Of a stretch of DNA of 64,000 bases, positions 1 through 64,000 are shown in pieces; within the stretch, counting starts at the first letter, position 1, and each line of letters begins with the position of its first letter. Source of the DNA: Sphingomonas hankyongi (lineage in GTDB: Bacteria > Pseudomonadota > Alphaproteobacteria > Sphingomonadales > Sphingomonadaceae); contig NZ_JAMGBE010000002.1 in the NCBI RefSeq assembly GCF_023516575.1, positions 372,001 to 436,000 on the forward strand. The letters run 5' to 3'. The notes below the pieces were generated by a model. That model ran no database searches and was not told the DNA's origin. It saw only the letters and a list, made by a program, of their open reading frames with translations. Both the position numbers and the translations under genes were made by a program.

Positions 1-566
1 TGCACTGCACCCTTCCCGACGAGCGCGCCGCATTCGTCGATCTGTCCATCGGCGACATAGACGTGCGCGCCATAAGCCGCCGTCTCGGTCACGTTGATTT
101 CCGGCGTCTCCGACGGGCAGATCACGATCGTATCGATACCGGCTCGGGCTCCGTACGCCGCGAGCGCGGCGCCCGCATTGCCATTGGTCGGCATGGCAAT
201 CCGCTCGATCCCGAACTCCCGCGCCATCGTGACGGCCATCGCCAGTCCGCGGGCCTTGAATGAGCCGGTCGGAAGGCGACCCTCGTCTTTCACCAGGAGA
301 TTCGCTCCTCCGGTCCGCGTGAGCGGCACGATCGGGGTTTCGATCTCACCTAGGCTGACCGGCCCTCCTTCGTTCGGAAGCAGTTCACGCCACTTCCACA
401 TGCCGGGCTCGCGCGCCGCGAGAGCTTCGCGGGTCAGCGTTCGCCTCGCTGCCTCCAGGTCGTAGCGGACCAGCAAAGGCTTTCCCGCGCGGCTCAGATT
501 GTGGACCTGTCCGGCCGCATAACGCTCGCCCGTTAGCGAGCATTCGAGGTGTGTCGCGTTCGTCAT
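1..566 (-). CDS. thrC: Threonine synthase, N-terminal part (cut by window edge)
   Basis: Pyridoxal-phosphate enzyme converting O-phosphohomoserine to threonine in the cytoplasm. Translating the minus strand from the ATG at 566 gives a start MTNATHLECSLTGERYAAGQ, typical of the threonine synthase subgroup with a short N-terminal LxC module. The PLP-lysine motif GSFKARGL follows (Lys104), then the phosphate-binding stretch TNGNAGAALAAYGA near residue 140. The reading frame runs off the window start after about 188 codons, so the C-terminal half is not visible. Its ATG shares one base with the TGA of the upstream cation efflux gene (TGATG), so the two are probably translated from one mRNA. Other fold-type II PLP enzymes share the lysine motif, but the N-terminal module favours threonine synthase. 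Confidence 0.85.
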   Translation of the reverse strand, partial: MTNATHLECSLTGERYAAGQVHNLSRAGKPLLVRYDLEAARRTLTREALAAREPGMWKWRELLPNEGGPVSLGEIETPIVPLTRTGGANLLVKDEGRLPTGSFKARGLAMAVTMAREFGIERIAMPTNGNAGAALAAYGARAGIDTIVICPSETPEINVTETAAYGAHVYVADGQIDECGALVGKGAV

Positions 567-1471
567 CAGCAGGTCGTGTCTTCGAGATGCGTGCGCTCGA
601 TCTGCAGCGTGCAATGCTCGATGTGGAAGCGGTCGTGCAGCATGGCCTGCGCCGCTTTCACCAAGGCGTCCGTCGATGCGACATCCGGCGCCACGAGGTG
701 AGCGGTCAGGGCTGTCTCCGTCGTGCTCAGCGGCCAGACATGAAGGTCATGAACCGTTTCGACACCCTCGAGGCGCGACAGCGCGGCCTCCACCGCATCG
801 ATATCGATGCCGCTCGGCACGCCTGCCAGGGACATCCAAACGGATTCCTTGAGAAGGCCGATGCTGCTCCACAGGATCACCGCGGCGACCGCCAGGCTCA
901 TGACCGCATCGATCCACTGCCGGCCGGTCCATAGGATCATCAGTCCCGCGAGCACGACTGCAGCCGAGACTGCCGCATCGGCAGCCATGTGGAGATAGGC
1001 CCCGCGAATGTTGATATCGTCGTGGCGGCCCTGTGCGAACAATAACGCCGTAGCGCCGTTAATAACGATTCCGATTCCGGCCACGATCATGACCGTCCCG
1101 CCCTCGGTTACCGAAGGATTGAACAGCCTCCGCACCGCCTCGGCTCCGATCGCACCAACCGCGACGAGCAGGAACAGCGCATTGGCCAGGGCGGCAAGGA
1201 TCGGGGCCTTCTTCAACCCGTAGGTGAAGCGCGGGGAAGCCGCCCGCTTCGCCATGACCGCGCCAGCCCAGGCGACGACCAGGCCAAGGACGTCCGAAAG
1301 ATTATGGCCAGCGTCTGCGAGCAGGGCCATCGAATTTGCAAGGAACCCGAACACCGTCTCGGCCGCAACGAACCCGAGGTTGAGCGCGATCCCGATTGCA
1401 AACGCGCGTCCATAGTCGTGGTCGTGCGCATGGCCGTGATCATCGGAAGCGTGAGAGTGAAACCCACCCAT
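566..1471 (-). CDS. Cation diffusion facilitator (zinc/cobalt efflux, CzcD/ZitB type)
   Basis: Inner-membrane proton antiporter exporting divalent metal, most likely Zn2+. The 301-residue protein starts with a His/Asp-rich cytoplasmic stretch (HSHASDDHGHAHDHDYGR), then six predicted membrane helices. The metal-site motif is HNLSDVLGL in helix 2, with a matching HMAADAAVSA in helix 5. The cytoplasmic C-terminal ferredoxin-like domain contains HDLHVWPLS and ends with HIEHCTLQIE, normal for this family. An AGGGG ribosome-binding site lies 7 bases before the ATG. It is divergent from a TonB receptor whose features suggest zinc uptake, so export and import may share the 96-base control region between them. 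Metal choice cannot be fixed from sequence; cobalt, cadmium or nickel are possible. Confidence 0.88.
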   Translation of the reverse strand: MGGFHSHASDDHGHAHDHDYGRAFAIGIALNLGFVAAETVFGFLANSMALLADAGHNLSDVLGLVVAWAGAVMAKRAASPRFTYGLKKAPILAALANALFLLVAVGAIGAEAVRRLFNPSVTEGGTVMIVAGIGIVINGATALLFAQGRHDDINIRGAYLHMAADAAVSAAVVLAGLMILWTGRQWIDAVMSLAVAAVILWSSIGLLKESVWMSLAGVPSGIDIDAVEAALSRLEGVETVHDLHVWPLSTTETALTAHLVAPDVASTDALVKAAQAMLHDRFHIEHCTLQIERTHLEDTTC

Positions 1472-1512
1472 GTCGCGCCCCTAGCCGAGCGTGGGCGCTA
1501 CATTCAAACCTC

Positions 1513-1567
1513 CGTTCGTCGAACGAGCCGAGACGTTCGCCCGGAACTGCGCTTGCGATAATATATC
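1513..1567. promoter_or_regulatory. Palindromes between cation exporter and TonB receptor
   Basis: The short divergent intergenic region has a perfect 13-base palindrome, CGTTCGTCGAACG (1513-1525). It also has an AT-rich imperfect palindrome, GATAATATATC (1557-1567), just before the receptor's first possible ATG. Zur operators in alphaproteobacteria are AT-rich palindromes of similar look, so the second element is a candidate Zur or Fur-family site. This is inference; no consensus was scored. Confidence 0.35.
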
Positions 1568-1591
1568 ATGCCCTTTACGAGCGGCTCGCTC

Positions 1592-3694
1592 ATGACATCG
1601 AAATCGTTCCTGCTCGCGGCCGTTGCCGCATTTGCCCTTCATGTAACTCCGGCTCGTGCGGCCGACGCTGCGGAGGCGGCCGAGGCTTCCGAGCCAGTCC
1701 CAGGCGATGCGGCGACTGCGCATCCGGACGAGGATCAGGCGATCGTCATCACGGGCAGCAAACGGCCGGCCGGAGACGTGCTTGGCGGCGTCTCAGTTGT
1801 CGACACCGCGGAACTGGCGCACGACTTGAAGCCCAGCCTGGGCGACACGCTCGCCGACTTGCCCGGAGTCACCTCGTCGAGCTTCGGGCCATCCTCCTCA
1901 CGACCGATCCTTCGCGGCCTTTCGGGCGAAGACGCGCCCATCCTGATCGACGGGCTGACCAGCCTCGACCTGTCGTCGTCGGACCCCGATCACGCAGTGT
2001 CGATCAATCCGCTGACCGCCGAGCGTATCGAAGTCCTTCGTGGCCCCGGCGCCCTTCTCTACAATTCGTCGGTCATCGGCGGCGTGGTGAACGTCATCGA
2101 CGATCGCATCCCTCGCCATGTCGGAGACCACGTGGCTGCCGATCTTCTGCTCAATTACGGCAGCGCTGCCGACGAGCGCTCCGGAAATCTTGGCGTCGAC
2201 GCGCCGATCGGCGGGCATTTCGTCCTCCACGCCGACGGCGCATATTCAAAATATGACGACCTCCACGTCGGCGGCTACTTGCTGTCGAAAGACCTTCGTG
2301 AGCAGGCGTTGGCGAGCCCGGATCCTGACATCCGTGCCCTGGCGGACCTTAAGGATAAGCTGCCCAACACCGCTGGGCGTTCCGACGACGCGGCGGCAGG
2401 TGTCGCTTACGTAGACGGCGATCTTAATCTCGGCGTCTCCTTCAGCCACCACGATGCGCGGTACGGTGTGCCCATCCGCTTCTCACTCGACCCAGCCATT
2501 GTCCCCGAAGCGCCGACGATCGACGCCCACCAAAACCGCGGTGACCTTCGGGCGAACGTACCGATCGGGGGTTTTTTCAAGATTTTCGAGTTTCGCGGCG
2601 GGCTCTCGAGATATCACCATGCGGAGATCGAACCCAACGGCGCCGTCGGGTCGAAATTCTATTCGGACGGCGGCGAACTTCGCGCCGATGTCGTGCAAAG
2701 CGAGCGCGGCGGTTGGGGCGGAACGAGCGGCATCCAATATCTGAACCAGGACTTCAAGATCCGGGGCGATGAGAAATATCTTCCCGACAGCGACAACCGT
2801 CGGATTGGCGTGTTCACCCTGCAGACGATTGAAAACGGGCCGCTCCGCATCGAAGCTGGCGCTCGCATCGAATTCTCGCGCCTCCAAGCCGACGAAGATC
2901 TTGGTCTTGGCACACCGCAAGAGTCACGGTCGTTCACGCCTGTCTCGGCGTCGGCAGGCGCCAACTACAACCTGGTCAGCGACTGGCGCATCGGCCTCTC
3001 GCTCTCCCACAGCGAGCGCGCGCCCACGGTCAACGAATTGTTCTCGAACGGCCCGCACGGCGGCAGCCAACAATTCCTCGTCGGCGATCCGGACCTCGGC
3101 CTCCAAAAGAGCAACGGCGCCGAGCTCAGCATCCACCGCACCAGGGGCCCGGTCCACGTTCAGGCGAACGTCTACTACAACCGCTATTCCAATTACATTT
3201 TCGAAGCGCCGACAGGCGTGATCGAGGATGGCCTGCCAATCTACGAATATCGCCAAGGCAAGGCCGATTATTACGGCTTCGAGGTCGAGAGCGACCTGAA
3301 GCTCGGTCAGGCACTTGGTATTGACTGGGGCGGCGAGATCACCGCGGACGCGGTCCGCGCAAAAATCCGGGACTTCGGCGACGCCCCCGAGATCCCGCCA
3401 TTCCGCGTATTGGCTGGCCTGACCGGCACGAGGGGTCAGGTCGACGGCAGGATCGAGGTCGAGCGAGCCAGCCCGCAGCATAGGACCGCACCTGAGGAAA
3501 CCCCGACCGCTGGCTATACAATGGTCAATGCTTCACTCGACTGGCACCCGTTCGCGGCCAATCCGGAGCTGACTCTCTCCCTGACCGGCAACAATCTGTT
3601 CGACGTGGAGGCGCGGCGTCATTCGAGCGAGCTTAAAGATTACGCTCCGCTTGCGGGCCGCGATATCCGGCTGAGCGCGCGGATCGCCTTCTAG
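1592..3694 (+). CDS. TonB-dependent outer-membrane receptor, probably for zinc
   Basis: Outer-membrane barrel taking up a chelate or metal with TonB energy. From the ATG at 1592 (chosen over 1568 because it gives a clean signal peptide, SKSFLLAAVAAFALHVTPARA) the protein has 700 residues. A TonB-box-like stretch (QAIVITGSK) follows, then the plug domain with LADLPGV, RPILRGL and the motif ERIEVLRGPGALLYNSSVIG. The remainder is barrel, ending LSARIAF with the C-terminal Phe expected for BAM assembly. A segment with HHDARYGVPIR in the barrel resembles ZnuD-type zinc receptors. Divergence from a cation exporter supports a metal substrate. The 3' end overlaps the convergent gene by four bases. 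Siderophore or cobalamin uptake remain possible. Confidence 0.85.
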   Translation: MTSKSFLLAAVAAFALHVTPARAADAAEAAEASEPVPGDAATAHPDEDQAIVITGSKRPAGDVLGGVSVVDTAELAHDLKPSLGDTLADLPGVTSSSFGPSSSRPILRGLSGEDAPILIDGLTSLDLSSSDPDHAVSINPLTAERIEVLRGPGALLYNSSVIGGVVNVIDDRIPRHVGDHVAADLLLNYGSAADERSGNLGVDAPIGGHFVLHADGAYSKYDDLHVGGYLLSKDLREQALASPDPDIRALADLKDKLPNTAGRSDDAAAGVAYVDGDLNLGVSFSHHDARYGVPIRFSLDPAIVPEAPTIDAHQNRGDLRANVPIGGFFKIFEFRGGLSRYHHAEIEPNGAVGSKFYSDGGELRADVVQSERGGWGGTSGIQYLNQDFKIRGDEKYLPDSDNRRIGVFTLQTIENGPLRIEAGARIEFSRLQADEDLGLGTPQESRSFTPVSASAGANYNLVSDWRIGLSLSHSERAPTVNELFSNGPHGGSQQFLVGDPDLGLQKSNGAELSIHRTRGPVHVQANVYYNRYSNYIFEAPTGVIEDGLPIYEYRQGKADYYGFEVESDLKLGQALGIDWGGEITADAVRAKIRDFGDAPEIPPFRVLAGLTGTRGQVDGRIEVERASPQHRTAPEETPTAGYTMVNASLDWHPFAANPELTLSLTGNNLFDVEARRHSSELKDYAPLAGRDIRLSARIAF

Positions 3695-4008
3695 CGGCCC
3701 TGGTTCTGCGTTGGCTCTGGCGCCGGCAGCGCCGGCTCGGGTTTCGACTGGTACTGGATCGTCAGCGGCCCGAAAGTCTTGGCGCGATCCGGCGGCTCGA
3801 CACGTGCGCAGCGCTGCTGGTTGCAGGCGATGATCTCCCCGCTGTCCGTGTCCATCCGAACCACCGTGTCGCCTGCTGCGGCGATCTGGTAGCGCGGCTG
3901 GCTGCTCGACAGGCCCCACGACAGGACCAGCGCGCCTCCAATTATCGACGCGGCGATGAGTACGCTTCCGCGATCGCTTCGCACGGGTGGTTGCCGGGAT
4001 TCGTCCAT
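3691..4008 (-). CDS. Hypothetical single-pass membrane protein, 105 aa
   Basis: I do not recognise a family. The protein has a short charged N-terminus, one membrane helix (about residues 15-33, SVLIAASIIGGALVLSWGL) and a periplasmic part of about 70 residues with a Cys pair (IACNQQRCARV). It ends in a Pro/Glu/Gln-rich tail. A strong AAGGAG ribosome-binding site lies 8 bases before the ATG, which supports a real gene. It converges on the TonB receptor and overlaps its last four bases. It lies beyond the psp operon's hairpin, so it is probably transcribed separately. Confidence 0.65.
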   Translation of the reverse strand: MDESRQPPVRSDRGSVLIAASIIGGALVLSWGLSSSQPRYQIAAAGDTVVRMDTDSGEIIACNQQRCARVEPPDRAKTFGPLTIQYQSKPEPALPAPEPTQNQGR

Positions 4009-4054
4009 CGCGGATGCTCCTTGAGCGCCAGTGAAGGTGGATTACTAAACTGAA

Positions 4055-4088
4055 GAGGCGGCTCGGCGAAGGGGTGCCGAACCGCCTC
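4055..4088 (-). terminator. Terminator of the psp operon
   Basis: GAGGCGGCTCGGC (4055-4067) pairs with GCCGAACCGCCTC (4076-4088), twelve pairs with one mismatch around an 8-base loop. It lies about 40 bases past the last psp gene on the minus strand. The U-tract is weak (TTCAGTTTAG), so it may be an imperfect intrinsic terminator. Confidence 0.6.
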
Positions 4089-4126
4089 TGGCTAGCGCAC
4101 TCCGGGGAGTCGAGCGCGCGGGGGTC

Positions 4127-4357
4127 CTAGATGTCGATGCCTGCGGCGATCGCTTCGAGCTTGCGGACACGTTCGCGAAGGTCCGCCATCTCGATCCGGC
4201 CCGTCGCCGGCGGAAGGTTACGGTCGCCGACCGTCTGGCTAAGTTCGAAGCGCTTCAACTCCAGCCAGCCATTCCATGCTCTGAGCCCTGCCCAACCCGC
4301 GGCTCCAAGGCCGGTGATCATGCTTGCGGACAGCACTGCAATCGTCAGCGGATCCAT
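4127..4357 (-). CDS. pspB: PspB-like small membrane protein
   Basis: 76 residues: one N-terminal membrane helix, then a cytoplasmic part ending in a short coiled coil, LRERVRKLEAIAAGI. This matches the layout of PspB (about 75 residues, helix then leucine-zipper-like tail), which with PspC senses inner-membrane stress and controls PspA. Sequence identity to enterobacterial PspB looks low, so the name rests partly on position after pspC. The ATG at 4357 shares one base with the pspC stop (TGATG), and GGGAGG lies just upstream. A GTG one codon earlier is the alternative start. Confidence 0.6.
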   Translation of the reverse strand: MDPLTIAVLSASMITGLGAAGWAGLRAWNGWLELKRFELSQTVGDRNLPPATGRIEMADLRERVRKLEAIAAGIDI

Positions 4358-4758
4358 CACTTGTCCTCCCGGAGCGCCTCGATTTCGCGCGCCAGCTCGT
4401 CATTCTGGGTGTTGATGTGGTGATCGATCGCCATCAGGCGGCGGTCGGTTTCGTCGAGATCGTTGACCATCGCGTGGACGGTGGGCCGGCGGCGCGAAAC
4501 TTCGCCCATTCGGTCGAAGTCGCTCATCCGCCTGTCGCTCGTCATCGACTTCTTCTTCTGCACCGCGAGGTAGATGCCGATCGCGGCATAGGCCACGAAC
4601 GTCCAGGCGAAGCTTCCGAAGATCGCGGACGCGACGAACGCAATCCGCACGAAGGTTGGATCGATCCCCGTGATCTCACCGATGGTCGAGCAGACCCCGG
4701 CGATCTTCGCGTCCTTGCGGTTCAGCGAGTACGGGTAGATCTTGCGAGCCATTTCCAT
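4357..4758 (-). CDS. pspC: PspC-domain membrane stress protein
   Basis: Envelope-stress sensor of the phage-shock system. The PspC domain fills residues 5-70: an N-terminal amphipathic part (YPYSLNRKDAKIAGVCSTIG), the motif GIDPTFVRIAFV and one or two membrane helices ending IGIYLAVQKK. The remaining 60 residues are cytoplasmic, charged and probably coiled coil (LMAIDHHINTQNDELAREIE). The length, 133 residues, is near that of PspC. It starts 13 bases after pspA and overlaps the PspB-like gene. A second ATG two codons in, at 4752, is also well placed relative to the AAGG-rich ribosome-binding site. Confidence 0.88.
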   Translation of the reverse strand: MEMARKIYPYSLNRKDAKIAGVCSTIGEITGIDPTFVRIAFVASAIFGSFAWTFVAYAAIGIYLAVQKKKSMTSDRRMSDFDRMGEVSRRRPTVHAMVNDLDETDRRLMAIDHHINTQNDELAREIEALREDK

Positions 4759-4771
4759 TTTCCCCTTCCTT

Positions 4772-5542
4772 TTAGTTCACGCGCGCCTTGAGCGCGGCTT
4801 TCATTGCCTCGAGCTCGCGGTCGACCGCTCGGCTGGCCTGGAGCTCATGTATCTCGTCTTCGAGGCTGCTGATTCCAAGCGCCTCGGCGCGGCCTTCCGC
4901 GAAATCGGCGCGCCGCTCGAGCAACTCGAACTTGGCGAACGCTTCTTCGGTACGGCTGCCATGCATCACTTCACGCGCCTTGGCGCGGGTCAACGCGCTC
5001 TCGAACCGGGCGCTGATCGCATTCTGGCGGGCCCGGGCCTCGCGCAATTTGCCCTGCAGCTTGGCGATATCCGCCTCGTAGCCGCGAAGCACCTGCTCGA
5101 TCTGGTCCATCTCTTCGCGGAGACCGTCGGCGATGTCGGCAGCCTTCTGGCGTTCCACCAGCGCCGCCTTGGCAAGGTCCTCGCGGTCCTTCGACAGCGC
5201 CAGCTCCGCCTTGGCCGTCCAATTCTCCTGGATCTCCTGGAGCCGCTGGCAAGCCCGCCGCATCTCCTTGATGTCGGCGATCTGCCGAGCCGCGCAGGAG
5301 CGGACTTCGACCAGGGTCTCTTCCATCTCCAGGATGATCATCCGGATCATCCGCGCCGGGTCTTCGGCCCGGTCGAGAAGGTCGGCCATGTTCGCCGCGA
5401 AAATGTCACGGGCGCGGCTGAACACTGGCCCGCTCAGCCAGGTGGCGACGGGAGCGAGCCGCGCCGGAGCGCTTTGCTCGACCGGCGCCAGCCGGGGCGT
5501 GCGGGTAGGAACCTTGGCTTCGAGGACTTCTAGTTCAGGCAT
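4772..5542 (-). CDS. pspA: Phage shock protein A (PspA/IM30 family)
   Basis: Peripheral inner-membrane protein that assembles into ESCRT-III-like oligomers and maintains membrane integrity. In enterobacteria it also inhibits the activator PspF. The family core begins near residue 36 (FSRARDIFAANMADLLDRAEDP, matched to the usual N-terminus) and is almost all long coiled coil, with IRMIILEMEETLVEVRS. The protein has 256 residues, against about 222 usually. The extra length is a proline-rich N-terminal extension of roughly 35 residues that replaces the normal membrane-inserting amphipathic end. ATG 5542 was chosen because it overlaps the end of the leader-peptide gene by 8 bases, suggesting coupled translation; it lacks a clear ribosome-binding site of its own. 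Confidence 0.88.
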   Translation of the reverse strand: MPELEVLEAKVPTRTPRLAPVEQSAPARLAPVATWLSGPVFSRARDIFAANMADLLDRAEDPARMIRMIILEMEETLVEVRSCAARQIADIKEMRRACQRLQEIQENWTAKAELALSKDREDLAKAALVERQKAADIADGLREEMDQIEQVLRGYEADIAKLQGKLREARARQNAISARFESALTRAKAREVMHGSRTEEAFAKFELLERRADFAEGRAEALGISSLEDEIHELQASRAVDRELEAMKAALKARVN

Positions 5543-5675
5543 TGATGTTGACCGCGATTGGGTTGGCGACGGCCTGGGCCGGACCAACGGCTGCAGTGAC
5601 CGCGACCGTGCTCGTCAGGAGCGCCGCCGCGATGGCGATAAGCGTGCGAGTAATCTGCGACTGGGACTGCTGCAT
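5535..5675 (-). CDS. 46-residue leader/membrane peptide of the psp operon
   Basis: The ATG at 5675 has a good GGGAG ribosome-binding site. The 46-residue product starts MQQSQSQITRTLIAIAAALL, followed by a hydrophobic helix and an Ala-rich tail, VGPAQAVANPIAVNINA. It looks like a signal peptide or signal anchor with a very short mature part. The stop codon lies 8 bases inside pspA, so ribosomes finishing it could feed pspA. I do not recognise a family. Its place between the sigma-54-like promoter and pspA suggests co-induction with the phage-shock response. Confidence 0.6.
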   Translation of the reverse strand: MQQSQSQITRTLIAIAAALLTSTVAVTAAVGPAQAVANPIAVNINA

Positions 5676-5731
5676 TTTCACTCTCCCTTTTTGTGCCCGC
5701 CGATTTGACTGTGCGGGTTCATGCCCAATCC

Positions 5732-5750
5732 TAATCAAGGAGCGTGCCAA
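5732..5750 (-). promoter_or_regulatory. Sigma-54-like -24/-12 promoter of the psp operon
   Basis: The minus strand reads TTGGCACGCTCCTTGATTA. The sigma-54 consensus is TGGCAC, five bases, TTGCW. Here the -24 half is perfect, the spacing is exact and the -12 half reads TTGAT, one base off. A start site near 5721 would leave about 45 bases of leader before the first ATG at 5675. Control of pspA by sigma-54 and PspF is well established in other proteobacteria. Confidence 0.55.
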
Positions 5751-5789
5751 TCGCCGAAAACTGCGAAAAATAGTCGTGGGCGGTGCGAT

Positions 5790-5856
5790 TTGGTGGATTT
5801 CGCCAACCAAGCCTTGGCGGATTTTGCGAACTGCTGGTTGGGAACATTCGCCAACC
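5790..5856. promoter_or_regulatory. Inverted repeats upstream of the psp promoter (PspF-type enhancer candidate)
   Basis: Three related elements stand side by side: TTGGTGGATTTCGCCAACC with AA following (5790-5810), TTGGCGGATTTTGCGAA (5814-5830), and GGTTGG...CCAACC (5836-5856). They share TTGG and CCAA arms around a T-rich core. They sit roughly 70 to 135 bases upstream of the inferred start site, where enhancer sites for sigma-54 activators usually lie. No pspF gene is in the window. Confidence 0.5.
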
Positions 5857-5899
5857 CCGGCGCGTCGATGACGCGAACGGTTTCAAGGGAGTTGATGCG

Positions 5900-6121
5900 A
5901 TGTTTGGGAAGCTTGCCGGTGCATGGTTGGGCAGCAAGGTGGTTGGTGAGAACCGCGGAGCGCGCGGGGCGTTGCTCGGCTATGGCGCGGCCGCGCTGGC
6001 CCGACGGAGCGTTCCCGCGCTTGGCGCGCTGGCGCTAGGAGGCTGGGCGTTCAAAAAGTTGCGGGAGCGACGCGCTCGCCGCTCGCCCTCTTATCCTTCG
6101 GACGCCGCGCCTTCGTCCTGA
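5900..6121 (+). CDS. Small hypothetical protein divergent from psp operon, 73 aa
   Basis: The ATG at 5900 is preceded by AAGGGAG, so the short form is preferred over the longer frame from 5783. The product begins MFGKLAGAWLGSKVVGENRG and has a weakly hydrophobic Gly/Ala/Leu middle that may be a membrane helix. The tail is basic, FKKLRERRARRS. I do not recognise a family. It is divergent from the psp operon and shares its putative enhancer region. Its 3' end overlaps the convergent DUF3297 gene by 31 bases. Confidence 0.6.
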   Translation: MFGKLAGAWLGSKVVGENRGARGALLGYGAAALARRSVPALGALALGGWAFKKLRERRARRSPSYPSDAAPSS

Positions 6122-6378
6122 GGCGGGTTCTCGAAATAAGGCTCGACCTTACCGTTGAGCTTTAGGGTCATCGGCTGGCCATAACGGTCGCGGCTTTTGC
6201 CGGCGGCGACCCGAATCCATCCTTCCGAGATGGAATATTCGATCACGTTCGTCTTTTCCTGGCCGTTGAACTTGATGCCCACGCCGCGGCTCAGCAGAGC
6301 CTCGTCGAAATAGTCGCTGCGCGGGTCGAGTGACAGGCGGTCCGGAGGAGAGTCGGGAGCTTTGGTTTCTTCGGCCAT
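6091..6378 (-). CDS. DUF3297 family protein
   Basis: 95-residue soluble protein of unknown function, common in alphaproteobacteria. The family core is clear: ALLSRGVGIKFNGQEKTNV, then SEGWIRVAAGKSRDRYG, then LKLNGKVEPYFE. The first 25 residues are acidic and variable. It is monocistronic, convergent with and overlapping the small gene at 5900, and divergent from the amidohydrolase fusion gene. I make no functional assignment. Confidence 0.85.
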   Translation of the reverse strand: MAEETKAPDSPPDRLSLDPRSDYFDEALLSRGVGIKFNGQEKTNVIEYSISEGWIRVAAGKSRDRYGQPMTLKLNGKVEPYFENPPQDEGAASEG

Positions 6379-6508
6379 GCGGGAGCGGCTACCGGAGAGC
6401 GGCCGTTCGGGTCAACCAGCGGCGCTCTCGCTTCGACGAACGGCCCCTCAATCCATTGCCTTGCCCTGAAAGCCTGTCCAAGGCTGCGCGGCTTCTGGGA
6501 GGGACTCA

Positions 6509-9500
6509 ATGTATCGCCGTTCGATTCTGCTTGCCGCTACCGCTTTGTTCGCCGCTGGAGCATTTGCGCAGCCTGCCCCCACGCCGCCTGTCTCTCCGCC
6601 CCCCTCCGAGACCGACAAGAAGGCCGACCCGCTGCAGCCCCATAAGGCGGAGCAGGAACCGCGCCCCGTGCAGCAGGAGCTCCAGAAACAGGCGGTCCAG
6701 GGTGGGCCGGGCACGCCCAGCGCGGTTCCGGCCGATCCCAAGGCCTGGGACGTTTCGGCTCGCCATGGTCCCGGTCACGAAGTTCCGATCGACACGCGCG
6801 AAGGCACCTGGATGTCGCTCGACGTCTCTCCCGACGGCCGCGAGATCGTGTTCGACATGCTCGGCGACATCTACGCCATGCCGATCGGCGGCGGGGAGGC
6901 GCGCGCGCTGACCAGCGGCAATGCCTGGGACATGCAGCCGCGATATTCGCCGAGTGGCATGGAAATCGCCTTCACGTCGGACCGCGGCGGCGGCGATAAC
7001 ATCTGGGTGATGAACCGCGACGGTTCCAGCCCGCGAGCGATCACGAAAGAGAGCTTCCGCCTTCTCAACCAGCCGGAATGGACTCCGGACGGAGCATTCA
7101 TCGTCGCGCGCAAGCATTTCACCGGCACGCGATCCCTGGGCGCCGGTGAGATGTGGCTCTACCACCGCTCGGGCGTGACCGAGGGCGTGCAGATGACCAA
7201 GGCGCGCACCAAGCAGAAGGATACGAACGAGCCGGCCTTCTCTCCCGACGGCCGCTACCTCTACTTCTCGGACGACGCGACGCCGGGCGACATCTTCGAA
7301 TATTCGAAGGACCCGAACGGCCAGATCTACGTGATCCAGCGCCTCGACCGGCAAACGAACGAGGTCGAGCCATATGTCACCGGTCCGGGCGGCGCGATCC
7401 GCCCGACCCCGTCGCCGGACGGCAAGAGCTTGGCCTTCATCCGGCGCGACCGGTACAAATCGACCCTCTATCTGCTCGACATCGCTTCGGGCCGCGAAAC
7501 GCCGCTCACCGACGCGCTCGACCGCGACATGCAGGAGACCTGGGCAGTCCACGGCGTCTACCCGGGAATCAGCTGGACTCCGGACAATCGCTCGATCGTC
7601 TTCTGGGGCGGAGGCAAGATCCGCCGCGTCGACGTCTCGTCTCACGACGTGAGCGATGTGCCGTTTCACGTGAGCGGCTCTCGCTGGGTCGAGGACGCCC
7701 TCCATTTCCAGCACGACGTCGCGCCCGACAGCTTCGACGTGAAGATGGTCCGCTTCGCGCATGCGAGCCCGGACGGCCGCCGCGTCGTCTATGAGGCGCT
7801 CGGCCATCTGTGGATCAAGGACAGCGCCGGGGGAGCGCCGCGGCGTCTGACGCGCGCGACGGATGAATTCGAAGCCTATCCCTCATGGTCGCGCGACGGT
7901 CGGCAGATCGTCTACGTCAGCTGGAACGACCAGAATGCAGGCCGCGTCAAAGTCGTTTCCGCCGCAGGCGAAGCCGGCCGTGCGGTGACCGCGGAGCCCG
8001 GCCACTATGTTGAGCCGGTTTTTTCTCCCAATGGACAGACGATCGCTTATCGCAAAACCAGCGACGGCTATCTCACCACTCCCTTGTGGGGTCGCGATCC
8101 CGGCATCTACGTCGTCCCTGCCCGCGGCGGTACGCCGACCAAGGTGGTCAAGAATGGCGCGCTCCCTCAATTCGGGGCGTCCAACGACCGCATCTTCTTC
8201 ATTGCCAGCGAGGCCGAGGACAAGAAGTCCTTCCGGTCGGTCGACCTTAGCGGAGCGCATGAGCTCACCCACCTCATGGGTGAGAATGCAGCCGAATTCG
8301 CGATCTCGCCTGATGAGCAATTCGTGGCGTGGACGGAGCGCTACCAGGCCTATGTGATGCCTTTCACGCTGTCCGGCCGAACCCTCGACATCTCGGCAAA
8401 GGGCAAGGCCGTGCCGCAGGCCCGCGTCAGCAGCGACGCCGGCGACTGGGTGCATTGGTCCGGCAACGGCCGCAGCCTCTACTGGACGCAGGGCCCGGAT
8501 CTCTTCCGCCGCGACCTCAGCTTCGCCAACGCATTTGCCCCGGCAGCTCAGGAGCCGGCCCCTGCCGCCCGCATCCCGCTCGGCTTCGTGGAGCGTGCAG
8601 CGAAACCGGCCGGAATGCTTGCGATCACCGGAGCCCGCATCGTCACCATGAACGGCGATCAGGTGATCGAGAACGGCACTATCCTGATCGACGGCAACCG
8701 CATCGCCGCGGTGGGGCCGACCGCCGCCGTCTCTTATCCCGCGGGCACGCGTACCATCGACGCTTCGGGCAAGACCATCATTCCCGGTCTCATCGACGCG
8801 CACTGGCACGGCTCGATGGGATCCGAGGAGATCATCCCGCAGCAGAATTGGGTGCTCTACGCTGGCCTCGCCTACGGCGTGACTACCGTCCATGACCCGT
8901 CCAACGACACCAGCGAGGTCTTCGCCGCGTCCGAACTGCAGAAGGCGGGCGAGATCATTGGGCCGCGCATCTTCTCGACCGGCACCATCCTCTATGGCGC
9001 CACGACTCCTTTCACGGTGACCATCGACGGAATCGATGACGCGCGCTCCCATCTGAGGCGCCTCAAGGCATCCGGCGCGTGGTCGGTGAAAAGCTACAAC
9101 CAGCCCCGGCGCGAGCAGCGCCAGCAGATCATCGAGGCCGCGCGCGAGCTCGGGCTCGAAGTGGTCCCGGAAGGCGGCTCCCTGTTCATGCACAACATGA
9201 CCGAGATCGCCGACGGCCACACGACCATCGAACATGCGCTACCGGTTGCCAACGTCTACGATGACGTGCTGCAATATTGGCGCGGTTCGAAGACGGCCTA
9301 CAACCCGACCTTGATCGTCGCGTACGGCGGGCGCTTCGGCGAAAATTATTGGTATGAGCACAGCAACGTCTGGGAAGAGCCGATCCTGTCGCGCTGGGTG
9401 CCACGGCGGATCCTGGATTCGAGGTCGCGTCGCCGGACGATGATCCCCGCCGAAGAGGAGAACATGCTCTCCGTCGCGAAGACGGCGAAACGCATCAACG

Positions 9501-9895
9501 ACCTTGGTGTCCCGACCATGATCGGTGCGCACGGGCAGCGCGAGGGTCTCGGCGCTCACTGGGACATCTGGTGCTTCGCGCTTGGCGGAATGAGCCCGCT
9601 GCAGGCGCTCGCTACCGCGACGATCAACCCTGCGCGGGCGCACGGCCTGGACAAGGATCTCGGATCTATCGAGCCGGGCAAGCTCGCCGATCTCGTGGTG
9701 CTCGACAGCAATCCGCTGGAGAACATCCGGAACACGGCGAGCATCCGTTACACCGTGCTCAACGGGACCGTTTATGACAGCAACATGGACCAGGTCGCGG
9801 GTGGGGCACGTCGCCGCCAGGCGTTCTGGTTTGAGCAGTCGGCGGGCGGAAATTACACGGCGGGAGCAACCCTCGGCACGCCCGACGCGGATTAG
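6509..9895 (+). CDS. Secreted PD40 beta-propeller / amidohydrolase fusion
   Basis: 1128-residue exported protein. A signal peptide (YRRSILLAATALFAAGAFAQ) precedes a Pro-rich linker. The N-terminal two thirds is a TolB-like propeller, with repeats such as SPDGREIVFD, SPSGMEIAFTSDRGG and SPDGRYLYFSDD. From about residue 705 an amidohydrolase domain follows. It shows IPGLIDAHWHGSM (metal HxH), TTIEHALP and GAHGQREGLGAHWD, and ends in the usual PGKLADLVVLDSNPL. Such fusions are common in sphingomonads and are presumed periplasmic hydrolases of cyclic amides or dipeptides (imidazolonepropionase/prolidase-like); the substrate is unknown. A GGGAGG site lies 7 bases before the ATG. The end overlaps the convergent phosphatase gene by four bases. 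Confidence 0.85.
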   Translation: MYRRSILLAATALFAAGAFAQPAPTPPVSPPPSETDKKADPLQPHKAEQEPRPVQQELQKQAVQGGPGTPSAVPADPKAWDVSARHGPGHEVPIDTREGTWMSLDVSPDGREIVFDMLGDIYAMPIGGGEARALTSGNAWDMQPRYSPSGMEIAFTSDRGGGDNIWVMNRDGSSPRAITKESFRLLNQPEWTPDGAFIVARKHFTGTRSLGAGEMWLYHRSGVTEGVQMTKARTKQKDTNEPAFSPDGRYLYFSDDATPGDIFEYSKDPNGQIYVIQRLDRQTNEVEPYVTGPGGAIRPTPSPDGKSLAFIRRDRYKSTLYLLDIASGRETPLTDALDRDMQETWAVHGVYPGISWTPDNRSIVFWGGGKIRRVDVSSHDVSDVPFHVSGSRWVEDALHFQHDVAPDSFDVKMVRFAHASPDGRRVVYEALGHLWIKDSAGGAPRRLTRATDEFEAYPSWSRDGRQIVYVSWNDQNAGRVKVVSAAGEAGRAVTAEPGHYVEPVFSPNGQTIAYRKTSDGYLTTPLWGRDPGIYVVPARGGTPTKVVKNGALPQFGASNDRIFFIASEAEDKKSFRSVDLSGAHELTHLMGENAAEFAISPDEQFVAWTERYQAYVMPFTLSGRTLDISAKGKAVPQARVSSDAGDWVHWSGNGRSLYWTQGPDLFRRDLSFANAFAPAAQEPAPAARIPLGFVERAAKPAGMLAITGARIVTMNGDQVIENGTILIDGNRIAAVGPTAAVSYPAGTRTIDASGKTIIPGLIDAHWHGSMGSEEIIPQQNWVLYAGLAYGVTTVHDPSNDTSEVFAASELQKAGEIIGPRIFSTGTILYGATTPFTVTIDGIDDARSHLRRLKASGAWSVKSYNQPRREQRQQIIEAARELGLEVVPEGGSLFMHNMTEIADGHTTIEHALPVANVYDDVLQYWRGSKTAYNPTLIVAYGGRFGENYWYEHSNVWEEPILSRWVPRRILDSRSRRRTMIPAEEENMLSVAKTAKRINDLGVPTMIGAHGQREGLGAHWDIWCFALGGMSPLQALATATINPARAHGLDKDLGSIEPGKLADLVVLDSNPLENIRNTASIRYTVLNGTVYDSNMDQVAGGARRRQAFWFEQSAGGNYTAGATLGTPDAD

Positions 9896-10371
9896 TTCAG
9901 CCGGATGCGGTTCACCTGCTTCGTGCCCGAGTGAACCACGAACAAAGTCCCATAATCCTGTTCGGTGAGCTCAGCCGGCCTGTCGCCACCGAAGCGTGCG
10001 ACGAGGGCGGCAACGGTGTTGCTGTGGCCGACGATCAGCACAGGTCCAGCTGCCGCGGATACGGCGGCTGCGAGAGCCTCGACGTCACGTGGATTATATT
10101 CAGAGACAGGAAGGCCGAGCCGATTTGCCAACGGCGTTGCCGTTTCCCGCGCGCGTCTTGTCGGTGTGACGAAAACGGCTTTGATATTTGCTTTCGCCAG
10201 CAGCTGGGCGAGCTGATCGGCCCGCTCCGCGCCCCGGGCCGTGAGCGCGGGGTCGTCCCCGGTCGCTTTTTCCAGGTGACGGATCACATAGACCGTTTCG
10301 CCCGCAAAGGCCGGTTGAGTCGCTAACGCGGCAGCCAAACCGGCTATGAAAATCAAAAGAAGCTTCCGCAT
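9892..10371 (-). CDS. Secreted histidine phosphatase family protein
   Basis: From the ATG at 10371 the product has 159 residues. A signal peptide (RKLLLIFIAGLAAALATQPAFA) comes first, then a histidine-phosphatase (phosphoglycerate-mutase-like) fold. The N-terminal catalytic motif is VIRHLEKA instead of the usual RHGE or RHAE. The second histidine is in VLIVGHSNTV, and the phosphate-binding arginine is in FVTPTRRARETA. The protein should act in the periplasm on an unknown phosphomonoester (SixA- or Ais-like). A longer start at 10413 would bury the signal peptide and is less likely. The 110-base region upstream is shared with the divergent bkd operon. Confidence 0.82.
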   Translation of the reverse strand: MRKLLLIFIAGLAAALATQPAFAGETVYVIRHLEKATGDDPALTARGAERADQLAQLLAKANIKAVFVTPTRRARETATPLANRLGLPVSEYNPRDVEALAAAVSAAAGPVLIVGHSNTVAALVARFGGDRPAELTEQDYGTLFVVHSGTKQVNRIRLN

Positions 10372-10481
10372 TCCTGTCCTGTCGCAGCCTTTCGCAACGA
10401 AGGCAAAGTGCACGCTGTAAAGTTTCCTTTACGCCGAGAGTTGCCGCGTGGCCGAGTCCGGATTAAGCGCTCGCACTAATC

Positions 10482-11750
10482 ATGAGCGACAAGGATCCGA
10501 AGGTGCGCGGGGCCAACCGGCCGAAGCTCGCGCTGCATGTGCCCGAGCCGCCCTTCCGGCCTGGCGACAAGCCCGATTTCAGCTCCATCAAGATTCCCGC
10601 AGCCGGCAGTGCGACGCGACCCGACACGAGCGTGCAGGCCGTCGAGACGCATGCGCTGACGACGGATCTCGTCCGGGTCCTCGGCGACGATCACAAAGCC
10701 GTCGGGCCTTGGGATCCGAAGCTCGACCCGGAGACGCTGCGGAAGATCCTGAAGGACATGGTGACGGTGCGCGTCTTCGACGATCGCATGTATCGCTCCC
10801 AGCGCCAGGGCAAGACGAGCTTCTACATGAAGTGCACCGGCGAGGAGGCGATCGCGACAGCGACTGCCGCCGCGCTCGACCGAGAGGACATGCACTTCCC
10901 GACCTACCGGCAGCAGGGCCTGCTCGTCTCGCGCGGCTATCCGCTCGTGACGATGATGAACCAGATCTACTCGAACAAGGGCGATCCCCTGAAGGGCCGC
11001 CAGCTGCCGATTATGTATTCGGACAAGGCGTACGGCTTCTTCTCGATTTCCGGCAACCTCGGCACGCAATTCCCGCAAGCCGTCGGCTGGGCGATGGGCG
11101 CTGCGATCAAGGGCGACAGCCGGATCGCCATGGGGTGGATCGGCGACGGGGCGACGGCCGAAGGCGACTTCCACAGCGCGATGACATTCGCTGCTGTCTA
11201 TAACGTGCCCGTCATCCTCGCCGTGGTGAACAACCAGTGGGCGATCTCCAGCTTCTCGGGAATCGCGGGCGCCGAGCGCGCGACCTTTGCCCAGCGTGCC
11301 GTCGGCTATGGCATTGCCGGGCTGCGCGTCGACGGAAACGATGCGCTGGCCGTTTTCGCCGCGGTCAAATGGGCGGCCGAACGCGCGCGATCCAACGGCG
11401 GACCGACGTTGATCGAGTTCTTCACCTATCGCGCTGAAGGCCATTCGACCTCCGACGATCCCTCGGGCTATCGTCCGAGCGACGAAGCGAAGGCCTGGCC
11501 GCTTGGCGACCCCGTCGAACGTCTGAAGTCGCACCTGATTGCCCTCGGCGAATGGGATGAAGATCGCCACGCGGCGATGACTGCCGAAGCCGACGCCGCG
11601 GTTCGTGCCGCGCAGAAGGAAGCCGAGGCCAACGGCATCCTTCCGCAGCAGGGCAAGGACAATGTCGGAAGCATGTTCGAGGACGTCTATGCCGACGTCC
11701 CGTGGCACATTGCCGAGCAGCGCGACCAGGCCGTGGACGAGATGCGCTGA
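10482..11750 (+). CDS. bkdA1: Branched-chain 2-oxoacid dehydrogenase E1 alpha subunit
   Basis: Thiamine-diphosphate enzyme that decarboxylates the 2-oxoacids of valine, leucine and isoleucine and passes the acyl group to E2. The 422-residue length and long N-terminal extension (KLALHVPEPPFRPGDKPDFS) match the Pseudomonas/alphaproteobacterial type. Markers are TSFYMKCTGEEAIA, FPTYRQQGLL and the thiamine motif GDGATAEGDFHSAM to VVNNQWAIS. The phosphorylation-loop region YRAEGHSTSDDPSGYR is also conserved. It is the first gene of a three-gene operon; its TGA shares a base with the E1 beta ATG. The ribosome-binding site before ATG 10482 is poor. Confidence 0.93.
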   Translation: MSDKDPKVRGANRPKLALHVPEPPFRPGDKPDFSSIKIPAAGSATRPDTSVQAVETHALTTDLVRVLGDDHKAVGPWDPKLDPETLRKILKDMVTVRVFDDRMYRSQRQGKTSFYMKCTGEEAIATATAAALDREDMHFPTYRQQGLLVSRGYPLVTMMNQIYSNKGDPLKGRQLPIMYSDKAYGFFSISGNLGTQFPQAVGWAMGAAIKGDSRIAMGWIGDGATAEGDFHSAMTFAAVYNVPVILAVVNNQWAISSFSGIAGAERATFAQRAVGYGIAGLRVDGNDALAVFAAVKWAAERARSNGGPTLIEFFTYRAEGHSTSDDPSGYRPSDEAKAWPLGDPVERLKSHLIALGEWDEDRHAAMTAEADAAVRAAQKEAEANGILPQQGKDNVGSMFEDVYADVPWHIAEQRDQAVDEMR

Positions 11751-12763
11751 TGCCGACGATGAACATGATCCAGGCGCTGAACGACGCCCACAAGGTGATG
11801 ATGCGCCGCGACGACGATATCGTCGTGTTCGGCGAAGACATCGGCTTCTTCGGCGGCGTCTTCCGCGTAACGGAGGGGCTTCAGAAGGAGTTCGGCAAGG
11901 CGCGGACGTTCGACGCTCCGATCAGCGAAGGCGGCATCGTTGCGACGGCGGTTGGAATGGCCGCTTACGGCATCAAGCCGGTGATCGAGATCCAGTTCGC
12001 CGACTATATCTATCCAGGCTACGACCAGATCGTCAGCGAAGTCGCGAAGATGCGCTATCGCACGGCGGGCGAATGGACGATGCCGATGGTTATCCGCACG
12101 CCTTACGGCGGCGGCATTTTCGGCGGCCAGACGCACAGCCAGTCTCCTGAGAGCCTCTTCACGCACATCGCGGGGCTGAAGGTCGTAGTGCCCTCAACCC
12201 CTTATGACGCGAAGGGCCTGCTGATCGCGGCCATCGAGGATCCCGACCCGGTGGTCTTCTTCGAGCCGAAGCGCATCTACAACGGTCCTTTCGACGGTCA
12301 TCACGATCGCCCGGTGACGCCCTGGTCGAAGCATCCTGCGAGCGACGTTCCTGAAGGGCATTACACCGTTCCGCTGGGCAAGGCGGCGGTCGTAAGGGAA
12401 GGGAATGAGCTTACGGTTCTGGCTTACGGTACGATGGTCCACGTCGCGCTGGCAGCGGTGCAGGATCAGGGTCTCGACGCCGAAGTGATCGATCTTCGTA
12501 CGCTCGTGCCGCTCGACATCGAAACGATCGAGAAATCGGTCGAGAAGACCGGCCGCTGTCTGATCGCTCAGGAAGCGCCGCGCACCTCCGGTTTCGCCGC
12601 CGAGCTCAGCGCTCTGGCGCAGGAGCGCTGCTTCTATCATCTCGAAGCTCCGGTCGAGCGCGTGACCGGCTGGGACACGCCCTACCCGCACGCGTACGAA
12701 TGGGCATATTTTCCAGGTCCGAAGCGCATGAAGAAGGCGCTTGAGAAAGTGATGGCCGACTGA
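11750..12763 (+). CDS. bkdA2: Branched-chain 2-oxoacid dehydrogenase E1 beta subunit
   Basis: 337-residue partner of E1 alpha; the alpha2beta2 heterotetramer binds thiamine diphosphate at the interface. It begins PTMNMIQALNDAHKVMMRRD and shows FGEDIGFFGGVFRVTEGL, the interface motif FDAPISEGGIVATAVGMA, RTPYGGGIFGGQTHSQSPE and EVIDLRTLVPLD. Length and motifs are normal. Start 11750 was set by the TGATG overlap with the alpha gene and by family length; a longer in-frame start at 11702 lies inside E1 alpha. Its stop also overlaps the E2 start by one base, giving tight translational coupling and probably fixed subunit ratios. Confidence 0.94.
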   Translation: MPTMNMIQALNDAHKVMMRRDDDIVVFGEDIGFFGGVFRVTEGLQKEFGKARTFDAPISEGGIVATAVGMAAYGIKPVIEIQFADYIYPGYDQIVSEVAKMRYRTAGEWTMPMVIRTPYGGGIFGGQTHSQSPESLFTHIAGLKVVVPSTPYDAKGLLIAAIEDPDPVVFFEPKRIYNGPFDGHHDRPVTPWSKHPASDVPEGHYTVPLGKAAVVREGNELTVLAYGTMVHVALAAVQDQGLDAEVIDLRTLVPLDIETIEKSVEKTGRCLIAQEAPRTSGFAAELSALAQERCFYHLEAPVERVTGWDTPYPHAYEWAYFPGPKRMKKALEKVMAD

Positions 12764-14061
12764 TGGCGAAATATGAATTCAAGCTGCCGGACATTGGCGA
12801 AGGCATTGCCGAGGCCGAGATCGTCGCCTGGCACGTGAAGGTCGGCGACACGATCGCCGAGGACCAGCAAATCGCCGACATGATGACCGACAAGGCGACG
12901 GTGGAGATGGAATCGCCTGTCGCGGGGAAGGTCGTCCAGCTTGCTGGAGAAGTCGGGGACCAGATTCCCATCGGCTCCGTACTTGCGGTGATCGAGACCG
13001 AAGGCGCCGACGCCCCGGTCGAAGCCGCCCCGTCGCCGGAAAAAGGTGAGGAGCGTCCTCTGGGCGACGGTGCGATCGAGCCGACTCCGGAGCAGGCGGC
13101 TGAAATTCCCGTCACGGCCATCGAGGATAAGCCCGCAACACCGCCGACGCCTGCTCCCGAACCGCGCGTGGAGCCGGAGGTAGCAAAGAAGGAAAGCGGC
13201 GGCGCCCACGTTCTGGCCTCGCCGGCGGTGCGTGCCCGCGCCCGCGATCTCGGCATCGATCTTGCAGAAGTGAAGACGACTTCAGACCGCATTCGACACG
13301 CCGACCTCGACGCTTATCTGCTCTACAATGGAGGCAGCGTGTCGAGCCGCGGGACGGCCGCTCCGCGCAAGGATGAGACGATCAAGATCGTGGGCCTGCG
13401 CCGCAAGATCGCAGAGAATATGGCTGAGGCGAACCGCCGCATCCAGCACTTCACTCTAGTCGAGGAATATGACGTCAGCGCGCTCGAAGAAGCGCGGCAG
13501 ATGATGAATCGCGACCGCGGCGACAATCCGAAGCTGACGCTTCTCCCGTTCCTGATTACCGCAATGTCGCAAACGCTTGCCGACTGGCCGATGCTGAACG
13601 CAACTTTCGACGACGATGCGATGGTCGTTACTCGCCACGGGCCAGTGCACATGGGGATGGCGACGCAGACGTCAAATGGGCTGATGGTGGCCACCATCCG
13701 CGACGCTCAATCCAAGTCGATCTGGCAGCTCGCCTCCGAGATCGTCCGTCTTTCGGAAGCGGCGCGATCCGGCAAAGCAACGCGCGAGGAGTTGAGCGGC
13801 GCGACCTTCACGATTTCCAGCCTCGGCCCGATGGGCGGGATCACGTCGACCCCCGTGGTGAATCCGCCTCAGGTCGCGATCGTGGCCGTCAACAAGATCG
13901 AGGATAAGATCGCGCCAGTCGGCGGCGACATCGAGGTCCGCAAGCGCATGAACCTGTCGCTCAGCTGCGACCATCGCGTCGTCGACGGCTGGGACGCCGC
14001 GAGCTTCATGCAGGCGCTCAAGGCCTACATCGAGAATCCGCTGCGCCTGCTCTCGGCTTAG
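12763..14061 (+). CDS. bkdB: Branched-chain 2-oxoacid dehydrogenase E2 (lipoamide acyltransferase)
   Basis: 432-residue core of the complex, transferring the acyl group to CoA. A single lipoyl domain occupies residues 1-80, with the lipoylated lysine in MTDKATVEME (Lys44). A long Pro/Glu/Ala linker follows, then the peripheral-subunit-binding domain (SPAVRARARDLGIDLAEV, near residue 150). The catalytic domain has the active-site motif CDHRVVDGWDAA. One lipoyl domain and the motif set fit the branched-chain enzyme better than PDH or OGDH. No E3 (dihydrolipoamide dehydrogenase) gene follows; the next gene is convergent. The complex must borrow E3 from elsewhere on the chromosome. Confidence 0.92.
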   Translation: MAKYEFKLPDIGEGIAEAEIVAWHVKVGDTIAEDQQIADMMTDKATVEMESPVAGKVVQLAGEVGDQIPIGSVLAVIETEGADAPVEAAPSPEKGEERPLGDGAIEPTPEQAAEIPVTAIEDKPATPPTPAPEPRVEPEVAKKESGGAHVLASPAVRARARDLGIDLAEVKTTSDRIRHADLDAYLLYNGGSVSSRGTAAPRKDETIKIVGLRRKIAENMAEANRRIQHFTLVEEYDVSALEEARQMMNRDRGDNPKLTLLPFLITAMSQTLADWPMLNATFDDDAMVVTRHGPVHMGMATQTSNGLMVATIRDAQSKSIWQLASEIVRLSEAARSGKATREELSGATFTISSLGPMGGITSTPVVNPPQVAIVAVNKIEDKIAPVGGDIEVRKRMNLSLSCDHRVVDGWDAASFMQALKAYIENPLRLLSA

Positions 14062-14070
14062 TCGGTTCGC

Positions 14071-14313
14071 CTAGCTCTTACCGAGCTCGCGCCAGCTCTT
14101 CTCGTTCACCTCGACGCCATGCTTGTCGGCGGCTTTCTTGATCCGACGCCAAGCCGCATCGCGCTCGTCGTCACTGACTCCCTCCACCTGGTTGAACCGG
14201 GCGATCGCGTTGCGAACGTGCGTCGCGTCGTGGATCGGCTCCTTTCGTTCCTTGGGGAACGCAAACTTGTCGCTGTCGATATGGTCGCGCTGCTCTTCCT
14301 TGAGTTCGGCCAT
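14071..14313 (-). CDS. DUF6582-type small protein
   Basis: 80 residues from the ATG at 14313, which has an ideal AAGGAG site 6 bases upstream. The longer start at 14337 lacks one. The protein is highly charged and soluble. Motifs FAFPKERKEPIHDATHVRNA, then IARFNQ, then ERDAAWRRIKKAADKHGVE belong to a widespread family of small proteins of unknown role. The family is seen in phage/plasmid contexts and as stand-alone chromosomal genes. The gene is convergent with the bkd operon, nine bases apart. Confidence 0.75.
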   Translation of the reverse strand: MAELKEEQRDHIDSDKFAFPKERKEPIHDATHVRNAIARFNQVEGVSDDERDAAWRRIKKAADKHGVEVNEKSWRELGKS

Positions 14314-14369
14314 GCGTTGCTCCTTTCGGCGCTTCAACGCTTGAAGGTCGGGAGAGTGACGGGAAAAGT

Positions 14370-14419
14370 AAGAGCCCCGGCCGCTTCGCGAGGGGAAAGT
14401 CCGAAGCGCCGAGGCTCTT
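14370..14419 (-). terminator. Intrinsic terminator of azoR
   Basis: AAGAGCC-C-CGG-C-CGCTTCG (14370-14388) pairs with CGAAGCG-CCG-A-GGCTCTT (14402-14419): 17 base pairs with one mismatch and one bulge, 13-base loop. Read on the minus strand it is followed by ACTTTTCCC. It starts about 38 bases beyond the azoR stop codon. Confidence 0.72.
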
Positions 14420-14456
14420 GGGCGGCGGATGGGGGCGATGGCCGCCGCCGGGCAAA

Positions 14457-15011
14457 TCAGGCAGCGAGACGGATTGTCTCTCCAAGCGCTTGCTTGATCG
14501 ACGTGTCGCGCTGCTCGGGGCTGACCGCCAACCCGTCGGCAGCGACGAACTCAGGCTCGATGCCGATGAAGTTGAAGACACCGCGCAAATAGCTCTCGAG
14601 ATGCTCTAACGCGCTTGCGGGCGATCCCTGATCGTAGAATCCGCCGCGGGCGAGCGCGATGACCACACGCTTGCCGCCGGCGAGGCCTTCCGGCCCATCC
14701 TCCGTGTAGCGGAAGGTCTGACCAGCGACGAGAATGCGGTCGAGCCAGGCCTTAAGCTGTGTGGGCAAGGTGAAGTTGTACATTGGGGCCCCGATCACCA
14801 CCGTGTCCGACGCGAGGAACTCATCGAGCACCGAAGTGTCCGCGAATGCGTCGAGCGTCAGGTGAGGAAGCGGGTCACTGACCAGATCCCGCGTGACGAG
14901 TGCGTCTGCCGGGCTGGACTGACGCAGCCTGTCGACGATCGACTGGCTGATTGGACGGCTGGCGCTATTCTCGCCGCTGATGCTGCTATCGATATGCAGG
15001 ATGGTCACCAT
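14457..15011 (-). CDS. azoR: FMN-dependent NADH-azoreductase / quinone reductase
   Basis: 184-residue flavodoxin-fold enzyme that reduces quinones and azo compounds with NADH, protecting against electrophile stress. Family signs are ILHIDSSISGENSASRPIS at the N-terminus (FMN phosphate binding), the stretch VVIGAPMYNFTLPTQLKAWL, and ALARGGFYDQGSPASALEH near the flavin. Length is slightly below the E. coli enzyme (about 200). It is transcribed away from an HxlR-type regulator, 126 bases apart, a pairing that matches the YodB-azoR1 system of Bacillus. A strong hairpin terminator follows the gene. Confidence 0.92.
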   Translation of the reverse strand: MVTILHIDSSISGENSASRPISQSIVDRLRQSSPADALVTRDLVSDPLPHLTLDAFADTSVLDEFLASDTVVIGAPMYNFTLPTQLKAWLDRILVAGQTFRYTEDGPEGLAGGKRVVIALARGGFYDQGSPASALEHLESYLRGVFNFIGIEPEFVAADGLAVSPEQRDTSIKQALGETIRLAA

Positions 15012-15085
15012 TGCCTCCTAAGTATGGATTTGTTACTGAGGCACCCTAAATAACCACCATAGAATCACCTGCAAGAACGCACTTT

Positions 15086-15113
15086 TTTGTGACGAACGAA
15101 CAAGTTTGTGACG
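15086..15113. promoter_or_regulatory. Direct repeat, candidate HxlR operator
   Basis: TTTGTGACG occurs twice (15086-15094 and 15105-15113), 19 bases apart, in the azoR/hxlR intergenic region. The spacing is close to two helical turns, as expected for two regulator dimers on one DNA face. HxlR-type proteins usually bind just upstream of their own and the divergent gene. Confidence 0.4.
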
Positions 15114-15137
15114 CGGGAACAGCGAGGTAACCAGGCG

Positions 15138-15515
15138 ATGAAAGACCCAACCAATCCCGTTTGCCGGACGATCAGCACCTTGCTGTCGCGGATTGGGGAC
15201 AAGTGGACCGTGCTTGTCGTGCAGACGCTCGGCGACGGCCCCAAGCGCTTCAATCAGCTCCGGCGGGAGATCCCGAGCGTGTCTCAGCGCATGCTGACGC
15301 TTACGTTGCGCAACCTTGAGCGCGACGGTCTGGTCAGCCGCACCGTAACGCCCACCATCCCTCCGCGCGTCGATTATGAGCTGACGGAGCTCGGTCAGTC
15401 GCTGCAAAAGCCGATCTGCGGGCTGGCGACGTGGGCCTTGGATAATGTCGAGGCGATCCATGGCGCCCAGGCGCGGTTCGATGCGGAGCAGGACGCGAAA
15501 GCGGAGGCGGCTTAG
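15138..15515 (+). CDS. HxlR-family transcriptional regulator with N-terminal cysteine
   Basis: Winged-helix regulator of 125 residues from the ATG at 15138, preceded by GAGGT. The HxlR core is plain: PVCRTISTLLSRIGDKWTVL, GPKRFNQLRREIPSVSQRML, TLRNLERDGLVSRTV, and the wing PRVDYELTELGQSL. Cys9 aligns with the redox-sensing cysteine of YodB/HypR-type members. The divergent azoreductase is the likely target, repressed until quinones or diamide oxidise or alkylate the cysteine (known for YodB, inferred here). The C-terminus is Ala/Glu/Asp-rich and variable. An earlier ATG at 15108 adds ten residues and overlaps the candidate operator. Confidence 0.88.
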   Translation: MKDPTNPVCRTISTLLSRIGDKWTVLVVQTLGDGPKRFNQLRREIPSVSQRMLTLTLRNLERDGLVSRTVTPTIPPRVDYELTELGQSLQKPICGLATWALDNVEAIHGAQARFDAEQDAKAEAA

Positions 15516-15517
15516 TC

Positions 15518-15772
15518 ATGCCTTCCACGCAAGTTTTACCGGGCGGTGTGGTCCACGATTTGCCGAGCGACTTCGGGACCGCAATCAGGGGCGATCCGGC
15601 CGCCCTCGCGACCTGGCGGGCCATCACTCCGCTGGCTCGCAATGAATGGATCTGCTGGGTCGAGGATGCGAAGAAAGCGGAGACGCGGGAGAAGCGCATC
15701 AATTGGGGCCGCGAGAACCTAAGCGAGGGCAAGCGTCGTCCCTGCTGTTGGCCCGGTTGCAAGCATCGGTGA
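15518..15772 (+). CDS. YdeI/OmpD-associated family protein
   Basis: 84 residues, starting two bases after the regulator gene, so probably co-transcribed with it. It corresponds to the C-terminal module of YdeI/OmpD-associated proteins: LPSDFGTAIRGDPAALATWR, then RNEWICWVEDAKKAETREKR, then IARF-like INWGRENL. The tail is unusual, ending in a Cys cluster, RRPCCWPGCKHR. The biochemical role of this family is not settled (linked to antimicrobial-peptide resistance in Salmonella). Placement with an electrophile-sensing regulator suggests a stress role, by inference only. Confidence 0.78.
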   Translation: MPSTQVLPGGVVHDLPSDFGTAIRGDPAALATWRAITPLARNEWICWVEDAKKAETREKRINWGRENLSEGKRRPCCWPGCKHR

Positions 15773-15829
15773 GCTTGCCTGACTGACGTGTCGCTTTTCG
15801 AGGCCGTTCCGCTGGTCTAGGCCGCAGGA

Positions 15830-18142
15830 ATGCTAAAGCCCGTCGCCACCGACATCGAAACACTGAAAACCTTGGAGGAGCGCCTGCGCTGGCTGTCCGC
15901 GTGGACGATCCATCATGCCAATCACATCCGCGAAAGCGACGACGGACTTAAGGTCGGAGGTCACCAGGCGAGCTGCGCGTCGATGACGGCGATCATGGCG
16001 GCACTCTATTTCCATGCTTTGGGCGAGAATGATCGCGTCGCGGTGAAACCGCACGCCGGGCCCGTGCTGCATGCGATCCATTATCTGCTCGGCAGCCAGA
16101 GCCGGGAAGCGCTCGAGAACTTCCGCGGTTTCGGCGGCGCCCAGAGCTACCCGAGCCGGACCAAGGACAAGATCCCGGTCGATTTCTCCACCGGCTCTGT
16201 GGGCCTTGGCGTTGCGATCACCCTCTTCGCAAGCCTGGTGCAGGATTATCTCACTGCCCATGCTCGAATGACGGATTCCGAACGCGGCCGCTTCGTTGCT
16301 TTGATCGGCGATGCCGAGCTGGACGAAGGCAATATCTACGAGGCGCTAATCGAGGGCGCCAAGCACGATGTCCGCAACCTGTGGTGGATCATCGATTACA
16401 ATCGGCAGAGCCTCGACGCGACCAGCGCCGACCGTATGTTCGAGCGGTTCGACGAGATCTTTCGCAGCTGCGGCTGGCGCGTGGTCGAACTGCGCTGCGG
16501 CAAGAAGTTGAACGCAGCGCTCGACGCGAACCCGAAGCTCAAGGGCTGGTTCGAGAAGCTTCCCAACGCCGAGCTGTCCGCGCTCCACTATCAGGGCGGT
16601 GCAGCGTGGCGGAAACGCATCGAGGCCGAGGTCGGCAAGCCGGCGGCAGCTTTCCTCAAGGGCAGAGACGATGCGACCTTGGCCAGCCTGTTCACCGACC
16701 TCGGCGGCCATTGCATGGAATCGCTGGTCGAGGCGTTCGACGCCGCCCAGGACGACGTCCCGACCCTGTTCATCGCCTGGACGATCAAAGGCTTCGGCCT
16801 CCCCTTCGCGGGTCACAAGGACAATCACGCCGGTCTGATGAACCCCACGCAGATGACGGCCTGGCGCGAGGCGATGGGCGTCGCGGAAGGCCAGGAATGG
16901 GAAAAGCTCGCGAGCGTCGGCGACAATGCTCGGCCCGCGGTCGAGGCTTTGATCGAAAGATCGCGTATCGCACGCGGGAAACGTAGCCGCGCCTTCGGGA
17001 ACATGACCGTGCCGGCGATTGCTGCGCCAAGCGGCGACGAGCAGTCCACCCAGGCCGCTTTCGGGCGCATCCTGCTCGAATTGTCGAAAGCCGGAGGCGA
17101 TCTCGCCGACCGCATCGTCACCACCTCGCCCGACGTCACCGTGTCCACGAACCTGGGCGCCTGGGTGAACCAGCGCGGACTCTTCCGACGCAACGGGATC
17201 GCTGATACTTTCGCTAGAGAAAAGATTGCATCTGCACAAAAATGGTCGTTCACAAACAATGGCCAGCATATCGAGCTGGGTATCGCGGAATCCAATCTTT
17301 TCCTGATGTTGGCGGCCGCCGGCCTGTCCGGTGATTTGTTCGGCGAGCGGCTATTCCCGATCGGCACCCTCTACGATCCTTTCATCGCCCGAGGCCTCGA
17401 TGCGCTGAACTACGCCTGCTACCAGGACGCGCGCTTCCTGCTTGTCGCGACGCCGAGCGGGATCACGCTCGGGCCGGAAGGTGGCGCGCATCAGTCGATC
17501 AACCCGCCGCTGATCGCGCTCGGACAGCCCGGCCTGCGACATTACGAGCCGGCCTACGCCGATGAGCTCGCGGCGATGATAGAGGAAGCGTTTCGGCTGA
17601 TCGACGATCCGGCCGGCGAAAGCACTTACCTGCGTTTATCGACGCGAAGCATCATCCAGGAATCGCGAGAGGACGATGGCTGGCGCGACGGCGCGCTTTC
17701 GGGCGGATATTGGCTGCGCGAGCCTGGCTACGGATCGGAGGCGGCAATCGTCGCCATGGGCGCCGTGATGCCGGAAGCGCTGGCGGCGTGGGACGAGCTT
17801 CGCGAGGACATCCCGGGCCTTGGCCTGCTCGCCGTCACTTCTCCCGACTTGCTCCATCGTGGGTGGACGGAGGCGCAGGCTGCGCGCTGGGCTGGCAGGC
17901 GCGAACCGAGCCATGTGGAACAGCTTCTTTCACGACTGGGCCACAATTCCGGGCTGGTGACGATCGCAGACGCCGCGCCGGCAAGCCTTTCCTGGCTCGG
18001 CGGGGTTCTCGGACAGCGCGTGGCGCCGCTAGGTGTCGATCGTTTCGGCCAGACGGGCAGCCTTGCGGACCTCTATGCCGCCTATCGGCTCGACGGCTCG
18101 GCGATCACCGAGGCCGTTGCCGAGTTGCTATTGCCTGCCTAG
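15830..18142 (+). CDS. AceE-like homodimeric E1 / transketolase-family enzyme
   Basis: 770-residue thiamine-diphosphate enzyme of the homodimeric pyruvate dehydrogenase E1/transketolase superfamily. The N-terminal half has HIRESDDGLKVGGHQASCAS and PVDFSTGSVGLGVAITL. The thiamine motif is GDAELDEGN, with WWIIDYNRQSLD (GDG replaced by GDA). The second half carries GQHIELGIAESNLFLML and FPIGTLYDPFIARGLDALNY. It is about 115 residues shorter than E. coli AceE and has no lipoyl domain. No E2 or E3 is adjacent, so the acceptor is unknown. It leads a co-directional cluster with MaoC, CitE-like and acyl-CoA synthetase genes, which suggests a role around pyruvate/acetyl-CoA. A non-PDH transketolase-type reaction cannot be excluded. 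Confidence 0.72.
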   Translation: MLKPVATDIETLKTLEERLRWLSAWTIHHANHIRESDDGLKVGGHQASCASMTAIMAALYFHALGENDRVAVKPHAGPVLHAIHYLLGSQSREALENFRGFGGAQSYPSRTKDKIPVDFSTGSVGLGVAITLFASLVQDYLTAHARMTDSERGRFVALIGDAELDEGNIYEALIEGAKHDVRNLWWIIDYNRQSLDATSADRMFERFDEIFRSCGWRVVELRCGKKLNAALDANPKLKGWFEKLPNAELSALHYQGGAAWRKRIEAEVGKPAAAFLKGRDDATLASLFTDLGGHCMESLVEAFDAAQDDVPTLFIAWTIKGFGLPFAGHKDNHAGLMNPTQMTAWREAMGVAEGQEWEKLASVGDNARPAVEALIERSRIARGKRSRAFGNMTVPAIAAPSGDEQSTQAAFGRILLELSKAGGDLADRIVTTSPDVTVSTNLGAWVNQRGLFRRNGIADTFAREKIASAQKWSFTNNGQHIELGIAESNLFLMLAAAGLSGDLFGERLFPIGTLYDPFIARGLDALNYACYQDARFLLVATPSGITLGPEGGAHQSINPPLIALGQPGLRHYEPAYADELAAMIEEAFRLIDDPAGESTYLRLSTRSIIQESREDDGWRDGALSGGYWLREPGYGSEAAIVAMGAVMPEALAAWDELREDIPGLGLLAVTSPDLLHRGWTEAQAARWAGRREPSHVEQLLSRLGHNSGLVTIADAAPASLSWLGGVLGQRVAPLGVDRFGQTGSLADLYAAYRLDGSAITEAVAELLLPA

Positions 18143-18151
18143 GAAGCGGCG

Positions 18152-18604
18152 ATGGCCGGGCGTTATTTCGACGAGTGGCAGGTCGGCGACCGTATCGCGC
18201 ATGCGATCACGAGGACTGTGACCGAAGCCGACAACCTCCTCATATCGACGCTCACTCACAATCCGCAGCCAATGCATATCGACCGCGAATATGCGGCGAA
18301 GTCAGAGTTCGGGCAGCCGATCGTCAACTCCATCTTCACCTTCGGGCTGATGATCGGCGTCAGCGTCGAGGACACGACGCTCGGCACGCTTGTCGCCAAT
18401 CTCGGCTACGACCAGCTCAAGTTCCCGGCTCCGGTCTTCATCGGCGACACGCTTCGCAGCGAGACGGAATGCCTGTCCCTGCGGGATAGCAAGTCGCGGC
18501 CGACCGCGGGGATCGTGACCTGGGCCCATCGCAGCTTCAACCAGCGCGACGAGCTCGTGTGCGAGTGCACGCGCACGGCAATGCTGCTCAAGACGCCGTC
18601 ATGA
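18152..18604 (+). CDS. MaoC-like CoA-ester hydratase/dehydratase
   Basis: 150-residue single hot-dog domain. The hydratase motif is present as [21 protein letters not shown] (Asp/His dyad), then [18 protein letters not shown]. It should add water to, or remove it from, an acyl-CoA thioester in the cytoplasm. AGGAAG lies 6 bases before the ATG. The stop overlaps the ATG of the CitE-like lyase by four bases (ATGA), so the two probably act in sequence. Such pairs catalyse hydration then lyase cleavage in itaconate, mesaconate and methylaspartate-cycle metabolism. The specific substrate is inference. Confidence 0.85.
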
Positions 18605-19428
18605 CGCCGCGAAGCTGGCTGTTCGTCCCCGCGGACAGCGAAAAGAAGGTCTTGAAGGCGCTCGAAACCGATGCCGACGCGGTCATCTTCGATCTCGAGG
18701 ACAGCGTGGTTCCGGACCGCAAGGCGGCCGCGCGCAAGATATTGAAGGAGCTGCCGAAGCGCTCCAACGGGCCGCAATGGTGGGTCCGCGTAAATCCGCT
18801 GGGAAGCGAGTTCCATAAGGACGACCTCAGCCTGCTCCGTAGCGCCTACGTCCACGGTATCGTGCTTCCCAAGGCCGAGAGCGGCGCCGACGTCATCCAG
18901 CTTGCGCATCGCACGGGGAACGTCCCGATCCACGCGATAGTAACGGAGACAGCGGCCAGCCTGTTCGGCCTGATGACCTACCTGAACCCGGGATCGCCGC
19001 TGGTTGCGATGAGCTGGGGGGCCGAGGACCTGTCGGCGGCATTGGGCGCCGCATCGAAATATGACGCGGACGGTGGGCTGAGCTTCACCTACAAGATGGC
19101 GCGCTCGCTGTGCCTTGCCGGGGCCGTCGCCGCTGGTGTCCAGCCGGTTGACGGCGTCTATGCCGATTTTCGTGACGCGGATGGGCTGCGCGCAGAGGCG
19201 GAGGCAGCCGCGCGCGAAGGCTTCACCGGGAAGCTTGCCATCCATCCCGCCCAGGTTCCGATCATCAACGCGGCATTCACGCCCTCGGCCGAAGACCTGA
19301 AGCACGCTGCGGAAATTGTCGCCGCGTTCGAAGCACATCCCAACGCAGGCGTCCTGTCCGTGGGCGGCCGAATGGTCGACCGGCCGCATCTCCTGCAAGC
19401 CCGGCGCGTACTGGATCGATCAAGGTAG
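18601..19428 (+). CDS. CitE/HpcH-type CoA-ester lyase
   Basis: 275-residue TIM-barrel enzyme of the citrate lyase beta/malyl-CoA lyase family. It opens with [20 protein letters not shown], followed by [10 protein letters not shown] (metal Asp/Glu), [36 protein letters not shown] and [13 protein letters not shown]. These are the metal- and CoA-binding signatures of (S)-citramalyl-CoA, malyl-CoA or beta-methylmalyl-CoA lyases and of malyl-CoA thioesterases. ATG 18601 overlaps the MaoC stop, and family alignments start at this residue. Pairing with MaoC points to cleavage of a 3-hydroxyacyl-CoA to acetyl-CoA or propionyl-CoA plus an oxoacid. Confidence 0.87.
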
Positions 19429-19437
19429 GAGAGTCCG

Positions 19438-19488
19438 ATGGCCACGACCGCAGCCCGCTCCGTCATCGACATGAGCCGCGGCCTATGA
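19438..19488 (+). CDS. 16-codon ORF coupled to acs (putative leader peptide)
   Basis: ATG 19438 has a strong TAGGAGAG site 5 bases upstream and encodes [16 protein letters not shown]. The TGA at 19486-19488 overlaps the acs ATG (ATGA). The acs start itself has no purine-rich site, so translation of acs is likely coupled to this short ORF. No family is recognisable. Confidence 0.45.
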
Positions 19489-21407
19489 GTGAGACGGTCC
19501 ATCGGGTTCCCGACGGATTTGGTGCGCGGATCGGACCGCGCGAGCTCGCCGAGCTCAACGCCCTCGCTGATGCCCAGCCGGACCGCTTCTGGCTGGACCA
19601 GGCGAAGCGGCTGACATGGAACAAGTCCCCAACGGAGGCGGGGGACTGGTCCTTCGACGAAGACACGTTCGGCATCCGCTGGTTCGCGGACGGCGAGCTC
19701 AACCTTTCGGTCAATTGCCTGGACCGTCACCTGCCGGCGCATGGCGACCGCGTGGCGCTGATCTTCGAAGCCGACGAGCCGGGACAAGGACGATCGATGA
19801 CCTACCGGGAGCTCTATGAAGAGACCTGCCGGTTCGCGAACTTGCTGAAGCAGCGAGGTGTCAAGCGCGGCGACCGCGTGATGATCTACATGCCGATGAT
19901 CCCCGAAGCGGCGGCGGCGATGCTGGCTTGTGCACGCATCGGCGCGATACACTCGGTGGTGTTCGGCGGCTTTTCGCCGGAGAGCCTTGCCGGCCGCATA
20001 GACGATTGCGACGCCTGCGCGGTGATCACCGCCGACGAGGGCGTCCGCGGCAGCAAGTACATCCCCCTCAAGCGCAACGTCGACGCTGCGCTCGAGGAAG
20101 GTGACGTGCCCACGGTGATCGTCGTCAAGCGAACCGGCGCCGACGTTCCGATGAAGCGCGGCCGCGATATCTTCTATTCGGATTGGCGCGACGCGCTCGC
20201 CACCGAGTGCGAGCCCGAGGTCATGAATGCCGAGGACCCATTGTTCATCCTCTACACCTCGGGATCGACGGGCAAGCCCAAGGGCGTGGTCCACACCACC
20301 GGGGGCTACGCCGTTTGGGTCGCGACGACGTTCGACTGGGTGTTCGATTATCGTTCAGAGGATATCTTCTGGTGCACCGCCGACATCGGCTGGGTGACCG
20401 GTCACAGCTACGTGGTCTACGGCCCGCTGTTGAACCGTGCGACGAGCGTGATGTTCGACGGCGTTCCCAATTACCCGGACTTCGGACGTTTCTGGGAAAC
20501 CGTGGACCGCCTAGGCGTGACGATCTTCTACACTGCGCCCACCGCAATCCGGGCTCTCGAGCGAGAGGGCGACGACTGGGTCACCAGATACTCGCGTAGG
20601 TCGCTGCGCCTGCTCGGCACCGTCGGAGAGCCGATCAATCCCGATGCCTGGGAATGGTATTACCGCGTCGTCGGGGATAGTCGCTGTCCGGTCGTCGACA
20701 CATGGTGGCAGACCGAGACCGGCGGCATCCTGATCTCGCCTTTCCCGGGCGCGACGGACATGAAGCCCGGCTCCGCGACCAAGCCGCTGCCGGGAATCAA
20801 GCCGCTTCTGGTCGATGCCCAGCACAATGTGCTGGAGGGCGCGACGAGCGGAAATCTATGCATTGCCAGCTCATGGCCGGGACAGATGCGCACCGTCTGG
20901 CAGGATCACGGCCGCTTCTTCGAGACCTACTTCAAGGCCTACCCGGGACTCTACTTTACCGGGGACGGCTGCCGGCGCGACGAGGACGGCTATTATTGGA
21001 TCACCGGCCGGGTGGACGACGTCATCAATGTTTCGGGGCACAGGATCGGAAGCGCGGAGGTCGAAAGCTCGCTGGTGTCGCATCGCAAGGTCGCCGAGGC
21101 GGCCGTCGTCGGCTACCCGCACGACATCAAGGGCCAGGCCATCTACGCGTACGTGACCTTGAACGCCGGTGAAGAAGGCGATGAGGACCTCCGCAAGGAA
21201 CTGATCCAGGAAGTTCGCCACGATATCGGCGCTTTCTCCGCGCCTGAGAAAATCCATTTCACACCCGCGCTACCGAAGACGCGCTCGGGCAAGATAATGC
21301 GTCGGATCCTCCGCAAGATCGCGGAAGGGGCCACGGACGGATTTGGGGACACGTCGACGCTGGCCGATCCCACTGTCGTGGATGCACTGCTGGCGGGGCG
21401 CCAATGA
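19485..21407 (+). CDS. acs: Acetyl-CoA synthetase (AMP-forming)
   Basis: 640-residue ligase making acetyl-CoA (or propionyl-CoA) from the acid, ATP and CoA. The ANL core motif is [20 protein letters not shown]. Substrate-pocket and adenylate motifs are [10 protein letters not shown] and [20 protein letters not shown], with [16 protein letters not shown] at the hinge. The C-terminal [17 protein letters not shown] contains the catalytic lysine that deacetylases of the CobB type regulate. A tryptophan in the pocket region ([11 protein letters not shown]) fits a small acyl group. The length is close to E. coli Acs (652). Translation is apparently coupled to a 16-codon ORF. The stop overlaps the DUF3833 start by four bases. 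Confidence 0.93.
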
Positions 21408-21859
21408 CAGCGCTGGCGATGCTGGCTGCGGCAGCCACCACCACCTTCAATCCCGTAGAATTCTTCCAGGGCCAGACCCACGGCGACGGCACGCTGAAGA
21501 TCATCTTCCAGTCACCGAAACGCATGTCGGTCGACAGTCAGGGCAGCATGGAAAAAGACGGCTCGCTCGTCCTGAAACAGACAATCCATGAACCGCAGAA
21601 GCCGCCGAGGACGCGCTACTGGCGGCTGCGTCAGACTGGCCCGAACCGCTTCGAGGGAACCCTGACCGATGCTGCAAGCGCCGTGCGGGTGGACGTCGTC
21701 AGGGAACGAGTACGCATCCGCTACAAGGGCAAGGACAATCTCGACTTCGATCAGTGGCTTGCAGCACGAGGCCCGAAGGAGGTTACGAACACGATGCGCG
21801 TGAAGCGCTTCGGCATCACCGTCGCCCATTTCGACGAGGTCATTCGCAAGCTGGACTGA
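21404..21859 (+). CDS. DUF3833 family protein
   Basis: 151 residues. A short hydrophobic start ([13 protein letters not shown]) may be a signal peptide. The DUF3833 core follows: [40 protein letters not shown] and [20 protein letters not shown]. The fold is a lipocalin-like barrel and the function is unknown. It overlaps acs by four bases and precedes the transporter by 47 bases, so it belongs to this operon. Confidence 0.8.
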
Positions 21860-21906
21860 TGTCGCGGCGATGCTATCCCTCCGTCCAAGGGGGAGCATTA
21901 GGAAGC

Positions 21907-23562
21907 ATGGCGAGCATCGCGGAAACGCACCACCATTCACCCTGGTCGATGAAGCGCGTGATTGTCGCGTCGTCGGCCGGAACGGCGTTCGAATGGTACG
22001 ATTTCTTCATTTTCGGCAGCCTCGCGCCGGTCATATCCAAAGTCTTCTTCGCCGGGCTCGACCCTACCCCGGCGCTGATTGCGGCCCTCGCATTGTTCGC
22101 GGCCGGATTCGCCTTCCGCCCGCTCGGAGCCCTCATCTTCGGCGTCGTCGGCGACCGGCTCGGCCGCAAGGGCGCATTCCTGATTACCGTAAGCCTGATG
22201 GGCGCAGCGACGTTCCTGATCGGCCTGCTCCCGACCTACGTGCAGGCCGGGGCGCTCGGCCCGACGCTGCTGATTCTGCTTCGAATCCTGCAGGGTGTCG
22301 CCCTCGGCGGCGAATATGGCGGTGCAGCCATCTACGTCGCGGAGCATGCCCCCAACGCCAGCCGAGGCAGCGCCACGGGATGGATCCAGTCTTCGGCCTC
22401 GTTCGGACTCCTCGCCGCCCTCCTGGTCATCGTCGGGACGCGGACCGCAATTGGCGAGGACGCCTTCCTTGCCTGGGGCTGGCGCGTGCCGTTCCTGGTC
22501 TCCGCCTTGCTCCTCGCGGTTTCGGTCTGGATGCGCGCCAAGCTCGCCGAGAGCCCGCACTTCGCCAAGCTGCGCGAAGAGGGCGAGGTCGCCAAGGCTC
22601 CGCTTGCCGAAGCGTTCGGCAATTCGCGCAACGTGAAACGCGTGCTGATCGCATTCTTCGGGATCATGTGCGCGCAAGGGGCGGTCTGGTACTTCACCTT
22701 CTTCTACATGCAGGTCTTCCTGGAACGTTCGCTCGGCCTTCCCAGCCAGACCAAGGATTTCCTGCTGATTGTCATGACCTTGGTCAGCGCGCCGCTTTAC
22801 GTGTTCTTCGGCTGGCTTTCCGATCGGATGGGCCGGAAGCCCGTCATGCTCGGCGGAATGCTGCTGGCGCTGGCTCTCTATTTCCCTGCCTCGCACTGGA
22901 TCGCGAACGCCGCGAACCCGGACCTGATCGCCGCACAGCATGCAACACCGATAGTCGTCGAAACCGATCCGGCGACCTGCTCGGTCCAGTTCGATCCGGT
23001 GGGCACTGCGAAGTTCGTCAGCGCCTGCGACATCTCCAAGAGCATCCTCGTCACCAGGGGCATTTCGTTCGGCACGCAGCCGAGCGCCGACGGCCTCACG
23101 CGCGTGGTCGTGGGAACCGAAGCAGTTCCGATTCAGGGTGGCGAGGGTCTCGCCGGCCCCGACCTCAAAGCTCTGAAGACGAAGACGGGCGATGCGATCG
23201 CCGCGGAGCTCGAAGCCGCGGGCTACCCTAAGACTGCCGACCCGGCGAAGGCGAACATGACCCTGCTGGTCATTGTGCTCCTGCTGTTCGTCGTTGCCTC
23301 AACCGCGCTCTACGGGCCACAGGCGGCGGCGCTGGTGGAGATGTTCCCGACAAGAGTCCGCTACACCGCCATGTCCTTCCCCTACCATGTCGGCACCGGA
23401 TGGGTCGGAGGCTTCCTGCCCGTCACCAGCTTCGCGCTCGTGGCGATCACCGGGAATATCTACGAGGGGCTTTGGTACGCCGTCGTCTTCACTGCGATCT
23501 CCGTAGTGGTCTCATTCCTGTTCCTGAAGGAAACCGCCGGGCGCAGGCTCGAAGAGGTTTAG
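21907..23562 (+). CDS. MFS transporter, metabolite:H+ symporter (KgtP/ShiA-like)
   Basis: 551-residue inner-membrane symporter with 12 predicted helices. The family signatures are FEWYDFFIFGSLAPVISKVF in helix 1, FGVVGDRLGRKGAFLITVSL in loop 2-3, and ILQGVALGGEYGGAAIYVAE in helix 4. Members carry 2-oxoglutarate, shikimate, citrate, proline or other organic acids. Between helices 8 and 9 there is an insert of roughly 110 residues containing two cysteines (residues near TCSVQFD and SACDISK), far longer than in KgtP; similar inserts occur in a recognised subgroup. The ATG at 21907 was chosen by the conserved N-terminus and a nearby GGAAG site. As the last gene of the CoA-ester operon it probably imports the operon's substrate. 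Confidence 0.87.
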   Translation: MASIAETHHHSPWSMKRVIVASSAGTAFEWYDFFIFGSLAPVISKVFFAGLDPTPALIAALALFAAGFAFRPLGALIFGVVGDRLGRKGAFLITVSLMGAATFLIGLLPTYVQAGALGPTLLILLRILQGVALGGEYGGAAIYVAEHAPNASRGSATGWIQSSASFGLLAALLVIVGTRTAIGEDAFLAWGWRVPFLVSALLLAVSVWMRAKLAESPHFAKLREEGEVAKAPLAEAFGNSRNVKRVLIAFFGIMCAQGAVWYFTFFYMQVFLERSLGLPSQTKDFLLIVMTLVSAPLYVFFGWLSDRMGRKPVMLGGMLLALALYFPASHWIANAANPDLIAAQHATPIVVETDPATCSVQFDPVGTAKFVSACDISKSILVTRGISFGTQPSADGLTRVVVGTEAVPIQGGEGLAGPDLKALKTKTGDAIAAELEAAGYPKTADPAKANMTLLVIVLLLFVVASTALYGPQAAALVEMFPTRVRYTAMSFPYHVGTGWVGGFLPVTSFALVAITGNIYEGLWYAVVFTAISVVVSFLFLKETAGRRLEEV

Positions 23563-23563
23563 C

Positions 23564-24265
23564 CTAGGGCGCCCAGTGGATGTCGATCGGCTGGTCCACT
23601 TCGGCGAGGACGCGGCCGATCGGAAGCTTTGAGCTGTGCCCGTCGGCGATTGCTCCTTCCAGAAGCTCCCGCTTGTCCTGGCCGGTCAGGGTGATCAGGA
23701 TCGTTCGTGCCGACAGGATCGCTGCCCGCGTCAGCGTGACGCGAGCGACGGCCGCATCCTCCGGCATCGGGTCGGGCATGACCCCGACGGCGCGCCTCGC
23801 CTTGGGCGCATCGAGGGCGGCCTGCAGGTCCGGCCCGGAGAAGATCGACGCAGTATGTCCATCTTCGCCCATGCCGAGCCAAACGAGGTCGGGCGGCCAC
23901 GGGAGGTCCTGGAGCCGCGCGTCGGCCGCATTGCCTGCAAGGCGATAGTCCTCAGCGGCGCCGCTGACGATCGGCATCACCCGCGCGCCGGCCGGAAGGA
24001 AGGCCTTCGCGATCCCCTTCGCGTTCGACTGATCGTTATCGACAGGAACGAGCCGATCGTCGGTCGGGATGATCGTCACCCGCTTCCACGGCAACTTTTG
24101 CTTGGCCAGCTTGGGGAAGATAGCCGCCGCATCGCCGCCTGGCACCGCGATCAGCGACGCGTTGCGTGCATCAACCGCGCTTTCGATGATGAAGCCGACA
24201 TCCCCGGCCACGGCATCGGCCAGCTCGTCGACCGAGTCATATTCCCACCATTCGGCTTCGATCAT
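23564..24265 (-). CDS. pgl: 6-phosphogluconolactonase
   Basis: 233-residue enzyme of the oxidative pentose phosphate and Entner-Doudoroff routes, hydrolysing 6-phosphoglucono-lactone. The DevB-type signatures are SLIAVPGGDAAAIFPKLA, the acidic motif TIIPTDDRLVP, and WLGMGEDGHTASIFSGPDL. Length is usual. It converges on the MFS gene one base apart and lies 15 bases downstream of the TonB-like gene, so the two may be co-transcribed. No zwf or edd is in the window. Confidence 0.92.
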   Translation of the reverse strand: MIEAEWWEYDSVDELADAVAGDVGFIIESAVDARNASLIAVPGGDAAAIFPKLAKQKLPWKRVTIIPTDDRLVPVDNDQSNAKGIAKAFLPAGARVMPIVSGAAEDYRLAGNAADARLQDLPWPPDLVWLGMGEDGHTASIFSGPDLQAALDAPKARRAVGVMPDPMPEDAAVARVTLTRAAILSARTILITLTGQDKRELLEGAIADGHSSKLPIGRVLAEVDQPIDIHWAP

Positions 24266-24280
24266 GTGCTTCCTTCTGTC

Positions 24281-25024
24281 TTAGCGCGGGGCCGGCTGGG
24301 CGTACCCGAACCAGCCTGCAACCGGTTGGCCTGCGCGATTCAACGCTGGACGGAACCGCAGCCGGTCGTGCGCCAAATTGCAAAGGGCCGAATCGATTGC
24401 GGCGACGCCGGTGCCCCGGTCGACGGTGCACTCGCTCACATAACCTCGCGCGTCTACCCGTAAGCGCAAGAAAACCGTCGCCCGGGAGGGCCACTGGTCC
24501 AGCAGGTCCCGCGGAATGTCGCGTCCGCGGAGTACCGGGGTGACGAGATGCGGCGGTTCCGCGACTCCTCCATCTCCTCCGCCGCCGCTCCCGCTTCCAC
24601 CGAGACCGCTTCCCGTACCGGTGCCAACTCCGCCGGCGCCGGTTCCTGGCCCGCGCACGTCGGAGGCGCCCTGCGTCGGCTGCGTTCCCTGCCGCGGCGT
24701 TTCGGACGTGGCGATCTTCTGAACCGGGGGCGTCTCAATCTTCGGCTTTGGAGCGACCACCGCCGTCGCCTGGCTCCTGATGTTCTCGGGCGACGAACCG
24801 CCCTCCTCCTCTTTGGGCCTGGTTTGCTGCTCCTGCGGCGGCGGCGGCGGCTCTGGCGGGGGCGGGACTTCGTTCACGTCGAACACGCGCATCACGCTTT
24901 GCGGGTCTGTCAGATCGACGCGGCCGGACAGGTGGAGGAAGGCGAAGAGCAGCGCCGCGTGGATCGCGACCACGCCAGCGATGGCGCCTCCCCTATCTCT
25001 GGGCTTCAGGTCGGACCGGTACAT
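24281..25024 (-). CDS. TonB-family energy transducer-like protein
   Basis: 247 residues: a short cytoplasmic start, one signal-anchor helix (GAIAGVVAIHAALLFAFLHL) and a Pro-rich periplasmic spacer (VPPPPEPPPPPQEQQ). A Gly/Ser-rich linker follows, then a C-terminal TonB-like domain with FLRLRVDARGYVSECTVDRG and ALCNLAHDRLRFRPALN. The layout is that of TonB, which links ExbBD proton flow to outer-membrane receptors. No exbB or exbD is adjacent. The domain carries the variant found in many sphingomonad TonB-like proteins, which may be dedicated to one receptor. Confidence 0.85.
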   Translation of the reverse strand: MYRSDLKPRDRGGAIAGVVAIHAALLFAFLHLSGRVDLTDPQSVMRVFDVNEVPPPPEPPPPPQEQQTRPKEEEGGSSPENIRSQATAVVAPKPKIETPPVQKIATSETPRQGTQPTQGASDVRGPGTGAGGVGTGTGSGLGGSGSGGGGDGGVAEPPHLVTPVLRGRDIPRDLLDQWPSRATVFLRLRVDARGYVSECTVDRGTGVAAIDSALCNLAHDRLRFRPALNRAGQPVAGWFGYAQPAPR

Positions 25025-25079
25025 GCTGCGGATGAACGCCGTTTCGGCTGCAGCGGTTGCGGCTCCGTATCAAATGAAA

Positions 25080-25114
25080 AGCGCCGGGTGCGGTTTACGC
25101 GCGTCCGGCGCTTC
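25080..25114 (-). terminator. Terminator of the KGG-protein gene
   Basis: AAGCGCCGG (25080-25088) and CCGGCGCTT (25106-25114) form a perfect 9-base stem with a 17-base loop. Read on the minus strand it is followed by TTCATTTG. It starts 13 bases past the stop of the small stress gene. Confidence 0.7.
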
Positions 25115-25127
25115 AGGGTCGGGATGT

Positions 25128-25262
25128 CTAGCGGCTGGCGCTTGCTGCCTTGCGTCCGCCGCCGTGGCTGGCCTTGCCGCCCTTGCTCGCGATCTCCCGC
25201 TGCTTCGCGGGATCCATCGCAGCGAAGCCGCGCTTGGATCCACCAGATGTCGTCGTCGGCAT
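25128..25262 (-). CDS. KGG-motif (con-10/GsiB-like) stress peptide
   Basis: 44 residues from the ATG at 25262, preceded by GGAGG at 6 bases. The product has the KGG signature FAAMDPAKQREIASKGGKAS, then HGGGRKAA. KGG proteins are small, hydrophilic, intrinsically disordered and induced by desiccation, osmotic or general stress. In alphaproteobacteria they are often in the EcfG general-stress regulon. I could not find a convincing EcfG promoter (GGAAC, then GTT) upstream. Confidence 0.85.
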   Translation of the reverse strand: MPTTTSGGSKRGFAAMDPAKQREIASKGGKASHGGGRKAASASR

Positions 25263-25370
25263 GCTCTTCCTCCCTTGTGAATTGCGCATCCGTAACGCCC
25301 GCATTCCAAGCGCGTTCACAATGCTGATGGAGGTTAGGAAACGGCCGTAACCTTTGTTGTTGGACCGGCT

Positions 25371-26174
25371 TCAGCCTTGCTCGGGCGGATGCTGTCCGGC
25401 TCGCTGAGGCAGGAACATGATTAGCGCCACGATCACGATCACGAGTGCGGCGGTTGCCAGCGGGCGGCTCAGCTCGAGGCCACCCTTCGCAACAGGCTTG
25501 TCGAGAAAATCTCCGACTGTCGCTCCGAGGGGCCGGGTCAGAATGAAGGCTGCCCAGAACAACAGGACATGGCTCACCCGCGTGCCGAGATAGAGCCCGG
25601 CGAGCAGCGCGAGTGCGGCACCGAACAGCAGCGCGCCGCCTGAATATCCCAGGCCTGAATCAGCCACCCAATCCCCCAGCGCTGTGCCAAGTGTCTGCGA
25701 GAAGGTAATGGTCACCCAATAGAAGGCTTCGGACTTGGATGTGACGATACTGCTCACGTCGACGGTTCCAAGCGTCTTGTGCCAGGCGAACAGCGAGAAA
25801 AGCACGCAGGCGAGCAGAAGGAGCGATCCTCCCGGATAGCCGATGCCGAGCGAGCGCGTGCAGAAGTCCGCAAGCGTCGTCCCGCATGTCGTCGAAGCAA
25901 CGATGGTTGCCCAGTAAAGCCAGGGATTGAACTGCCGGGCGCGGATTTGCGCCCACACGAGGATCACAAGTGCGACGCCGAAGATTGCGGTGCCGACCAG
26001 ATAGCCGTTCAGCCCGCCGGCACCCGCTTCCGGGGTCGTCTCCCCGAGCCAGGTCATGCTGACCGTATCTCCGCCGGTTTCGCCCAATGTCGTCGCGAGG
26101 ATCTTGATGATCCAGAAGCCGAGCGTGACCGCGGGCACCTTCGCGAACGCTTCTATTCTTTCGTCGGTCGTCAT
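25371..26174 (-). CDS. COG4705-type membrane protein with four internal repeats
   Basis: 267 residues from the ATG at 26174 (TTDERIEAFAKVPAVTLGFW); the frame continues upstream to 26441 but that part looks non-coding. About eight membrane helices. Four similar motifs mark an ancient fourfold repeat: TTLGETGGDTVS, TTCGTTLADFCTRSLGIGY, QTLGTALGDWVADSGLGY and RPLGATVGDFLDK. Acidic residues repeated within the membrane suggest ion or metal transport, but no function is established for the family. It stands alone, between the KGG gene and the two-partner secretion operon. Confidence 0.75.
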   Translation of the reverse strand: MTTDERIEAFAKVPAVTLGFWIIKILATTLGETGGDTVSMTWLGETTPEAGAGGLNGYLVGTAIFGVALVILVWAQIRARQFNPWLYWATIVASTTCGTTLADFCTRSLGIGYPGGSLLLLACVLFSLFAWHKTLGTVDVSSIVTSKSEAFYWVTITFSQTLGTALGDWVADSGLGYSGGALLFGAALALLAGLYLGTRVSHVLLFWAAFILTRPLGATVGDFLDKPVAKGGLELSRPLATAALVIVIVALIMFLPQRAGQHPPEQG

Positions 26175-26574
26175 CGTAGACTTAGGCCTATCCACGCGGT
26201 GCGCGGCGAAAGATGCCCGGACCTCGCCGAGCGTGACGTTGGCGATTGCATTGCGGAGACGATTGGCGAAGCCGGTAAGCGATCGTCGAAACGCGCTCCG
26301 CACACAATCGGCACCGCCTTCGATTCCGGCGACCCCTCCGGACCCAGGGCCACGACAATTTCTCGGTCGGGTCCCGCTTCGCCATGCCATCTCATGTGCA
26401 CGAGGCGGCGTCAGGGGTCCAGATACCCATGTTGGTCCCAATTCAGGACGTCGGTGATTTTCCTCAATGTTTAACGGCGGTTAATTCTCCTTGATGACAT
26501 CGAGTTAAGCTGCTCTAAACCGGGGATTCTTCGCGGGGTCCGCGAGTCGAATCGAGGGGAAGGGGGCGCCCCAC
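26175..26574. other. 400-base intergenic region upstream of the two-partner secretion operon
   Basis: No gene is supported here. A minus-strand frame at 26171-26401 exists but has no ribosome-binding site or recognisable product. The right end must hold the promoter of the secretion operon. I see TTAACGGCGGTTAA, an inverted repeat (26471-26484). I also see three GANTC (CcrM-type methylation) sites in 29 bases: GATTC 26525, GAGTC 26544 and GAATC 26549. A GGGGCGCCCC palindrome lies next to the start codon. Confidence 0.5.
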
Positions 26575-28377
26575 ATGGGTCGTTGGAGTAACGCGTACAC
26601 ACTCTCGGGCGGGCATCGTGCGCGCTCGATTTCAACATTCGCAGCGTCTGTGTTGTTCATTCCGTCGGCCGTGGCCGCGCAGACGGCTGGCCCGCTGTTG
26701 CCGCCGACCCGCGAAGAAGTAACCCGACAGGAAACGCCTCCCCCACCCGTTCGCCGCCCGCGTATCGACGTGGAAGGCGCGGTCGAGCGGACGCCGTGCG
26801 CGCTCGACAATCCCGATTTCCGCGACATCCGCGTGACCCTGCGCGACGTGCAATTCGATGGGCTTCAGGGACTAACGCCGGAGCAGCTCGCGCCCTCCTA
26901 CGCGCAATATGTTGGCACCGACCAGCCGATCTCGGTCGTCTGCGACGTGCGCGACCGCGCTGCAGCTCTCCTCCGCGACGCCGGCTACATCGCCGCTGTC
27001 CAGGTCCCGGAGCAGCGCATCGCTGACGGCGTAGTGCACTTTCGGGTCCTGATGGCCAAGCTCACCCAGGTTCGCGTGCGCGGCGACGCCGCCGGCGCCG
27101 AAAAGGTCATCGCGGGCTATCTCGACCAATTGACCGAGCAGCCGGTGTTCAACCGGTTCGAAGCCGAGCGCTACCTGCTGCTCGCCAGCGATATCCCCGG
27201 CTACAGCACGCGGATGACCTTGCGTCCGGCCGGAACGGCGCCGGGAGAAGTCGTGGGCGACGTCACCGTCCAGCACATCGGCGCCTATGCAGACCTCAAC
27301 GTCCAGAACATGGGGTCGGAAGACCTGGGCCGCTGGGGCGGGCTCGTGCGCGGCCAGCTCTTCGGCCTCACAGGTTTGGGCGATCGGACGACGCTGTCCG
27401 TCTTCACGACCGCCGATTTCGAAGAGCAGCAGACCGTCCAGCTCGGCCATGATTTTCGGGTTGGGCCGGAGGGCCTGACCGTTTCCGGCAACTTCACCTA
27501 TGCCTGGGCGCGGCCCGGCATCGAGGATGCTGACGTTGAGGCGCGCACTCTGCTCAGCACGCTCGAGGTCGGCTATCCGTTCGTACGTCGCCAGGCGCGC
27601 ACGTTGCGCGGCTCGGCCGGTTTCGATTTCGTCAACCAGGACGTCGACCTCGACAATATCGACCTGACCCGCGACCGGCTCCGGGTCGGCTTCGCACGCC
27701 TCGGTTGGGATGCGGTTAGCACGAATTTCGGCAACGGCCGTTCGCTTGCCGAGCCGCTGTGGCGGGCCACGGCTTTGCTGGAGCTTCGCAAGGGGCTCGA
27801 CATTTTCGATGCAAGCGATCCCTGCGGCCCGAACGGCGCCGATTGCCTTGGCCCCAACGACGTTCCGCCCAGCCGCATCGAGGGACGCGCGACGGCGGGA
27901 GTTGTTCGGCTGGTGTCGTACGGCGAGGTGCGTCCCGTTCCGCGGCTGACCCTCGCTCTCGGAGCCCGGGCGCAATATGCGTGGAAGCCGCTTCTGAGCT
28001 TCGAGGAATTCTCGGCCGGCAATTACACCGTTGGGCGCGGCTACGATCCCGGTGCCCTGCTCGGCGACCGCGGTTACGGCCTGCAGAGCGAGATCCGGTT
28101 TGGCAGCCGCGTCCCGCGCACCGCCAAAAGCGCTGCGATCGAAGCCTATGCATTTTGGGACCACGCGCGCGTCAAGAATCTCGACCACCTGGTCGAGCTC
28201 GACGTCTCCAACCATCTGAATTCCGTGGGCGCCGGCGCGCGCGTCAGCTTCGACCGCTTCGCGCTCGATACCGCGCTTGCGATCCCCCTCACCCATGTCG
28301 GCCTCCTCGACGAAAAGCCGGATCCGCGGCTGCTCGTCTCCCTTTCAACCCGCCTGTGGCCATGGAGCTACAAATGA
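26575..28377 (+). CDS. Two-partner secretion transporter (ShlB/FhaC/HecB family)
   Basis: 600-residue Omp85-type outer-membrane pore that exports the large exoprotein encoded next. After a signal region ending SAVAAQ there is a Pro-rich linker. POTRA domains follow (QFDGLQGLTPEQLAPSYAQY; then LLRDAGYIAAVQVPEQRI, and VVHFRVLMAKLTQVRVRG). A 16-strand barrel contains the lid-loop motif as VGRGYDPGALLGDRGYG, equivalent to the VRGY/F motif of FhaC. The last residues, STRLWPWSYK, are an atypical barrel end without a terminal Phe. A Cys pair (DPCGPNGADCLGPND) sits in an external loop. The ATG follows AAGGGGG. The stop overlaps the exoprotein ATG by four bases. Confidence 0.92.
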   Translation: MGRWSNAYTLSGGHRARSISTFAASVLFIPSAVAAQTAGPLLPPTREEVTRQETPPPPVRRPRIDVEGAVERTPCALDNPDFRDIRVTLRDVQFDGLQGLTPEQLAPSYAQYVGTDQPISVVCDVRDRAAALLRDAGYIAAVQVPEQRIADGVVHFRVLMAKLTQVRVRGDAAGAEKVIAGYLDQLTEQPVFNRFEAERYLLLASDIPGYSTRMTLRPAGTAPGEVVGDVTVQHIGAYADLNVQNMGSEDLGRWGGLVRGQLFGLTGLGDRTTLSVFTTADFEEQQTVQLGHDFRVGPEGLTVSGNFTYAWARPGIEDADVEARTLLSTLEVGYPFVRRQARTLRGSAGFDFVNQDVDLDNIDLTRDRLRVGFARLGWDAVSTNFGNGRSLAEPLWRATALLELRKGLDIFDASDPCGPNGADCLGPNDVPPSRIEGRATAGVVRLVSYGEVRPVPRLTLALGARAQYAWKPLLSFEEFSAGNYTVGRGYDPGALLGDRGYGLQSEIRFGSRVPRTAKSAAIEAYAFWDHARVKNLDHLVELDVSNHLNSVGAGARVSFDRFALDTALAIPLTHVGLLDEKPDPRLLVSLSTRLWPWSYK

Positions 28378-31300
28378 CCCGATCAGTAGTTATCGCGTCT
28401 TCGCGTAATCTCACCTCCAACCGTCGGACGCTGATGCTGTCCTGCGCTGCAGCAGCCGTCGCTGCAGGTGCGCTCCACCCACAGAGGGCGGAGGCACAAG
28501 CCTTCAACGGCTCGATTTCGTCGAGCCTCAATGCATCGCAGACCGCGACTGGTACCGGCACGGAGACGATCACCGTCACGGGCTCGAAGGCCGTGATCAA
28601 CTGGTCTCCCGATCTTAGCGGTACCGGCACGATCGACTTCCTGCCTAATGGCAACGTCGCAACGTTCCAGGGCGCGACGGGCGTTTCGGACTATACCGTC
28701 CTCAATCGCGTGGTCCCCGACGCAAGCCGTGCGATCGGCCTGAACGGAACCGTTCTTTCGAAGGTCGACGGCGGAGCGACCGGCGGCAAGGTCTGGTTCT
28801 ACAGCCCGAACGGCATCGTCGTGGGCTCGACCGCCGTGTTCGACGTCGGCGGCCTCCTGCTGACCACGGCTGACATCCCCGACACGACGGATGACGGCTT
28901 CTCCGACTTCAGCGCCGACAACACCAGCTTCTCCTTCAGCACGAGTTCCGCGCTTTCCGGCACGAAGATCCAGATCGACCCCGGCGCGAAGATCAACGCG
29001 CTCCAGCCGAATAGCTATGTCGCCATGATCGCGCCGCGCGTTGAGCAGGGCGGCGACGTCGTCGTCCGCGGAAGCGCAGCCTACGTGGCCGCAACCAGCC
29101 TCACGATGAGCATGAACCAGGGCCTGTTCGACATCCAGGTCGATCTCGGCACGGGCGGCACGGACGACGCTCAAGGCGTGGTCCACACGGGCACAACATA
29201 TTGGCCGGTCGATGCGACCGGGACGCCACGCGTCTACATGGTCGCCGTTCCTCAGGCTCAGGCACTAAACATGTTGCTTGGCGGGAATGTCGGTTTCGCC
29301 GACGCTGGCGCAGCGTCATTCGACAATGGCGTGATCGTCCTTTCCGCGGGCGGGAGCGTGAAAGAAATCGGTCAGTCGTTCCGCAGTTACAGCGCTCTCT
29401 CGGGCACGGACGCCGACCTCACGATCGATCCCGGCAATTACAATGGCCATGTCGAGGCGGTCGCCAATGGCGACATTTCGGTGCTTGCCGACAGCGGCTC
29501 GATCGCATTCGGTGGCGACGTCATCCTCCGCAGCCAGAACGCGGGCGCCAACGGCAACATCACAATGAGCGCGAGCGGTGGCAACGCCCTTGCGATTGCC
29601 GGCGACCTCACCGCCTCGACGTTCAATTCCACCTTCCTGTCGCTGGTCGATATCAGTGCGGACGGAAGCGATCTGTCCGTTGGCGGGAACCTCATGATAA
29701 CCGCGGCACCAGCCCAGGACGGCAGCGCCTCGGATGTCGACATCGCCGCGCGCAACAGCGGCACTTTCAGCGTGCTCGGCGACACGCAGATCTACGCCAA
29801 CATCGGCGCGTCCGTCTCCCCGGACAGCGACATCGAAGGCCGCGACAATTTCGGCGGCGACGTCGACATCACAGCCAATAGCAACGGCCAGATCAGCCTC
29901 AACGCCCTGACGGTCGACGTCAGCGCCAATGGCGAAAAGGCGCTCGGCAGCCAGACCAACAATGGCGGCGACGGCATCGGTGGCAACGTCTCGATCTCCG
30001 CCAATGGCGGCGGCTCTATCGACATCAACGGCAATCTTACGGCCACCAGCGACGGAATCGGCGGCGATGTCGAAGGAGTCGACGGAATCAATCCGGCGGT
30101 CGGCGGAAACGGTCGCGGCGGAGACATTCACATCACGTCGCAGGATGGCGACATCACCGTGCACGGCGCCACTCTGCTCAAGGCCATCGGCGTAGGCGGC
30201 AGCTACACCGGCGCCCTGCCCTTCCCCGGGGACGTCACCGGAGGCTTCGGCTTGGGCGGCAATCCCAGCGTCTTCCTTAGTGGGAACGGAACGATCACGT
30301 TCCAGGGCGCGGTGGCCCTTACCGCGAACGGAACCGGCGGCGACGCCGTCACCGGCGGCGCGGGCGAAGGCGGCATCGCCGGCTTCACCGCGATCGACGG
30401 AACCCTGGACATCGGCCCGTCGGTGACCATCGACGTCGTCGGCACCGGCGGCGACGCCAATGTCGCGTTCGGCGGCACCGGCGGTCGCGGGGATGGCGGA
30501 ACTGGCTATGTCGAGGCGCGAGCCACGCTCGCCGATTCCACCGACATCATCGTTCTCGCGACCTCGGTCATCAACGGCGGCAATGTCACCATCGACGCCG
30601 GAGGCATCGGCGGTGTCGGCGGCACAAGCAATGGCGACAGTGCCCCCGGCGGAACCGGCGGCATCGGCGCGGGCGGCCTCTACACTGGCGAACTCGGCAC
30701 CGGCGGCGCATTTGCGGCATCGGAAAACGGGTCTGAGATCCATCTCGGCAACGTCACGCTGAAGGCACAGGGCACCGGAGGTGCCGGCGGAGCAGGTTCA
30801 GGCCTGCAGAGCGGCGGCGTCGGCGGCGCGGCCATCGGCGGTTCGGCGGGAGCCGGCGTTTACGGCCCCCAGGGAACGGCGAGCGTCGCAACCTATGGCG
30901 CCGTGACAATGGACGTAACGGCGCAAGGCGGCGCTGGCGGCACCGGAGGCGCCGGGCAAGGCAACGGCGGCGCGGCGACGGGCGGCGGCTATGACGATCC
31001 GCAGACACCCGGCAACGACAATTGGGGCGGCGCACGCATCGACACATTCGGCGATGTCACGATGAATAGCGCAATGCTTGTCGCGCAGGCGATCGGCGGT
31101 CAGGGTGCTATCGGCGGCGATTCGTTTGGCGGCAGCGTACAGGTTGTGTCGTGGGCCGATTCAAGCAGCGACCTCACGATCAACGGCAATCTAGACCTCG
31201 TCAGCTACTCGCAAGGCGGCGGAGGTGCAGTCGGCGGCAATGCGGTTGGCGGTTACGCCGGCTTTGGCTCGCTTGAGTCAGTGGCCTCGCTCGATCCCGC

Positions 31301-34300
31301 AAGCGTCAACGTGACCGGGTGGGTGACGATGAACGTCGTCGGCCAGGGCGGCACGGGTAGCACCGGCGGTTCAGGAAAAGGTGGAATCGCGGAAATCCTG
31401 ATCGACGCGGCTTCAATGAGCGTCGGAGGCCTGACTGCCCTTGCTAATGGAAGCGGTGGCGGTGCTACCGGGACTGGTGGCACCGGCACGGGCGGCCTGG
31501 CGACCTTCACGATCACCGCTGACGGCGGCTCGTTCGCCAGCGGTGGCGACGTATCGCTGGTGGCTCGCGGTGTCGGGGGCGCAGGCCTGGCCAATGGCGC
31601 GGGAGTAGGCGGCGACGGCGGTGATGCCTTCGGCGGCACATCCACGTTCGATATTCTCTCGACGACCGCGACCGCCGATATCGGAGGAAACCTGTTCGTG
31701 CTCGCGCAAGGCAATGCCGGGGACGGCGGCCAGGGCTCGACCGATGGCGGCGCCGGCGGTGACGGCCAGGGCGGCAGCGGGTCGATGACGATCGACGGCG
31801 ACGTCACCGTGGCCGTCGATGCAATCATCAACGTCAACAGCACGGGCGGCGCAGGCGGTGCCGGTGTCAACGGCAACGGAGGCGCTGGCGGCGCCGGGCT
31901 GGCAGCCAATTCCGATTCATTGACATTGAACGGGACGCTGCAGGCCAACGGCTATTTCGGGCTCGCGCGCGCCTTCGGAGGAGCCGGCGGTGACGGCGCC
32001 ACGCTGGACGGAGCGGGCGGTGACGCGTTCGCGGGAACGTCGACCATGGACGTGGCCGGGCAATTCATCGCCACAGGCCAATTCAATACGCAAAGTGCCT
32101 ATATCTTCGGCGCTTCCTCGACCGCGTTCGGCGGAGTTGGAAGCAGCGGCGGATCCGCTCAAGGCGGCTCGTCGACGCTCGATCTCAGCGGCAGTGCAAA
32201 CGGCAACCTCAACGTCGTTGCCAGCGGCCTTGCCGGTGTCGGCAACGCAGGTGCCGGCGGAGATGGAACCGGCGGAAGCGCATCGGTAACCGTCTCGGGA
32301 ACACTTACGGACGACGGGGGCTTCGGGATCGTCCACGCCAATGGCCTGGGCGGCGACGGCACGACGTCGGGCGGCAATGCCCAGGCGGGCTCGGCGAGCC
32401 TGACGATTCAGAGTGGCGGAACTGCAACCTTCGCGACTCCTGCCTCCAGCGAGGAAAATGCAGTGCGCGCTGACGCCACTGCCGGCAACGCGACGGCGGG
32501 CGCAGGCGGCTCGGCATCGGCCGTAGACAGCCTGGCGCAGGTCAACGTCGACGCCGGCGGCCAACTCAACGCCGCGAGACTGATCGTTTCTTCGACGAGC
32601 ACGGGCGGCAACGGCTCCACGGACGGGGGCACAGCGACGGCCGGCGCGGCGGAAATCAACGTCGACGGCACTGCCGCGCTCGGCAACTCGAATGTCCTCG
32701 CGCAGGCTTTCGGCGGCACCGGCACGGCTGGCATTGGCGGTGACGCAACTGCCGGGGCCGCGGACCTGCGCGTAAGCGGTACGGCGACCGGCGGCAACGT
32801 TGTCGTTCGTGCGAATGCGGTAGGCGGCAACGGAGCGGCCAGCGGCGGAGCAGCCCAGGGCGGCGATGCGTTGCTTGACGTGACTGGCAGCGCAAGCTTG
32901 GCAGCCCTCACCGTCCACGGCTCTGCCCAAGGCGGAACGAGCACGGCGGGAACAGGCGGAATTGGTAACTCCGGAGACGCCACCGTTTCTGCGGACGGCG
33001 GGAATATCGCTGTGACCGGGCAGGCGCTTGTCCTGGCGAACGGAAATGGCGGAAGCGGTTTCACAGCCGGCGGCGACGGTTTCGGGGGCACAGCTGAAGC
33101 GACGGCCGACAATGGTGGCAGCATCAGCTTCGGTGGCGTCGATTCCACCATAAACGCCAGCGGCAACGGGGGCGACAGCTCGAACGGAACGGGCGGCAAT
33201 GGCACGGGCGGCGATGGTTCGGCCAATGCTTTCAACGGCGGAACGCTTGCGGGCAACTTCGTCATTGGAGCTCAATCTTCTGGCGGCGATGGCATCCAGG
33301 GTGGAGATGCCCAGGGAGGACGCGCTTCCCTGGTAGCGAGCGGGACTGGCTCAACGTTGAATCTGGCCAGCACCTGGGTGAGCTCGCAGGCGATCGGAGG
33401 CAACGGCGCAAGCAGCGGCGGCGATGCGACCGGCGGCACCACGCAGTTGGTCGTAGAATTCGGCGCGAGTGCAGCCGTAAGCGGAACGACGCTCATCGAC
33501 TCCCAGGCATGGGCCGGTGCGGCAAGCGCAGGGACTGGCGGCAACGCGACTGGCGGTGATCTGCTGGCAAGCATCGAAGCGGGCTCGACGGCCACGCTCG
33601 CTAACCTCGACGCAACCGCGGATGCTCACGCCGGCAGCGGCGTCGATGGCGGAAATGGCCAGGCGGGGATCGCCAATGTCCTCGTCGACGGCGGCAGCCT
33701 GACGCTCACCGGCAACAATAGCATTCATTCCATTGGGTATGGCGGCGACGCGACAACAGGGACCGGGGGCACCGGCACAGGCGGTGTTGGACCGGGGACT
33801 GCAGGCAATGAAGGCGGCGCACAGCTGCTCGCAATCAACGGCGGAACAGTCTCAGTCTCATCTCTCGACGTGAATGCCGATGGCTTCGGCGGCAATTCTA
33901 CCGGCGGCCAAGGTGGCGATGGAGTCGCCGGGTTCGCGCTCACCGAGACGCATGGCAACTTCACCGGTACCGGCGAAATCTTCGTCAGCGCTGATGGTGA
34001 AGGCGGCGACGGCGCCAGCGGCGGAGGCGATGGGCTCGGCGGTGACGCAGCGGTTCGCCTGGCCGGTGCAAGCAATCTTTCAGGCGATGTTTCGATACGC
34101 GCCGCAGGCACCGGTGGCGCTTCGGCCAACGGCACGGGCGGCGATGGCACCGGAGGCTATGCGCGAACGACTGCTTTCAATGGCGCAACGGCAACGGTCC
34201 ACAATCTGACCGTCGATTCCAGCGGAACCGGTGGGGACGGCTTCAATGGCGGTGATGGGACGGGCGGCCAGCTCGTCGGCAGCTCCGGCGGCTCGGTCGT

Positions 34301-36815
34301 ACAGACGGCGGGTCCTGCCTCTTATGCGCTGACTGGACAGACGATCATCACTTCCAATGGCGCCGGTGGCAACGCCACGGGCGCGGGCGGCGTCGGCGGC
34401 AGCGGCCTCGGCGGAGCCATTGGCGTGAATGCGGTTTCGGGCCCGCTGACATTCGGCGCTGCCTCGATCGACGCGAATGGACTGGGGGGCGCGGGCTCAA
34501 CCGCGGGCACCGGCACGGGCGGCGCCGTGCAGATCCAAGCCGATGCCGGCGCCATGAGCGGCGGGGCGGTAACGATCCATGCGAACGGCTCGACCGATGG
34601 CGGCGATGTTTCGCTATCTACAATAAATGCCGGAAGCATCACATTTGCCTCGCTGAATGCGACAGCCAACGGCGCCTCGGCGGACGCGGGCGACATCACC
34701 GTCGATGTCGATGCGACCAGCACGATGGCGCTCGGAAATGCTTCGTTCACTGCCAACGGCGCCAGCCCGCCGGGCAGCGGCGAAGACGGTATCGAGTTCG
34801 GTGTGCTCGGCACGCTCTCGGCAAGTCAGCTTCAGCTCACCTCCACCGATGACATCCTGTTCGAGCTGTTCTCGGGCGGCCAGATGACGGTTTCCGGCAC
34901 GCTGCAAGCAGATTCATCGTCAGTCATTCGCCTGGTTGGAGACGGCAGCGCCGCACTCCTCCAGTCGAACACGCTGGACCTGGCCGGGGCCGACATCCAG
35001 TTCTCCGCCGACATCCAGGCTGCGGACATCTTGCTGACCCTGCCTGGCGATTATGCGGTCGGATCGCTTCCGGTGGCGGGCAACAGCCTGACGATCAACG
35101 CCGGCGGCGACATCAGCGCGCTCGAAAGCATCTTCTACGGCGCCGGGCTGGCGCTGAACGCCGCAGGCGATATCTCGATCGTCGACATATTGCTCTCCTC
35201 GGGCGATCTCAGTCTCGCCGCCAACTCGGGCAACATCACTGCCGGCAATCTGGACGCCGCAGGCGATGTAAGCGCCACTTCGGCCGGCTCCATGCAGCTC
35301 GGTAACGTTTCCGGGCAGGCAGTCGCACTCAATGCAGGCACGACGCTGGACGCGCTTCTGATTGACGGCACGACCGTCAGCGCTGCCGCCGGAGGTGCAA
35401 TGCAAGTCGACGGCGTAAACGCCGCCGGCGCTGTCGCGCTTAACTCCGGCGCGGCGCTGAACGTTGGTGATGTCAGCGGCGGCGCGATCGCTCTCTCGTC
35501 GACGGATGCGAGTGTCACCACTGGCGATCTCAGCGGGTCCAGCGTTTCCGTGACGGCCGGAACCGACCTGTCGGTCGGCGATGTCGACGCCACGTCGACG
35601 GCGAGCTTCACGGCCGGCGGTCTCGCTGGCTTCTACGGCCTGGTCTCGGCCCCGACGATCAACGTGACTTCAGGCGACATCAATATCGCGGACGGTGCGA
35701 GCCTCGGCTCGTCGTTGACCAATGTTATCAACCTGCTCGCGGTTAGCGACAGCCCCGTAATCCTCGGCAGCGGCGGCAGCGTTGCGCCGGGCCAATATGT
35801 CCTCGACGAAGACGGCGACATCGTTGCGGACACGGTCAACTTCACCGCGCAATCCGCTGGCAATGGTGCCGCTCCGAACATACTCGTTCGCGACGCGACG
35901 ATCGAAGGGAGCCAGACGGCGGGCGGCGGAGTGTCGACGGTGAACGTGTCCACCGGGAGCGACATCATCGTCGAAGGCGACGTCAGCTTCGTCAACGCAT
36001 CCGCCACCGACGCGCTCAACCTGTCGGCCGGCGACGCGATCAAGGTCGTCACCGATACCGGCAGCATTTCGATGACCGATAGCGCCGGCGGCCTCTCGGG
36101 ATCGCTCGGCCTCACCGCGCACGATGTCTGGGTCGCCGATCAGGCGCTGCTCAACCAGCTTAGCGCGAATCCCGACTTTGCCGGCTTCGAGGATGCGCTC
36201 GGGATCAACAACGGTCCAGTGAACCCTGACGGTTATGTTACCGCCGGCGGGATCACCGTCACGATGCTTGGCAGCAGCTTCCTGGTCCAGAACACCGGGA
36301 CGACCGATGCTCCGGCCGGCCTGACCGTCGGCGACGGCGGTCTGCACATCGTCAACCTCGGCAGCGATCCCGCGACGGTGATCCTGTTTGGGCAGCAGAA
36401 TAGCGGCGGCACCGTCACCAGCGGAGACGCTTTTTATGACAGCGTCGAATTCAGCGGCTCTGGCGGGTTCACCGGCAATTCCGCGGTCAATGGCTGCGAC
36501 GTCGGCAACGGCTGCGCTCCCGACGTCCCGCCGGGCACCATCGGCGGCGCTGAATCGATCCTCGGCCCGGTCGGTCTCATGAATAGCCCGAGCGACTTGA
36601 TCGCCGGCAACGACGACGACGAGATCTTCGGACCGGGCGGCGAGCAGCTGGCCGGAGAAGAGGGCGACGGCGACGAGGACGACGACCAAAGCGACGACAG
36701 CGAGTCCGGCGCCGACGCGTCGGTTGGAATCATCAACACCGGGCCGGTCTCGATCGACCAGCCGGTCGACGAGCCGGTCACGAGCGGCAGCGACGGCCCC
36801 GGCGGCTCGAATTAA
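28374..36815 (+). CDS. Giant glycine-rich two-partner secretion exoprotein (filamentous haemagglutinin type)
   Basis: 2813-residue TpsA-type adhesin. ATG 28374 has GGAG 6 bases upstream and lies in the transporter's stop overlap. A long signal peptide ends AEAQ near residue 46. The TPS secretion domain follows to about residue 180, with NLT-like starts and GKVWFYSPNGIVVGSTAVFD (family motif NPNGI). The bulk, about residues 530-2080, is a glycine-rich beta-helix-like array with blocks such as GGDGTGGYA. A less repetitive region follows, then a Cys pair (C2708, C2714: NGCDVGNGCAPD). The tail is very acidic (EEGDGDEDDDQSDDSE). The two cysteines are the only ones I find in the mature part and recall the C-terminal disulfide loop that anchors HMW1A. 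The likely site is the cell surface. Confidence 0.88.
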   Translation: MTRSVVIASSRNLTSNRRTLMLSCAAAAVAAGALHPQRAEAQAFNGSISSSLNASQTATGTGTETITVTGSKAVINWSPDLSGTGTIDFLPNGNVATFQGATGVSDYTVLNRVVPDASRAIGLNGTVLSKVDGGATGGKVWFYSPNGIVVGSTAVFDVGGLLLTTADIPDTTDDGFSDFSADNTSFSFSTSSALSGTKIQIDPGAKINALQPNSYVAMIAPRVEQGGDVVVRGSAAYVAATSLTMSMNQGLFDIQVDLGTGGTDDAQGVVHTGTTYWPVDATGTPRVYMVAVPQAQALNMLLGGNVGFADAGAASFDNGVIVLSAGGSVKEIGQSFRSYSALSGTDADLTIDPGNYNGHVEAVANGDISVLADSGSIAFGGDVILRSQNAGANGNITMSASGGNALAIAGDLTASTFNSTFLSLVDISADGSDLSVGGNLMITAAPAQDGSASDVDIAARNSGTFSVLGDTQIYANIGASVSPDSDIEGRDNFGGDVDITANSNGQISLNALTVDVSANGEKALGSQTNNGGDGIGGNVSISANGGGSIDINGNLTATSDGIGGDVEGVDGINPAVGGNGRGGDIHITSQDGDITVHGATLLKAIGVGGSYTGALPFPGDVTGGFGLGGNPSVFLSGNGTITFQGAVALTANGTGGDAVTGGAGEGGIAGFTAIDGTLDIGPSVTIDVVGTGGDANVAFGGTGGRGDGGTGYVEARATLADSTDIIVLATSVINGGNVTIDAGGIGGVGGTSNGDSAPGGTGGIGAGGLYTGELGTGGAFAASENGSEIHLGNVTLKAQGTGGAGGAGSGLQSGGVGGAAIGGSAGAGVYGPQGTASVATYGAVTMDVTAQGGAGGTGGAGQGNGGAATGGGYDDPQTPGNDNWGGARIDTFGDVTMNSAMLVAQAIGGQGAIGGDSFGGSVQVVSWADSSSDLTINGNLDLVSYSQGGGGAVGGNAVGGYAGFGSLESVASLDPASVNVTGWVTMNVVGQGGTGSTGGSGKGGIAEILIDAASMSVGGLTALANGSGGGATGTGGTGTGGLATFTITADGGSFASGGDVSLVARGVGGAGLANGAGVGGDGGDAFGGTSTFDILSTTATADIGGNLFVLAQGNAGDGGQGSTDGGAGGDGQGGSGSMTIDGDVTVAVDAIINVNSTGGAGGAGVNGNGGAGGAGLAANSDSLTLNGTLQANGYFGLARAFGGAGGDGATLDGAGGDAFAGTSTMDVAGQFIATGQFNTQSAYIFGASSTAFGGVGSSGGSAQGGSSTLDLSGSANGNLNVVASGLAGVGNAGAGGDGTGGSASVTVSGTLTDDGGFGIVHANGLGGDGTTSGGNAQAGSASLTIQSGGTATFATPASSEENAVRADATAGNATAGAGGSASAVDSLAQVNVDAGGQLNAARLIVSSTSTGGNGSTDGGTATAGAAEINVDGTAALGNSNVLAQAFGGTGTAGIGGDATAGAADLRVSGTATGGNVVVRANAVGGNGAASGGAAQGGDALLDVTGSASLAALTVHGSAQGGTSTAGTGGIGNSGDATVSADGGNIAVTGQALVLANGNGGSGFTAGGDGFGGTAEATADNGGSISFGGVDSTINASGNGGDSSNGTGGNGTGGDGSANAFNGGTLAGNFVIGAQSSGGDGIQGGDAQGGRASLVASGTGSTLNLASTWVSSQAIGGNGASSGGDATGGTTQLVVEFGASAAVSGTTLIDSQAWAGAASAGTGGNATGGDLLASIEAGSTATLANLDATADAHAGSGVDGGNGQAGIANVLVDGGSLTLTGNNSIHSIGYGGDATTGTGGTGTGGVGPGTAGNEGGAQLLAINGGTVSVSSLDVNADGFGGNSTGGQGGDGVAGFALTETHGNFTGTGEIFVSADGEGGDGASGGGDGLGGDAAVRLAGASNLSGDVSIRAAGTGGASANGTGGDGTGGYARTTAFNGATATVHNLTVDSSGTGGDGFNGGDGTGGQLVGSSGGSVVQTAGPASYALTGQTIITSNGAGGNATGAGGVGGSGLGGAIGVNAVSGPLTFGAASIDANGLGGAGSTAGTGTGGAVQIQADAGAMSGGAVTIHANGSTDGGDVSLSTINAGSITFASLNATANGASADAGDITVDVDATSTMALGNASFTANGASPPGSGEDGIEFGVLGTLSASQLQLTSTDDILFELFSGGQMTVSGTLQADSSSVIRLVGDGSAALLQSNTLDLAGADIQFSADIQAADILLTLPGDYAVGSLPVAGNSLTINAGGDISALESIFYGAGLALNAAGDISIVDILLSSGDLSLAANSGNITAGNLDAAGDVSATSAGSMQLGNVSGQAVALNAGTTLDALLIDGTTVSAAAGGAMQVDGVNAAGAVALNSGAALNVGDVSGGAIALSSTDASVTTGDLSGSSVSVTAGTDLSVGDVDATSTASFTAGGLAGFYGLVSAPTINVTSGDINIADGASLGSSLTNVINLLAVSDSPVILGSGGSVAPGQYVLDEDGDIVADTVNFTAQSAGNGAAPNILVRDATIEGSQTAGGGVSTVNVSTGSDIIVEGDVSFVNASATDALNLSAGDAIKVVTDTGSISMTDSAGGLSGSLGLTAHDVWVADQALLNQLSANPDFAGFEDALGINNGPVNPDGYVTAGGITVTMLGSSFLVQNTGTTDAPAGLTVGDGGLHIVNLGSDPATVILFGQQNSGGTVTSGDAFYDSVEFSGSGGFTGNSAVNGCDVGNGCAPDVPPGTIGGAESILGPVGLMNSPSDLIAGNDDDEIFGPGGEQLAGEEGDGDEDDDQSDDSESGADASVGIINTGPVSIDQPVDEPVTSGSDGPGGSN
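29950..34620 (+). repeat. Glycine-rich repeat region of the exoprotein
   Basis: About 4.7 kb of degenerate in-frame repeats coding GG-x-G-x-GG blocks separated by 25-40 residues of beta-strand-like sequence. The repeats are diverged at DNA level; I see no long exact tandem copies. Boundaries are approximate. Strong strand asymmetry here also opens long spurious frames on the minus strand. Confidence 0.7.
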
Positions 36816-36827
36816 TCGGAGGCGGAC

Positions 36828-39800
36828 ATGCGCGTCACAGGCATTTCCATTGCAGTTGCGACCACGGTGTCCATTTTGGGCCTCGCGAACTCGGCGGGCT
36901 CCGCGCCCCTAAGCGTTCGCGACAGCTTCAGGATCGGTAACGCAGGGACTATCTTCTGTTCCGCCCAGAGCCTCGCGGCCGATCCGGGCCTCGCGAGCAT
37001 GTTCGACACCGGATATTCCGTGACTTGTCGCGATGCTGCCGCGCCGGTCGGCAAGCTCTACAAGTTGCGCAGTTCGGCCGACCCTGCGGATAGGCTCGCA
37101 GCCGCCCGGGCTCAACAGGTGAGCTGCTCCGTGCCCCATGAGGGTCCCGTCACCGATCTCGGCAATGTCGAGATCATGGACTGCAAGCTCAAGGACGCGG
37201 ACGTCGCCTATCGCGTCTACCGCTTGCAGAAGGGCAAGCTGACCTACGTGGCCGAGGGGCTGTCGGGTTACGACAGCGTCCTGCAGCTCGGCCTGCGCAA
37301 TTTGGTCGCCGACCGCCAGATCCCTGGTGAGGTCTCAATTGCGACGACCGGACTTGGCGATCCTTCGGCCTTCGCACGCGTTCAGGCGGGCACGCTCGAC
37401 GCGACCCGCGCGCTGAACGAAGCCTACCGCCGCAACAACGCCGGCAGCTATGCCGAGGCGGCGGAATTCTTCGCCGCGGTCACGTCTTCCGGCGACGCCC
37501 CGCTGAGCCGCGCCGAAGGCCTGGCAAACGAAGCCCTTCAGAAGTCGAACCTCGGGCGCTACGCCGAAGCTGACGCGTTGTTCGCCCGCGCGACGGAAAG
37601 CGTCGGCAACGACGCCATCGTGACGAGGCGCTTGCGCAATTATCGGGCAATGCATTTGCTCAACCAGGATCGCGCGAAAGACGCACTGGAGGTGCTCGAC
37701 AAGCCTCTGCCCAAGGGTGCGGAGCTTGGCGGGGACGCAGCCGTGCGCTCGCTCGAGATCGACACTGCTACGGCAAAGCGGCTGAACGCAGACTCGAAAA
37801 TCGGCAAGCAGCTCGGCGCCGCTTCGGACGAGCTGCTGCCGGAGGAGAAAGCGGAAATCCTCGACGGCCAGGCGCTCCAGCTGCGCGGCACGGCGCTTCG
37901 GCTCACCGGCAATGTCGCGGGCGCGACGAACGCGCTGCGCCAGGCCGACGCCAAGCTGCAGGGCGTGCGCGGCGGCAAGGTCGTCTCGATCCTGTGGATG
38001 CGCGCGCAGATCCTCGGCGACCTTGCGGCGATCGCGGAGGAATCCGGCAACGCGGCGGAAGCCGACCAACTTTATCGCCAGGGCATCGCGTTGATCGAAG
38101 CGACCTATCCCGGCTCTGCTGCGCTGCTCAATTCGAAGGCCAGGCTTGCAGGTTACCTGGCGCGCTCCGGGCAGCTCGCGACCGCTGAAACGATGTTCAG
38201 CGAGATCGTCCATTCGCAGCCGGACACAAGCAATCTTCCGCCGTCCTTCGCGAACGTGCTGCGGCCCTATGTCGACATCCTGCTCAAGAAGAACGATCCG
38301 GCGGCGACCGCCGAGATCTTCGCCACGACCCAGCTGATGGTTCGGCCGGGCCTGGCGCAGACTCAGGCGGTGCTCGCGCGCGAGCTTAGCGGCGGCACCA
38401 ACGAGGCTTCGCGGCTCTTCCGTCAGTCGACCAATCTCACTCGGCAGATCGAGCGTGCTCGCGTCGAGCTCTCGCGGATCGAGGACATTGCGCAGCCCGC
38501 GCCGGAAGAGCTCGCAAAGGCCCGGGTGCTGAAGGCATCCATCGGCCAGGCGCAGAAGCAGCAGGTCGCGAGCCAGGCGGCGCTCGCAAGCTTCCCGCGC
38601 TATCGTGCGGTGGCCGGCGAAGTCATGCCGCTCGCCGACCTGCAGAAGACTCTTCGCCAGGGCGAGGCTTATTACCGTATGACCATCGTGGGTGACGCTG
38701 CCTACGCGGTGCTCGTCACGCCGGTCTCCGCCAAGGCGGTGAAGCTCGGCGTCACGGCCAAGCAGCTGGCGGAGCAGGTCAGCGCGCTTCGCGAGACCAT
38801 CTCGACGGTCGAGAACGGGCAGCGCATGACCTATGCCTTCGACGTAGGCCTCTCCCACCAGCTTTACGGCGAGCTTTTCGGTCCGTTCAGCGGAGACGTT
38901 ACGAACGTTAAGCATCTGATCTTCGAGCCCGACGGCGCCATGCTGCGCCTTCCGCCGAACCTGCTGGTCATGGACCAGGCTTCCGTCGATGCGTACCAGA
39001 AGCGCGCGGCGGCCGGCGGCGATGCGGAATTCGACTTCCGCGGCATCAACTGGTTCGGCCGCGACCGCGACATCAGCACCGCGGTTTCGCCTCGCGGTTT
39101 CGCGGAGTTGCGGAGCGCGCCTCCGGCCGCCGGCCCGAAGCTGTACCTCGGCCTCGGCGAAAACAGTAAGCCGTCGGCTACCACCGCAGTCCCGGCTGCC
39201 GCTGATCGCGACTGCGTGCTTCCGCTCTCGTCGTGGGGGATGCCGATCTCCGCGAAAGAGCTGCGCGTTGCCGGTGGCATCCTCTCCAATGTCGATCCCA
39301 ACGGCGTGCAGATCGCGACGGGCGACCAGTTCACCGATACGGGCCTCGAGCAACGCTCGGACCTCAACCAGTATCGCGTGATCCATTTCGCGACCCACGG
39401 CGTGGTCACGGCGCGCGCCCCGAAATGCGCTGCACAGCCGGCGTTGCTGACGAGCTTCGGCGGTGAAGGTTCGGACGGTCTGCTGACCTTCCGCGAGATC
39501 TTCGACCTGAACCTCGACGCCGACCTGATCATCCTGTCGGCATGCGACACCGCCGGGACTGCCAGCGCGGCGGCCACGCAGGCGGTCGGCCTGGCGTCCG
39601 GAGGCGAGGTCGCTCTCGACGGTCTCGTCCGCGCATTCGTCGGGGCCGGCGGGCGCCTGATCGTCGCAAGCCATTGGCCCGTGCCGGACGACTTCGATGC
39701 GACCCAGCGGCTGATGACGGGGATGTTCTCCGCGCCGCCCGGGACGCCGACGGTCACCGCCCTGCGAATGTCACAGCGACAGTTGATGGACGACCCGAAT

Positions 39801-39899
39801 ACATCCCACCCCTTCTACTGGTCGGCGTTCGCGGCCGTTGGAGACGGGGAAATTCCGGTTATCAGGAGCAAGCCGCAGCAGGTTGCCCAGGCCCGCTAG
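36828..39899 (+). CDS. Secreted TPR-CHAT protein (caspase-like fold) of the secretion operon
   Basis: 1023 residues. A signal peptide ends near NSAGSA (residue 26), so the protein should be periplasmic or exported. A unique domain with four Cys comes first. TPR-like helices follow (about 190-500, e.g. NNAGSYAEAAEFFAAV and LGRYAEADALFARATE). A coiled coil lies near 520-590, and a CHAT domain ends the protein (about 650-1010). The caspase-type dyad is present: His857 in VIHFATHGVV and Cys906 in LIILSACDTAG. VGLASGGEVALDGLVRAFVG and VIVASHWPVPD-like segments complete the fold. It starts 12 bases after the exoprotein with GGAGG upstream, so it is third in the operon. I infer a processing or quality-control protease for the exoprotein; this is unproven. 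Confidence 0.9.
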   Translation: MRVTGISIAVATTVSILGLANSAGSAPLSVRDSFRIGNAGTIFCSAQSLAADPGLASMFDTGYSVTCRDAAAPVGKLYKLRSSADPADRLAAARAQQVSCSVPHEGPVTDLGNVEIMDCKLKDADVAYRVYRLQKGKLTYVAEGLSGYDSVLQLGLRNLVADRQIPGEVSIATTGLGDPSAFARVQAGTLDATRALNEAYRRNNAGSYAEAAEFFAAVTSSGDAPLSRAEGLANEALQKSNLGRYAEADALFARATESVGNDAIVTRRLRNYRAMHLLNQDRAKDALEVLDKPLPKGAELGGDAAVRSLEIDTATAKRLNADSKIGKQLGAASDELLPEEKAEILDGQALQLRGTALRLTGNVAGATNALRQADAKLQGVRGGKVVSILWMRAQILGDLAAIAEESGNAAEADQLYRQGIALIEATYPGSAALLNSKARLAGYLARSGQLATAETMFSEIVHSQPDTSNLPPSFANVLRPYVDILLKKNDPAATAEIFATTQLMVRPGLAQTQAVLARELSGGTNEASRLFRQSTNLTRQIERARVELSRIEDIAQPAPEELAKARVLKASIGQAQKQQVASQAALASFPRYRAVAGEVMPLADLQKTLRQGEAYYRMTIVGDAAYAVLVTPVSAKAVKLGVTAKQLAEQVSALRETISTVENGQRMTYAFDVGLSHQLYGELFGPFSGDVTNVKHLIFEPDGAMLRLPPNLLVMDQASVDAYQKRAAAGGDAEFDFRGINWFGRDRDISTAVSPRGFAELRSAPPAAGPKLYLGLGENSKPSATTAVPAAADRDCVLPLSSWGMPISAKELRVAGGILSNVDPNGVQIATGDQFTDTGLEQRSDLNQYRVIHFATHGVVTARAPKCAAQPALLTSFGGEGSDGLLTFREIFDLNLDADLIILSACDTAGTASAAATQAVGLASGGEVALDGLVRAFVGAGGRLIVASHWPVPDDFDATQRLMTGMFSAPPGTPTVTALRMSQRQLMDDPNTSHPFYWSAFAAVGDGEIPVIRSKPQQVAQAR

Positions 39900-39908
39900 G
39901 AGCCTGGC

Positions 39909-40172
39909 TTACTGACCCGAATTTGCCTGGTCCCCGCAGCGGCAGGACGTGACCCGCGCCGCGCGCTTCTTCGGCTGCGCTACCGTAGCCTGCGTCTGCT
40001 CCGGCGTCGCGGCTGGGGCCGGCAGCGCTTGTTCGGCCGACGCGAGCACGAGCTCGGGAGTGCGAGTCGCGGGCTTTGCACCGGCCCGAATGTCCGTTTT
40101 CGCGGGTTCGGCGATGGCCGTCGCGGCGATCGTCAGCGTCACGGCGCCGATCAGAGACAAGCGGCTGTACAT
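39909..40172 (-). CDS. Hypothetical secreted protein, 87 aa
   Basis: Begins MYSRLSLIGAVTLTIAATAIA, a clear signal peptide cut before EPAKTD. The mature part is Ala/Pro/Thr-rich and ends VTSCRCGDQANSGQ with a CRC pair. A GGAGGG site lies 8 bases before the ATG. Convergent with the CHAT gene and divergent from the repeat-protein gene. No family recognised. Confidence 0.6.
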   Translation of the reverse strand: MYSRLSLIGAVTLTIAATAIAEPAKTDIRAGAKPATRTPELVLASAEQALPAPAATPEQTQATVAQPKKRAARVTSCRCGDQANSGQ

Positions 40173-40351
40173 AGCCAGGCCCTCCGTCAGGAATGACCCG
40201 GAATAAGCCGCTCAGCCTTTCTAATTGCCTCGCGGAATTGGTTAAAATCGCCTCAGCCATGTTGAGGAGGCCAACGGAAGACCCTCGCGGACGCGTAATA
40301 ACGTACCAACAACAGTGACTTAACGGCTGTGTCGTCAAAAAGACATTCATT

Positions 40352-40398
40352 GACTCTTTGTTAACGCGGAGTCACACTCACGCGCTTTTTCAAAAAGC
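40352..40398 (+). promoter_or_regulatory. GANTC pair and palindrome upstream of the repeat-protein gene
   Basis: GACTC (40352-40356) and GAGTC (40369-40373) are inverted copies flanking TTTGTTAACGCG, and both are CcrM methylation sites. A 15-base palindrome, GCTTTTTCAAAAAGC (40384-40398), lies just before the AGGGGG ribosome-binding site of the gene starting at 40410. Function inferred only. Confidence 0.35.
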
Positions 40399-40409
40399 AG
40401 GGGGCATCC

Positions 40410-42125
40410 ATGGCAACTGCGCTTTCCAATAATCGGAAAATGTTTCTTACGACTGCGGGCGTGCTCGTCGTCGGTGTGGCCGCTTATGGTCTCGGTCGGG
40501 TCTATCCGCCGCTCGGACCTAGCGCCGGTACGGTCGCTCCGGCGGAGCGGTACGTCTCGAGCCAGGTTGGCGAAGGCGACGTCACGCTAGGCGACACATC
40601 GGTTCCGCAGCTGATGCAGACCGACGCGTTCCAGGTCATGGTCAAGGATGCCAACTTCCGGCAGCTTGCGAACGACCCGGGATTTGCCGCGCTCGCGTCC
40701 AATCCGGCCGTGATGTCGGCTATTGCCGCCAATCCCGCCCAGTTCTCGGCGCTCGCCAAGGATCCTTCGGCGTTCCATTCGCTGGTTCAGCAAGCGTCGC
40801 AGCTATCGGCTGCGGGCTCGCAGCTCGGTGGTGGCCAGAACGCGGCGCTTGCAGCGATGGCCCAGAATTCGAGCGCGTTTTCGAAGCTGGCGCAATCGCC
40901 CGGCGCATTCTCGGCACTTGCCGGCAATGCCTCGGCGTTCAACGCGCTGAACAACCATCCGGCAGCCTTTGCGGCGATGGCGCAAAACGCGTCGGCGTTC
41001 AGCAAATATGCCGGCAACGTCGCGCAATTCAAAGTCGACGCCGCAAATGGCGCGAACCCCGCGATGTCGGCCAACCAGGCGGCATTTTCGAAGCTCGCGA
41101 ACGATTCCGCGGCGCTGTCCGCGCTCAGCGCGAACAACGGGTCCGCCTTCTCGGCGCTCGGCGCCAACGCCGCGGCGTTCAAGGCGCTGTCGGCCAATGG
41201 TGCGTCGCTCCACAACCTGCAGGTCGCGTCCGGCCTGATGGCGCAGAACGGAGCGGCCTTCCGCTCGCTTGCAAGCAATCCTAGCGCGCTGCAGGCGGCC
41301 GCTCAGTCCGCATTCCAGCTCGGTTCCCACTTGAACTCGGTGGGCGCTCTGAATGCCTCGGCACTGTCGGCGCTATCGGCGAATGCGAGCGCGCTTTCGG
41401 CCCTGTCGGGTAATCCCGCCGCACTTGCGGCGCTTGCCGGCAACGCATCTGCATTCAGTGCCTTGGCAAACCATCCAGCAGCCTTCGCGGCAATGGCGCA
41501 AAACGGGGCGGCATTCTCCAAATATGCCGGCAATGTCGCGAGCTTTAAGACCGCGGCATTGAGCGGCAAGGATCCCGCTATGTCCGCCAATACGGCGGCT
41601 TTCTCGAAGCTTGCCAACGACTCCGCGGCTATGTCGGCGCTCAGCTCCAACAATGGCGCGGCACTGTCGGCGCTCGGTGCGAACGCGAGTGCGTTCCGGC
41701 AGCTGTCGAGTAATGCGGCGTCCTTCCGCAACCTGCAGTCGGCGGCGAGCCTTATCGGCAAGAACCAGTCGGCCTTCGCCAATTTCGCGAAGAATGGCTC
41801 GGCTCTCGCCAACTCTGCGATGGCGGCTTCGAAGTTCAACTCCGCTGCAGGGCTGTCGGCACTTCAGGGTCAGGGTAAGCTGAACAATGCGATGCTGTCG
41901 GCATTGCAGCAGAACGGGGCGGCCCTGTCGGCCATATCGGCCAACCCGGCGGCCTTCTCCGCGCTTGCCAACAACCCTGCGGCACTGTCGGCCCTCGCCC
42001 GCAACGGGAGCGCCTTCTCGGCTCTCTCGAACAATGCGAACTTCCGCGCGCTGGCGGGCAATCCGGCGTTCGGAGCGGCTCTTCGCTATGGCAACGTGGC
42101 GAACGCGGTGAACCAGGCGAACTGA
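40410..42125 (+). CDS. Membrane-anchored protein of Asn/Ala/Phe decapeptide repeats (unknown family)
   Basis: 571 residues. A single hydrophobic helix (residues 11-28, MFLTTAGVLVVGVAAYGLG) without a clear cleavage site should anchor the protein in the inner membrane, with the rest in the periplasm. From about residue 80 almost everything is a run of roughly 45 ten-residue units close to A-N-x-A-A-F-x-A-L-A. Examples are ANPAQFSALA, QSPGAFSALA and NHPAAFAAMA. Phe/Leu recur at fixed positions, so a regular solenoid is likely. A 102-residue block is duplicated (170-271 and 342-443). Cys and Trp appear to be absent. I do not recognise a family. It follows the CHAT operon and precedes a secreted metallopeptidase-like gene. 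Confidence 0.85.
   Translation: MATALSNNRKMFLTTAGVLVVGVAAYGLGRVYPPLGPSAGTVAPAERYVSSQVGEGDVTLGDTSVPQLMQTDAFQVMVKDANFRQLANDPGFAALASNPAVMSAIAANPAQFSALAKDPSAFHSLVQQASQLSAAGSQLGGGQNAALAAMAQNSSAFSKLAQSPGAFSALAGNASAFNALNNHPAAFAAMAQNASAFSKYAGNVAQFKVDAANGANPAMSANQAAFSKLANDSAALSALSANNGSAFSALGANAAAFKALSANGASLHNLQVASGLMAQNGAAFRSLASNPSALQAAAQSAFQLGSHLNSVGALNASALSALSANASALSALSGNPAALAALAGNASAFSALANHPAAFAAMAQNGAAFSKYAGNVASFKTAALSGKDPAMSANTAAFSKLANDSAAMSALSSNNGAALSALGANASAFRQLSSNAASFRNLQSAASLIGKNQSAFANFAKNGSALANSAMAASKFNSAAGLSALQGQGKLNNAMLSALQQNGAALSAISANPAAFSALANNPAALSALARNGSAFSALSNNANFRALAGNPAFGAALRYGNVANAVNQAN
40917..41738 (+). repeat. 306-bp duplicated block inside the decapeptide-repeat gene
   Basis: Copy 1 is 40917-41222, copy 2 is 41433-41738; both are 306 bases and 516 bases apart. 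Both encode a block running from LAGNASAF, through HPAAFAAMAQN, AFSKYAGNV and AFSKLANDSAA, to NLQ. Copies differ at many codons, so the duplication is not recent. Confidence 0.8.
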
Positions 42126-42161
42126 CGCGTAAGCCGCCGCTAGGCGGTGTTTGGGGGGCTG

Positions 42162-45100
42162 ATGAGGGGGAACGGGCAACCGCGGCGGGCGGTGTCGAGC
42201 ATCGTTGCGTCGCTGCTGCTCGGCTCTGCTTCAGCTGCTTTCGCGCAGCAGGCGCCGGAATCCCCTCCCCCTCAGCCCGACACAACCACGGTCGTCGAGC
42301 CGCAGCCCCAGCCGGGAACGCCTGAATCCGAGGAGCCTGCCCCCAAAGAGACGGCCAAGAAAGAAGGGCCGGCGCACGTTCCGCCGGATGCGTCGGGGAT
42401 TGACCTCACCACCCTCGAAACCAAAGACCTCGATCTTCTCTATTTCGACCCGGTCCAGACCTATCTGACGCCGTATATCGCGCGCGCTTATGAGAATGCG
42501 CTGAATTTCCACAAGAAGACCTTCCAGTGGGAGCCGTGGGAGAAGACCACTACCCTGCTCAAGGACTTCAGCGATTATGCGAATGCCGGCGCGCGCGCGT
42601 CGCCGAACAACACGGTGCTGATCGATGTCGCGCCGTTGTCGCTGAGCATGGAGACGTTCAGTCCAGGCGAGCGCTTCTTCACCATCGTGAACCACGAGAT
42701 GGCGCACGTCGCGCAGATGGACGTGTGGAACAAGCGCGACGCCTCATGGCGCCGTTTCTTCCACGGCAAGGTTTCGCCAATCCAGGAGCACCCGGAATCC
42801 ATTTTCTATAACTATCTGGTGACCCCGCGCGTGAACACGCCGCGCTGGTATCTGGAAGGCGGCGCGGTCTTCTTCGAAACATGGATGTCCGGCGGGCTCG
42901 GACGCGGCCAGGGCGGCTATGACGAAATGGTCTGGCGCGCCAAGGTTCGCGACGACGACAAGTTCTACTCGCCGCTCGGACTCGAATCCGAAGGGACCGC
43001 GGTCGACTTCCAGGTCGGCGTGAACGACTATCTCTACGGTACGCGGTTCATGTCCTACCTCGCGCTCAAGTTCGGGCCGGACAAGTTCGTCGAATGGCAA
43101 AGCCGAAGGGAGGGCAGCAAGGCGTTCTACGCCACGCAGTTCAAGCATGTGTTCGGGCGTCGCCTGAACGACGTGTGGAACGAATGGATCGCGTACGAGC
43201 ACGAATATCAGAAGGCCAATCTCGCCAGGCTCGCCCAATATCCGCTGACCGAAACGGTTAAGCTCAGCCCCAAGGGTCTCGGGTCGATGTCGCGAGGCTA
43301 TGTCGACGAGAAGACCAACAGCCTCATCGCGGCCTTTCGTTATCCGGGGACCATCGGATTCATCGGCCGGATGGACCTTGCCACGGGCAAGCTGACGAAG
43401 CTCCAGGAAATCAAGGGCATGATGCTGTACAAGGTGACCAGCGTCGCCTTCGATCCGGATGCCCGCACCGCTTATTACACCGAAGACAATTACGCATTCC
43501 GCGACATCATCGCCGTCAACGTCGACACCGGCCGCAAGCGCATGCTGCTGAGGGACGCGCGGATCGGCGATTTCGTGCTGAACCCCGTGGACAAGTCGAT
43601 CTGGGGCATCCGGCACGAAAACGGCCTGGCCACGATCGTCCGCATCCCGCCGCCCTACGCTGGCTTCAACCAGATGCACACGTTCAACTATGGCCAGGTC
43701 CCGTTCGATCTCGACATCTCGCGCGACGGCACGAAGCTTTCGGCATCTTTTGGCGAGATAAACGGGACGCAGTCGGTCCGCGTGTGGGACGTCGCCAGCC
43801 TGGCGCCAGAAGTCGAGCCGGTGGAGATTTCCCGGCTCGATATGCCGCCCTCGACCCCCGAGGGCTTCGTCTTCGCTCCAGACGGGAAGTCGCTTTACGG
43901 GACGTCCTATTATACCGGTGTTTCCAACGTATTCCGCTTCGACATCGAAACGAAGAAGTTTGAGGCGCTGAGCAACGCCTCTACCGGTTTCTTCCGGCCG
44001 ATGCCGCAACCCGACGGCTCGCTGATCGCCTACGAATATAGCGGCCAGGGGCTACAGCCCGTCCGCTTCACGCCGCAGGTCCGCGACGATCTCGCCACTG
44101 TCGAATTCCTCGGCACCAAGGTCGTGAAGGAACGGCCGGAGCTCAAGGAATGGGGCGTCGGTTCGCCCGCCAAGATCGACCTGGATTCGATGATCACCGC
44201 GCGGAGCAAGTACAACAGCTCGCGCCGCATGAAGCTCGCCGGCATGTATCCCATGGTGCAAGGCTACAAAGGCGCGGTCTCACCGGGATATTTCATTCAT
44301 TTCGAAGACCCGCTGCAGTTCCGCCAGGTCAATATCGACCTTTCCGTCTCCCCATTCGACCAGATGCCCGACGGGGAGCGCCTGCACGCCAAGCTCCAGT
44401 TCAAGACGCTCAACTGGAACCTTCGCTATTTCCACAATGCGGCGGATTTTTACGACATCTTCGGGCCGGTCGAGCGGAGCCGCAAAGGCAATGCGCTCAT
44501 CGCCGAGTACAACAAGACCACGATCTACGATCCGCCGCGGCAGCTCGACCTGTTCGCGACCGGAGCTGTTTTCCTTGGCCTAGAGCGGCTGCCGACAGCC
44601 CAGAACATTCCAAGCCCCGAGAATATTTTCTCGCTGGAGGCCGGCGCCAAATATACCAACACCCGCAAGGCGCTCGGCGGCGTCGATCACGAAAAAGGCA
44701 TTGCCTGGCGCGCGATAACGAACCTCGATTTCGCGGAGGAGCATTTCTACCCGAAGATCCACGGCGGCATCGATTATGGCGTGCCGCTTCCATTCCCCAA
44801 CAGCTCCGCATGGATTTATGCGCACGCGGGCGCTGCCTGGGGCCAGAAGCTCAGCCCGCTCGCCGCCTTCTACTTCGGATCCTTCCGCAACAACTATGTC
44901 GATGAGCGTCCCGAGAAGCGCTACCGGGAGGAAGAAAGCTTCCCCGGCTTCGAGATCGACGAGATCGCAGCGCGCCGGTTCGGCAAGCTGACCGCCGAGA
45001 TCAATCTGCCTCCGATCCGCTTCGCCGAGGTCGGCACCCCGGCATTTTACCTGAGCCATTTACGTCCGGCAGTTTTCGCCAGCGGAATGCTCACCGAGGA

Positions 45101-45266
45101 TCCCGAAGGCGAAGGCCATACCTATTTGAGCGCTGGCGCGCAGCTCGACCTGAACTTCAACGTCGCGATGCGATTGCCGATGATTTTCTCCGTCGGAGCC
45201 GCCGGCGGCTGGGCCGATGGCGACTACCGCAAGACAGAGTGGCTTGCGTCTCTCAAGATCATGTAG
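42162..45266 (+). CDS. Secreted HExxH metallopeptidase-like / beta-propeller / outer-membrane barrel protein
   Basis: 1034 residues from ATG 42162 (GTG 42147 is the alternative). The signal peptide ends ASAAFAQ, then a Pro/Glu-rich linker. An N-terminal gluzincin-like domain has the zinc motif NHEMAHVAQ (His178, Glu179, His182). A distant third ligand is likely, Glu232 in WYLEGGAVFFETW, as in M1-type and related peptidases. A propeller-like middle follows, with SPKGLGSMSRGYVDEKTN, DISRDGTKLSASFGE and FAPDGKSLYGTSYY. The last 350 residues look like an outer-membrane barrel (alternating aromatic strands, e.g. FKTLNWNLRYFHNAADFYDI), ending in a short Lys-Ile-Met. The combination suggests a surface-tethered protease. 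It lies 36 bases after the repeat-protein gene. Confidence 0.7.
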   Translation: MRGNGQPRRAVSSIVASLLLGSASAAFAQQAPESPPPQPDTTTVVEPQPQPGTPESEEPAPKETAKKEGPAHVPPDASGIDLTTLETKDLDLLYFDPVQTYLTPYIARAYENALNFHKKTFQWEPWEKTTTLLKDFSDYANAGARASPNNTVLIDVAPLSLSMETFSPGERFFTIVNHEMAHVAQMDVWNKRDASWRRFFHGKVSPIQEHPESIFYNYLVTPRVNTPRWYLEGGAVFFETWMSGGLGRGQGGYDEMVWRAKVRDDDKFYSPLGLESEGTAVDFQVGVNDYLYGTRFMSYLALKFGPDKFVEWQSRREGSKAFYATQFKHVFGRRLNDVWNEWIAYEHEYQKANLARLAQYPLTETVKLSPKGLGSMSRGYVDEKTNSLIAAFRYPGTIGFIGRMDLATGKLTKLQEIKGMMLYKVTSVAFDPDARTAYYTEDNYAFRDIIAVNVDTGRKRMLLRDARIGDFVLNPVDKSIWGIRHENGLATIVRIPPPYAGFNQMHTFNYGQVPFDLDISRDGTKLSASFGEINGTQSVRVWDVASLAPEVEPVEISRLDMPPSTPEGFVFAPDGKSLYGTSYYTGVSNVFRFDIETKKFEALSNASTGFFRPMPQPDGSLIAYEYSGQGLQPVRFTPQVRDDLATVEFLGTKVVKERPELKEWGVGSPAKIDLDSMITARSKYNSSRRMKLAGMYPMVQGYKGAVSPGYFIHFEDPLQFRQVNIDLSVSPFDQMPDGERLHAKLQFKTLNWNLRYFHNAADFYDIFGPVERSRKGNALIAEYNKTTIYDPPRQLDLFATGAVFLGLERLPTAQNIPSPENIFSLEAGAKYTNTRKALGGVDHEKGIAWRAITNLDFAEEHFYPKIHGGIDYGVPLPFPNSSAWIYAHAGAAWGQKLSPLAAFYFGSFRNNYVDERPEKRYREEESFPGFEIDEIAARRFGKLTAEINLPPIRFAEVGTPAFYLSHLRPAVFASGMLTEDPEGEGHTYLSAGAQLDLNFNVAMRLPMIFSVGAAGGWADGDYRKTEWLASLKIM

Positions 45267-45280
45267 CTTAACTGTCGTCG

Positions 45281-46351
45281 ATGCTCGCTATTCAAGCCGC
45301 GCACTGGGCACTGGCTCTGGTCCCCGTCCTGATTCTCCTCGTCCTGTTCGTGTGGTTCGACGCGTTCAAGCTGATGAGCTTCCGCGAGATCATCCTGTTG
45401 CTGGCGCTCGGCGGCGTCGCCGGCATCGCCGTTTATCCGATCAGCGGCCGGCTGATCGATGCATTGCCGATCGGCTTTTCGAATTACAGCCGGTTCCTGG
45501 CGCCCTGGATCGAGGAAGCGTTCAAGGCCGCGAGCATCATCCTGCTCTTCGGGTTCAACCGCATTGGCTACAAGCTCGACGCGGTCATCTCCGGCTTCGC
45601 GATCGGCGCAGGCTTCTCCGTCGTCGAGAACATCATCTACCTGACAATTTATCCGGATTACGGAGCCAGCACCTGGCTCGTGCGCGGTCTCGGCACCGCG
45701 GTCATGCACGGGACCACGCTCGCGATCTTCGCTGCCATCGCGCACGAGCTGGCGGAGCGCGAGACGCGCGAGGCTGCGGGCGACTTCGATTTCAGCCCAT
45801 GGTGGTTCGTGCCCGGCTTCTTCCTCGCGGTCGCGATCCACATGGTCTTCAACCAGTTCCCCGACCGCCCGCTTCTCGCCATGCTCGGCGCGGCGATGTT
45901 CGCGCCGATCGCGATCGTTGCGATCTTCAGTTTCGGCACGGCTGAGGCGCAGTCATGGCTGGTGGCGGAACGCGCCGAGCACAAGGCCCAGCTCGAAACC
46001 CTGCGCGCGGGCAAGTGGCCTGACTCAACCTATGGCAAGAAGATCGCGACCCTGAGCGAGCGACTTGGTGCCGACGCGACGACCCGCATCCGCCGCTATT
46101 GGGAGCTCCAGGCCTATCTCGTTGGCGAAGCCGAGGAGACGCTGCTGGAGGAAGCCGCCGGCGACGCTGAATATGATCCCGCGGAAATACGCGCGGCTTT
46201 CGCCGAGCTCGACGAGCTTCGCGGAACGCTCGGAGCCGGCACCTATGCCGAGCTTAAGAGGCTCCTGCCCTTCAGCCGCAATGACTATTGGGAAGTTGAC
46301 GAACTGCGCCAGCGCTTGCGATCCGACGCGGCGCGCGGCAAAAACATATAA
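45281..46351 (+). CDS. PrsW-family intramembrane metalloprotease
   Basis: 356-residue inner-membrane protein with about eight helices and a cytoplasmic C-terminal tail of about 130 residues (charged, coiled coil). PrsW signatures are APWIEEAFKAASI (catalytic Glu pair), GFAIGAGFSVVENIIYL, TAVMHGTTLAIFAAIAHEL and AIHMVFNQF (metal histidines). Bacillus PrsW performs site-1 cleavage of the anti-sigma factor RsiW; other members are less defined. No anti-sigma factor is nearby. The gene follows the metallopeptidase-like gene by 14 bases and is probably co-transcribed with it. Confidence 0.85.
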   Translation: MLAIQAAHWALALVPVLILLVLFVWFDAFKLMSFREIILLLALGGVAGIAVYPISGRLIDALPIGFSNYSRFLAPWIEEAFKAASIILLFGFNRIGYKLDAVISGFAIGAGFSVVENIIYLTIYPDYGASTWLVRGLGTAVMHGTTLAIFAAIAHELAERETREAAGDFDFSPWWFVPGFFLAVAIHMVFNQFPDRPLLAMLGAAMFAPIAIVAIFSFGTAEAQSWLVAERAEHKAQLETLRAGKWPDSTYGKKIATLSERLGADATTRIRRYWELQAYLVGEAEETLLEEAAGDAEYDPAEIRAAFAELDELRGTLGAGTYAELKRLLPFSRNDYWEVDELRQRLRSDAARGKNI

Positions 46352-46367
46352 AGAACGGATGCAATTT

Positions 46368-46429
46368 TAAGCGAGCGGAAACCAATCGCTTAGAATATAA
46401 CGACTTGAGATGGCGGCCGGGGGGCCGCC
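46368..46429 (+). other. Two hairpins between prsW-like gene and kinase operon
   Basis: TAAGCGA (46368-46374) pairs with TCGCTTA (46386-46392). GGCGGCC (46412-46418) pairs with GGCCGCC (46423-46429) around GGGG. Neither is followed by a T-run. They may end the upstream transcript or shape the kinase leader. Confidence 0.4.
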
Positions 46430-46474
46430 GATGTGCAACCTGGGTGGGGGGAGAAGAGCCACACGGAGACCTAA

Positions 46475-51850
<5,376 letters not shown>

Positions 51851-51852
51851 CG

Positions 51853-53928
51853 ATGAACCGGGAGGTGGGAGAAATCCCCGTCCCGCGGCGGGCGGAGGAG
51901 CCTGAACGCGCCACCGTCGAGGGGACGGAGCGTGCGCGCGTCCTCCTCGTCGACGACGACGAGCGCAACCTGCTCGCGGTCGCAACGGTGCTCGAGGATC
52001 TTGGGGAAGTCGTGCTGGCGCGCTCCGGCGAAGAAGCCCTGCGGCATCTTCTCAAGGGCGAGTTCGCGGTCATTCTCCTCGACGTCTACATGCCTGGAAT
52101 GGACGGCTACGAGACCGCCCAGATCATCCGCAATCGCGACCAGACCAAGGGCATTCCCATCGTCTTCCTGTCGGCCGTGAACAAGGAGGCCGAGCATCTG
52201 CTGCGCGGCTATTCGATGGGCGCGGTCGACTATGTCTTCAAGCCGGTCGACCCCGTGATCCTGCGTTCCAAGGTTACCGTGTTTGTCGATCTGTTCGAGA
52301 AGACGAAGGAGATCGAGCGCAAGGCGCAGCAGGAACAGGCGCTGCTCGATGAGAATCTGCGCGCCAATGCCGAGCGCTTGCGAGCAGAGCAGGAATTGCG
52401 CCGCGCCGAACAAAGGCAATCGGCGATCATTCAATCGCTCCCGATGCTGCTGTACCTTGAGCCCTACGATGGCGGGCCCCGGCTCCCCCATTTCGTCAGC
52501 GGCGACTTCAAGGGCATTACCGGGTTCGAGCTCGAGGAGGTTGCGGAAAAGCCCAACGTCTGGATCGAGCGCCTGCACCCCGACGATCGCGACCGCACTC
52601 TCGCGGGAATGGAAGCGCGGCGGCGCAGCGGCCGATCCTCGATCGAGTATCGCTGGCTGTGTGGCGACGGGAACTACAAGCATTTCCTGGATCAGGCGGT
52701 GCTGCTCAAGGATGCAGACGGCCGGCCGCTGGAGTTCGCGGGGACTCTGACGGACATCAGCGAGCAGCGTTCGCTGGAGAGCCAGCTTGTCCAGGCGCAG
52801 AAGATGGATGCGATCGGCAAGCTGACCGGCGGCATCGCGCACGACTTCAACAATCTGCTGGCGGCCGTCATCGGCGGATTGAGCCTGATCGAGCGCCGCG
52901 CAGTGCTCGAAGAGGAACAACTTCGGATCCTCGGCATGACAAAGCGCGCGGCGGAGCAAGGGACCGAGCTCGTTCGGCGGCTGCTTGCCTTCGCCCGGCG
53001 CCAGAACCTCGAACCGCACCCGATCAACCTTCGCGCGCTTAAGGATGCCGTTGCCGACCTCCTGATCCACACGCTCGGCGGCCTGGTGGAGATCGAGTGG
53101 AGCATAGATGAGGACGTGTGGGACGCATTTGCCGATCAGACGCAGCTTGAGCTCGCGCTCGTCAACCTGATCATCAACGCGCGCGATGCAATGCCCGCCG
53201 GCGGCACGGTCACGATTGCAGCGGAAAATCGACAAGCCGCCGACGACGAACTGCCCGGGATCGCGGCGGGGGAATTCGTCCGCCTCGCCGTCACCGACAC
53301 GGGTACCGGCATATCGCCGGAAGACCTCGAAAAGGTCATGGAGCCGTTCTTCACCACCAAGGAGGTCGGCAAGGGCAGCGGCCTGGGCCTCAGCATGGTC
53401 TATGGCTTCGCCAAGCAATCGAACGGCTTCTTCCATATCGGCAGTGAGCTTGGGCGGGGAACGACCGCGGAGCTTTGGCTGCCGCGAGCGCCGGCAAATG
53501 CCTCGACCACGACGGCCACGCCGCCGAAGCAGGCGCGGCGCGCCTCGATCCGCAAGCTGCAGATCCTGCTCGTCGACGACCACGATCAGGTCCGAAGCAC
53601 GACAGCGGCGTTGCTTGAAGATCGCGGTCATCGCGTGGTGCAGGCGGCGAACGGTTCCGACGCACTGGTCGCAATGCGAAACGCCGGTTGCAATTTCGAC
53701 CTGCTGATCAGCGATTATGCGATGCCGCAACTGTCAGGCACCGATTTCCTCCGGGAGGCGCGGGCCCTCTGCCCCGCCATTCCGGGCCTCATCATCACCG
53801 GCTACGCGCAGGCCGATGCGATCAGCGACCGGCCCGAGGGCGTCCACATTTTGCTCAAGCCCTTCACGGAAACCGCGCTCGACGCGGCCATTGAAGAGGC
53901 ATGCCGCAGGGCGGCCGTTGCCCTTTAA
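51853..53928 (+). CDS. Hybrid histidine kinase REC-PAS-HisKA-HATPase-REC
   Basis: 691-residue soluble kinase. The N-terminal receiver domain (30-150) has [14 protein letters not shown] and [17 protein letters not shown] coiled coil is followed by a PAS domain with PAC motif ([33 protein letters not shown]). HisKA has His330 in [18 protein letters not shown]. The ATPase domain has [25 protein letters not shown] and [13 protein letters not shown]. The C-terminal receiver domain (from about 575) has Asp in [13 protein letters not shown]. It begins two bases after the multi-HAMP kinase, so the two probably form a relay. No DNA-binding output domain is present. Confidence 0.92.
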
Positions 53929-54036
53929 CAACGTGCTGGTGGTTTACAGCGGATCGCGTCTCAGTTGCGGCCAACCGTGCAACCCAAACCTATGTTACTA
54001 GTTTAATGGCGGAATCTCGCCAATTGAGGACGGATT

Positions 54037-54252
54037 GTGAGTGACCCAAACGCTTCGCAAGAAGCGCAGATCGAGGATGCGAGCGCCAAGCTCAGCGAAG
54101 GACTGAAGACCTGCCGATCGGTAGTCGAGAACTACCGAAGCATGATCGGCGGGCGCCAGGCCGCGAACGACTTCGAACGAACGGCCGCGGCCAACGACGA
54201 CATCTCGATCACCGGGGAAGAGCCGGACGAATCCGACAGCATTCCGCTTTAA
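54037..54252 (+). CDS. Small acidic hypothetical protein, 71 aa
   Basis: Starts at GTG 54037 with GAGGA 6 bases upstream. The product is soluble and acidic: VSDPNASQEAQIEDASAKLS, a predicted helix with LKTCRSVVENYRSMI, and a disordered tail DISITGEEPDESDSIPL. It lies 108 bases downstream of the kinase pair on the same strand. Unknown family; it could be a small regulator of the kinases, but only position supports this. Confidence 0.6.
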   Translation: MSDPNASQEAQIEDASAKLSEGLKTCRSVVENYRSMIGGRQAANDFERTAAANDDISITGEEPDESDSIPL

Positions 54253-54354
54253 GTGGCTGCCAAAAGCGCCGGCTGACGCCAGGGCACGCCGCCGCGGTCG
54301 CCTGTACCGCTGATCGTGGTGTTTGATGCGCGGCGCGCCGGTCTTGCTCGGTTC

Positions 54355-55863
54355 TCACGCGCCGCCAATCAAGGGCCGCGAACGAGTCCGCTCCAGTTCC
54401 GCAAGTCGCGCAGACAGTAGGTCAATCTGCTTTGCAATTAGTCGGCGATCGGCCGCTTGATGAGCAGCATGCCGATCGACATGTCCGGCAGCAGCGATCG
54501 CCCTGCGCAGATTCGGCGCGATGGCAGCAATCGCCGCGAGTTCGTCCTTTGCTTGCACCGTCCCGTCCGGTCGAGGGCCGAGTGCAAGGCAAGCCGAAAT
54601 CTCGCCATTAGGCTCGTTCAGCTCGATCCTGGTGGGAAACACATCGCCGGGAACCCGCGGTTCCTGCGTGACCGCCGATCGGGCCCAGGATCTCACGGAT
54701 CGTAGGTCAATGCCGTCGACTGCCGCGACCTTGCCATGGACGATGAGTGCGACACGGCTTGCGTGCATTGCCCGGCGGATCCGAGGAAGCGCCATGGTTC
54801 CGAGTTCCCTGGTCGACGCTCGACCCGAAAGCTCCACTAGAAGCTCTGGCAGATCTCGCTTCAGCGTAACCAGATCGCGCTGGAAGCGATGTTCGGCCCA
54901 GTCGCTGATTCGGTTGTGAAGCGGATTAAGGATCACTGCGGCGACAGCCGCGGCCATTGCCGCCGAAATGTTGCCGATACCCATGCCGAAATATTGCTGC
55001 CCTATCCATTCGATGCTGGCCTCGGTACCAGCGAACGTGGCCACAATAGCCAGCGTCAAAACGGCAAGGGCAGCAGACCGGCTGATCGCGGTTTCCGCAT
55101 CGAACAATCGGTAGCGTAGCAGGGACGTCAGAAAGCCGAGCGCGACGACGATTATGCCAAGCTGGAAAACGCCCTCCCAAAGGACCGGGATGGAGTAGGG
55201 CTGCGGGATGACACGGGACAATGAGGCCCCTGCTCTCGCAATCAGGATCAAAGCGACGCCGGCGACCAGCCCGAGCGCTACCCATTTCAGCTGCTGCCGC
55301 ACGGCTTCGGATCGGGCATCCCGGAATCGAACGATCAGACTGAAGATTGCGATCAGGATGCAGGCAACTGCGGCAGGGAGGAAAAGCCGCGACGGTGCGA
55401 TGCCCGTCCCTTCAGCAATGCCCAGCACGAATACGAGCATCGATGCGACCGCGATGCTGCGCGTCCAGCGAGGTCGCCAGCTGCCGTCCGGGAAAAGCAG
55501 CAAGGCGATGGCGAAAAGGAGAAATCGAAGGCGATCCGCCAGCATCGGAACGAGAGCCGGCGAAGAAAAATCAAAATTGCTCGTGACCGCCCAGCTGAGG
55601 AAGGCGAGTGACAGCAGCGCCGCCACAGGATCGCTCTTTCGGTTCCGTAGCAGGATTGCGCAAACTGCGATCAGGACCGCCGTCTTGATGAGGCGCAACA
55701 TTAAGACGGCCGGCTCGGCATCGCCGCGATAGATCGAGGCCGTCATGACGCCGGCAGCGACGATCGCAAGAGTTACCCACAACAGCTGATAGGCAGAAAC
55801 CCACCTGCCGCGGAGTTGCGGCAGGCGGGTCTCGAATGGGGCAGCGCGCGTCTGTTCCGTCAT
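54355..55863 (-). CDS. Multi-pass membrane sensor-like protein without kinase domain
   Basis: 502 residues from ATG 55863, chosen because it overlaps the stop of the upstream 55-residue gene (ATGA). About ten membrane helices in the first 350 residues are followed by a cytoplasmic part: linker NRISDWAEHRFQRDLVTLKR, then a GAF-like domain with LGTMALPRIRRAMHASRVAL. It ends in a helix, QIDLLSARLAELERTRS. This arrangement (membrane region, NP-x-R-x-W/F-x-D-x-x-F-like linker, GAF) is usual in sensor kinases, but HisKA and ATPase domains are missing. The protein may signal to a partner or be a truncated descendant. Confidence 0.7.
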   Translation of the reverse strand: MTEQTRAAPFETRLPQLRGRWVSAYQLLWVTLAIVAAGVMTASIYRGDAEPAVLMLRLIKTAVLIAVCAILLRNRKSDPVAALLSLAFLSWAVTSNFDFSSPALVPMLADRLRFLLFAIALLLFPDGSWRPRWTRSIAVASMLVFVLGIAEGTGIAPSRLFLPAAVACILIAIFSLIVRFRDARSEAVRQQLKWVALGLVAGVALILIARAGASLSRVIPQPYSIPVLWEGVFQLGIIVVALGFLTSLLRYRLFDAETAISRSAALAVLTLAIVATFAGTEASIEWIGQQYFGMGIGNISAAMAAAVAAVILNPLHNRISDWAEHRFQRDLVTLKRDLPELLVELSGRASTRELGTMALPRIRRAMHASRVALIVHGKVAAVDGIDLRSVRSWARSAVTQEPRVPGDVFPTRIELNEPNGEISACLALGPRPDGTVQAKDELAAIAAIAPNLRRAIAAAGHVDRHAAHQAADRRLIAKQIDLLSARLAELERTRSRPLIGGA

Positions 55864-56027
55864 TGCATGCGGGCAGCGGCGGTCAATCTGTCGAGATGAA
55901 CGCCGGGGTTGGTCACGCAGGCGTCGACGGCTTTCGTTCCCCGGGTCCGGTTCAGGTAGACGCAAATGGCGACGATATCGCGACGGGCAAGCGGGTCGGA
56001 CAGGCTTCGGATCGTGGAGCTTTTCAT
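55860..56027 (-). CDS. 55-residue hypothetical protein coupled to the membrane sensor
   Basis: ATG 56027 has an AAGGA site 8 bases upstream. The product begins MKSSTIRSLSDPLARRDIVA and continues CVYLNRTRGTKAVDACVTNP, ending AARMQ. It is soluble, with two cysteines. Its stop overlaps the sensor ATG by four bases, and it starts two bases after the DUF302 stop, so DUF302, this gene and the sensor form one operon. No known family. Confidence 0.6.
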   Translation of the reverse strand: MKSSTIRSLSDPLARRDIVAICVYLNRTRGTKAVDACVTNPGVHLDRLTAAARMQ

Positions 56028-56029
56028 GG

Positions 56030-56545
56030 CTATTTCCTTGCGGCTGAAGCGATGGAGGCGGCGACGTCGCTCGCCATCGCGATCTGCATTTCACGGTTGG
56101 TGAGCTGATAGCGCCCGGCGACGAAGCGGAAGTCCGTCCAGCTGACCCAGACGGATCCGTCGTCGTCCTGCGTGACGAGCATCCGCACTGGCCAGTCGAG
56201 ACCGGCCACCGGGTTCGCTTGCAGGAATTGCACCCCGAGGGGTGGGTTACCGAAAAGCAGCAACGTGGAGCGATTGATCTTCAGATCTGCGCTAGCGCCC
56301 AGCTTCGTATGGTCGATTTCGTCGAAGAACCTGATGCCTTTTGACGCGATATCGCCCTTCAGGCGAGCGATCGTTTCATCGAAACCGTAATCGCTGCGCT
56401 GCTTGATGACGCCTTCAGCCGGAGCGGAAGCCACCGGCACGGCGGAGTGCGCCGGCGCCAGGATCGGTGAGAGTACCGTCGCGGGTCCGGCGAGGAGCAG
56501 GACGGCGAGGAACTTCGAGTCCAGTTTTTTCGATCTGCGGCGCAT
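56030..56545 (-). CDS. DUF302 domain protein, secreted
   Basis: 171 residues with a signal peptide (LDSKFLAVLLLAGPATVL, cut near AHSAVPVAS). The DUF302 domain follows: GFDETIARLKGDIASKGIRF, FDEIDHTKLG, LLLFGNPPLGVQFLQANP and GLDWPVRMLVTQDDDGSVWV. The family has a dimeric alpha-beta fold of unknown function, often with a heme- or metal-binding guess attached. The C-terminus is longer than the minimal domain. It is the first gene of a three-gene operon; the roughly 100 bases upstream should hold the promoter. Confidence 0.85.
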   Translation of the reverse strand: MRRRSKKLDSKFLAVLLLAGPATVLSPILAPAHSAVPVASAPAEGVIKQRSDYGFDETIARLKGDIASKGIRFFDEIDHTKLGASADLKINRSTLLLFGNPPLGVQFLQANPVAGLDWPVRMLVTQDDDGSVWVSWTDFRFVAGRYQLTNREMQIAMASDVAASIASAARK

Positions 56546-56644
56546 TGCCAGCCTCCTTTTCGAGTACCGGCCGATTGTCGCTTTTCCAGTGAGTCAGGTG
56601 AAATCGCGATTGGGCATGATGTCCATGCGCCGCGCGTATTGCGA

Positions 56645-57238
56645 TCAGTAAGGTGTGCCGTCCATCCGTGCCTGAGCGAGCGCACCGGCGTACCACAGGA
56701 ATTCGTCCAGGAAGCGGTTCATCGATCGCACGGTGATCTCGCTTGCGACGCCATCTTCGCCAATTGTTTCGGCAATCCGCGGGATTGGCAGAATGCTGGG
56801 AATGCTGGGCATGCCAAGCTCCGCAAGGGTCATGCGCAGCTGCATTGCAGCTCGCACTCCGCCGAACCCTCCGGCCGAGTAACAGACGATGCCCGACGGC
56901 CGCCAGAAATACTCCTCCAGGAAGTGATCCAGCAGGTTCTTGAGCGCCGGCGGAATGCCATGATTATATTCCGCGCTGACGATCAGGAAGCCATCGACGC
57001 TTCGATAGAGCTGCGCGAGGCTTTCGAGTTTCTCGGGCGCTTCGCCAGCCGGATGCTCCTTGTACATGCGATCGAGCAGTGGAAGCTGAAGCTTCAGAGG
57101 ATCAACCAGGTGCACGTCATGTCCGCGGTCCCTGAGCTCACGGACAACCAGGTCCGCAGCTCGAGTGCCCATGCGGTCCCGTCGGACAGAGCCGAGCAGG
57201 ACGGCGATCGAGCGTTTCGCGTTGGTCAGCTGCAACAT
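56645..57238 (-). CDS. NADPH-dependent FMN reductase family protein
   Basis: 197-residue flavodoxin-like protein, start ATG 57238. It shows IAVLLGSVRRDRMGTRAADL (FMN phosphate loop), SVDGFLIVSAEYNHGIPPAL and SGIVCYSAGGFGGVRAAMQL, as in ArsH/YieF/ChrR-type quinone or flavin reductases. It likely reduces FMN or quinones with NADPH. The gene starts two bases after the patatin stop, making it the third gene of the bdhA-patatin run. Confidence 0.87.
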   Translation of the reverse strand: MLQLTNAKRSIAVLLGSVRRDRMGTRAADLVVRELRDRGHDVHLVDPLKLQLPLLDRMYKEHPAGEAPEKLESLAQLYRSVDGFLIVSAEYNHGIPPALKNLLDHFLEEYFWRPSGIVCYSAGGFGGVRAAMQLRMTLAELGMPSIPSILPIPRIAETIGEDGVASEITVRSMNRFLDEFLWYAGALAQARMDGTPY

Positions 57239-57240
57239 GG

Positions 57241-58386
57241 TCAGCGCGCCGCAGCGGTCTCGACCATCTGGCCGCCGCTTGCTTCGTGAAGGATGAACCC
57301 TTCGATCTCGTCGACTGGAGCACGCCAGGGTGCATTCTCCAGGGTCTTCATCGTGTCGCTGTACCCCGCGTCGCGACGACGGCGGATGCCGTGCGCGCTG
57401 AAGTCGATGTCCTTGCTGTGATCTTCGTAATCCAGCGCGGGCGCGAGCAATCGGACGACGTGCATGCGCGTCAGGCAACCGTAGCTTTTCAGGTCCGCGA
57501 ACATGTTGTTCCGGCGCTTGTCCTCCGGGACCAGCTTGCTCAGCTCGGCGATGATATGCCGCATGCGGTGGATCTGCCGCTGTCGCTGGATATGCGACAC
57601 GGCTCGGCTCGAATATTGGACATCCTTTTGGCGGTTCATCACCTCCCAGATGGTCTCTGGTTCAGGTCCGTGCGGATTCCAGATGTGAACGGCGAAAACG
57701 AGGCTGTTGCGGCGCGGATTATCGTCGAACACCACTTCAACCGGCGTGTTCGATAGAATGCCGCCGTCCCAATACAGCTCGCCGTCGATGCGAACGGGCG
57801 GGAATCCAGGAGGAAGAGCGCCGGACGCCATGATATGATCTACCGAGAGCGGCATTTCGCGGCTGTCGAAATAGCGCATCTCAGCGGTCCGCACGCAGGA
57901 GGCTCCAACCGTGACCCGCGTCCCGCCACTGTTCAACTGGTCGAGGTCAACCAGCTCTTCGAGCGTCCGCCGAAGCGGGGAAACGGAATAATAGCCGGCG
58001 TCCTCTGGCCCGAGATTATTGTGCGGACTGAGGAACGCGAGCGGGTTCGGGCTGAAGAAAGACGGGACTCCGCCACTGACGGCGAGCATGTTGCGCGTCG
58101 CGGTGGCGAGCCAGGCAGGGAGCCCGCCTGGCACGAACATGTCGTTCTGCACGCGCGACCAGAATTCGCTCAGCTTCTCCATCCGGTCTTCGGGCTTGTT
58201 GCCGACAATGAGCGCCGCATTGATGGCGCCGATGGACGTGCCGATCACCCACTGAGGGGCGATTCCTGCCTCGTGGAGCGCCTCGTAGACGCCGACCTGG
58301 TAGGCCCCGAGTGCGCCGCCGCCCTGTAGCACGAGCACGGTCTGCCCGAGCGCCGCCACCTCGTTCGCGAGAGACTGCCGGGCCAT
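57241..58386 (-). CDS. Patatin-like phospholipase/acylhydrolase (DUF3734 type)
   Basis: 381 residues from ATG 58386. The oxyanion motif is VLQGGGALGAYQVGVYEAL, the nucleophile elbow GTSIGAINAA and the catalytic Asp in WDGGILSN. The extra C-terminal domain (from about residue 240, with AVHIWNPHGPEPETIWEVM and DFSAHGIRRRRDAGYSDTM) marks the DUF3734 subgroup. That subgroup often sits beside 3-hydroxybutyrate dehydrogenase in alphaproteobacteria. It may hydrolyse polyhydroxybutyrate or lipids; the substrate is inferred. The start lies one base after the bdhA stop. A longer start at 58485 would overlap bdhA by 98 bases and is not favoured. Confidence 0.88.
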   Translation of the reverse strand: MARQSLANEVAALGQTVLVLQGGGALGAYQVGVYEALHEAGIAPQWVIGTSIGAINAALIVGNKPEDRMEKLSEFWSRVQNDMFVPGGLPAWLATATRNMLAVSGGVPSFFSPNPLAFLSPHNNLGPEDAGYYSVSPLRRTLEELVDLDQLNSGGTRVTVGASCVRTAEMRYFDSREMPLSVDHIMASGALPPGFPPVRIDGELYWDGGILSNTPVEVVFDDNPRRNSLVFAVHIWNPHGPEPETIWEVMNRQKDVQYSSRAVSHIQRQRQIHRMRHIIAELSKLVPEDKRRNNMFADLKSYGCLTRMHVVRLLAPALDYEDHSKDIDFSAHGIRRRRDAGYSDTMKTLENAPWRAPVDEIEGFILHEASGGQMVETAAAR

Positions 58387-58387
58387 G

Positions 58388-59212
58388 TCAGTGGGCCGTC
58401 CAGCCGCCGTCGACAGGAAGTGCTGTCCCGGTAATCGACGTGCCTCCCGGACCGCAAAGGAATGCCGCAAGGGCGCCCAGCTCATCGACTCCGGCGAAGC
58501 GCTTGTTGGGCTGCGCTGCGAGAAGCACGTCGCGGATCACTTCATCTCGCGTGATTCCGCGCGCCTTGGCCGTGTCGTCGATCTGGTTCTCGACTAGGGG
58601 CGTCCAGACGTAGCCAGGGCAAATCGCGTTGCAGGTGACATTATGCTCTGCACCCTCGAGCGCGACCGTTTTGGTGAGGCCGACGATGCCGTGCTTGGCG
58701 GCGACATAGGCGCTCTTGAACGGCGACGCGACAAGCCCATGGGCGGACGCGACGTTGATGATGCGTCCGTAACCGTTCTGCTTCATCGCCCCGAACGCAG
58801 CACGCGTTGTGTACCATGCAGCTGACAGATTCAGCGCGATGATCGCCTCATATTTTTCTGGAGGAAAGCTCTCGATTGGGCTGACGTGCTGGATGCCGGC
58901 GTTGTTCACCAGGATGTCGACGGAGCCGAAGCCCGCGATCGCATCCTCGACGAGGCCGGCAGCCTCATTTCCATTCATGAGGTTGGCGCCATTGTAGACG
59001 ACCCGGCGGCGCGGGTGCTCGCGCTCGAGCTCGCCGAGGACGCGCTCGATTTCGTCCGGATCGCCAAGCCCGTTGATGACAATGTCGGCTCCGGCCTGCG
59101 CAAGCGCACGCGCGATCCCGAGGCCAATGCCGCTGGTAGAACCGGTAATGACCGCGACGCGCCCCGCTAGCGGGCTCGCGACCTCGATTTGATCCTGGAC
59201 CTGCATGTCCAT
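58388..59212 (-). CDS. bdhA: 3-hydroxybutyrate dehydrogenase (SDR family)
   Basis: 274-residue short-chain dehydrogenase oxidising D-3-hydroxybutyrate to acetoacetate with NAD. The Rossmann motif is VITGSTSGIGLGIARALAQ, then VDILVNNAGIQHVSPIESFP, the active site YVAAKHG and VTCNAICPGYVWTPLVENQI. The segments GIQHVSPIE and PGYVWTPLVE are hallmarks of this enzyme within the SDR group. It leads an operon with the patatin-like hydrolase and a flavin reductase, consistent with PHB or ketone-body use. Confidence 0.9.
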   Translation of the reverse strand: MDMQVQDQIEVASPLAGRVAVITGSTSGIGLGIARALAQAGADIVINGLGDPDEIERVLGELEREHPRRRVVYNGANLMNGNEAAGLVEDAIAGFGSVDILVNNAGIQHVSPIESFPPEKYEAIIALNLSAAWYTTRAAFGAMKQNGYGRIINVASAHGLVASPFKSAYVAAKHGIVGLTKTVALEGAEHNVTCNAICPGYVWTPLVENQIDDTAKARGITRDEVIRDVLLAAQPNKRFAGVDELGALAAFLCGPGGTSITGTALPVDGGWTAH

Positions 59213-59445
59213 CCGTAAGCTCCTTTTGAATCGGCGCTTAGGATGCTTGCGGGCGGATCAATTCGGAAATGCGTTTCGTGCATGAACTCCATGCCGCCTT
59301 GCGATTTCCGCAGCGCGGCCTGCTCCGGCATTTTGATGAGGCGTCGCGAAGACCGGCTCCTCAGCCGATGGCGCACGGGAGATGTCCCTCGCATCCTGCA
59401 GTCCGGCTTCGCGGCGCCCAGATTCATTTTCCTAAGGAGACCGCA

Positions 59446-59895
59446 ATGTTCAATCTTAAGACCATGATCGCGACGGCGGCCATTGCCGTTGCCGCGGCTG
59501 GCAATTTCGCAACGCCCGCCCTGGCCAGCCAATGCGCCAAGCCCGGCATGAATGCGCTCGCCAATGCGCCGATGATGCCCAGGGGCGTCACCGACACGGT
59601 GATCGGTTCGATCAACCTTGCGCCCGAGATCGGCGTCGATGGCCGCCAGCTGCGGACGCGCCGTCTGGTCGTGCAGCCCGGCGGAATCGTTCCCCTCCAC
59701 AGCCACAAGGATCGGCCTGCGCTGATCTACACCGTCAGCGGCTCGATCACCGAGTACAGCTCGGCTTGTGGTGCGCCCATTCAGCACAAGGCAGGCGACA
59801 TAAGCCGCGAGGCCGATGGGCTGAGCCATTACTGGGTCAACCATGGCAAGGTGCCCGCCGTCCTGCTGTCGTCGGACGTGTTCCACGGCATGTGA
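59446..59895 (+). CDS. Secreted cupin-domain protein
   Basis: 149 residues from ATG 59446, which has AAGGAG 6 bases upstream. The signal peptide (FNLKTMIATAAIAVAAAGNF) is cut near ALAS. The mature cupin barrel has metal-ligand motifs LHSHKDRPALIYTVSGSITE and SHYWVNHGKVPAVL. The family is broad; such proteins often co-occur with MFS efflux and carboxymuconolactone-decarboxylase genes. Function unknown. It leads the + strand run 59446-61569. Confidence 0.82.
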   Translation: MFNLKTMIATAAIAVAAAGNFATPALASQCAKPGMNALANAPMMPRGVTDTVIGSINLAPEIGVDGRQLRTRRLVVQPGGIVPLHSHKDRPALIYTVSGSITEYSSACGAPIQHKAGDISREADGLSHYWVNHGKVPAVLLSSDVFHGM

Positions 59896-59903
59896 CCTTC
59901 CCC

Positions 59904-59966
59904 GCCGGCGTCCCTCCCCTCCGCCGGCTCTCCAGGCGTCCCGCCTTCGCCCCCGGGCGGGACGCC
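59904..59966 (+). other. Two consecutive hairpins between cupin and MFS genes
   Basis: GCCGGCG (59904-59910) pairs with CGCCGGC (59922-59928). GGCGTCCCGCC (59935-59945) pairs perfectly with GGCGGGACGCC (59956-59966) around a 10-base loop. No T-run follows. They could protect the 3' end of cupin mRNA or lower expression of the transporter. Confidence 0.55.
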
Positions 59967-59983
59967 CCACGCTTGGAGCGACC

Positions 59984-61177
59984 ATGATTGACATCGCTCG
60001 CCCTGCGCCAATGGCCAAGTCGCCCGGCCTCGCGCTGCAGCAATCTTTGCTTATCGCGGCGATCGGCTTTCTTACGCTCGTCGACCTTTTCGCGACGCAG
60101 GCGATTCTTCCCAGTCTCGCGCAAATATACGGCGTCACGCCGTCGAGGATTGGGTTGGCCGCCAATGCGACGACCCTTGGGATGGCTGTGTCCGGCCTTG
60201 CGATGGGCGTTGTTAGCGGCGCGCTTGAGCGCAAGAGGGCCATCGGCCTGAGCCTGTTCTTCCTGTCCTTTCCGACCGCGCTTCTGGCCTTCGCTCCAAA
60301 TCTCACCATTTTTGCGCTGCTGCGCGTGTCGCAAGGACTGTTCATGGCGGCGGCTTTCACGCTGACGCTGGCCCACCTTGCCGAACGCTGTGCCGTGCGC
60401 ACCGCCAACGCCCTTGCCGCTTATGTGACCGGCATCGTGGCGAGCAATCTCGTTGGACGCCTGACAGCCGCGTATGTCGCGAGCGTCATCGGAGCCGAAA
60501 AGAGCTTCCTCTTCTTCGCTTTGCTCAACCTTGCGGGCGCGGCGCTCGTAACGATGACTCTGCACAGAAATGCGCCTGAACCGGTGACTCGAATGGGCCG
60601 ATTCTGGGCGCCTTGGCTGGAACAACTTGCCGACCCCGCGCTGAGGCGAACTTTTGCGATCGGTTTCCTGATCCTCTTCGGGTTCATTGGAGTGTTCACT
60701 TACGTGGGCTTCGTGCTGATGAGGCCTCCTCACGCACTCTCCATGACGGCACTCGGCCTCGTCTTTCTTGTCTTCCTGCCGTCGATGATCACCACGCCGA
60801 CGGCCGGGACGGTAATGCGAAGGATAGGTCCGGGACCGGCCTGCTCGATCAGCCTGGCGGCTGCCTTATTCGGGTTGATCCTTCTCTTGGTGCCGCACCT
60901 TCCCTCAATCATCATCGGAATGACGCTGGTGGGCGTCGGCACCTTCTTCGCCCAGGCCGTCGCAACGGGGCACGTCGGCCGTATTGCGCAAGGCCACAAG
61001 GCTGCGGCCAGCGGCCTCTATCTTTCGTCCTATTATTGCGGCGGCCTTGCCGGCTCGGCGGTGATCGGGATCCTTTTCGACAGCTACGGCTGGGCGGCGG
61101 CCATTGGCGGCGTGTTCGCCGCTCTAACCTTGGCGGCGGTCCTCGGCTGGGGGTTGCGCCAGAAGGATAGCCAATGA
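59984..61177 (+). CDS. MFS transporter (drug/metabolite efflux, YnfM/AraJ-like)
   Basis: 397 residues with 12 predicted helices. Start ATG 59984 has GGAGCG upstream. Signature parts are LTLVDLFATQAILPSLAQIY in helix 1, RIGLAANATTLGMAVSGLAMG, ERKRAIGLSLFFLSFPTALL in loop 2-3 and SQGLFMAAAFTLTLAHLAER. This resembles YnfM-type exporters. The substrate is unknown. Its stop overlaps the carboxymuconolactone-decarboxylase ATG (ATGA). Confidence 0.87.
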   Translation: MIDIARPAPMAKSPGLALQQSLLIAAIGFLTLVDLFATQAILPSLAQIYGVTPSRIGLAANATTLGMAVSGLAMGVVSGALERKRAIGLSLFFLSFPTALLAFAPNLTIFALLRVSQGLFMAAAFTLTLAHLAERCAVRTANALAAYVTGIVASNLVGRLTAAYVASVIGAEKSFLFFALLNLAGAALVTMTLHRNAPEPVTRMGRFWAPWLEQLADPALRRTFAIGFLILFGFIGVFTYVGFVLMRPPHALSMTALGLVFLVFLPSMITTPTAGTVMRRIGPGPACSISLAAALFGLILLLVPHLPSIIIGMTLVGVGTFFAQAVATGHVGRIAQGHKAAASGLYLSSYYCGGLAGSAVIGILFDSYGWAAAIGGVFAALTLAAVLGWGLRQKDSQ

Positions 61178-61569
61178 GCGATCGCTACCGCCGCGGCCTC
61201 GACGTTGCCGAGCAACTTGCCAACGACAAGCTCGCACATTTCGTGAAGAGCGGTGTCGCCGAGATCGCACCGGATTTCGCAAGGATGGTAATCGAGTTTG
61301 CCTTCGGCGACCTCTACAGCCGCGAGTCACTCGACCTCAGAAGCCGTGAGATGATCGCAATTGCCGCGCTCGCCGCGAGCGGTCATGCCGGGCCGCAACT
61401 CAGGGTCCATGTGGAATCCGCCTCGAGCGTGGGAATCGAAAAGGCCGAAGTAGTGGAAATCCTGATGCAGGTCGCGCTCTATTCCGGCTTTCCGGCGGCC
61501 TTGAACGCCTTAGCCGACTGCCATGACCTGCTGACCGACGACAATTGTCTCACTCGTGCCTGTGGGTAG
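61174..61569 (+). CDS. Carboxymuconolactone decarboxylase family protein
   Basis: 131 residues, all-helical AhpD-like fold. Family stretches are PDFARMVIEFAFGDLYSRES, RSREMIAIAALAASGHAGPQ, LRVHVESASSVGIEKAEVVE and QVALYSGFPAALNALA. The AhpD CxxC is not present, so peroxidase activity is unlikely; the protein resembles the 4-carboxymuconolactone decarboxylase branch. The role is uncertain without other beta-ketoadipate genes. The last 60 bases overlap the end of the convergent LysR gene. Confidence 0.85.
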   Translation: MSDRYRRGLDVAEQLANDKLAHFVKSGVAEIAPDFARMVIEFAFGDLYSRESLDLRSREMIAIAALAASGHAGPQLRVHVESASSVGIEKAEVVEILMQVALYSGFPAALNALADCHDLLTDDNCLTRACG

Positions 61570-62451
61570 GCGGGTCGTGGGCCAGCGGTAGCGGCGCGCT
61601 TCCTGGACAAAAGCGCCGACAGCAGGAGAATGTGGCCGACCTCTCACCGTCGTCAGATAGATCGTTCGATTGAAGCTGGGATTGACGAGAGGACGCACAG
61701 CCAGATCCGGGTCGGTGACGCTGAACTCGGGAAAGAAGCCAAGTCCCAGGCCCGCCTTGATCATTCCCTGCACCCAATCGTCTCGGGGCGAACTGAATAC
61801 CTGTCGTAGGAAAACGCCGCGACTGTTCAGCTCCTTGCGCACCGGCTCGAATACTTCGCAGTTTGAGCGGCTGACGTAAGGCTCTTTATCGAGCTCCGCT
61901 GCCGGGATCTCATCGAACGCCACAAGCCGATGATTGGGCGGTAATAGGATGACGAAACGCTCTTCGAAGATTGGTAGCTGGTGCAGGGATTCGGGCAACT
62001 CTCCCGGGATCCCGACGATGGCCACTTCAAGTTCGCCTTTCTCCAGCATCTCGACCATCTGCGGTCCGCCGGCGTCAACGATCTGAACCTCGACGTCCGG
62101 GTGCTGCGTTCGAAACTGAACCAATAGCTCGGAGATGAGCTGCGGGCCGATCGTGCACATCGTGCCGATGGTCAGCGTCGCCCGCTCCAGCCGTTTCACA
62201 GCGCGCGCCTGGTCACGGGCAGCACGGCAGCTTTCTTCGACCGACTTCAGATAAGGCAACATCATCCGGCCAAGCTCGGAGAGGTGCGTGTTGCCGCGCT
62301 CCCGGTGGAACAGCGGGCCGCCTAGTTCATGCTCGAGCTGCTGGATAGCCCGGGTCAGCGCTGGCTGACTGACATTGCACTGCTCCGCGGCACGCGTGAA
62401 ATTCAGCGTCCCGGCCAGCGCAACGAAATACCGAACCTGCTGCATTTCCAT
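61510..62451 (-). CDS. LysR-family transcriptional regulator
   Basis: 313 residues from ATG 62451. The N-terminal winged helix-turn-helix reads MQQVRYFVALAGTLNFTRAA, then CNVSQPALTRAIQQLEHELG and PLFHRERGNTHLSELG. The effector domain follows (LTIGTMCTIGPQLISELLVQ; VEMLEKGELEVAIVGIPGEL). It is close to the OxyR/CynR-like class with aromatic-pathway relatives. It converges on the cupin-MFS-CMD run, overlapping the last gene, and is divergent from the bufferin genes, so either group could be its target. Starts at 62466 or 62445 are also possible. Confidence 0.88.
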   Translation of the reverse strand: MEMQQVRYFVALAGTLNFTRAAEQCNVSQPALTRAIQQLEHELGGPLFHRERGNTHLSELGRMMLPYLKSVEESCRAARDQARAVKRLERATLTIGTMCTIGPQLISELLVQFRTQHPDVEVQIVDAGGPQMVEMLEKGELEVAIVGIPGELPESLHQLPIFEERFVILLPPNHRLVAFDEIPAAELDKEPYVSRSNCEVFEPVRKELNSRGVFLRQVFSSPRDDWVQGMIKAGLGLGFFPEFSVTDPDLAVRPLVNPSFNRTIYLTTVRGRPHSPAVGAFVQEARRYRWPTTRLPTGTSETIVVGQQVMAVG

Positions 62452-62603
62452 AGGCAGCATCCCCACCAGTTTAGGGCTGCATGCCCATTACACGGTCGCA
62501 ACGATACAGGCCAGCAGAGCAGTCATGCGCAGTGTGCATGGAACCGATGCGCACTCGGTCTGAGACTGTCGCGCCCGTTTCTCCGAACATGATCCAGGAC
62601 CGG

Positions 62604-62640
62604 CCGACGAGTCTTGTCGGCTCGGATCCGACAAGGAGAG
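62604..62640 (+). promoter_or_regulatory. Mutually exclusive hairpins over the bufA1 ribosome-binding site
   Basis: CTTGTCGG (62613-62620) pairs perfectly with CCGACAAG (62628-62635), whose last three bases begin the AAGGAG site of bufA1. Upstream, CCGAC (62604-62608) can instead pair with GTCGG (62616-62620), which would free the ribosome-binding site. This layout is that of a translational switch; no known riboswitch class is recognised. Confidence 0.4.
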
Positions 62641-62647
62641 TTTTATT

Positions 62648-62926
62648 ATGAAGATTAGCAACTTCGCCCTCGCGGGTGCGGTCGCGGCTTTCGCTTCGAC
62701 GGCAGGCGTCGCGAGCCCGGTCAAGCCGCAGCCCAACAAGGACAAATGCTTCGGGATTTCGCTCGCGGGCCGCAACGATTGCGCGGCAGGAGCGGGAACG
62801 ACCTGCGCCGGCACCTCCAAGCGCGATTACCAGGGCAATTCCTGGAAATATGTCGCCAAGGGCACCTGCACGGCGATCAACACCCCCAAGGGTCCAGGCT
62901 CGCTGACCCAAATCAAGGGACGCTGA
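62648..62926 (+). CDS. bufA1: Bufferin precursor, DUF2282 family
   Basis: 92-residue RiPP precursor. The signal peptide is 1-23 ([21 protein letters not shown]). The mature part has the four conserved cysteines of bufferin 1: Cys34 in [18 protein letters not shown], Cys45, Cys53 in TTCAGTS and Cys74 in KGTC. In Caulobacter such cysteines are converted to thiooxazole-type heterocycles by the MNIO enzyme BufB with BufC, and the periplasmic product buffers copper (known for the family). ATG 62648 has AAGGAG 9 bases upstream, inside a hairpin. The bufB ATG follows after two bases. Confidence 0.93.
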
Positions 62927-62928
62927 TC

Positions 62929-63756
62929 ATGGTTCCCGCCGCTGGTGTCGGCTTCAAGGCCGAGCATTTTGCAGAGGCGCTCGCCGCGCCGGCGGCGGGG
63001 CTCTGGTTCGAGGTTCATGCCGAAAACTACATGGTCGCGGGCGGCCCCCGCATCGCCATGCTCGAAACGCTTCGCCGTCACCGGCCACTCTCGATCCATG
63101 GAGTTGGCATGTCGCTTGCCGGTTCCGCGGAGCCCGATCCTGAGCACCTCGGGGCGTTGAAGCGCCTCGTCGATCGCTTCGAGCCCGCACTCGTCTCCGA
63201 ACATCTCGCCTGGTCTCGCCTCGATGGCCGTTGCTTTCCGGACCTGCTTCCGGTGCCGCGCACCAACGAGGTGCTGACCCGGTGTGCAGCCAATATCGGC
63301 CGGGTTCAGGACGCGCTCGGACGCCAGATCCTGATCGAAAATCCGACCCATTATCTCGCGCTCAGTGATCACAGCTGGAGCGAGACGAGCTTTCTCGCCG
63401 AACTTGCACGCCGCAGCGGATGCGGCTTGCTGATCGACGTCAACAATGTGGCAGTCGGTGCCCACAACCTTGGCTACGATCCCGCAAGCTGGCTCCAAGC
63501 GATCCCCGCAGATCACGTCGGAGAAGTGCATCTCGCCGGGCATTCTCTCGACGCTGAAGGGACGCTGCTCATCGACAGCCACGACGAGCCGATCAGCGAG
63601 CACGTGTGGCGCCTGTACGAGCAATTCGCAGCACGGATCGGCCCCAGGCCCACTCTGATCGAACGCGACGGCAACCTCCCGCCCTTCGCGGATCTCATGC
63701 GCGAGCGGGACTATGCACAGAATATCCTGGCCGGAGAGCTGGCCCTTGCCGCTTGA
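62929..63756 (+). CDS. bufB: MNIO (DUF692) bufferin-modifying enzyme
   Basis: 275-residue TIM-barrel multinuclear non-heme iron oxidase that modifies cysteines in the BufA1 core. It starts at ATG 62929, GVGFKAEHFAEALAAP. Family signatures are WFEVHAENYM, SIHGVGMSLAGSAEPDPEHL, LVSEHLAWS, ILIENPTHYL, LLIDVNNVAVGAHNLGYD, GEVHLAGHSLD, LIDSHDEPI and LIERDGNLPPF. The metal-binding His, Glu, Asp and Asn residues all appear present. It follows bufA1 by two bases and its stop overlaps the bufC start by 11 bases. Confidence 0.93.
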   Translation: MVPAAGVGFKAEHFAEALAAPAAGLWFEVHAENYMVAGGPRIAMLETLRRHRPLSIHGVGMSLAGSAEPDPEHLGALKRLVDRFEPALVSEHLAWSRLDGRCFPDLLPVPRTNEVLTRCAANIGRVQDALGRQILIENPTHYLALSDHSWSETSFLAELARRSGCGLLIDVNNVAVGAHNLGYDPASWLQAIPADHVGEVHLAGHSLDAEGTLLIDSHDEPISEHVWRLYEQFAARIGPRPTLIERDGNLPPFADLMRERDYAQNILAGELALAA

Positions 63757-64000
63757 TCTCGTCCAGTTTCAGCGCGACTTTGCGGCCGCGCTTGGCGCTC
63801 CAGCACGAGGCGCGATCGCCGTATATCGCAACGCGGTTGTGCACGGGGCGGTCGAGGCGCTGCGCGCCAATTTTCCGGTGGTCGCACAAATCGTCGGACC
63901 AGAGATGTTCCAGGCGATTTCGGTCGACTTCGCGTCCGAATGCCCGCCTCGCCGGCCGGTCATGGCGCTGTACGGCGAGCGCTTTGCCGATTGGCTGGCA
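63746..64000 (+). CDS. bufC: BufC/HvfC-like DUF2063 protein, N-terminal part (cut by window edge)
   Basis: Starts at TTG 63746 with GGAGAG 7 bases upstream, overlapping the bufB end. The visible 85 residues, LDLVQFQRDFAAALGAPARG then IAVYRNAVVHGAVEALRANF and PVVAQIVGPEMFQAIS, match the DNA-binding-like N-terminal domain (DUF2063) of the bufferin accessory protein. BufC/HvfC recruits the precursor to the MNIO enzyme. The C-terminal part lies beyond the window. Confidence 0.88.
   Translation, partial: MPLDLVQFQRDFAAALGAPARGAIAVYRNAVVHGAVEALRANFPVVAQIVGPEMFQAISVDFASECPPRRPVMALYGERFADWLA

Follow-up and report, generated by a model that had tools for sequence, protein, structure and literature searches.

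Introduction

LapG of Pseudomonas is a cysteine protease of a family other than CHAT. According to three papers, this periplasmic enzyme cuts the tail of the adhesin CdrA, for which a cysteine hook is the presumed anchor, and is itself controlled by the inner-membrane protein LapD together with c-di-GMP (PMC5422565, PMC11898600, PMC4694147). The C-terminal part of FhaB from Bordetella is processed, partly in the periplasm, by DegP, CtpA, and SphB1, which shows that trimming the tail of a TpsA protein in the periplasm has biological importance (PMC8263021). For HMW1 and HxuA, a disulfide loop near the C-terminus is described in a 2017 review as locking the TpsA end in the TpsB pore, and the same review remarks that genes for putative maturation proteases do not seem to belong to TPS operons (PMC5422565). 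In HMW1, the co-transcribed third partner is a glycosyltransferase (PMC8151025). Lastly, the TPR-CHAT protein of Craspase (Csx29) is RNA-activated, bound to Cas7-11, and cleaves Csx30, an example of a TPR-CHAT protein acting as a specific protease (PMC10028731).

Here, we describe a locus of Sphingomonas hankyongi in which genes for an FhaC/ShlB transporter, a 2813-residue exoprotein, and an exported TPR-CHAT protein follow one another on the + strand. All positions refer to the window, a 64,000-nucleotide stretch of contig NZ_JAMGBE010000002.1. The locus resembles LapG with CdrA or LapA, so far as the sources above describe them, in a putative periplasmic protease for the tail of a two-partner adhesin and in possible second-messenger control, and the exoprotein has a cysteine pair near its C-terminus (C2708 and C2714), as do LapG-type substrate adhesins. 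It differs in that the enzyme is a TPR-CHAT protein encoded in the operon and the exoprotein carries a C-terminal tag. In contrast to the CHAT gene of this trio, the FhaB proteases are separately encoded, and though HMW1 and HxuA likewise have a Cys pair near the C-terminus, the sections of their accounts consulted mention neither a tag nor a partner protease (PMC5422565). The TPR-CHAT fold is common to Csx29 and the protein studied here, and the latter has an export signal. A literature search, outside which most subscription journals lay, found no paper that combines a CHAT domain with two-partner secretion, CHASE2, or hemagglutinin. The parts are of known kinds, and their combination, a two-partner secretion variant, was not found in the searchable papers.

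Organization of the locus

The transporter and exoprotein frames overlap by four bases (ATGA), and the TAA codon of the exoprotein is separated from the CHAT gene by a 12-base gap. The three genes, and the regions in the N-terminal part of the exoprotein, are as follows:

26575..28377, + strand: TpsB transporter of the FhaC/ShlB type with a POTRA_2 domain, 600 aa (PF03865, E 1.3e-12; PF08479, E 4.2e-8)
28374..36815, + strand: TpsA exoprotein with a signal sequence, 2813 aa, 22% glycine (sequence; TPS match below cut-off)
28641..29102, + strand: TPS secretion domain region of the exoprotein, residues 90-243 (PF05860, E 5.3e-7, below cut-off)
28803-28817, + strand: SPNGI motif inside the TPS region (motif position in sequence)
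36828..39899, + strand: exported TPR-CHAT protein, 1023 aa (PF12770, E 2.7e-48; AlphaFold2 model)

Both the ShlB barrel and the POTRA domain of the transporter (PF03865 and PF08479) scored above the Pfam cut-offs. The exoprotein matches to the TPS domain lie below theirs, with PF05860 at 30.2 bits (E 5.3e-7; cut-off 33.5) and TIGR01901 at 24.5 bits (E 1.8e-5; cut-off 29.1), and the exoprotein would presumably be secreted through its FhaC partner. A whole-genome search of the 2.55 Mb genome returned a single CHAT match and a single ShlB match, both in the trio. A scan for promoters and terminators gave nothing above shuffled sequences. The three genes are presumably co-transcribed.

The TPR-CHAT protein

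The regions of the exported TPR-CHAT protein are the following:

36828..36905, + strand: signal peptide (sequence)
36906..37307, + strand: N-terminal beta domain with C44, C67, C100, and C119 (alignment, model)
37362..38612, + strand: TPR-like helical region (helices in the AlphaFold2 model; TPR_12, E 9e-4)
38853..39845, + strand: CHAT protease domain, with the His857 codon at 39396-39398 and the Cys906 codon at 39543-39545 (Pfam, alignment)

In Pfam, the CHAT domain was matched by PF12770 (E 2.7e-48); CHAT is the only Pfam family for the enzyme at E 0.001, and a LapG-family match is absent. His857 and Cys906 are situated in HFATHG and LSACDT, which we take to be the usual CHAT motifs. Among the aligned CHAT proteins, the former is a histidine in 115 of 115 and the latter a cysteine in 114 of 115, with the one exception being a truncated sequence. 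With the dyad intact, the protein is a candidate Cys/His protease. By a home-made rule, a signal peptide was recognized in 112 of the 115 CHAT proteins, and a lipobox occurs in many more distant CHAT relatives; the periplasm is where the exported protein should be expected. The original prediction had named a three-gene set with a 4-base overlap and a 12-base gap, an intact CHAT dyad, and a signal peptide on the CHAT protein, all of which are borne out, down to the coordinates, lengths, and junctions of the genes.

Whereas sequence searches recognize the TPR part only weakly, the AlphaFold2 model of the protein shows it clearly (mean pLDDT 83.0, pTM 0.78). The best Foldseek match was DdvA, an anti-sigma factor, and a PDB sequence search returned only TPR proteins and designed proteins, every one with an E above 0.05. 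Moreover, C44, C67, C100, C119, C796, and C867 are all found in 87 of 92 linked CHAT proteins. In an additional set of 23 more distant CHAT proteins, L226, L230, and L233 alone retain C796, whereas C867 is missing only from L243; because of this, a C796-C867 bond is unsupported as a general feature, and a scheme of three CHAT disulfides that includes it was rejected.

Linkage of CHAT to two-partner secretion

Searches of 246 whole genomes of the order (Sphingomonadales) gave CHAT matches in at least 92 and ShlB matches in at least 106. Among the matches listed, 66 of 150 CHAT places have a listed ShlB less than 30 kb away. The two genes share a strand in all 66 pairs, and ShlB is upstream of CHAT in 33 of them and downstream in 33. 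This linkage is more than chance. A close-relative scan retained 80 of 221 loci, mostly Sphingomonadales records, to which stretches from further genomes were added, and profiles were used to assign gene orders in 115 loci (114 distinct) that have a single full CHAT. A CHASE2 nucleotide cyclase (cyc) and a small exported protein (x) are also present in many of them:

fhac-tps-chat: 43 of 115 loci
chat-cyc-x-fhac-tps: 23 of 115 loci
chat-fhac-tps: 8 of 115 loci
fhac-tps-chat-cyc-x: 6 of 115 loci
tps-chat: 3 of 115 loci
fhac-chat: 2 of 115 loci
other gene sets: 7 of 115 loci
CHAT alone: 23 of 115 loci

The 23 loci with CHAT alone include 14 close relatives, of which 11 are covered for less than 3 kb upstream; in the remaining three, L077, L118, and L120, CHAT is preceded by a giant ORF on its own strand; for the remaining nine, with a distant CHAT, no FhaC or exoprotein match was found within the fetched stretch. 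Where the exoprotein directly precedes CHAT, the start codon sits at a 4-base overlap with the exoprotein stop in 36 of 52 loci. L132 and L140 have FhaC and CHAT but no exoprotein, either between the two or next to them.

At the class level, a search with the CHAT alignment matched 46 of 289 genomes at E 1e-30, two of them in the order. We considered 20 places outside the order, comprising the 16 best-scoring and four hand-picked from lower ranks (L240-L243), with several between them skipped, and including the near relatives L226/L227, L230/L233, and L237/L240 (L240 being apparently the same plasmid as L155). FhaC is matched in 12 of these (in L241 on the opposite strand), and a giant same-strand ORF directly precedes CHAT in five more (L231, L235, L236, L237, and L240), so that 17 of 20 have one or the other. 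L234 ends at a contig end, and neither FhaC nor a giant ORF was found in L242 and L243, both among the four lower-rank picks. A Niveispirillum plasmid carries FhaC, a giant ORF, CHAT, the small protein, and the cyclase in a row, and on a Sphingomonas parapaucimobilis plasmid an annotated filamentous-hemagglutinin-type gene directly precedes CHAT. In a survey of the phylum, relatives at E 1e-30 were found in 23 of 398 genomes, one of them outside the class.

Further away, two CHAT genes in four cyanobacterial plasmid regions adjoin a CHASE2 gene, one of them also a DUF928 gene. Each of the two encoded CHAT proteins has a match to POTRA or to the POTRA portion of FhaC; in L159, POTRA domains are fused to TPR-CHAT. 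No FhaC-exoprotein-CHAT trio was found in the four regions. The adjacency on which the original prediction had staked itself is kept in several gene arrangements of the order and in 17 of the 20 loci outside it. For the similar gene sets that it supposed in cyanobacteria, these four plasmid regions gave CHAT beside CHASE2 and the POTRA matches, but not the trio.

Of 77 CHAT-linked sequences in the FhaC tree, 75 fall in the best clade, which has low support (0.36) and includes one unlinked sequence. The two CHAT-linked sequences outside it are L078, where a second, unrelated transporter was wrongly picked, and L156, a distant plasmid locus; for the single unlinked member, L204, the fetched stretch gave no match to CHAT or to an exoprotein. 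The CHAT and FhaC trees largely agree, with 49 of 69 bipartitions common over 72 loci and a Mantel r of 0.64 (maximum of 2000 permutations, 0.16). The CHAT-FhaC-exoprotein association is old, as seen in its persistence across different gene orders, the broad agreement of the two trees, and the linkage in 17 of 20 outside loci.

The exoprotein C-terminus

The C-terminal part of the exoprotein is laid out as follows:

36489..36515, + strand: NGCDVGNGC with C2708 and C2714, a candidate disulfide hook (sequence)
36516..36728, + strand: variable linker (unalignable among relatives)
36729..36812, + strand: C-terminal tag region, IINTGP...DEPVTSGSDGPGGSN-end (tag profile A5, E 1.0e-6; alignments)
36768-36788, + strand: DEPVTSG of the tag (sequence)

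C2708 and C2714 lie some 100 residues before the C-terminus and are the only exoprotein cysteines outside the signal sequence (C24 is inside it), and the last 94 residues include 23 acidic and 0 basic ones. By regex, the Cys pair is found in 65 of 73 CHAT-linked, 11 of 17 class-level, and 1 of 21 CHAT-less exoproteins. By analogy with HMW1, HxuA, and CdrA, the pair may form a disulfide bond and the tail may be retained in the periplasm.

Exoproteins linked to CHAT end in a short tag resembling [DE]PV[TS]GxGNxxLW, behind the Cys pair and a hypervariable linker, and in the alignment of exoprotein ends the tag is conserved and the linker ahead of it is unalignable. In S. hankyongi, the tag keeps DEPVTSG, its GNxxLW end is degenerate, and profile A5 has its single match in the genome there (E 1.0e-6). 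The tag was recognized by profile in 70 of 73 CHAT-linked exoproteins (missing L043, L046, and L071, the last with its tag in another reading frame) and in none of 21 exoproteins from TPS loci without CHAT, two of which are doubtful. These 21 come from 40 fetched unlinked loci and were taken where a neighboring ORF was complete and had 500 residues or more, or where the TPS profile matched; 12 have a TPS-profile match, seven are exoprotein-like by sequence, and L194 and L198 are probable chance frames.

A 29-position tag profile gave 62 matches in 56 of the 246 whole genomes, which include sources of the profile (the tag regex and both tag profiles were built from CHAT-linked sequences). Sixty of the 62 are within 20 kb of a CHAT among the matches listed and share its strand; 34 of them are upstream and 26 downstream. 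The match in G112 is beside a partly masked CHAT gene, so that 61 of 62 adjoin a CHAT gene; that in G061, a 47-residue frame (E 0.002), is probably spurious. Fisher values for the FhaC clade and for tag versus CHAT by genome are inflated by species kinship, and in the latter test the 55 CHAT genomes with a tag are 54 from the lists plus G112.

Among the matches listed, 13 CHAT places near ShlB have no tag-profile match. Four of these (L244-L247) have divergent, related ends (VGRGNEGLI, VGRGNEGLI, VGTNNEGLF, and TGSSNESLW) plus the Cys pair, L183 ends in AGNPAGM, and the L248 and L249 exoproteins are without a clear tag. As for the rest, L250-L253 have no giant ORF next to them on the fetched side, L182 is at a contig end, and L140 has no exoprotein. 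With a core tag regex (stricter form in brackets), matches were obtained in 11/17 (7/17) class-level tails, 50/73 (44/73) in the order, 0/21 CHAT-less exoproteins, and 16/1256 (4/1256) background ORFs, at least three of the latter being CHAT-linked exoproteins themselves. By this regex, no clear tag was found in the Niveispirillum-type tails L237 and L240, nor in L234, L235, L236, and L238. That the tag occurs almost only next to CHAT suggests a dedicated handling system for the exoprotein tail.

When the tail and CHAT were folded by AlphaFold2 as one read-through chain (with 18 separate tails, scattered by MAFFT, left out of the alignment), the tail was disordered (pLDDT 28-41), and hence no docking was predicted. 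Alternatively, the tag could serve only the exoprotein and FhaC, in anchoring, folding, or release, with CHAT acting elsewhere, such as on FhaC, a failed exoprotein, or invading periplasmic proteins, and being co-transcribed for dosage. The unplaced tail would fit this, as would L132 and L140, with FhaC and CHAT but no adjacent exoprotein, and the POTRA domains on the cyanobacterial L159, which suit a TpsB-side role. We nevertheless judge it distinctly unlikely, given that the tag is missing from all 21 CHAT-less exoproteins and that nearly every tag match adjoins a CHAT gene.

Inside the FhaC clade, no clean case was found of CHAT loss together with tag loss. Since the species are also related, the tag is perhaps just the conserved end of one exoprotein lineage, its match with CHAT coming from the common descent of one operon. 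The single, weakly supported clade of 75 of 77 CHAT-linked FhaC sequences and the agreement of the CHAT and FhaC trees are in keeping with such descent. However, the tag core persists in several gene orders, next to a tail that defies alignment, and cores related to it reappear in divergent loci of the class and in distant ones. Descent as the sole explanation appears quite improbable to us.

CHASE2 cyclase and small exported protein

CHASE2 is an extracytoplasmic sensor domain. In the one cyc member scanned, it is joined to a cyclase domain (PF05226 and PF00211). The small exported protein (~250 aa) belongs to no Pfam family, the best of 18 members giving E 0.013 with an unrelated domain; a FecR-like identity was dropped for want of a supporting Pfam family, and DUF928 was discarded at a probability of 0.6%. 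Both genes are near CHAT in 8 of 20 class-level loci, and in many relatives they probably regulate or read the tail step. No module-type CHASE2 cyclase was found in the S. hankyongi genome. With the cyclase profile, its two CHASE2 proteins reach 2e-40 and 2e-12, whereas module members score ~1e-200 or better; the gene ~80 kb away was rejected as the module cyclase from its CHASE2-SpoIIE domains, and the second protein was scored with the cyclase profile only. It follows that the three-gene form should work without the cyclase.

These genes bring in a further possibility, that the tail is a ligand and not mainly a substrate, with TPR-CHAT monitoring the completeness of secretion or the occupancy of the hook and signaling via the small exported protein to the CHASE2 cyclase, thereby changing a nucleotide second messenger. 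The co-occurrence of both genes with CHAT in many loci, the sensor nature of CHASE2, and the Foldseek match to DdvA speak for this. Still, 43 of 49 fhac-tps-chat loci lack a cyclase in the fetched flank, the CHASE2 proteins of S. hankyongi score far below module members (one being CHASE2-SpoIIE), and the invariant catalytic dyad would be unneeded for pure sensing. We regard a mainly sensory role as unlikely. The surveillance or periplasmic switch role that the original prediction also named may fit the many loci with a CHASE2 cyclase, though no cyclase of this kind was found in S. hankyongi.

Proposed tail processing and its significance

By computation, the gene set, the dyad, the extracytoplasmic signals, the linkage, the co-occurrence of tag and CHAT, and the Cys pair are established. 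With moderate confidence, we favor a two-partner (type Vb) system with a dedicated third partner, in which the tag is recognized and the tail cut by TPR-CHAT. Here, FhaC would export the exoprotein N-terminus first, with the last ~110 residues remaining in the periplasm, where the small Cys-Cys loop would catch in the manner of a hook at the pore of FhaC, with the acidic linker and the C-terminal tag behind it. The exported TPR-CHAT protein would then recognize the tag and cut the tail via its Cys/His dyad, and if so, anchoring or release of the exoprotein would be controlled by an enzyme of the same operon. That the C-terminal tag tracks CHAT speaks for the dedicated exoprotein protease originally predicted; tag recognition, cleavage, and the consequence of cleavage are steps that we infer. 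Counting against this reading are the undocked tail, the CHAT-linked exoproteins without a clear tag, the degenerate GNxxLW end in S. hankyongi, the loci where CHAT has no exoprotein or giant ORF nearby (L132, L140, and, on the fetched side, L250-L253), and the low support of the FhaC clade.

Sortase with LPXTG and exosortase with PEP-CTERM are cases where a short C-terminal motif co-occurs with a dedicated cysteine enzyme. More tentatively, and as something possible rather than likely, the tag and TPR-CHAT may constitute a C-terminal system for sorting or release not described before, with a clan-CD enzyme as the type Vb counterpart of sortase or exosortase, in which the TPR groove would read the tag, the tail would be cut, and the exoprotein would be freed or transferred to an envelope acceptor, with five-gene versions wired to the CHASE2 nucleotide cyclase. 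Unlike the sortase and exosortase signals, the exoprotein end has no basic cluster (0 basic in the last 94 residues), and the enzyme is of another family.

If the favored reading is true, this would be a two-partner system with its own in-operon protease, contrary to the remark in the 2017 review (PMC5422565). The tag would be a substrate-side signature for an exported caspase-like protein and a marker for finding such systems, and it makes the role of this CHAT group testable by single deletions.

Genes downstream of CHAT and residue Cys867

Downstream of the gene for the exported TPR-CHAT protein, the window encodes the following.

40410-42125, +: ORF for a 571-aa protein of NPAAFSALA-like repeats
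42147-45266, +: 1039-aa protein whose sequence has a signal-like start and a HEMAH motif (zinc-protease-like)
46475-51850, +: hybrid histidine kinase of 1791 aa with about nine HAMP domains

Neither the repeat protein nor the HEMAH protein matched a Pfam family at E 0.001, and ORFs similar in size to the former come after CHAT in the close relatives L033, L035, and L039. Within the CHAT protein itself, Cys867 (codon at 39426-39428, +) lies near the active-site His. Since our CHAT protein comparison revealed that relatives without C796 still keep Cys867, this residue may have its own role.

Variant loci in other genomes

Among the loci fetched from other genomes, we observed pairs without an adjoining exoprotein, as well as domain fusions.

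L132 5476-10445: FhaC-CHAT pair
L140 7457-12390: FhaC-CHAT pair
L159 10203-14465: POTRA-TPR-CHAT fusion, Calothrix plasmid
L163 4495-7266: CHASE2-cyclase-DUF928 fusion near CHAT genes, Gemmatirosa

The genomes of both pairs additionally carry an FhaC-exoprotein-CHAT locus (L133 and L139).

In CHAT-less two-partner secretion (TPS) loci, a ~780-aa match to the CHASE2-cyclase profile lies a few kb from FhaC in L191, L194, L195, L198, L200, L217, and L223, and in both members domain-scanned (L194 and L217) this protein is a CHASE2-EAL. As for the CHAT-less exoproteins, those of L193, L196, L201, L202, L203, and L206 have in common a different C-terminal end, roughly YPRKQARN/H. Because these six share such an end, C-terminal tags may be widespread in TPS.
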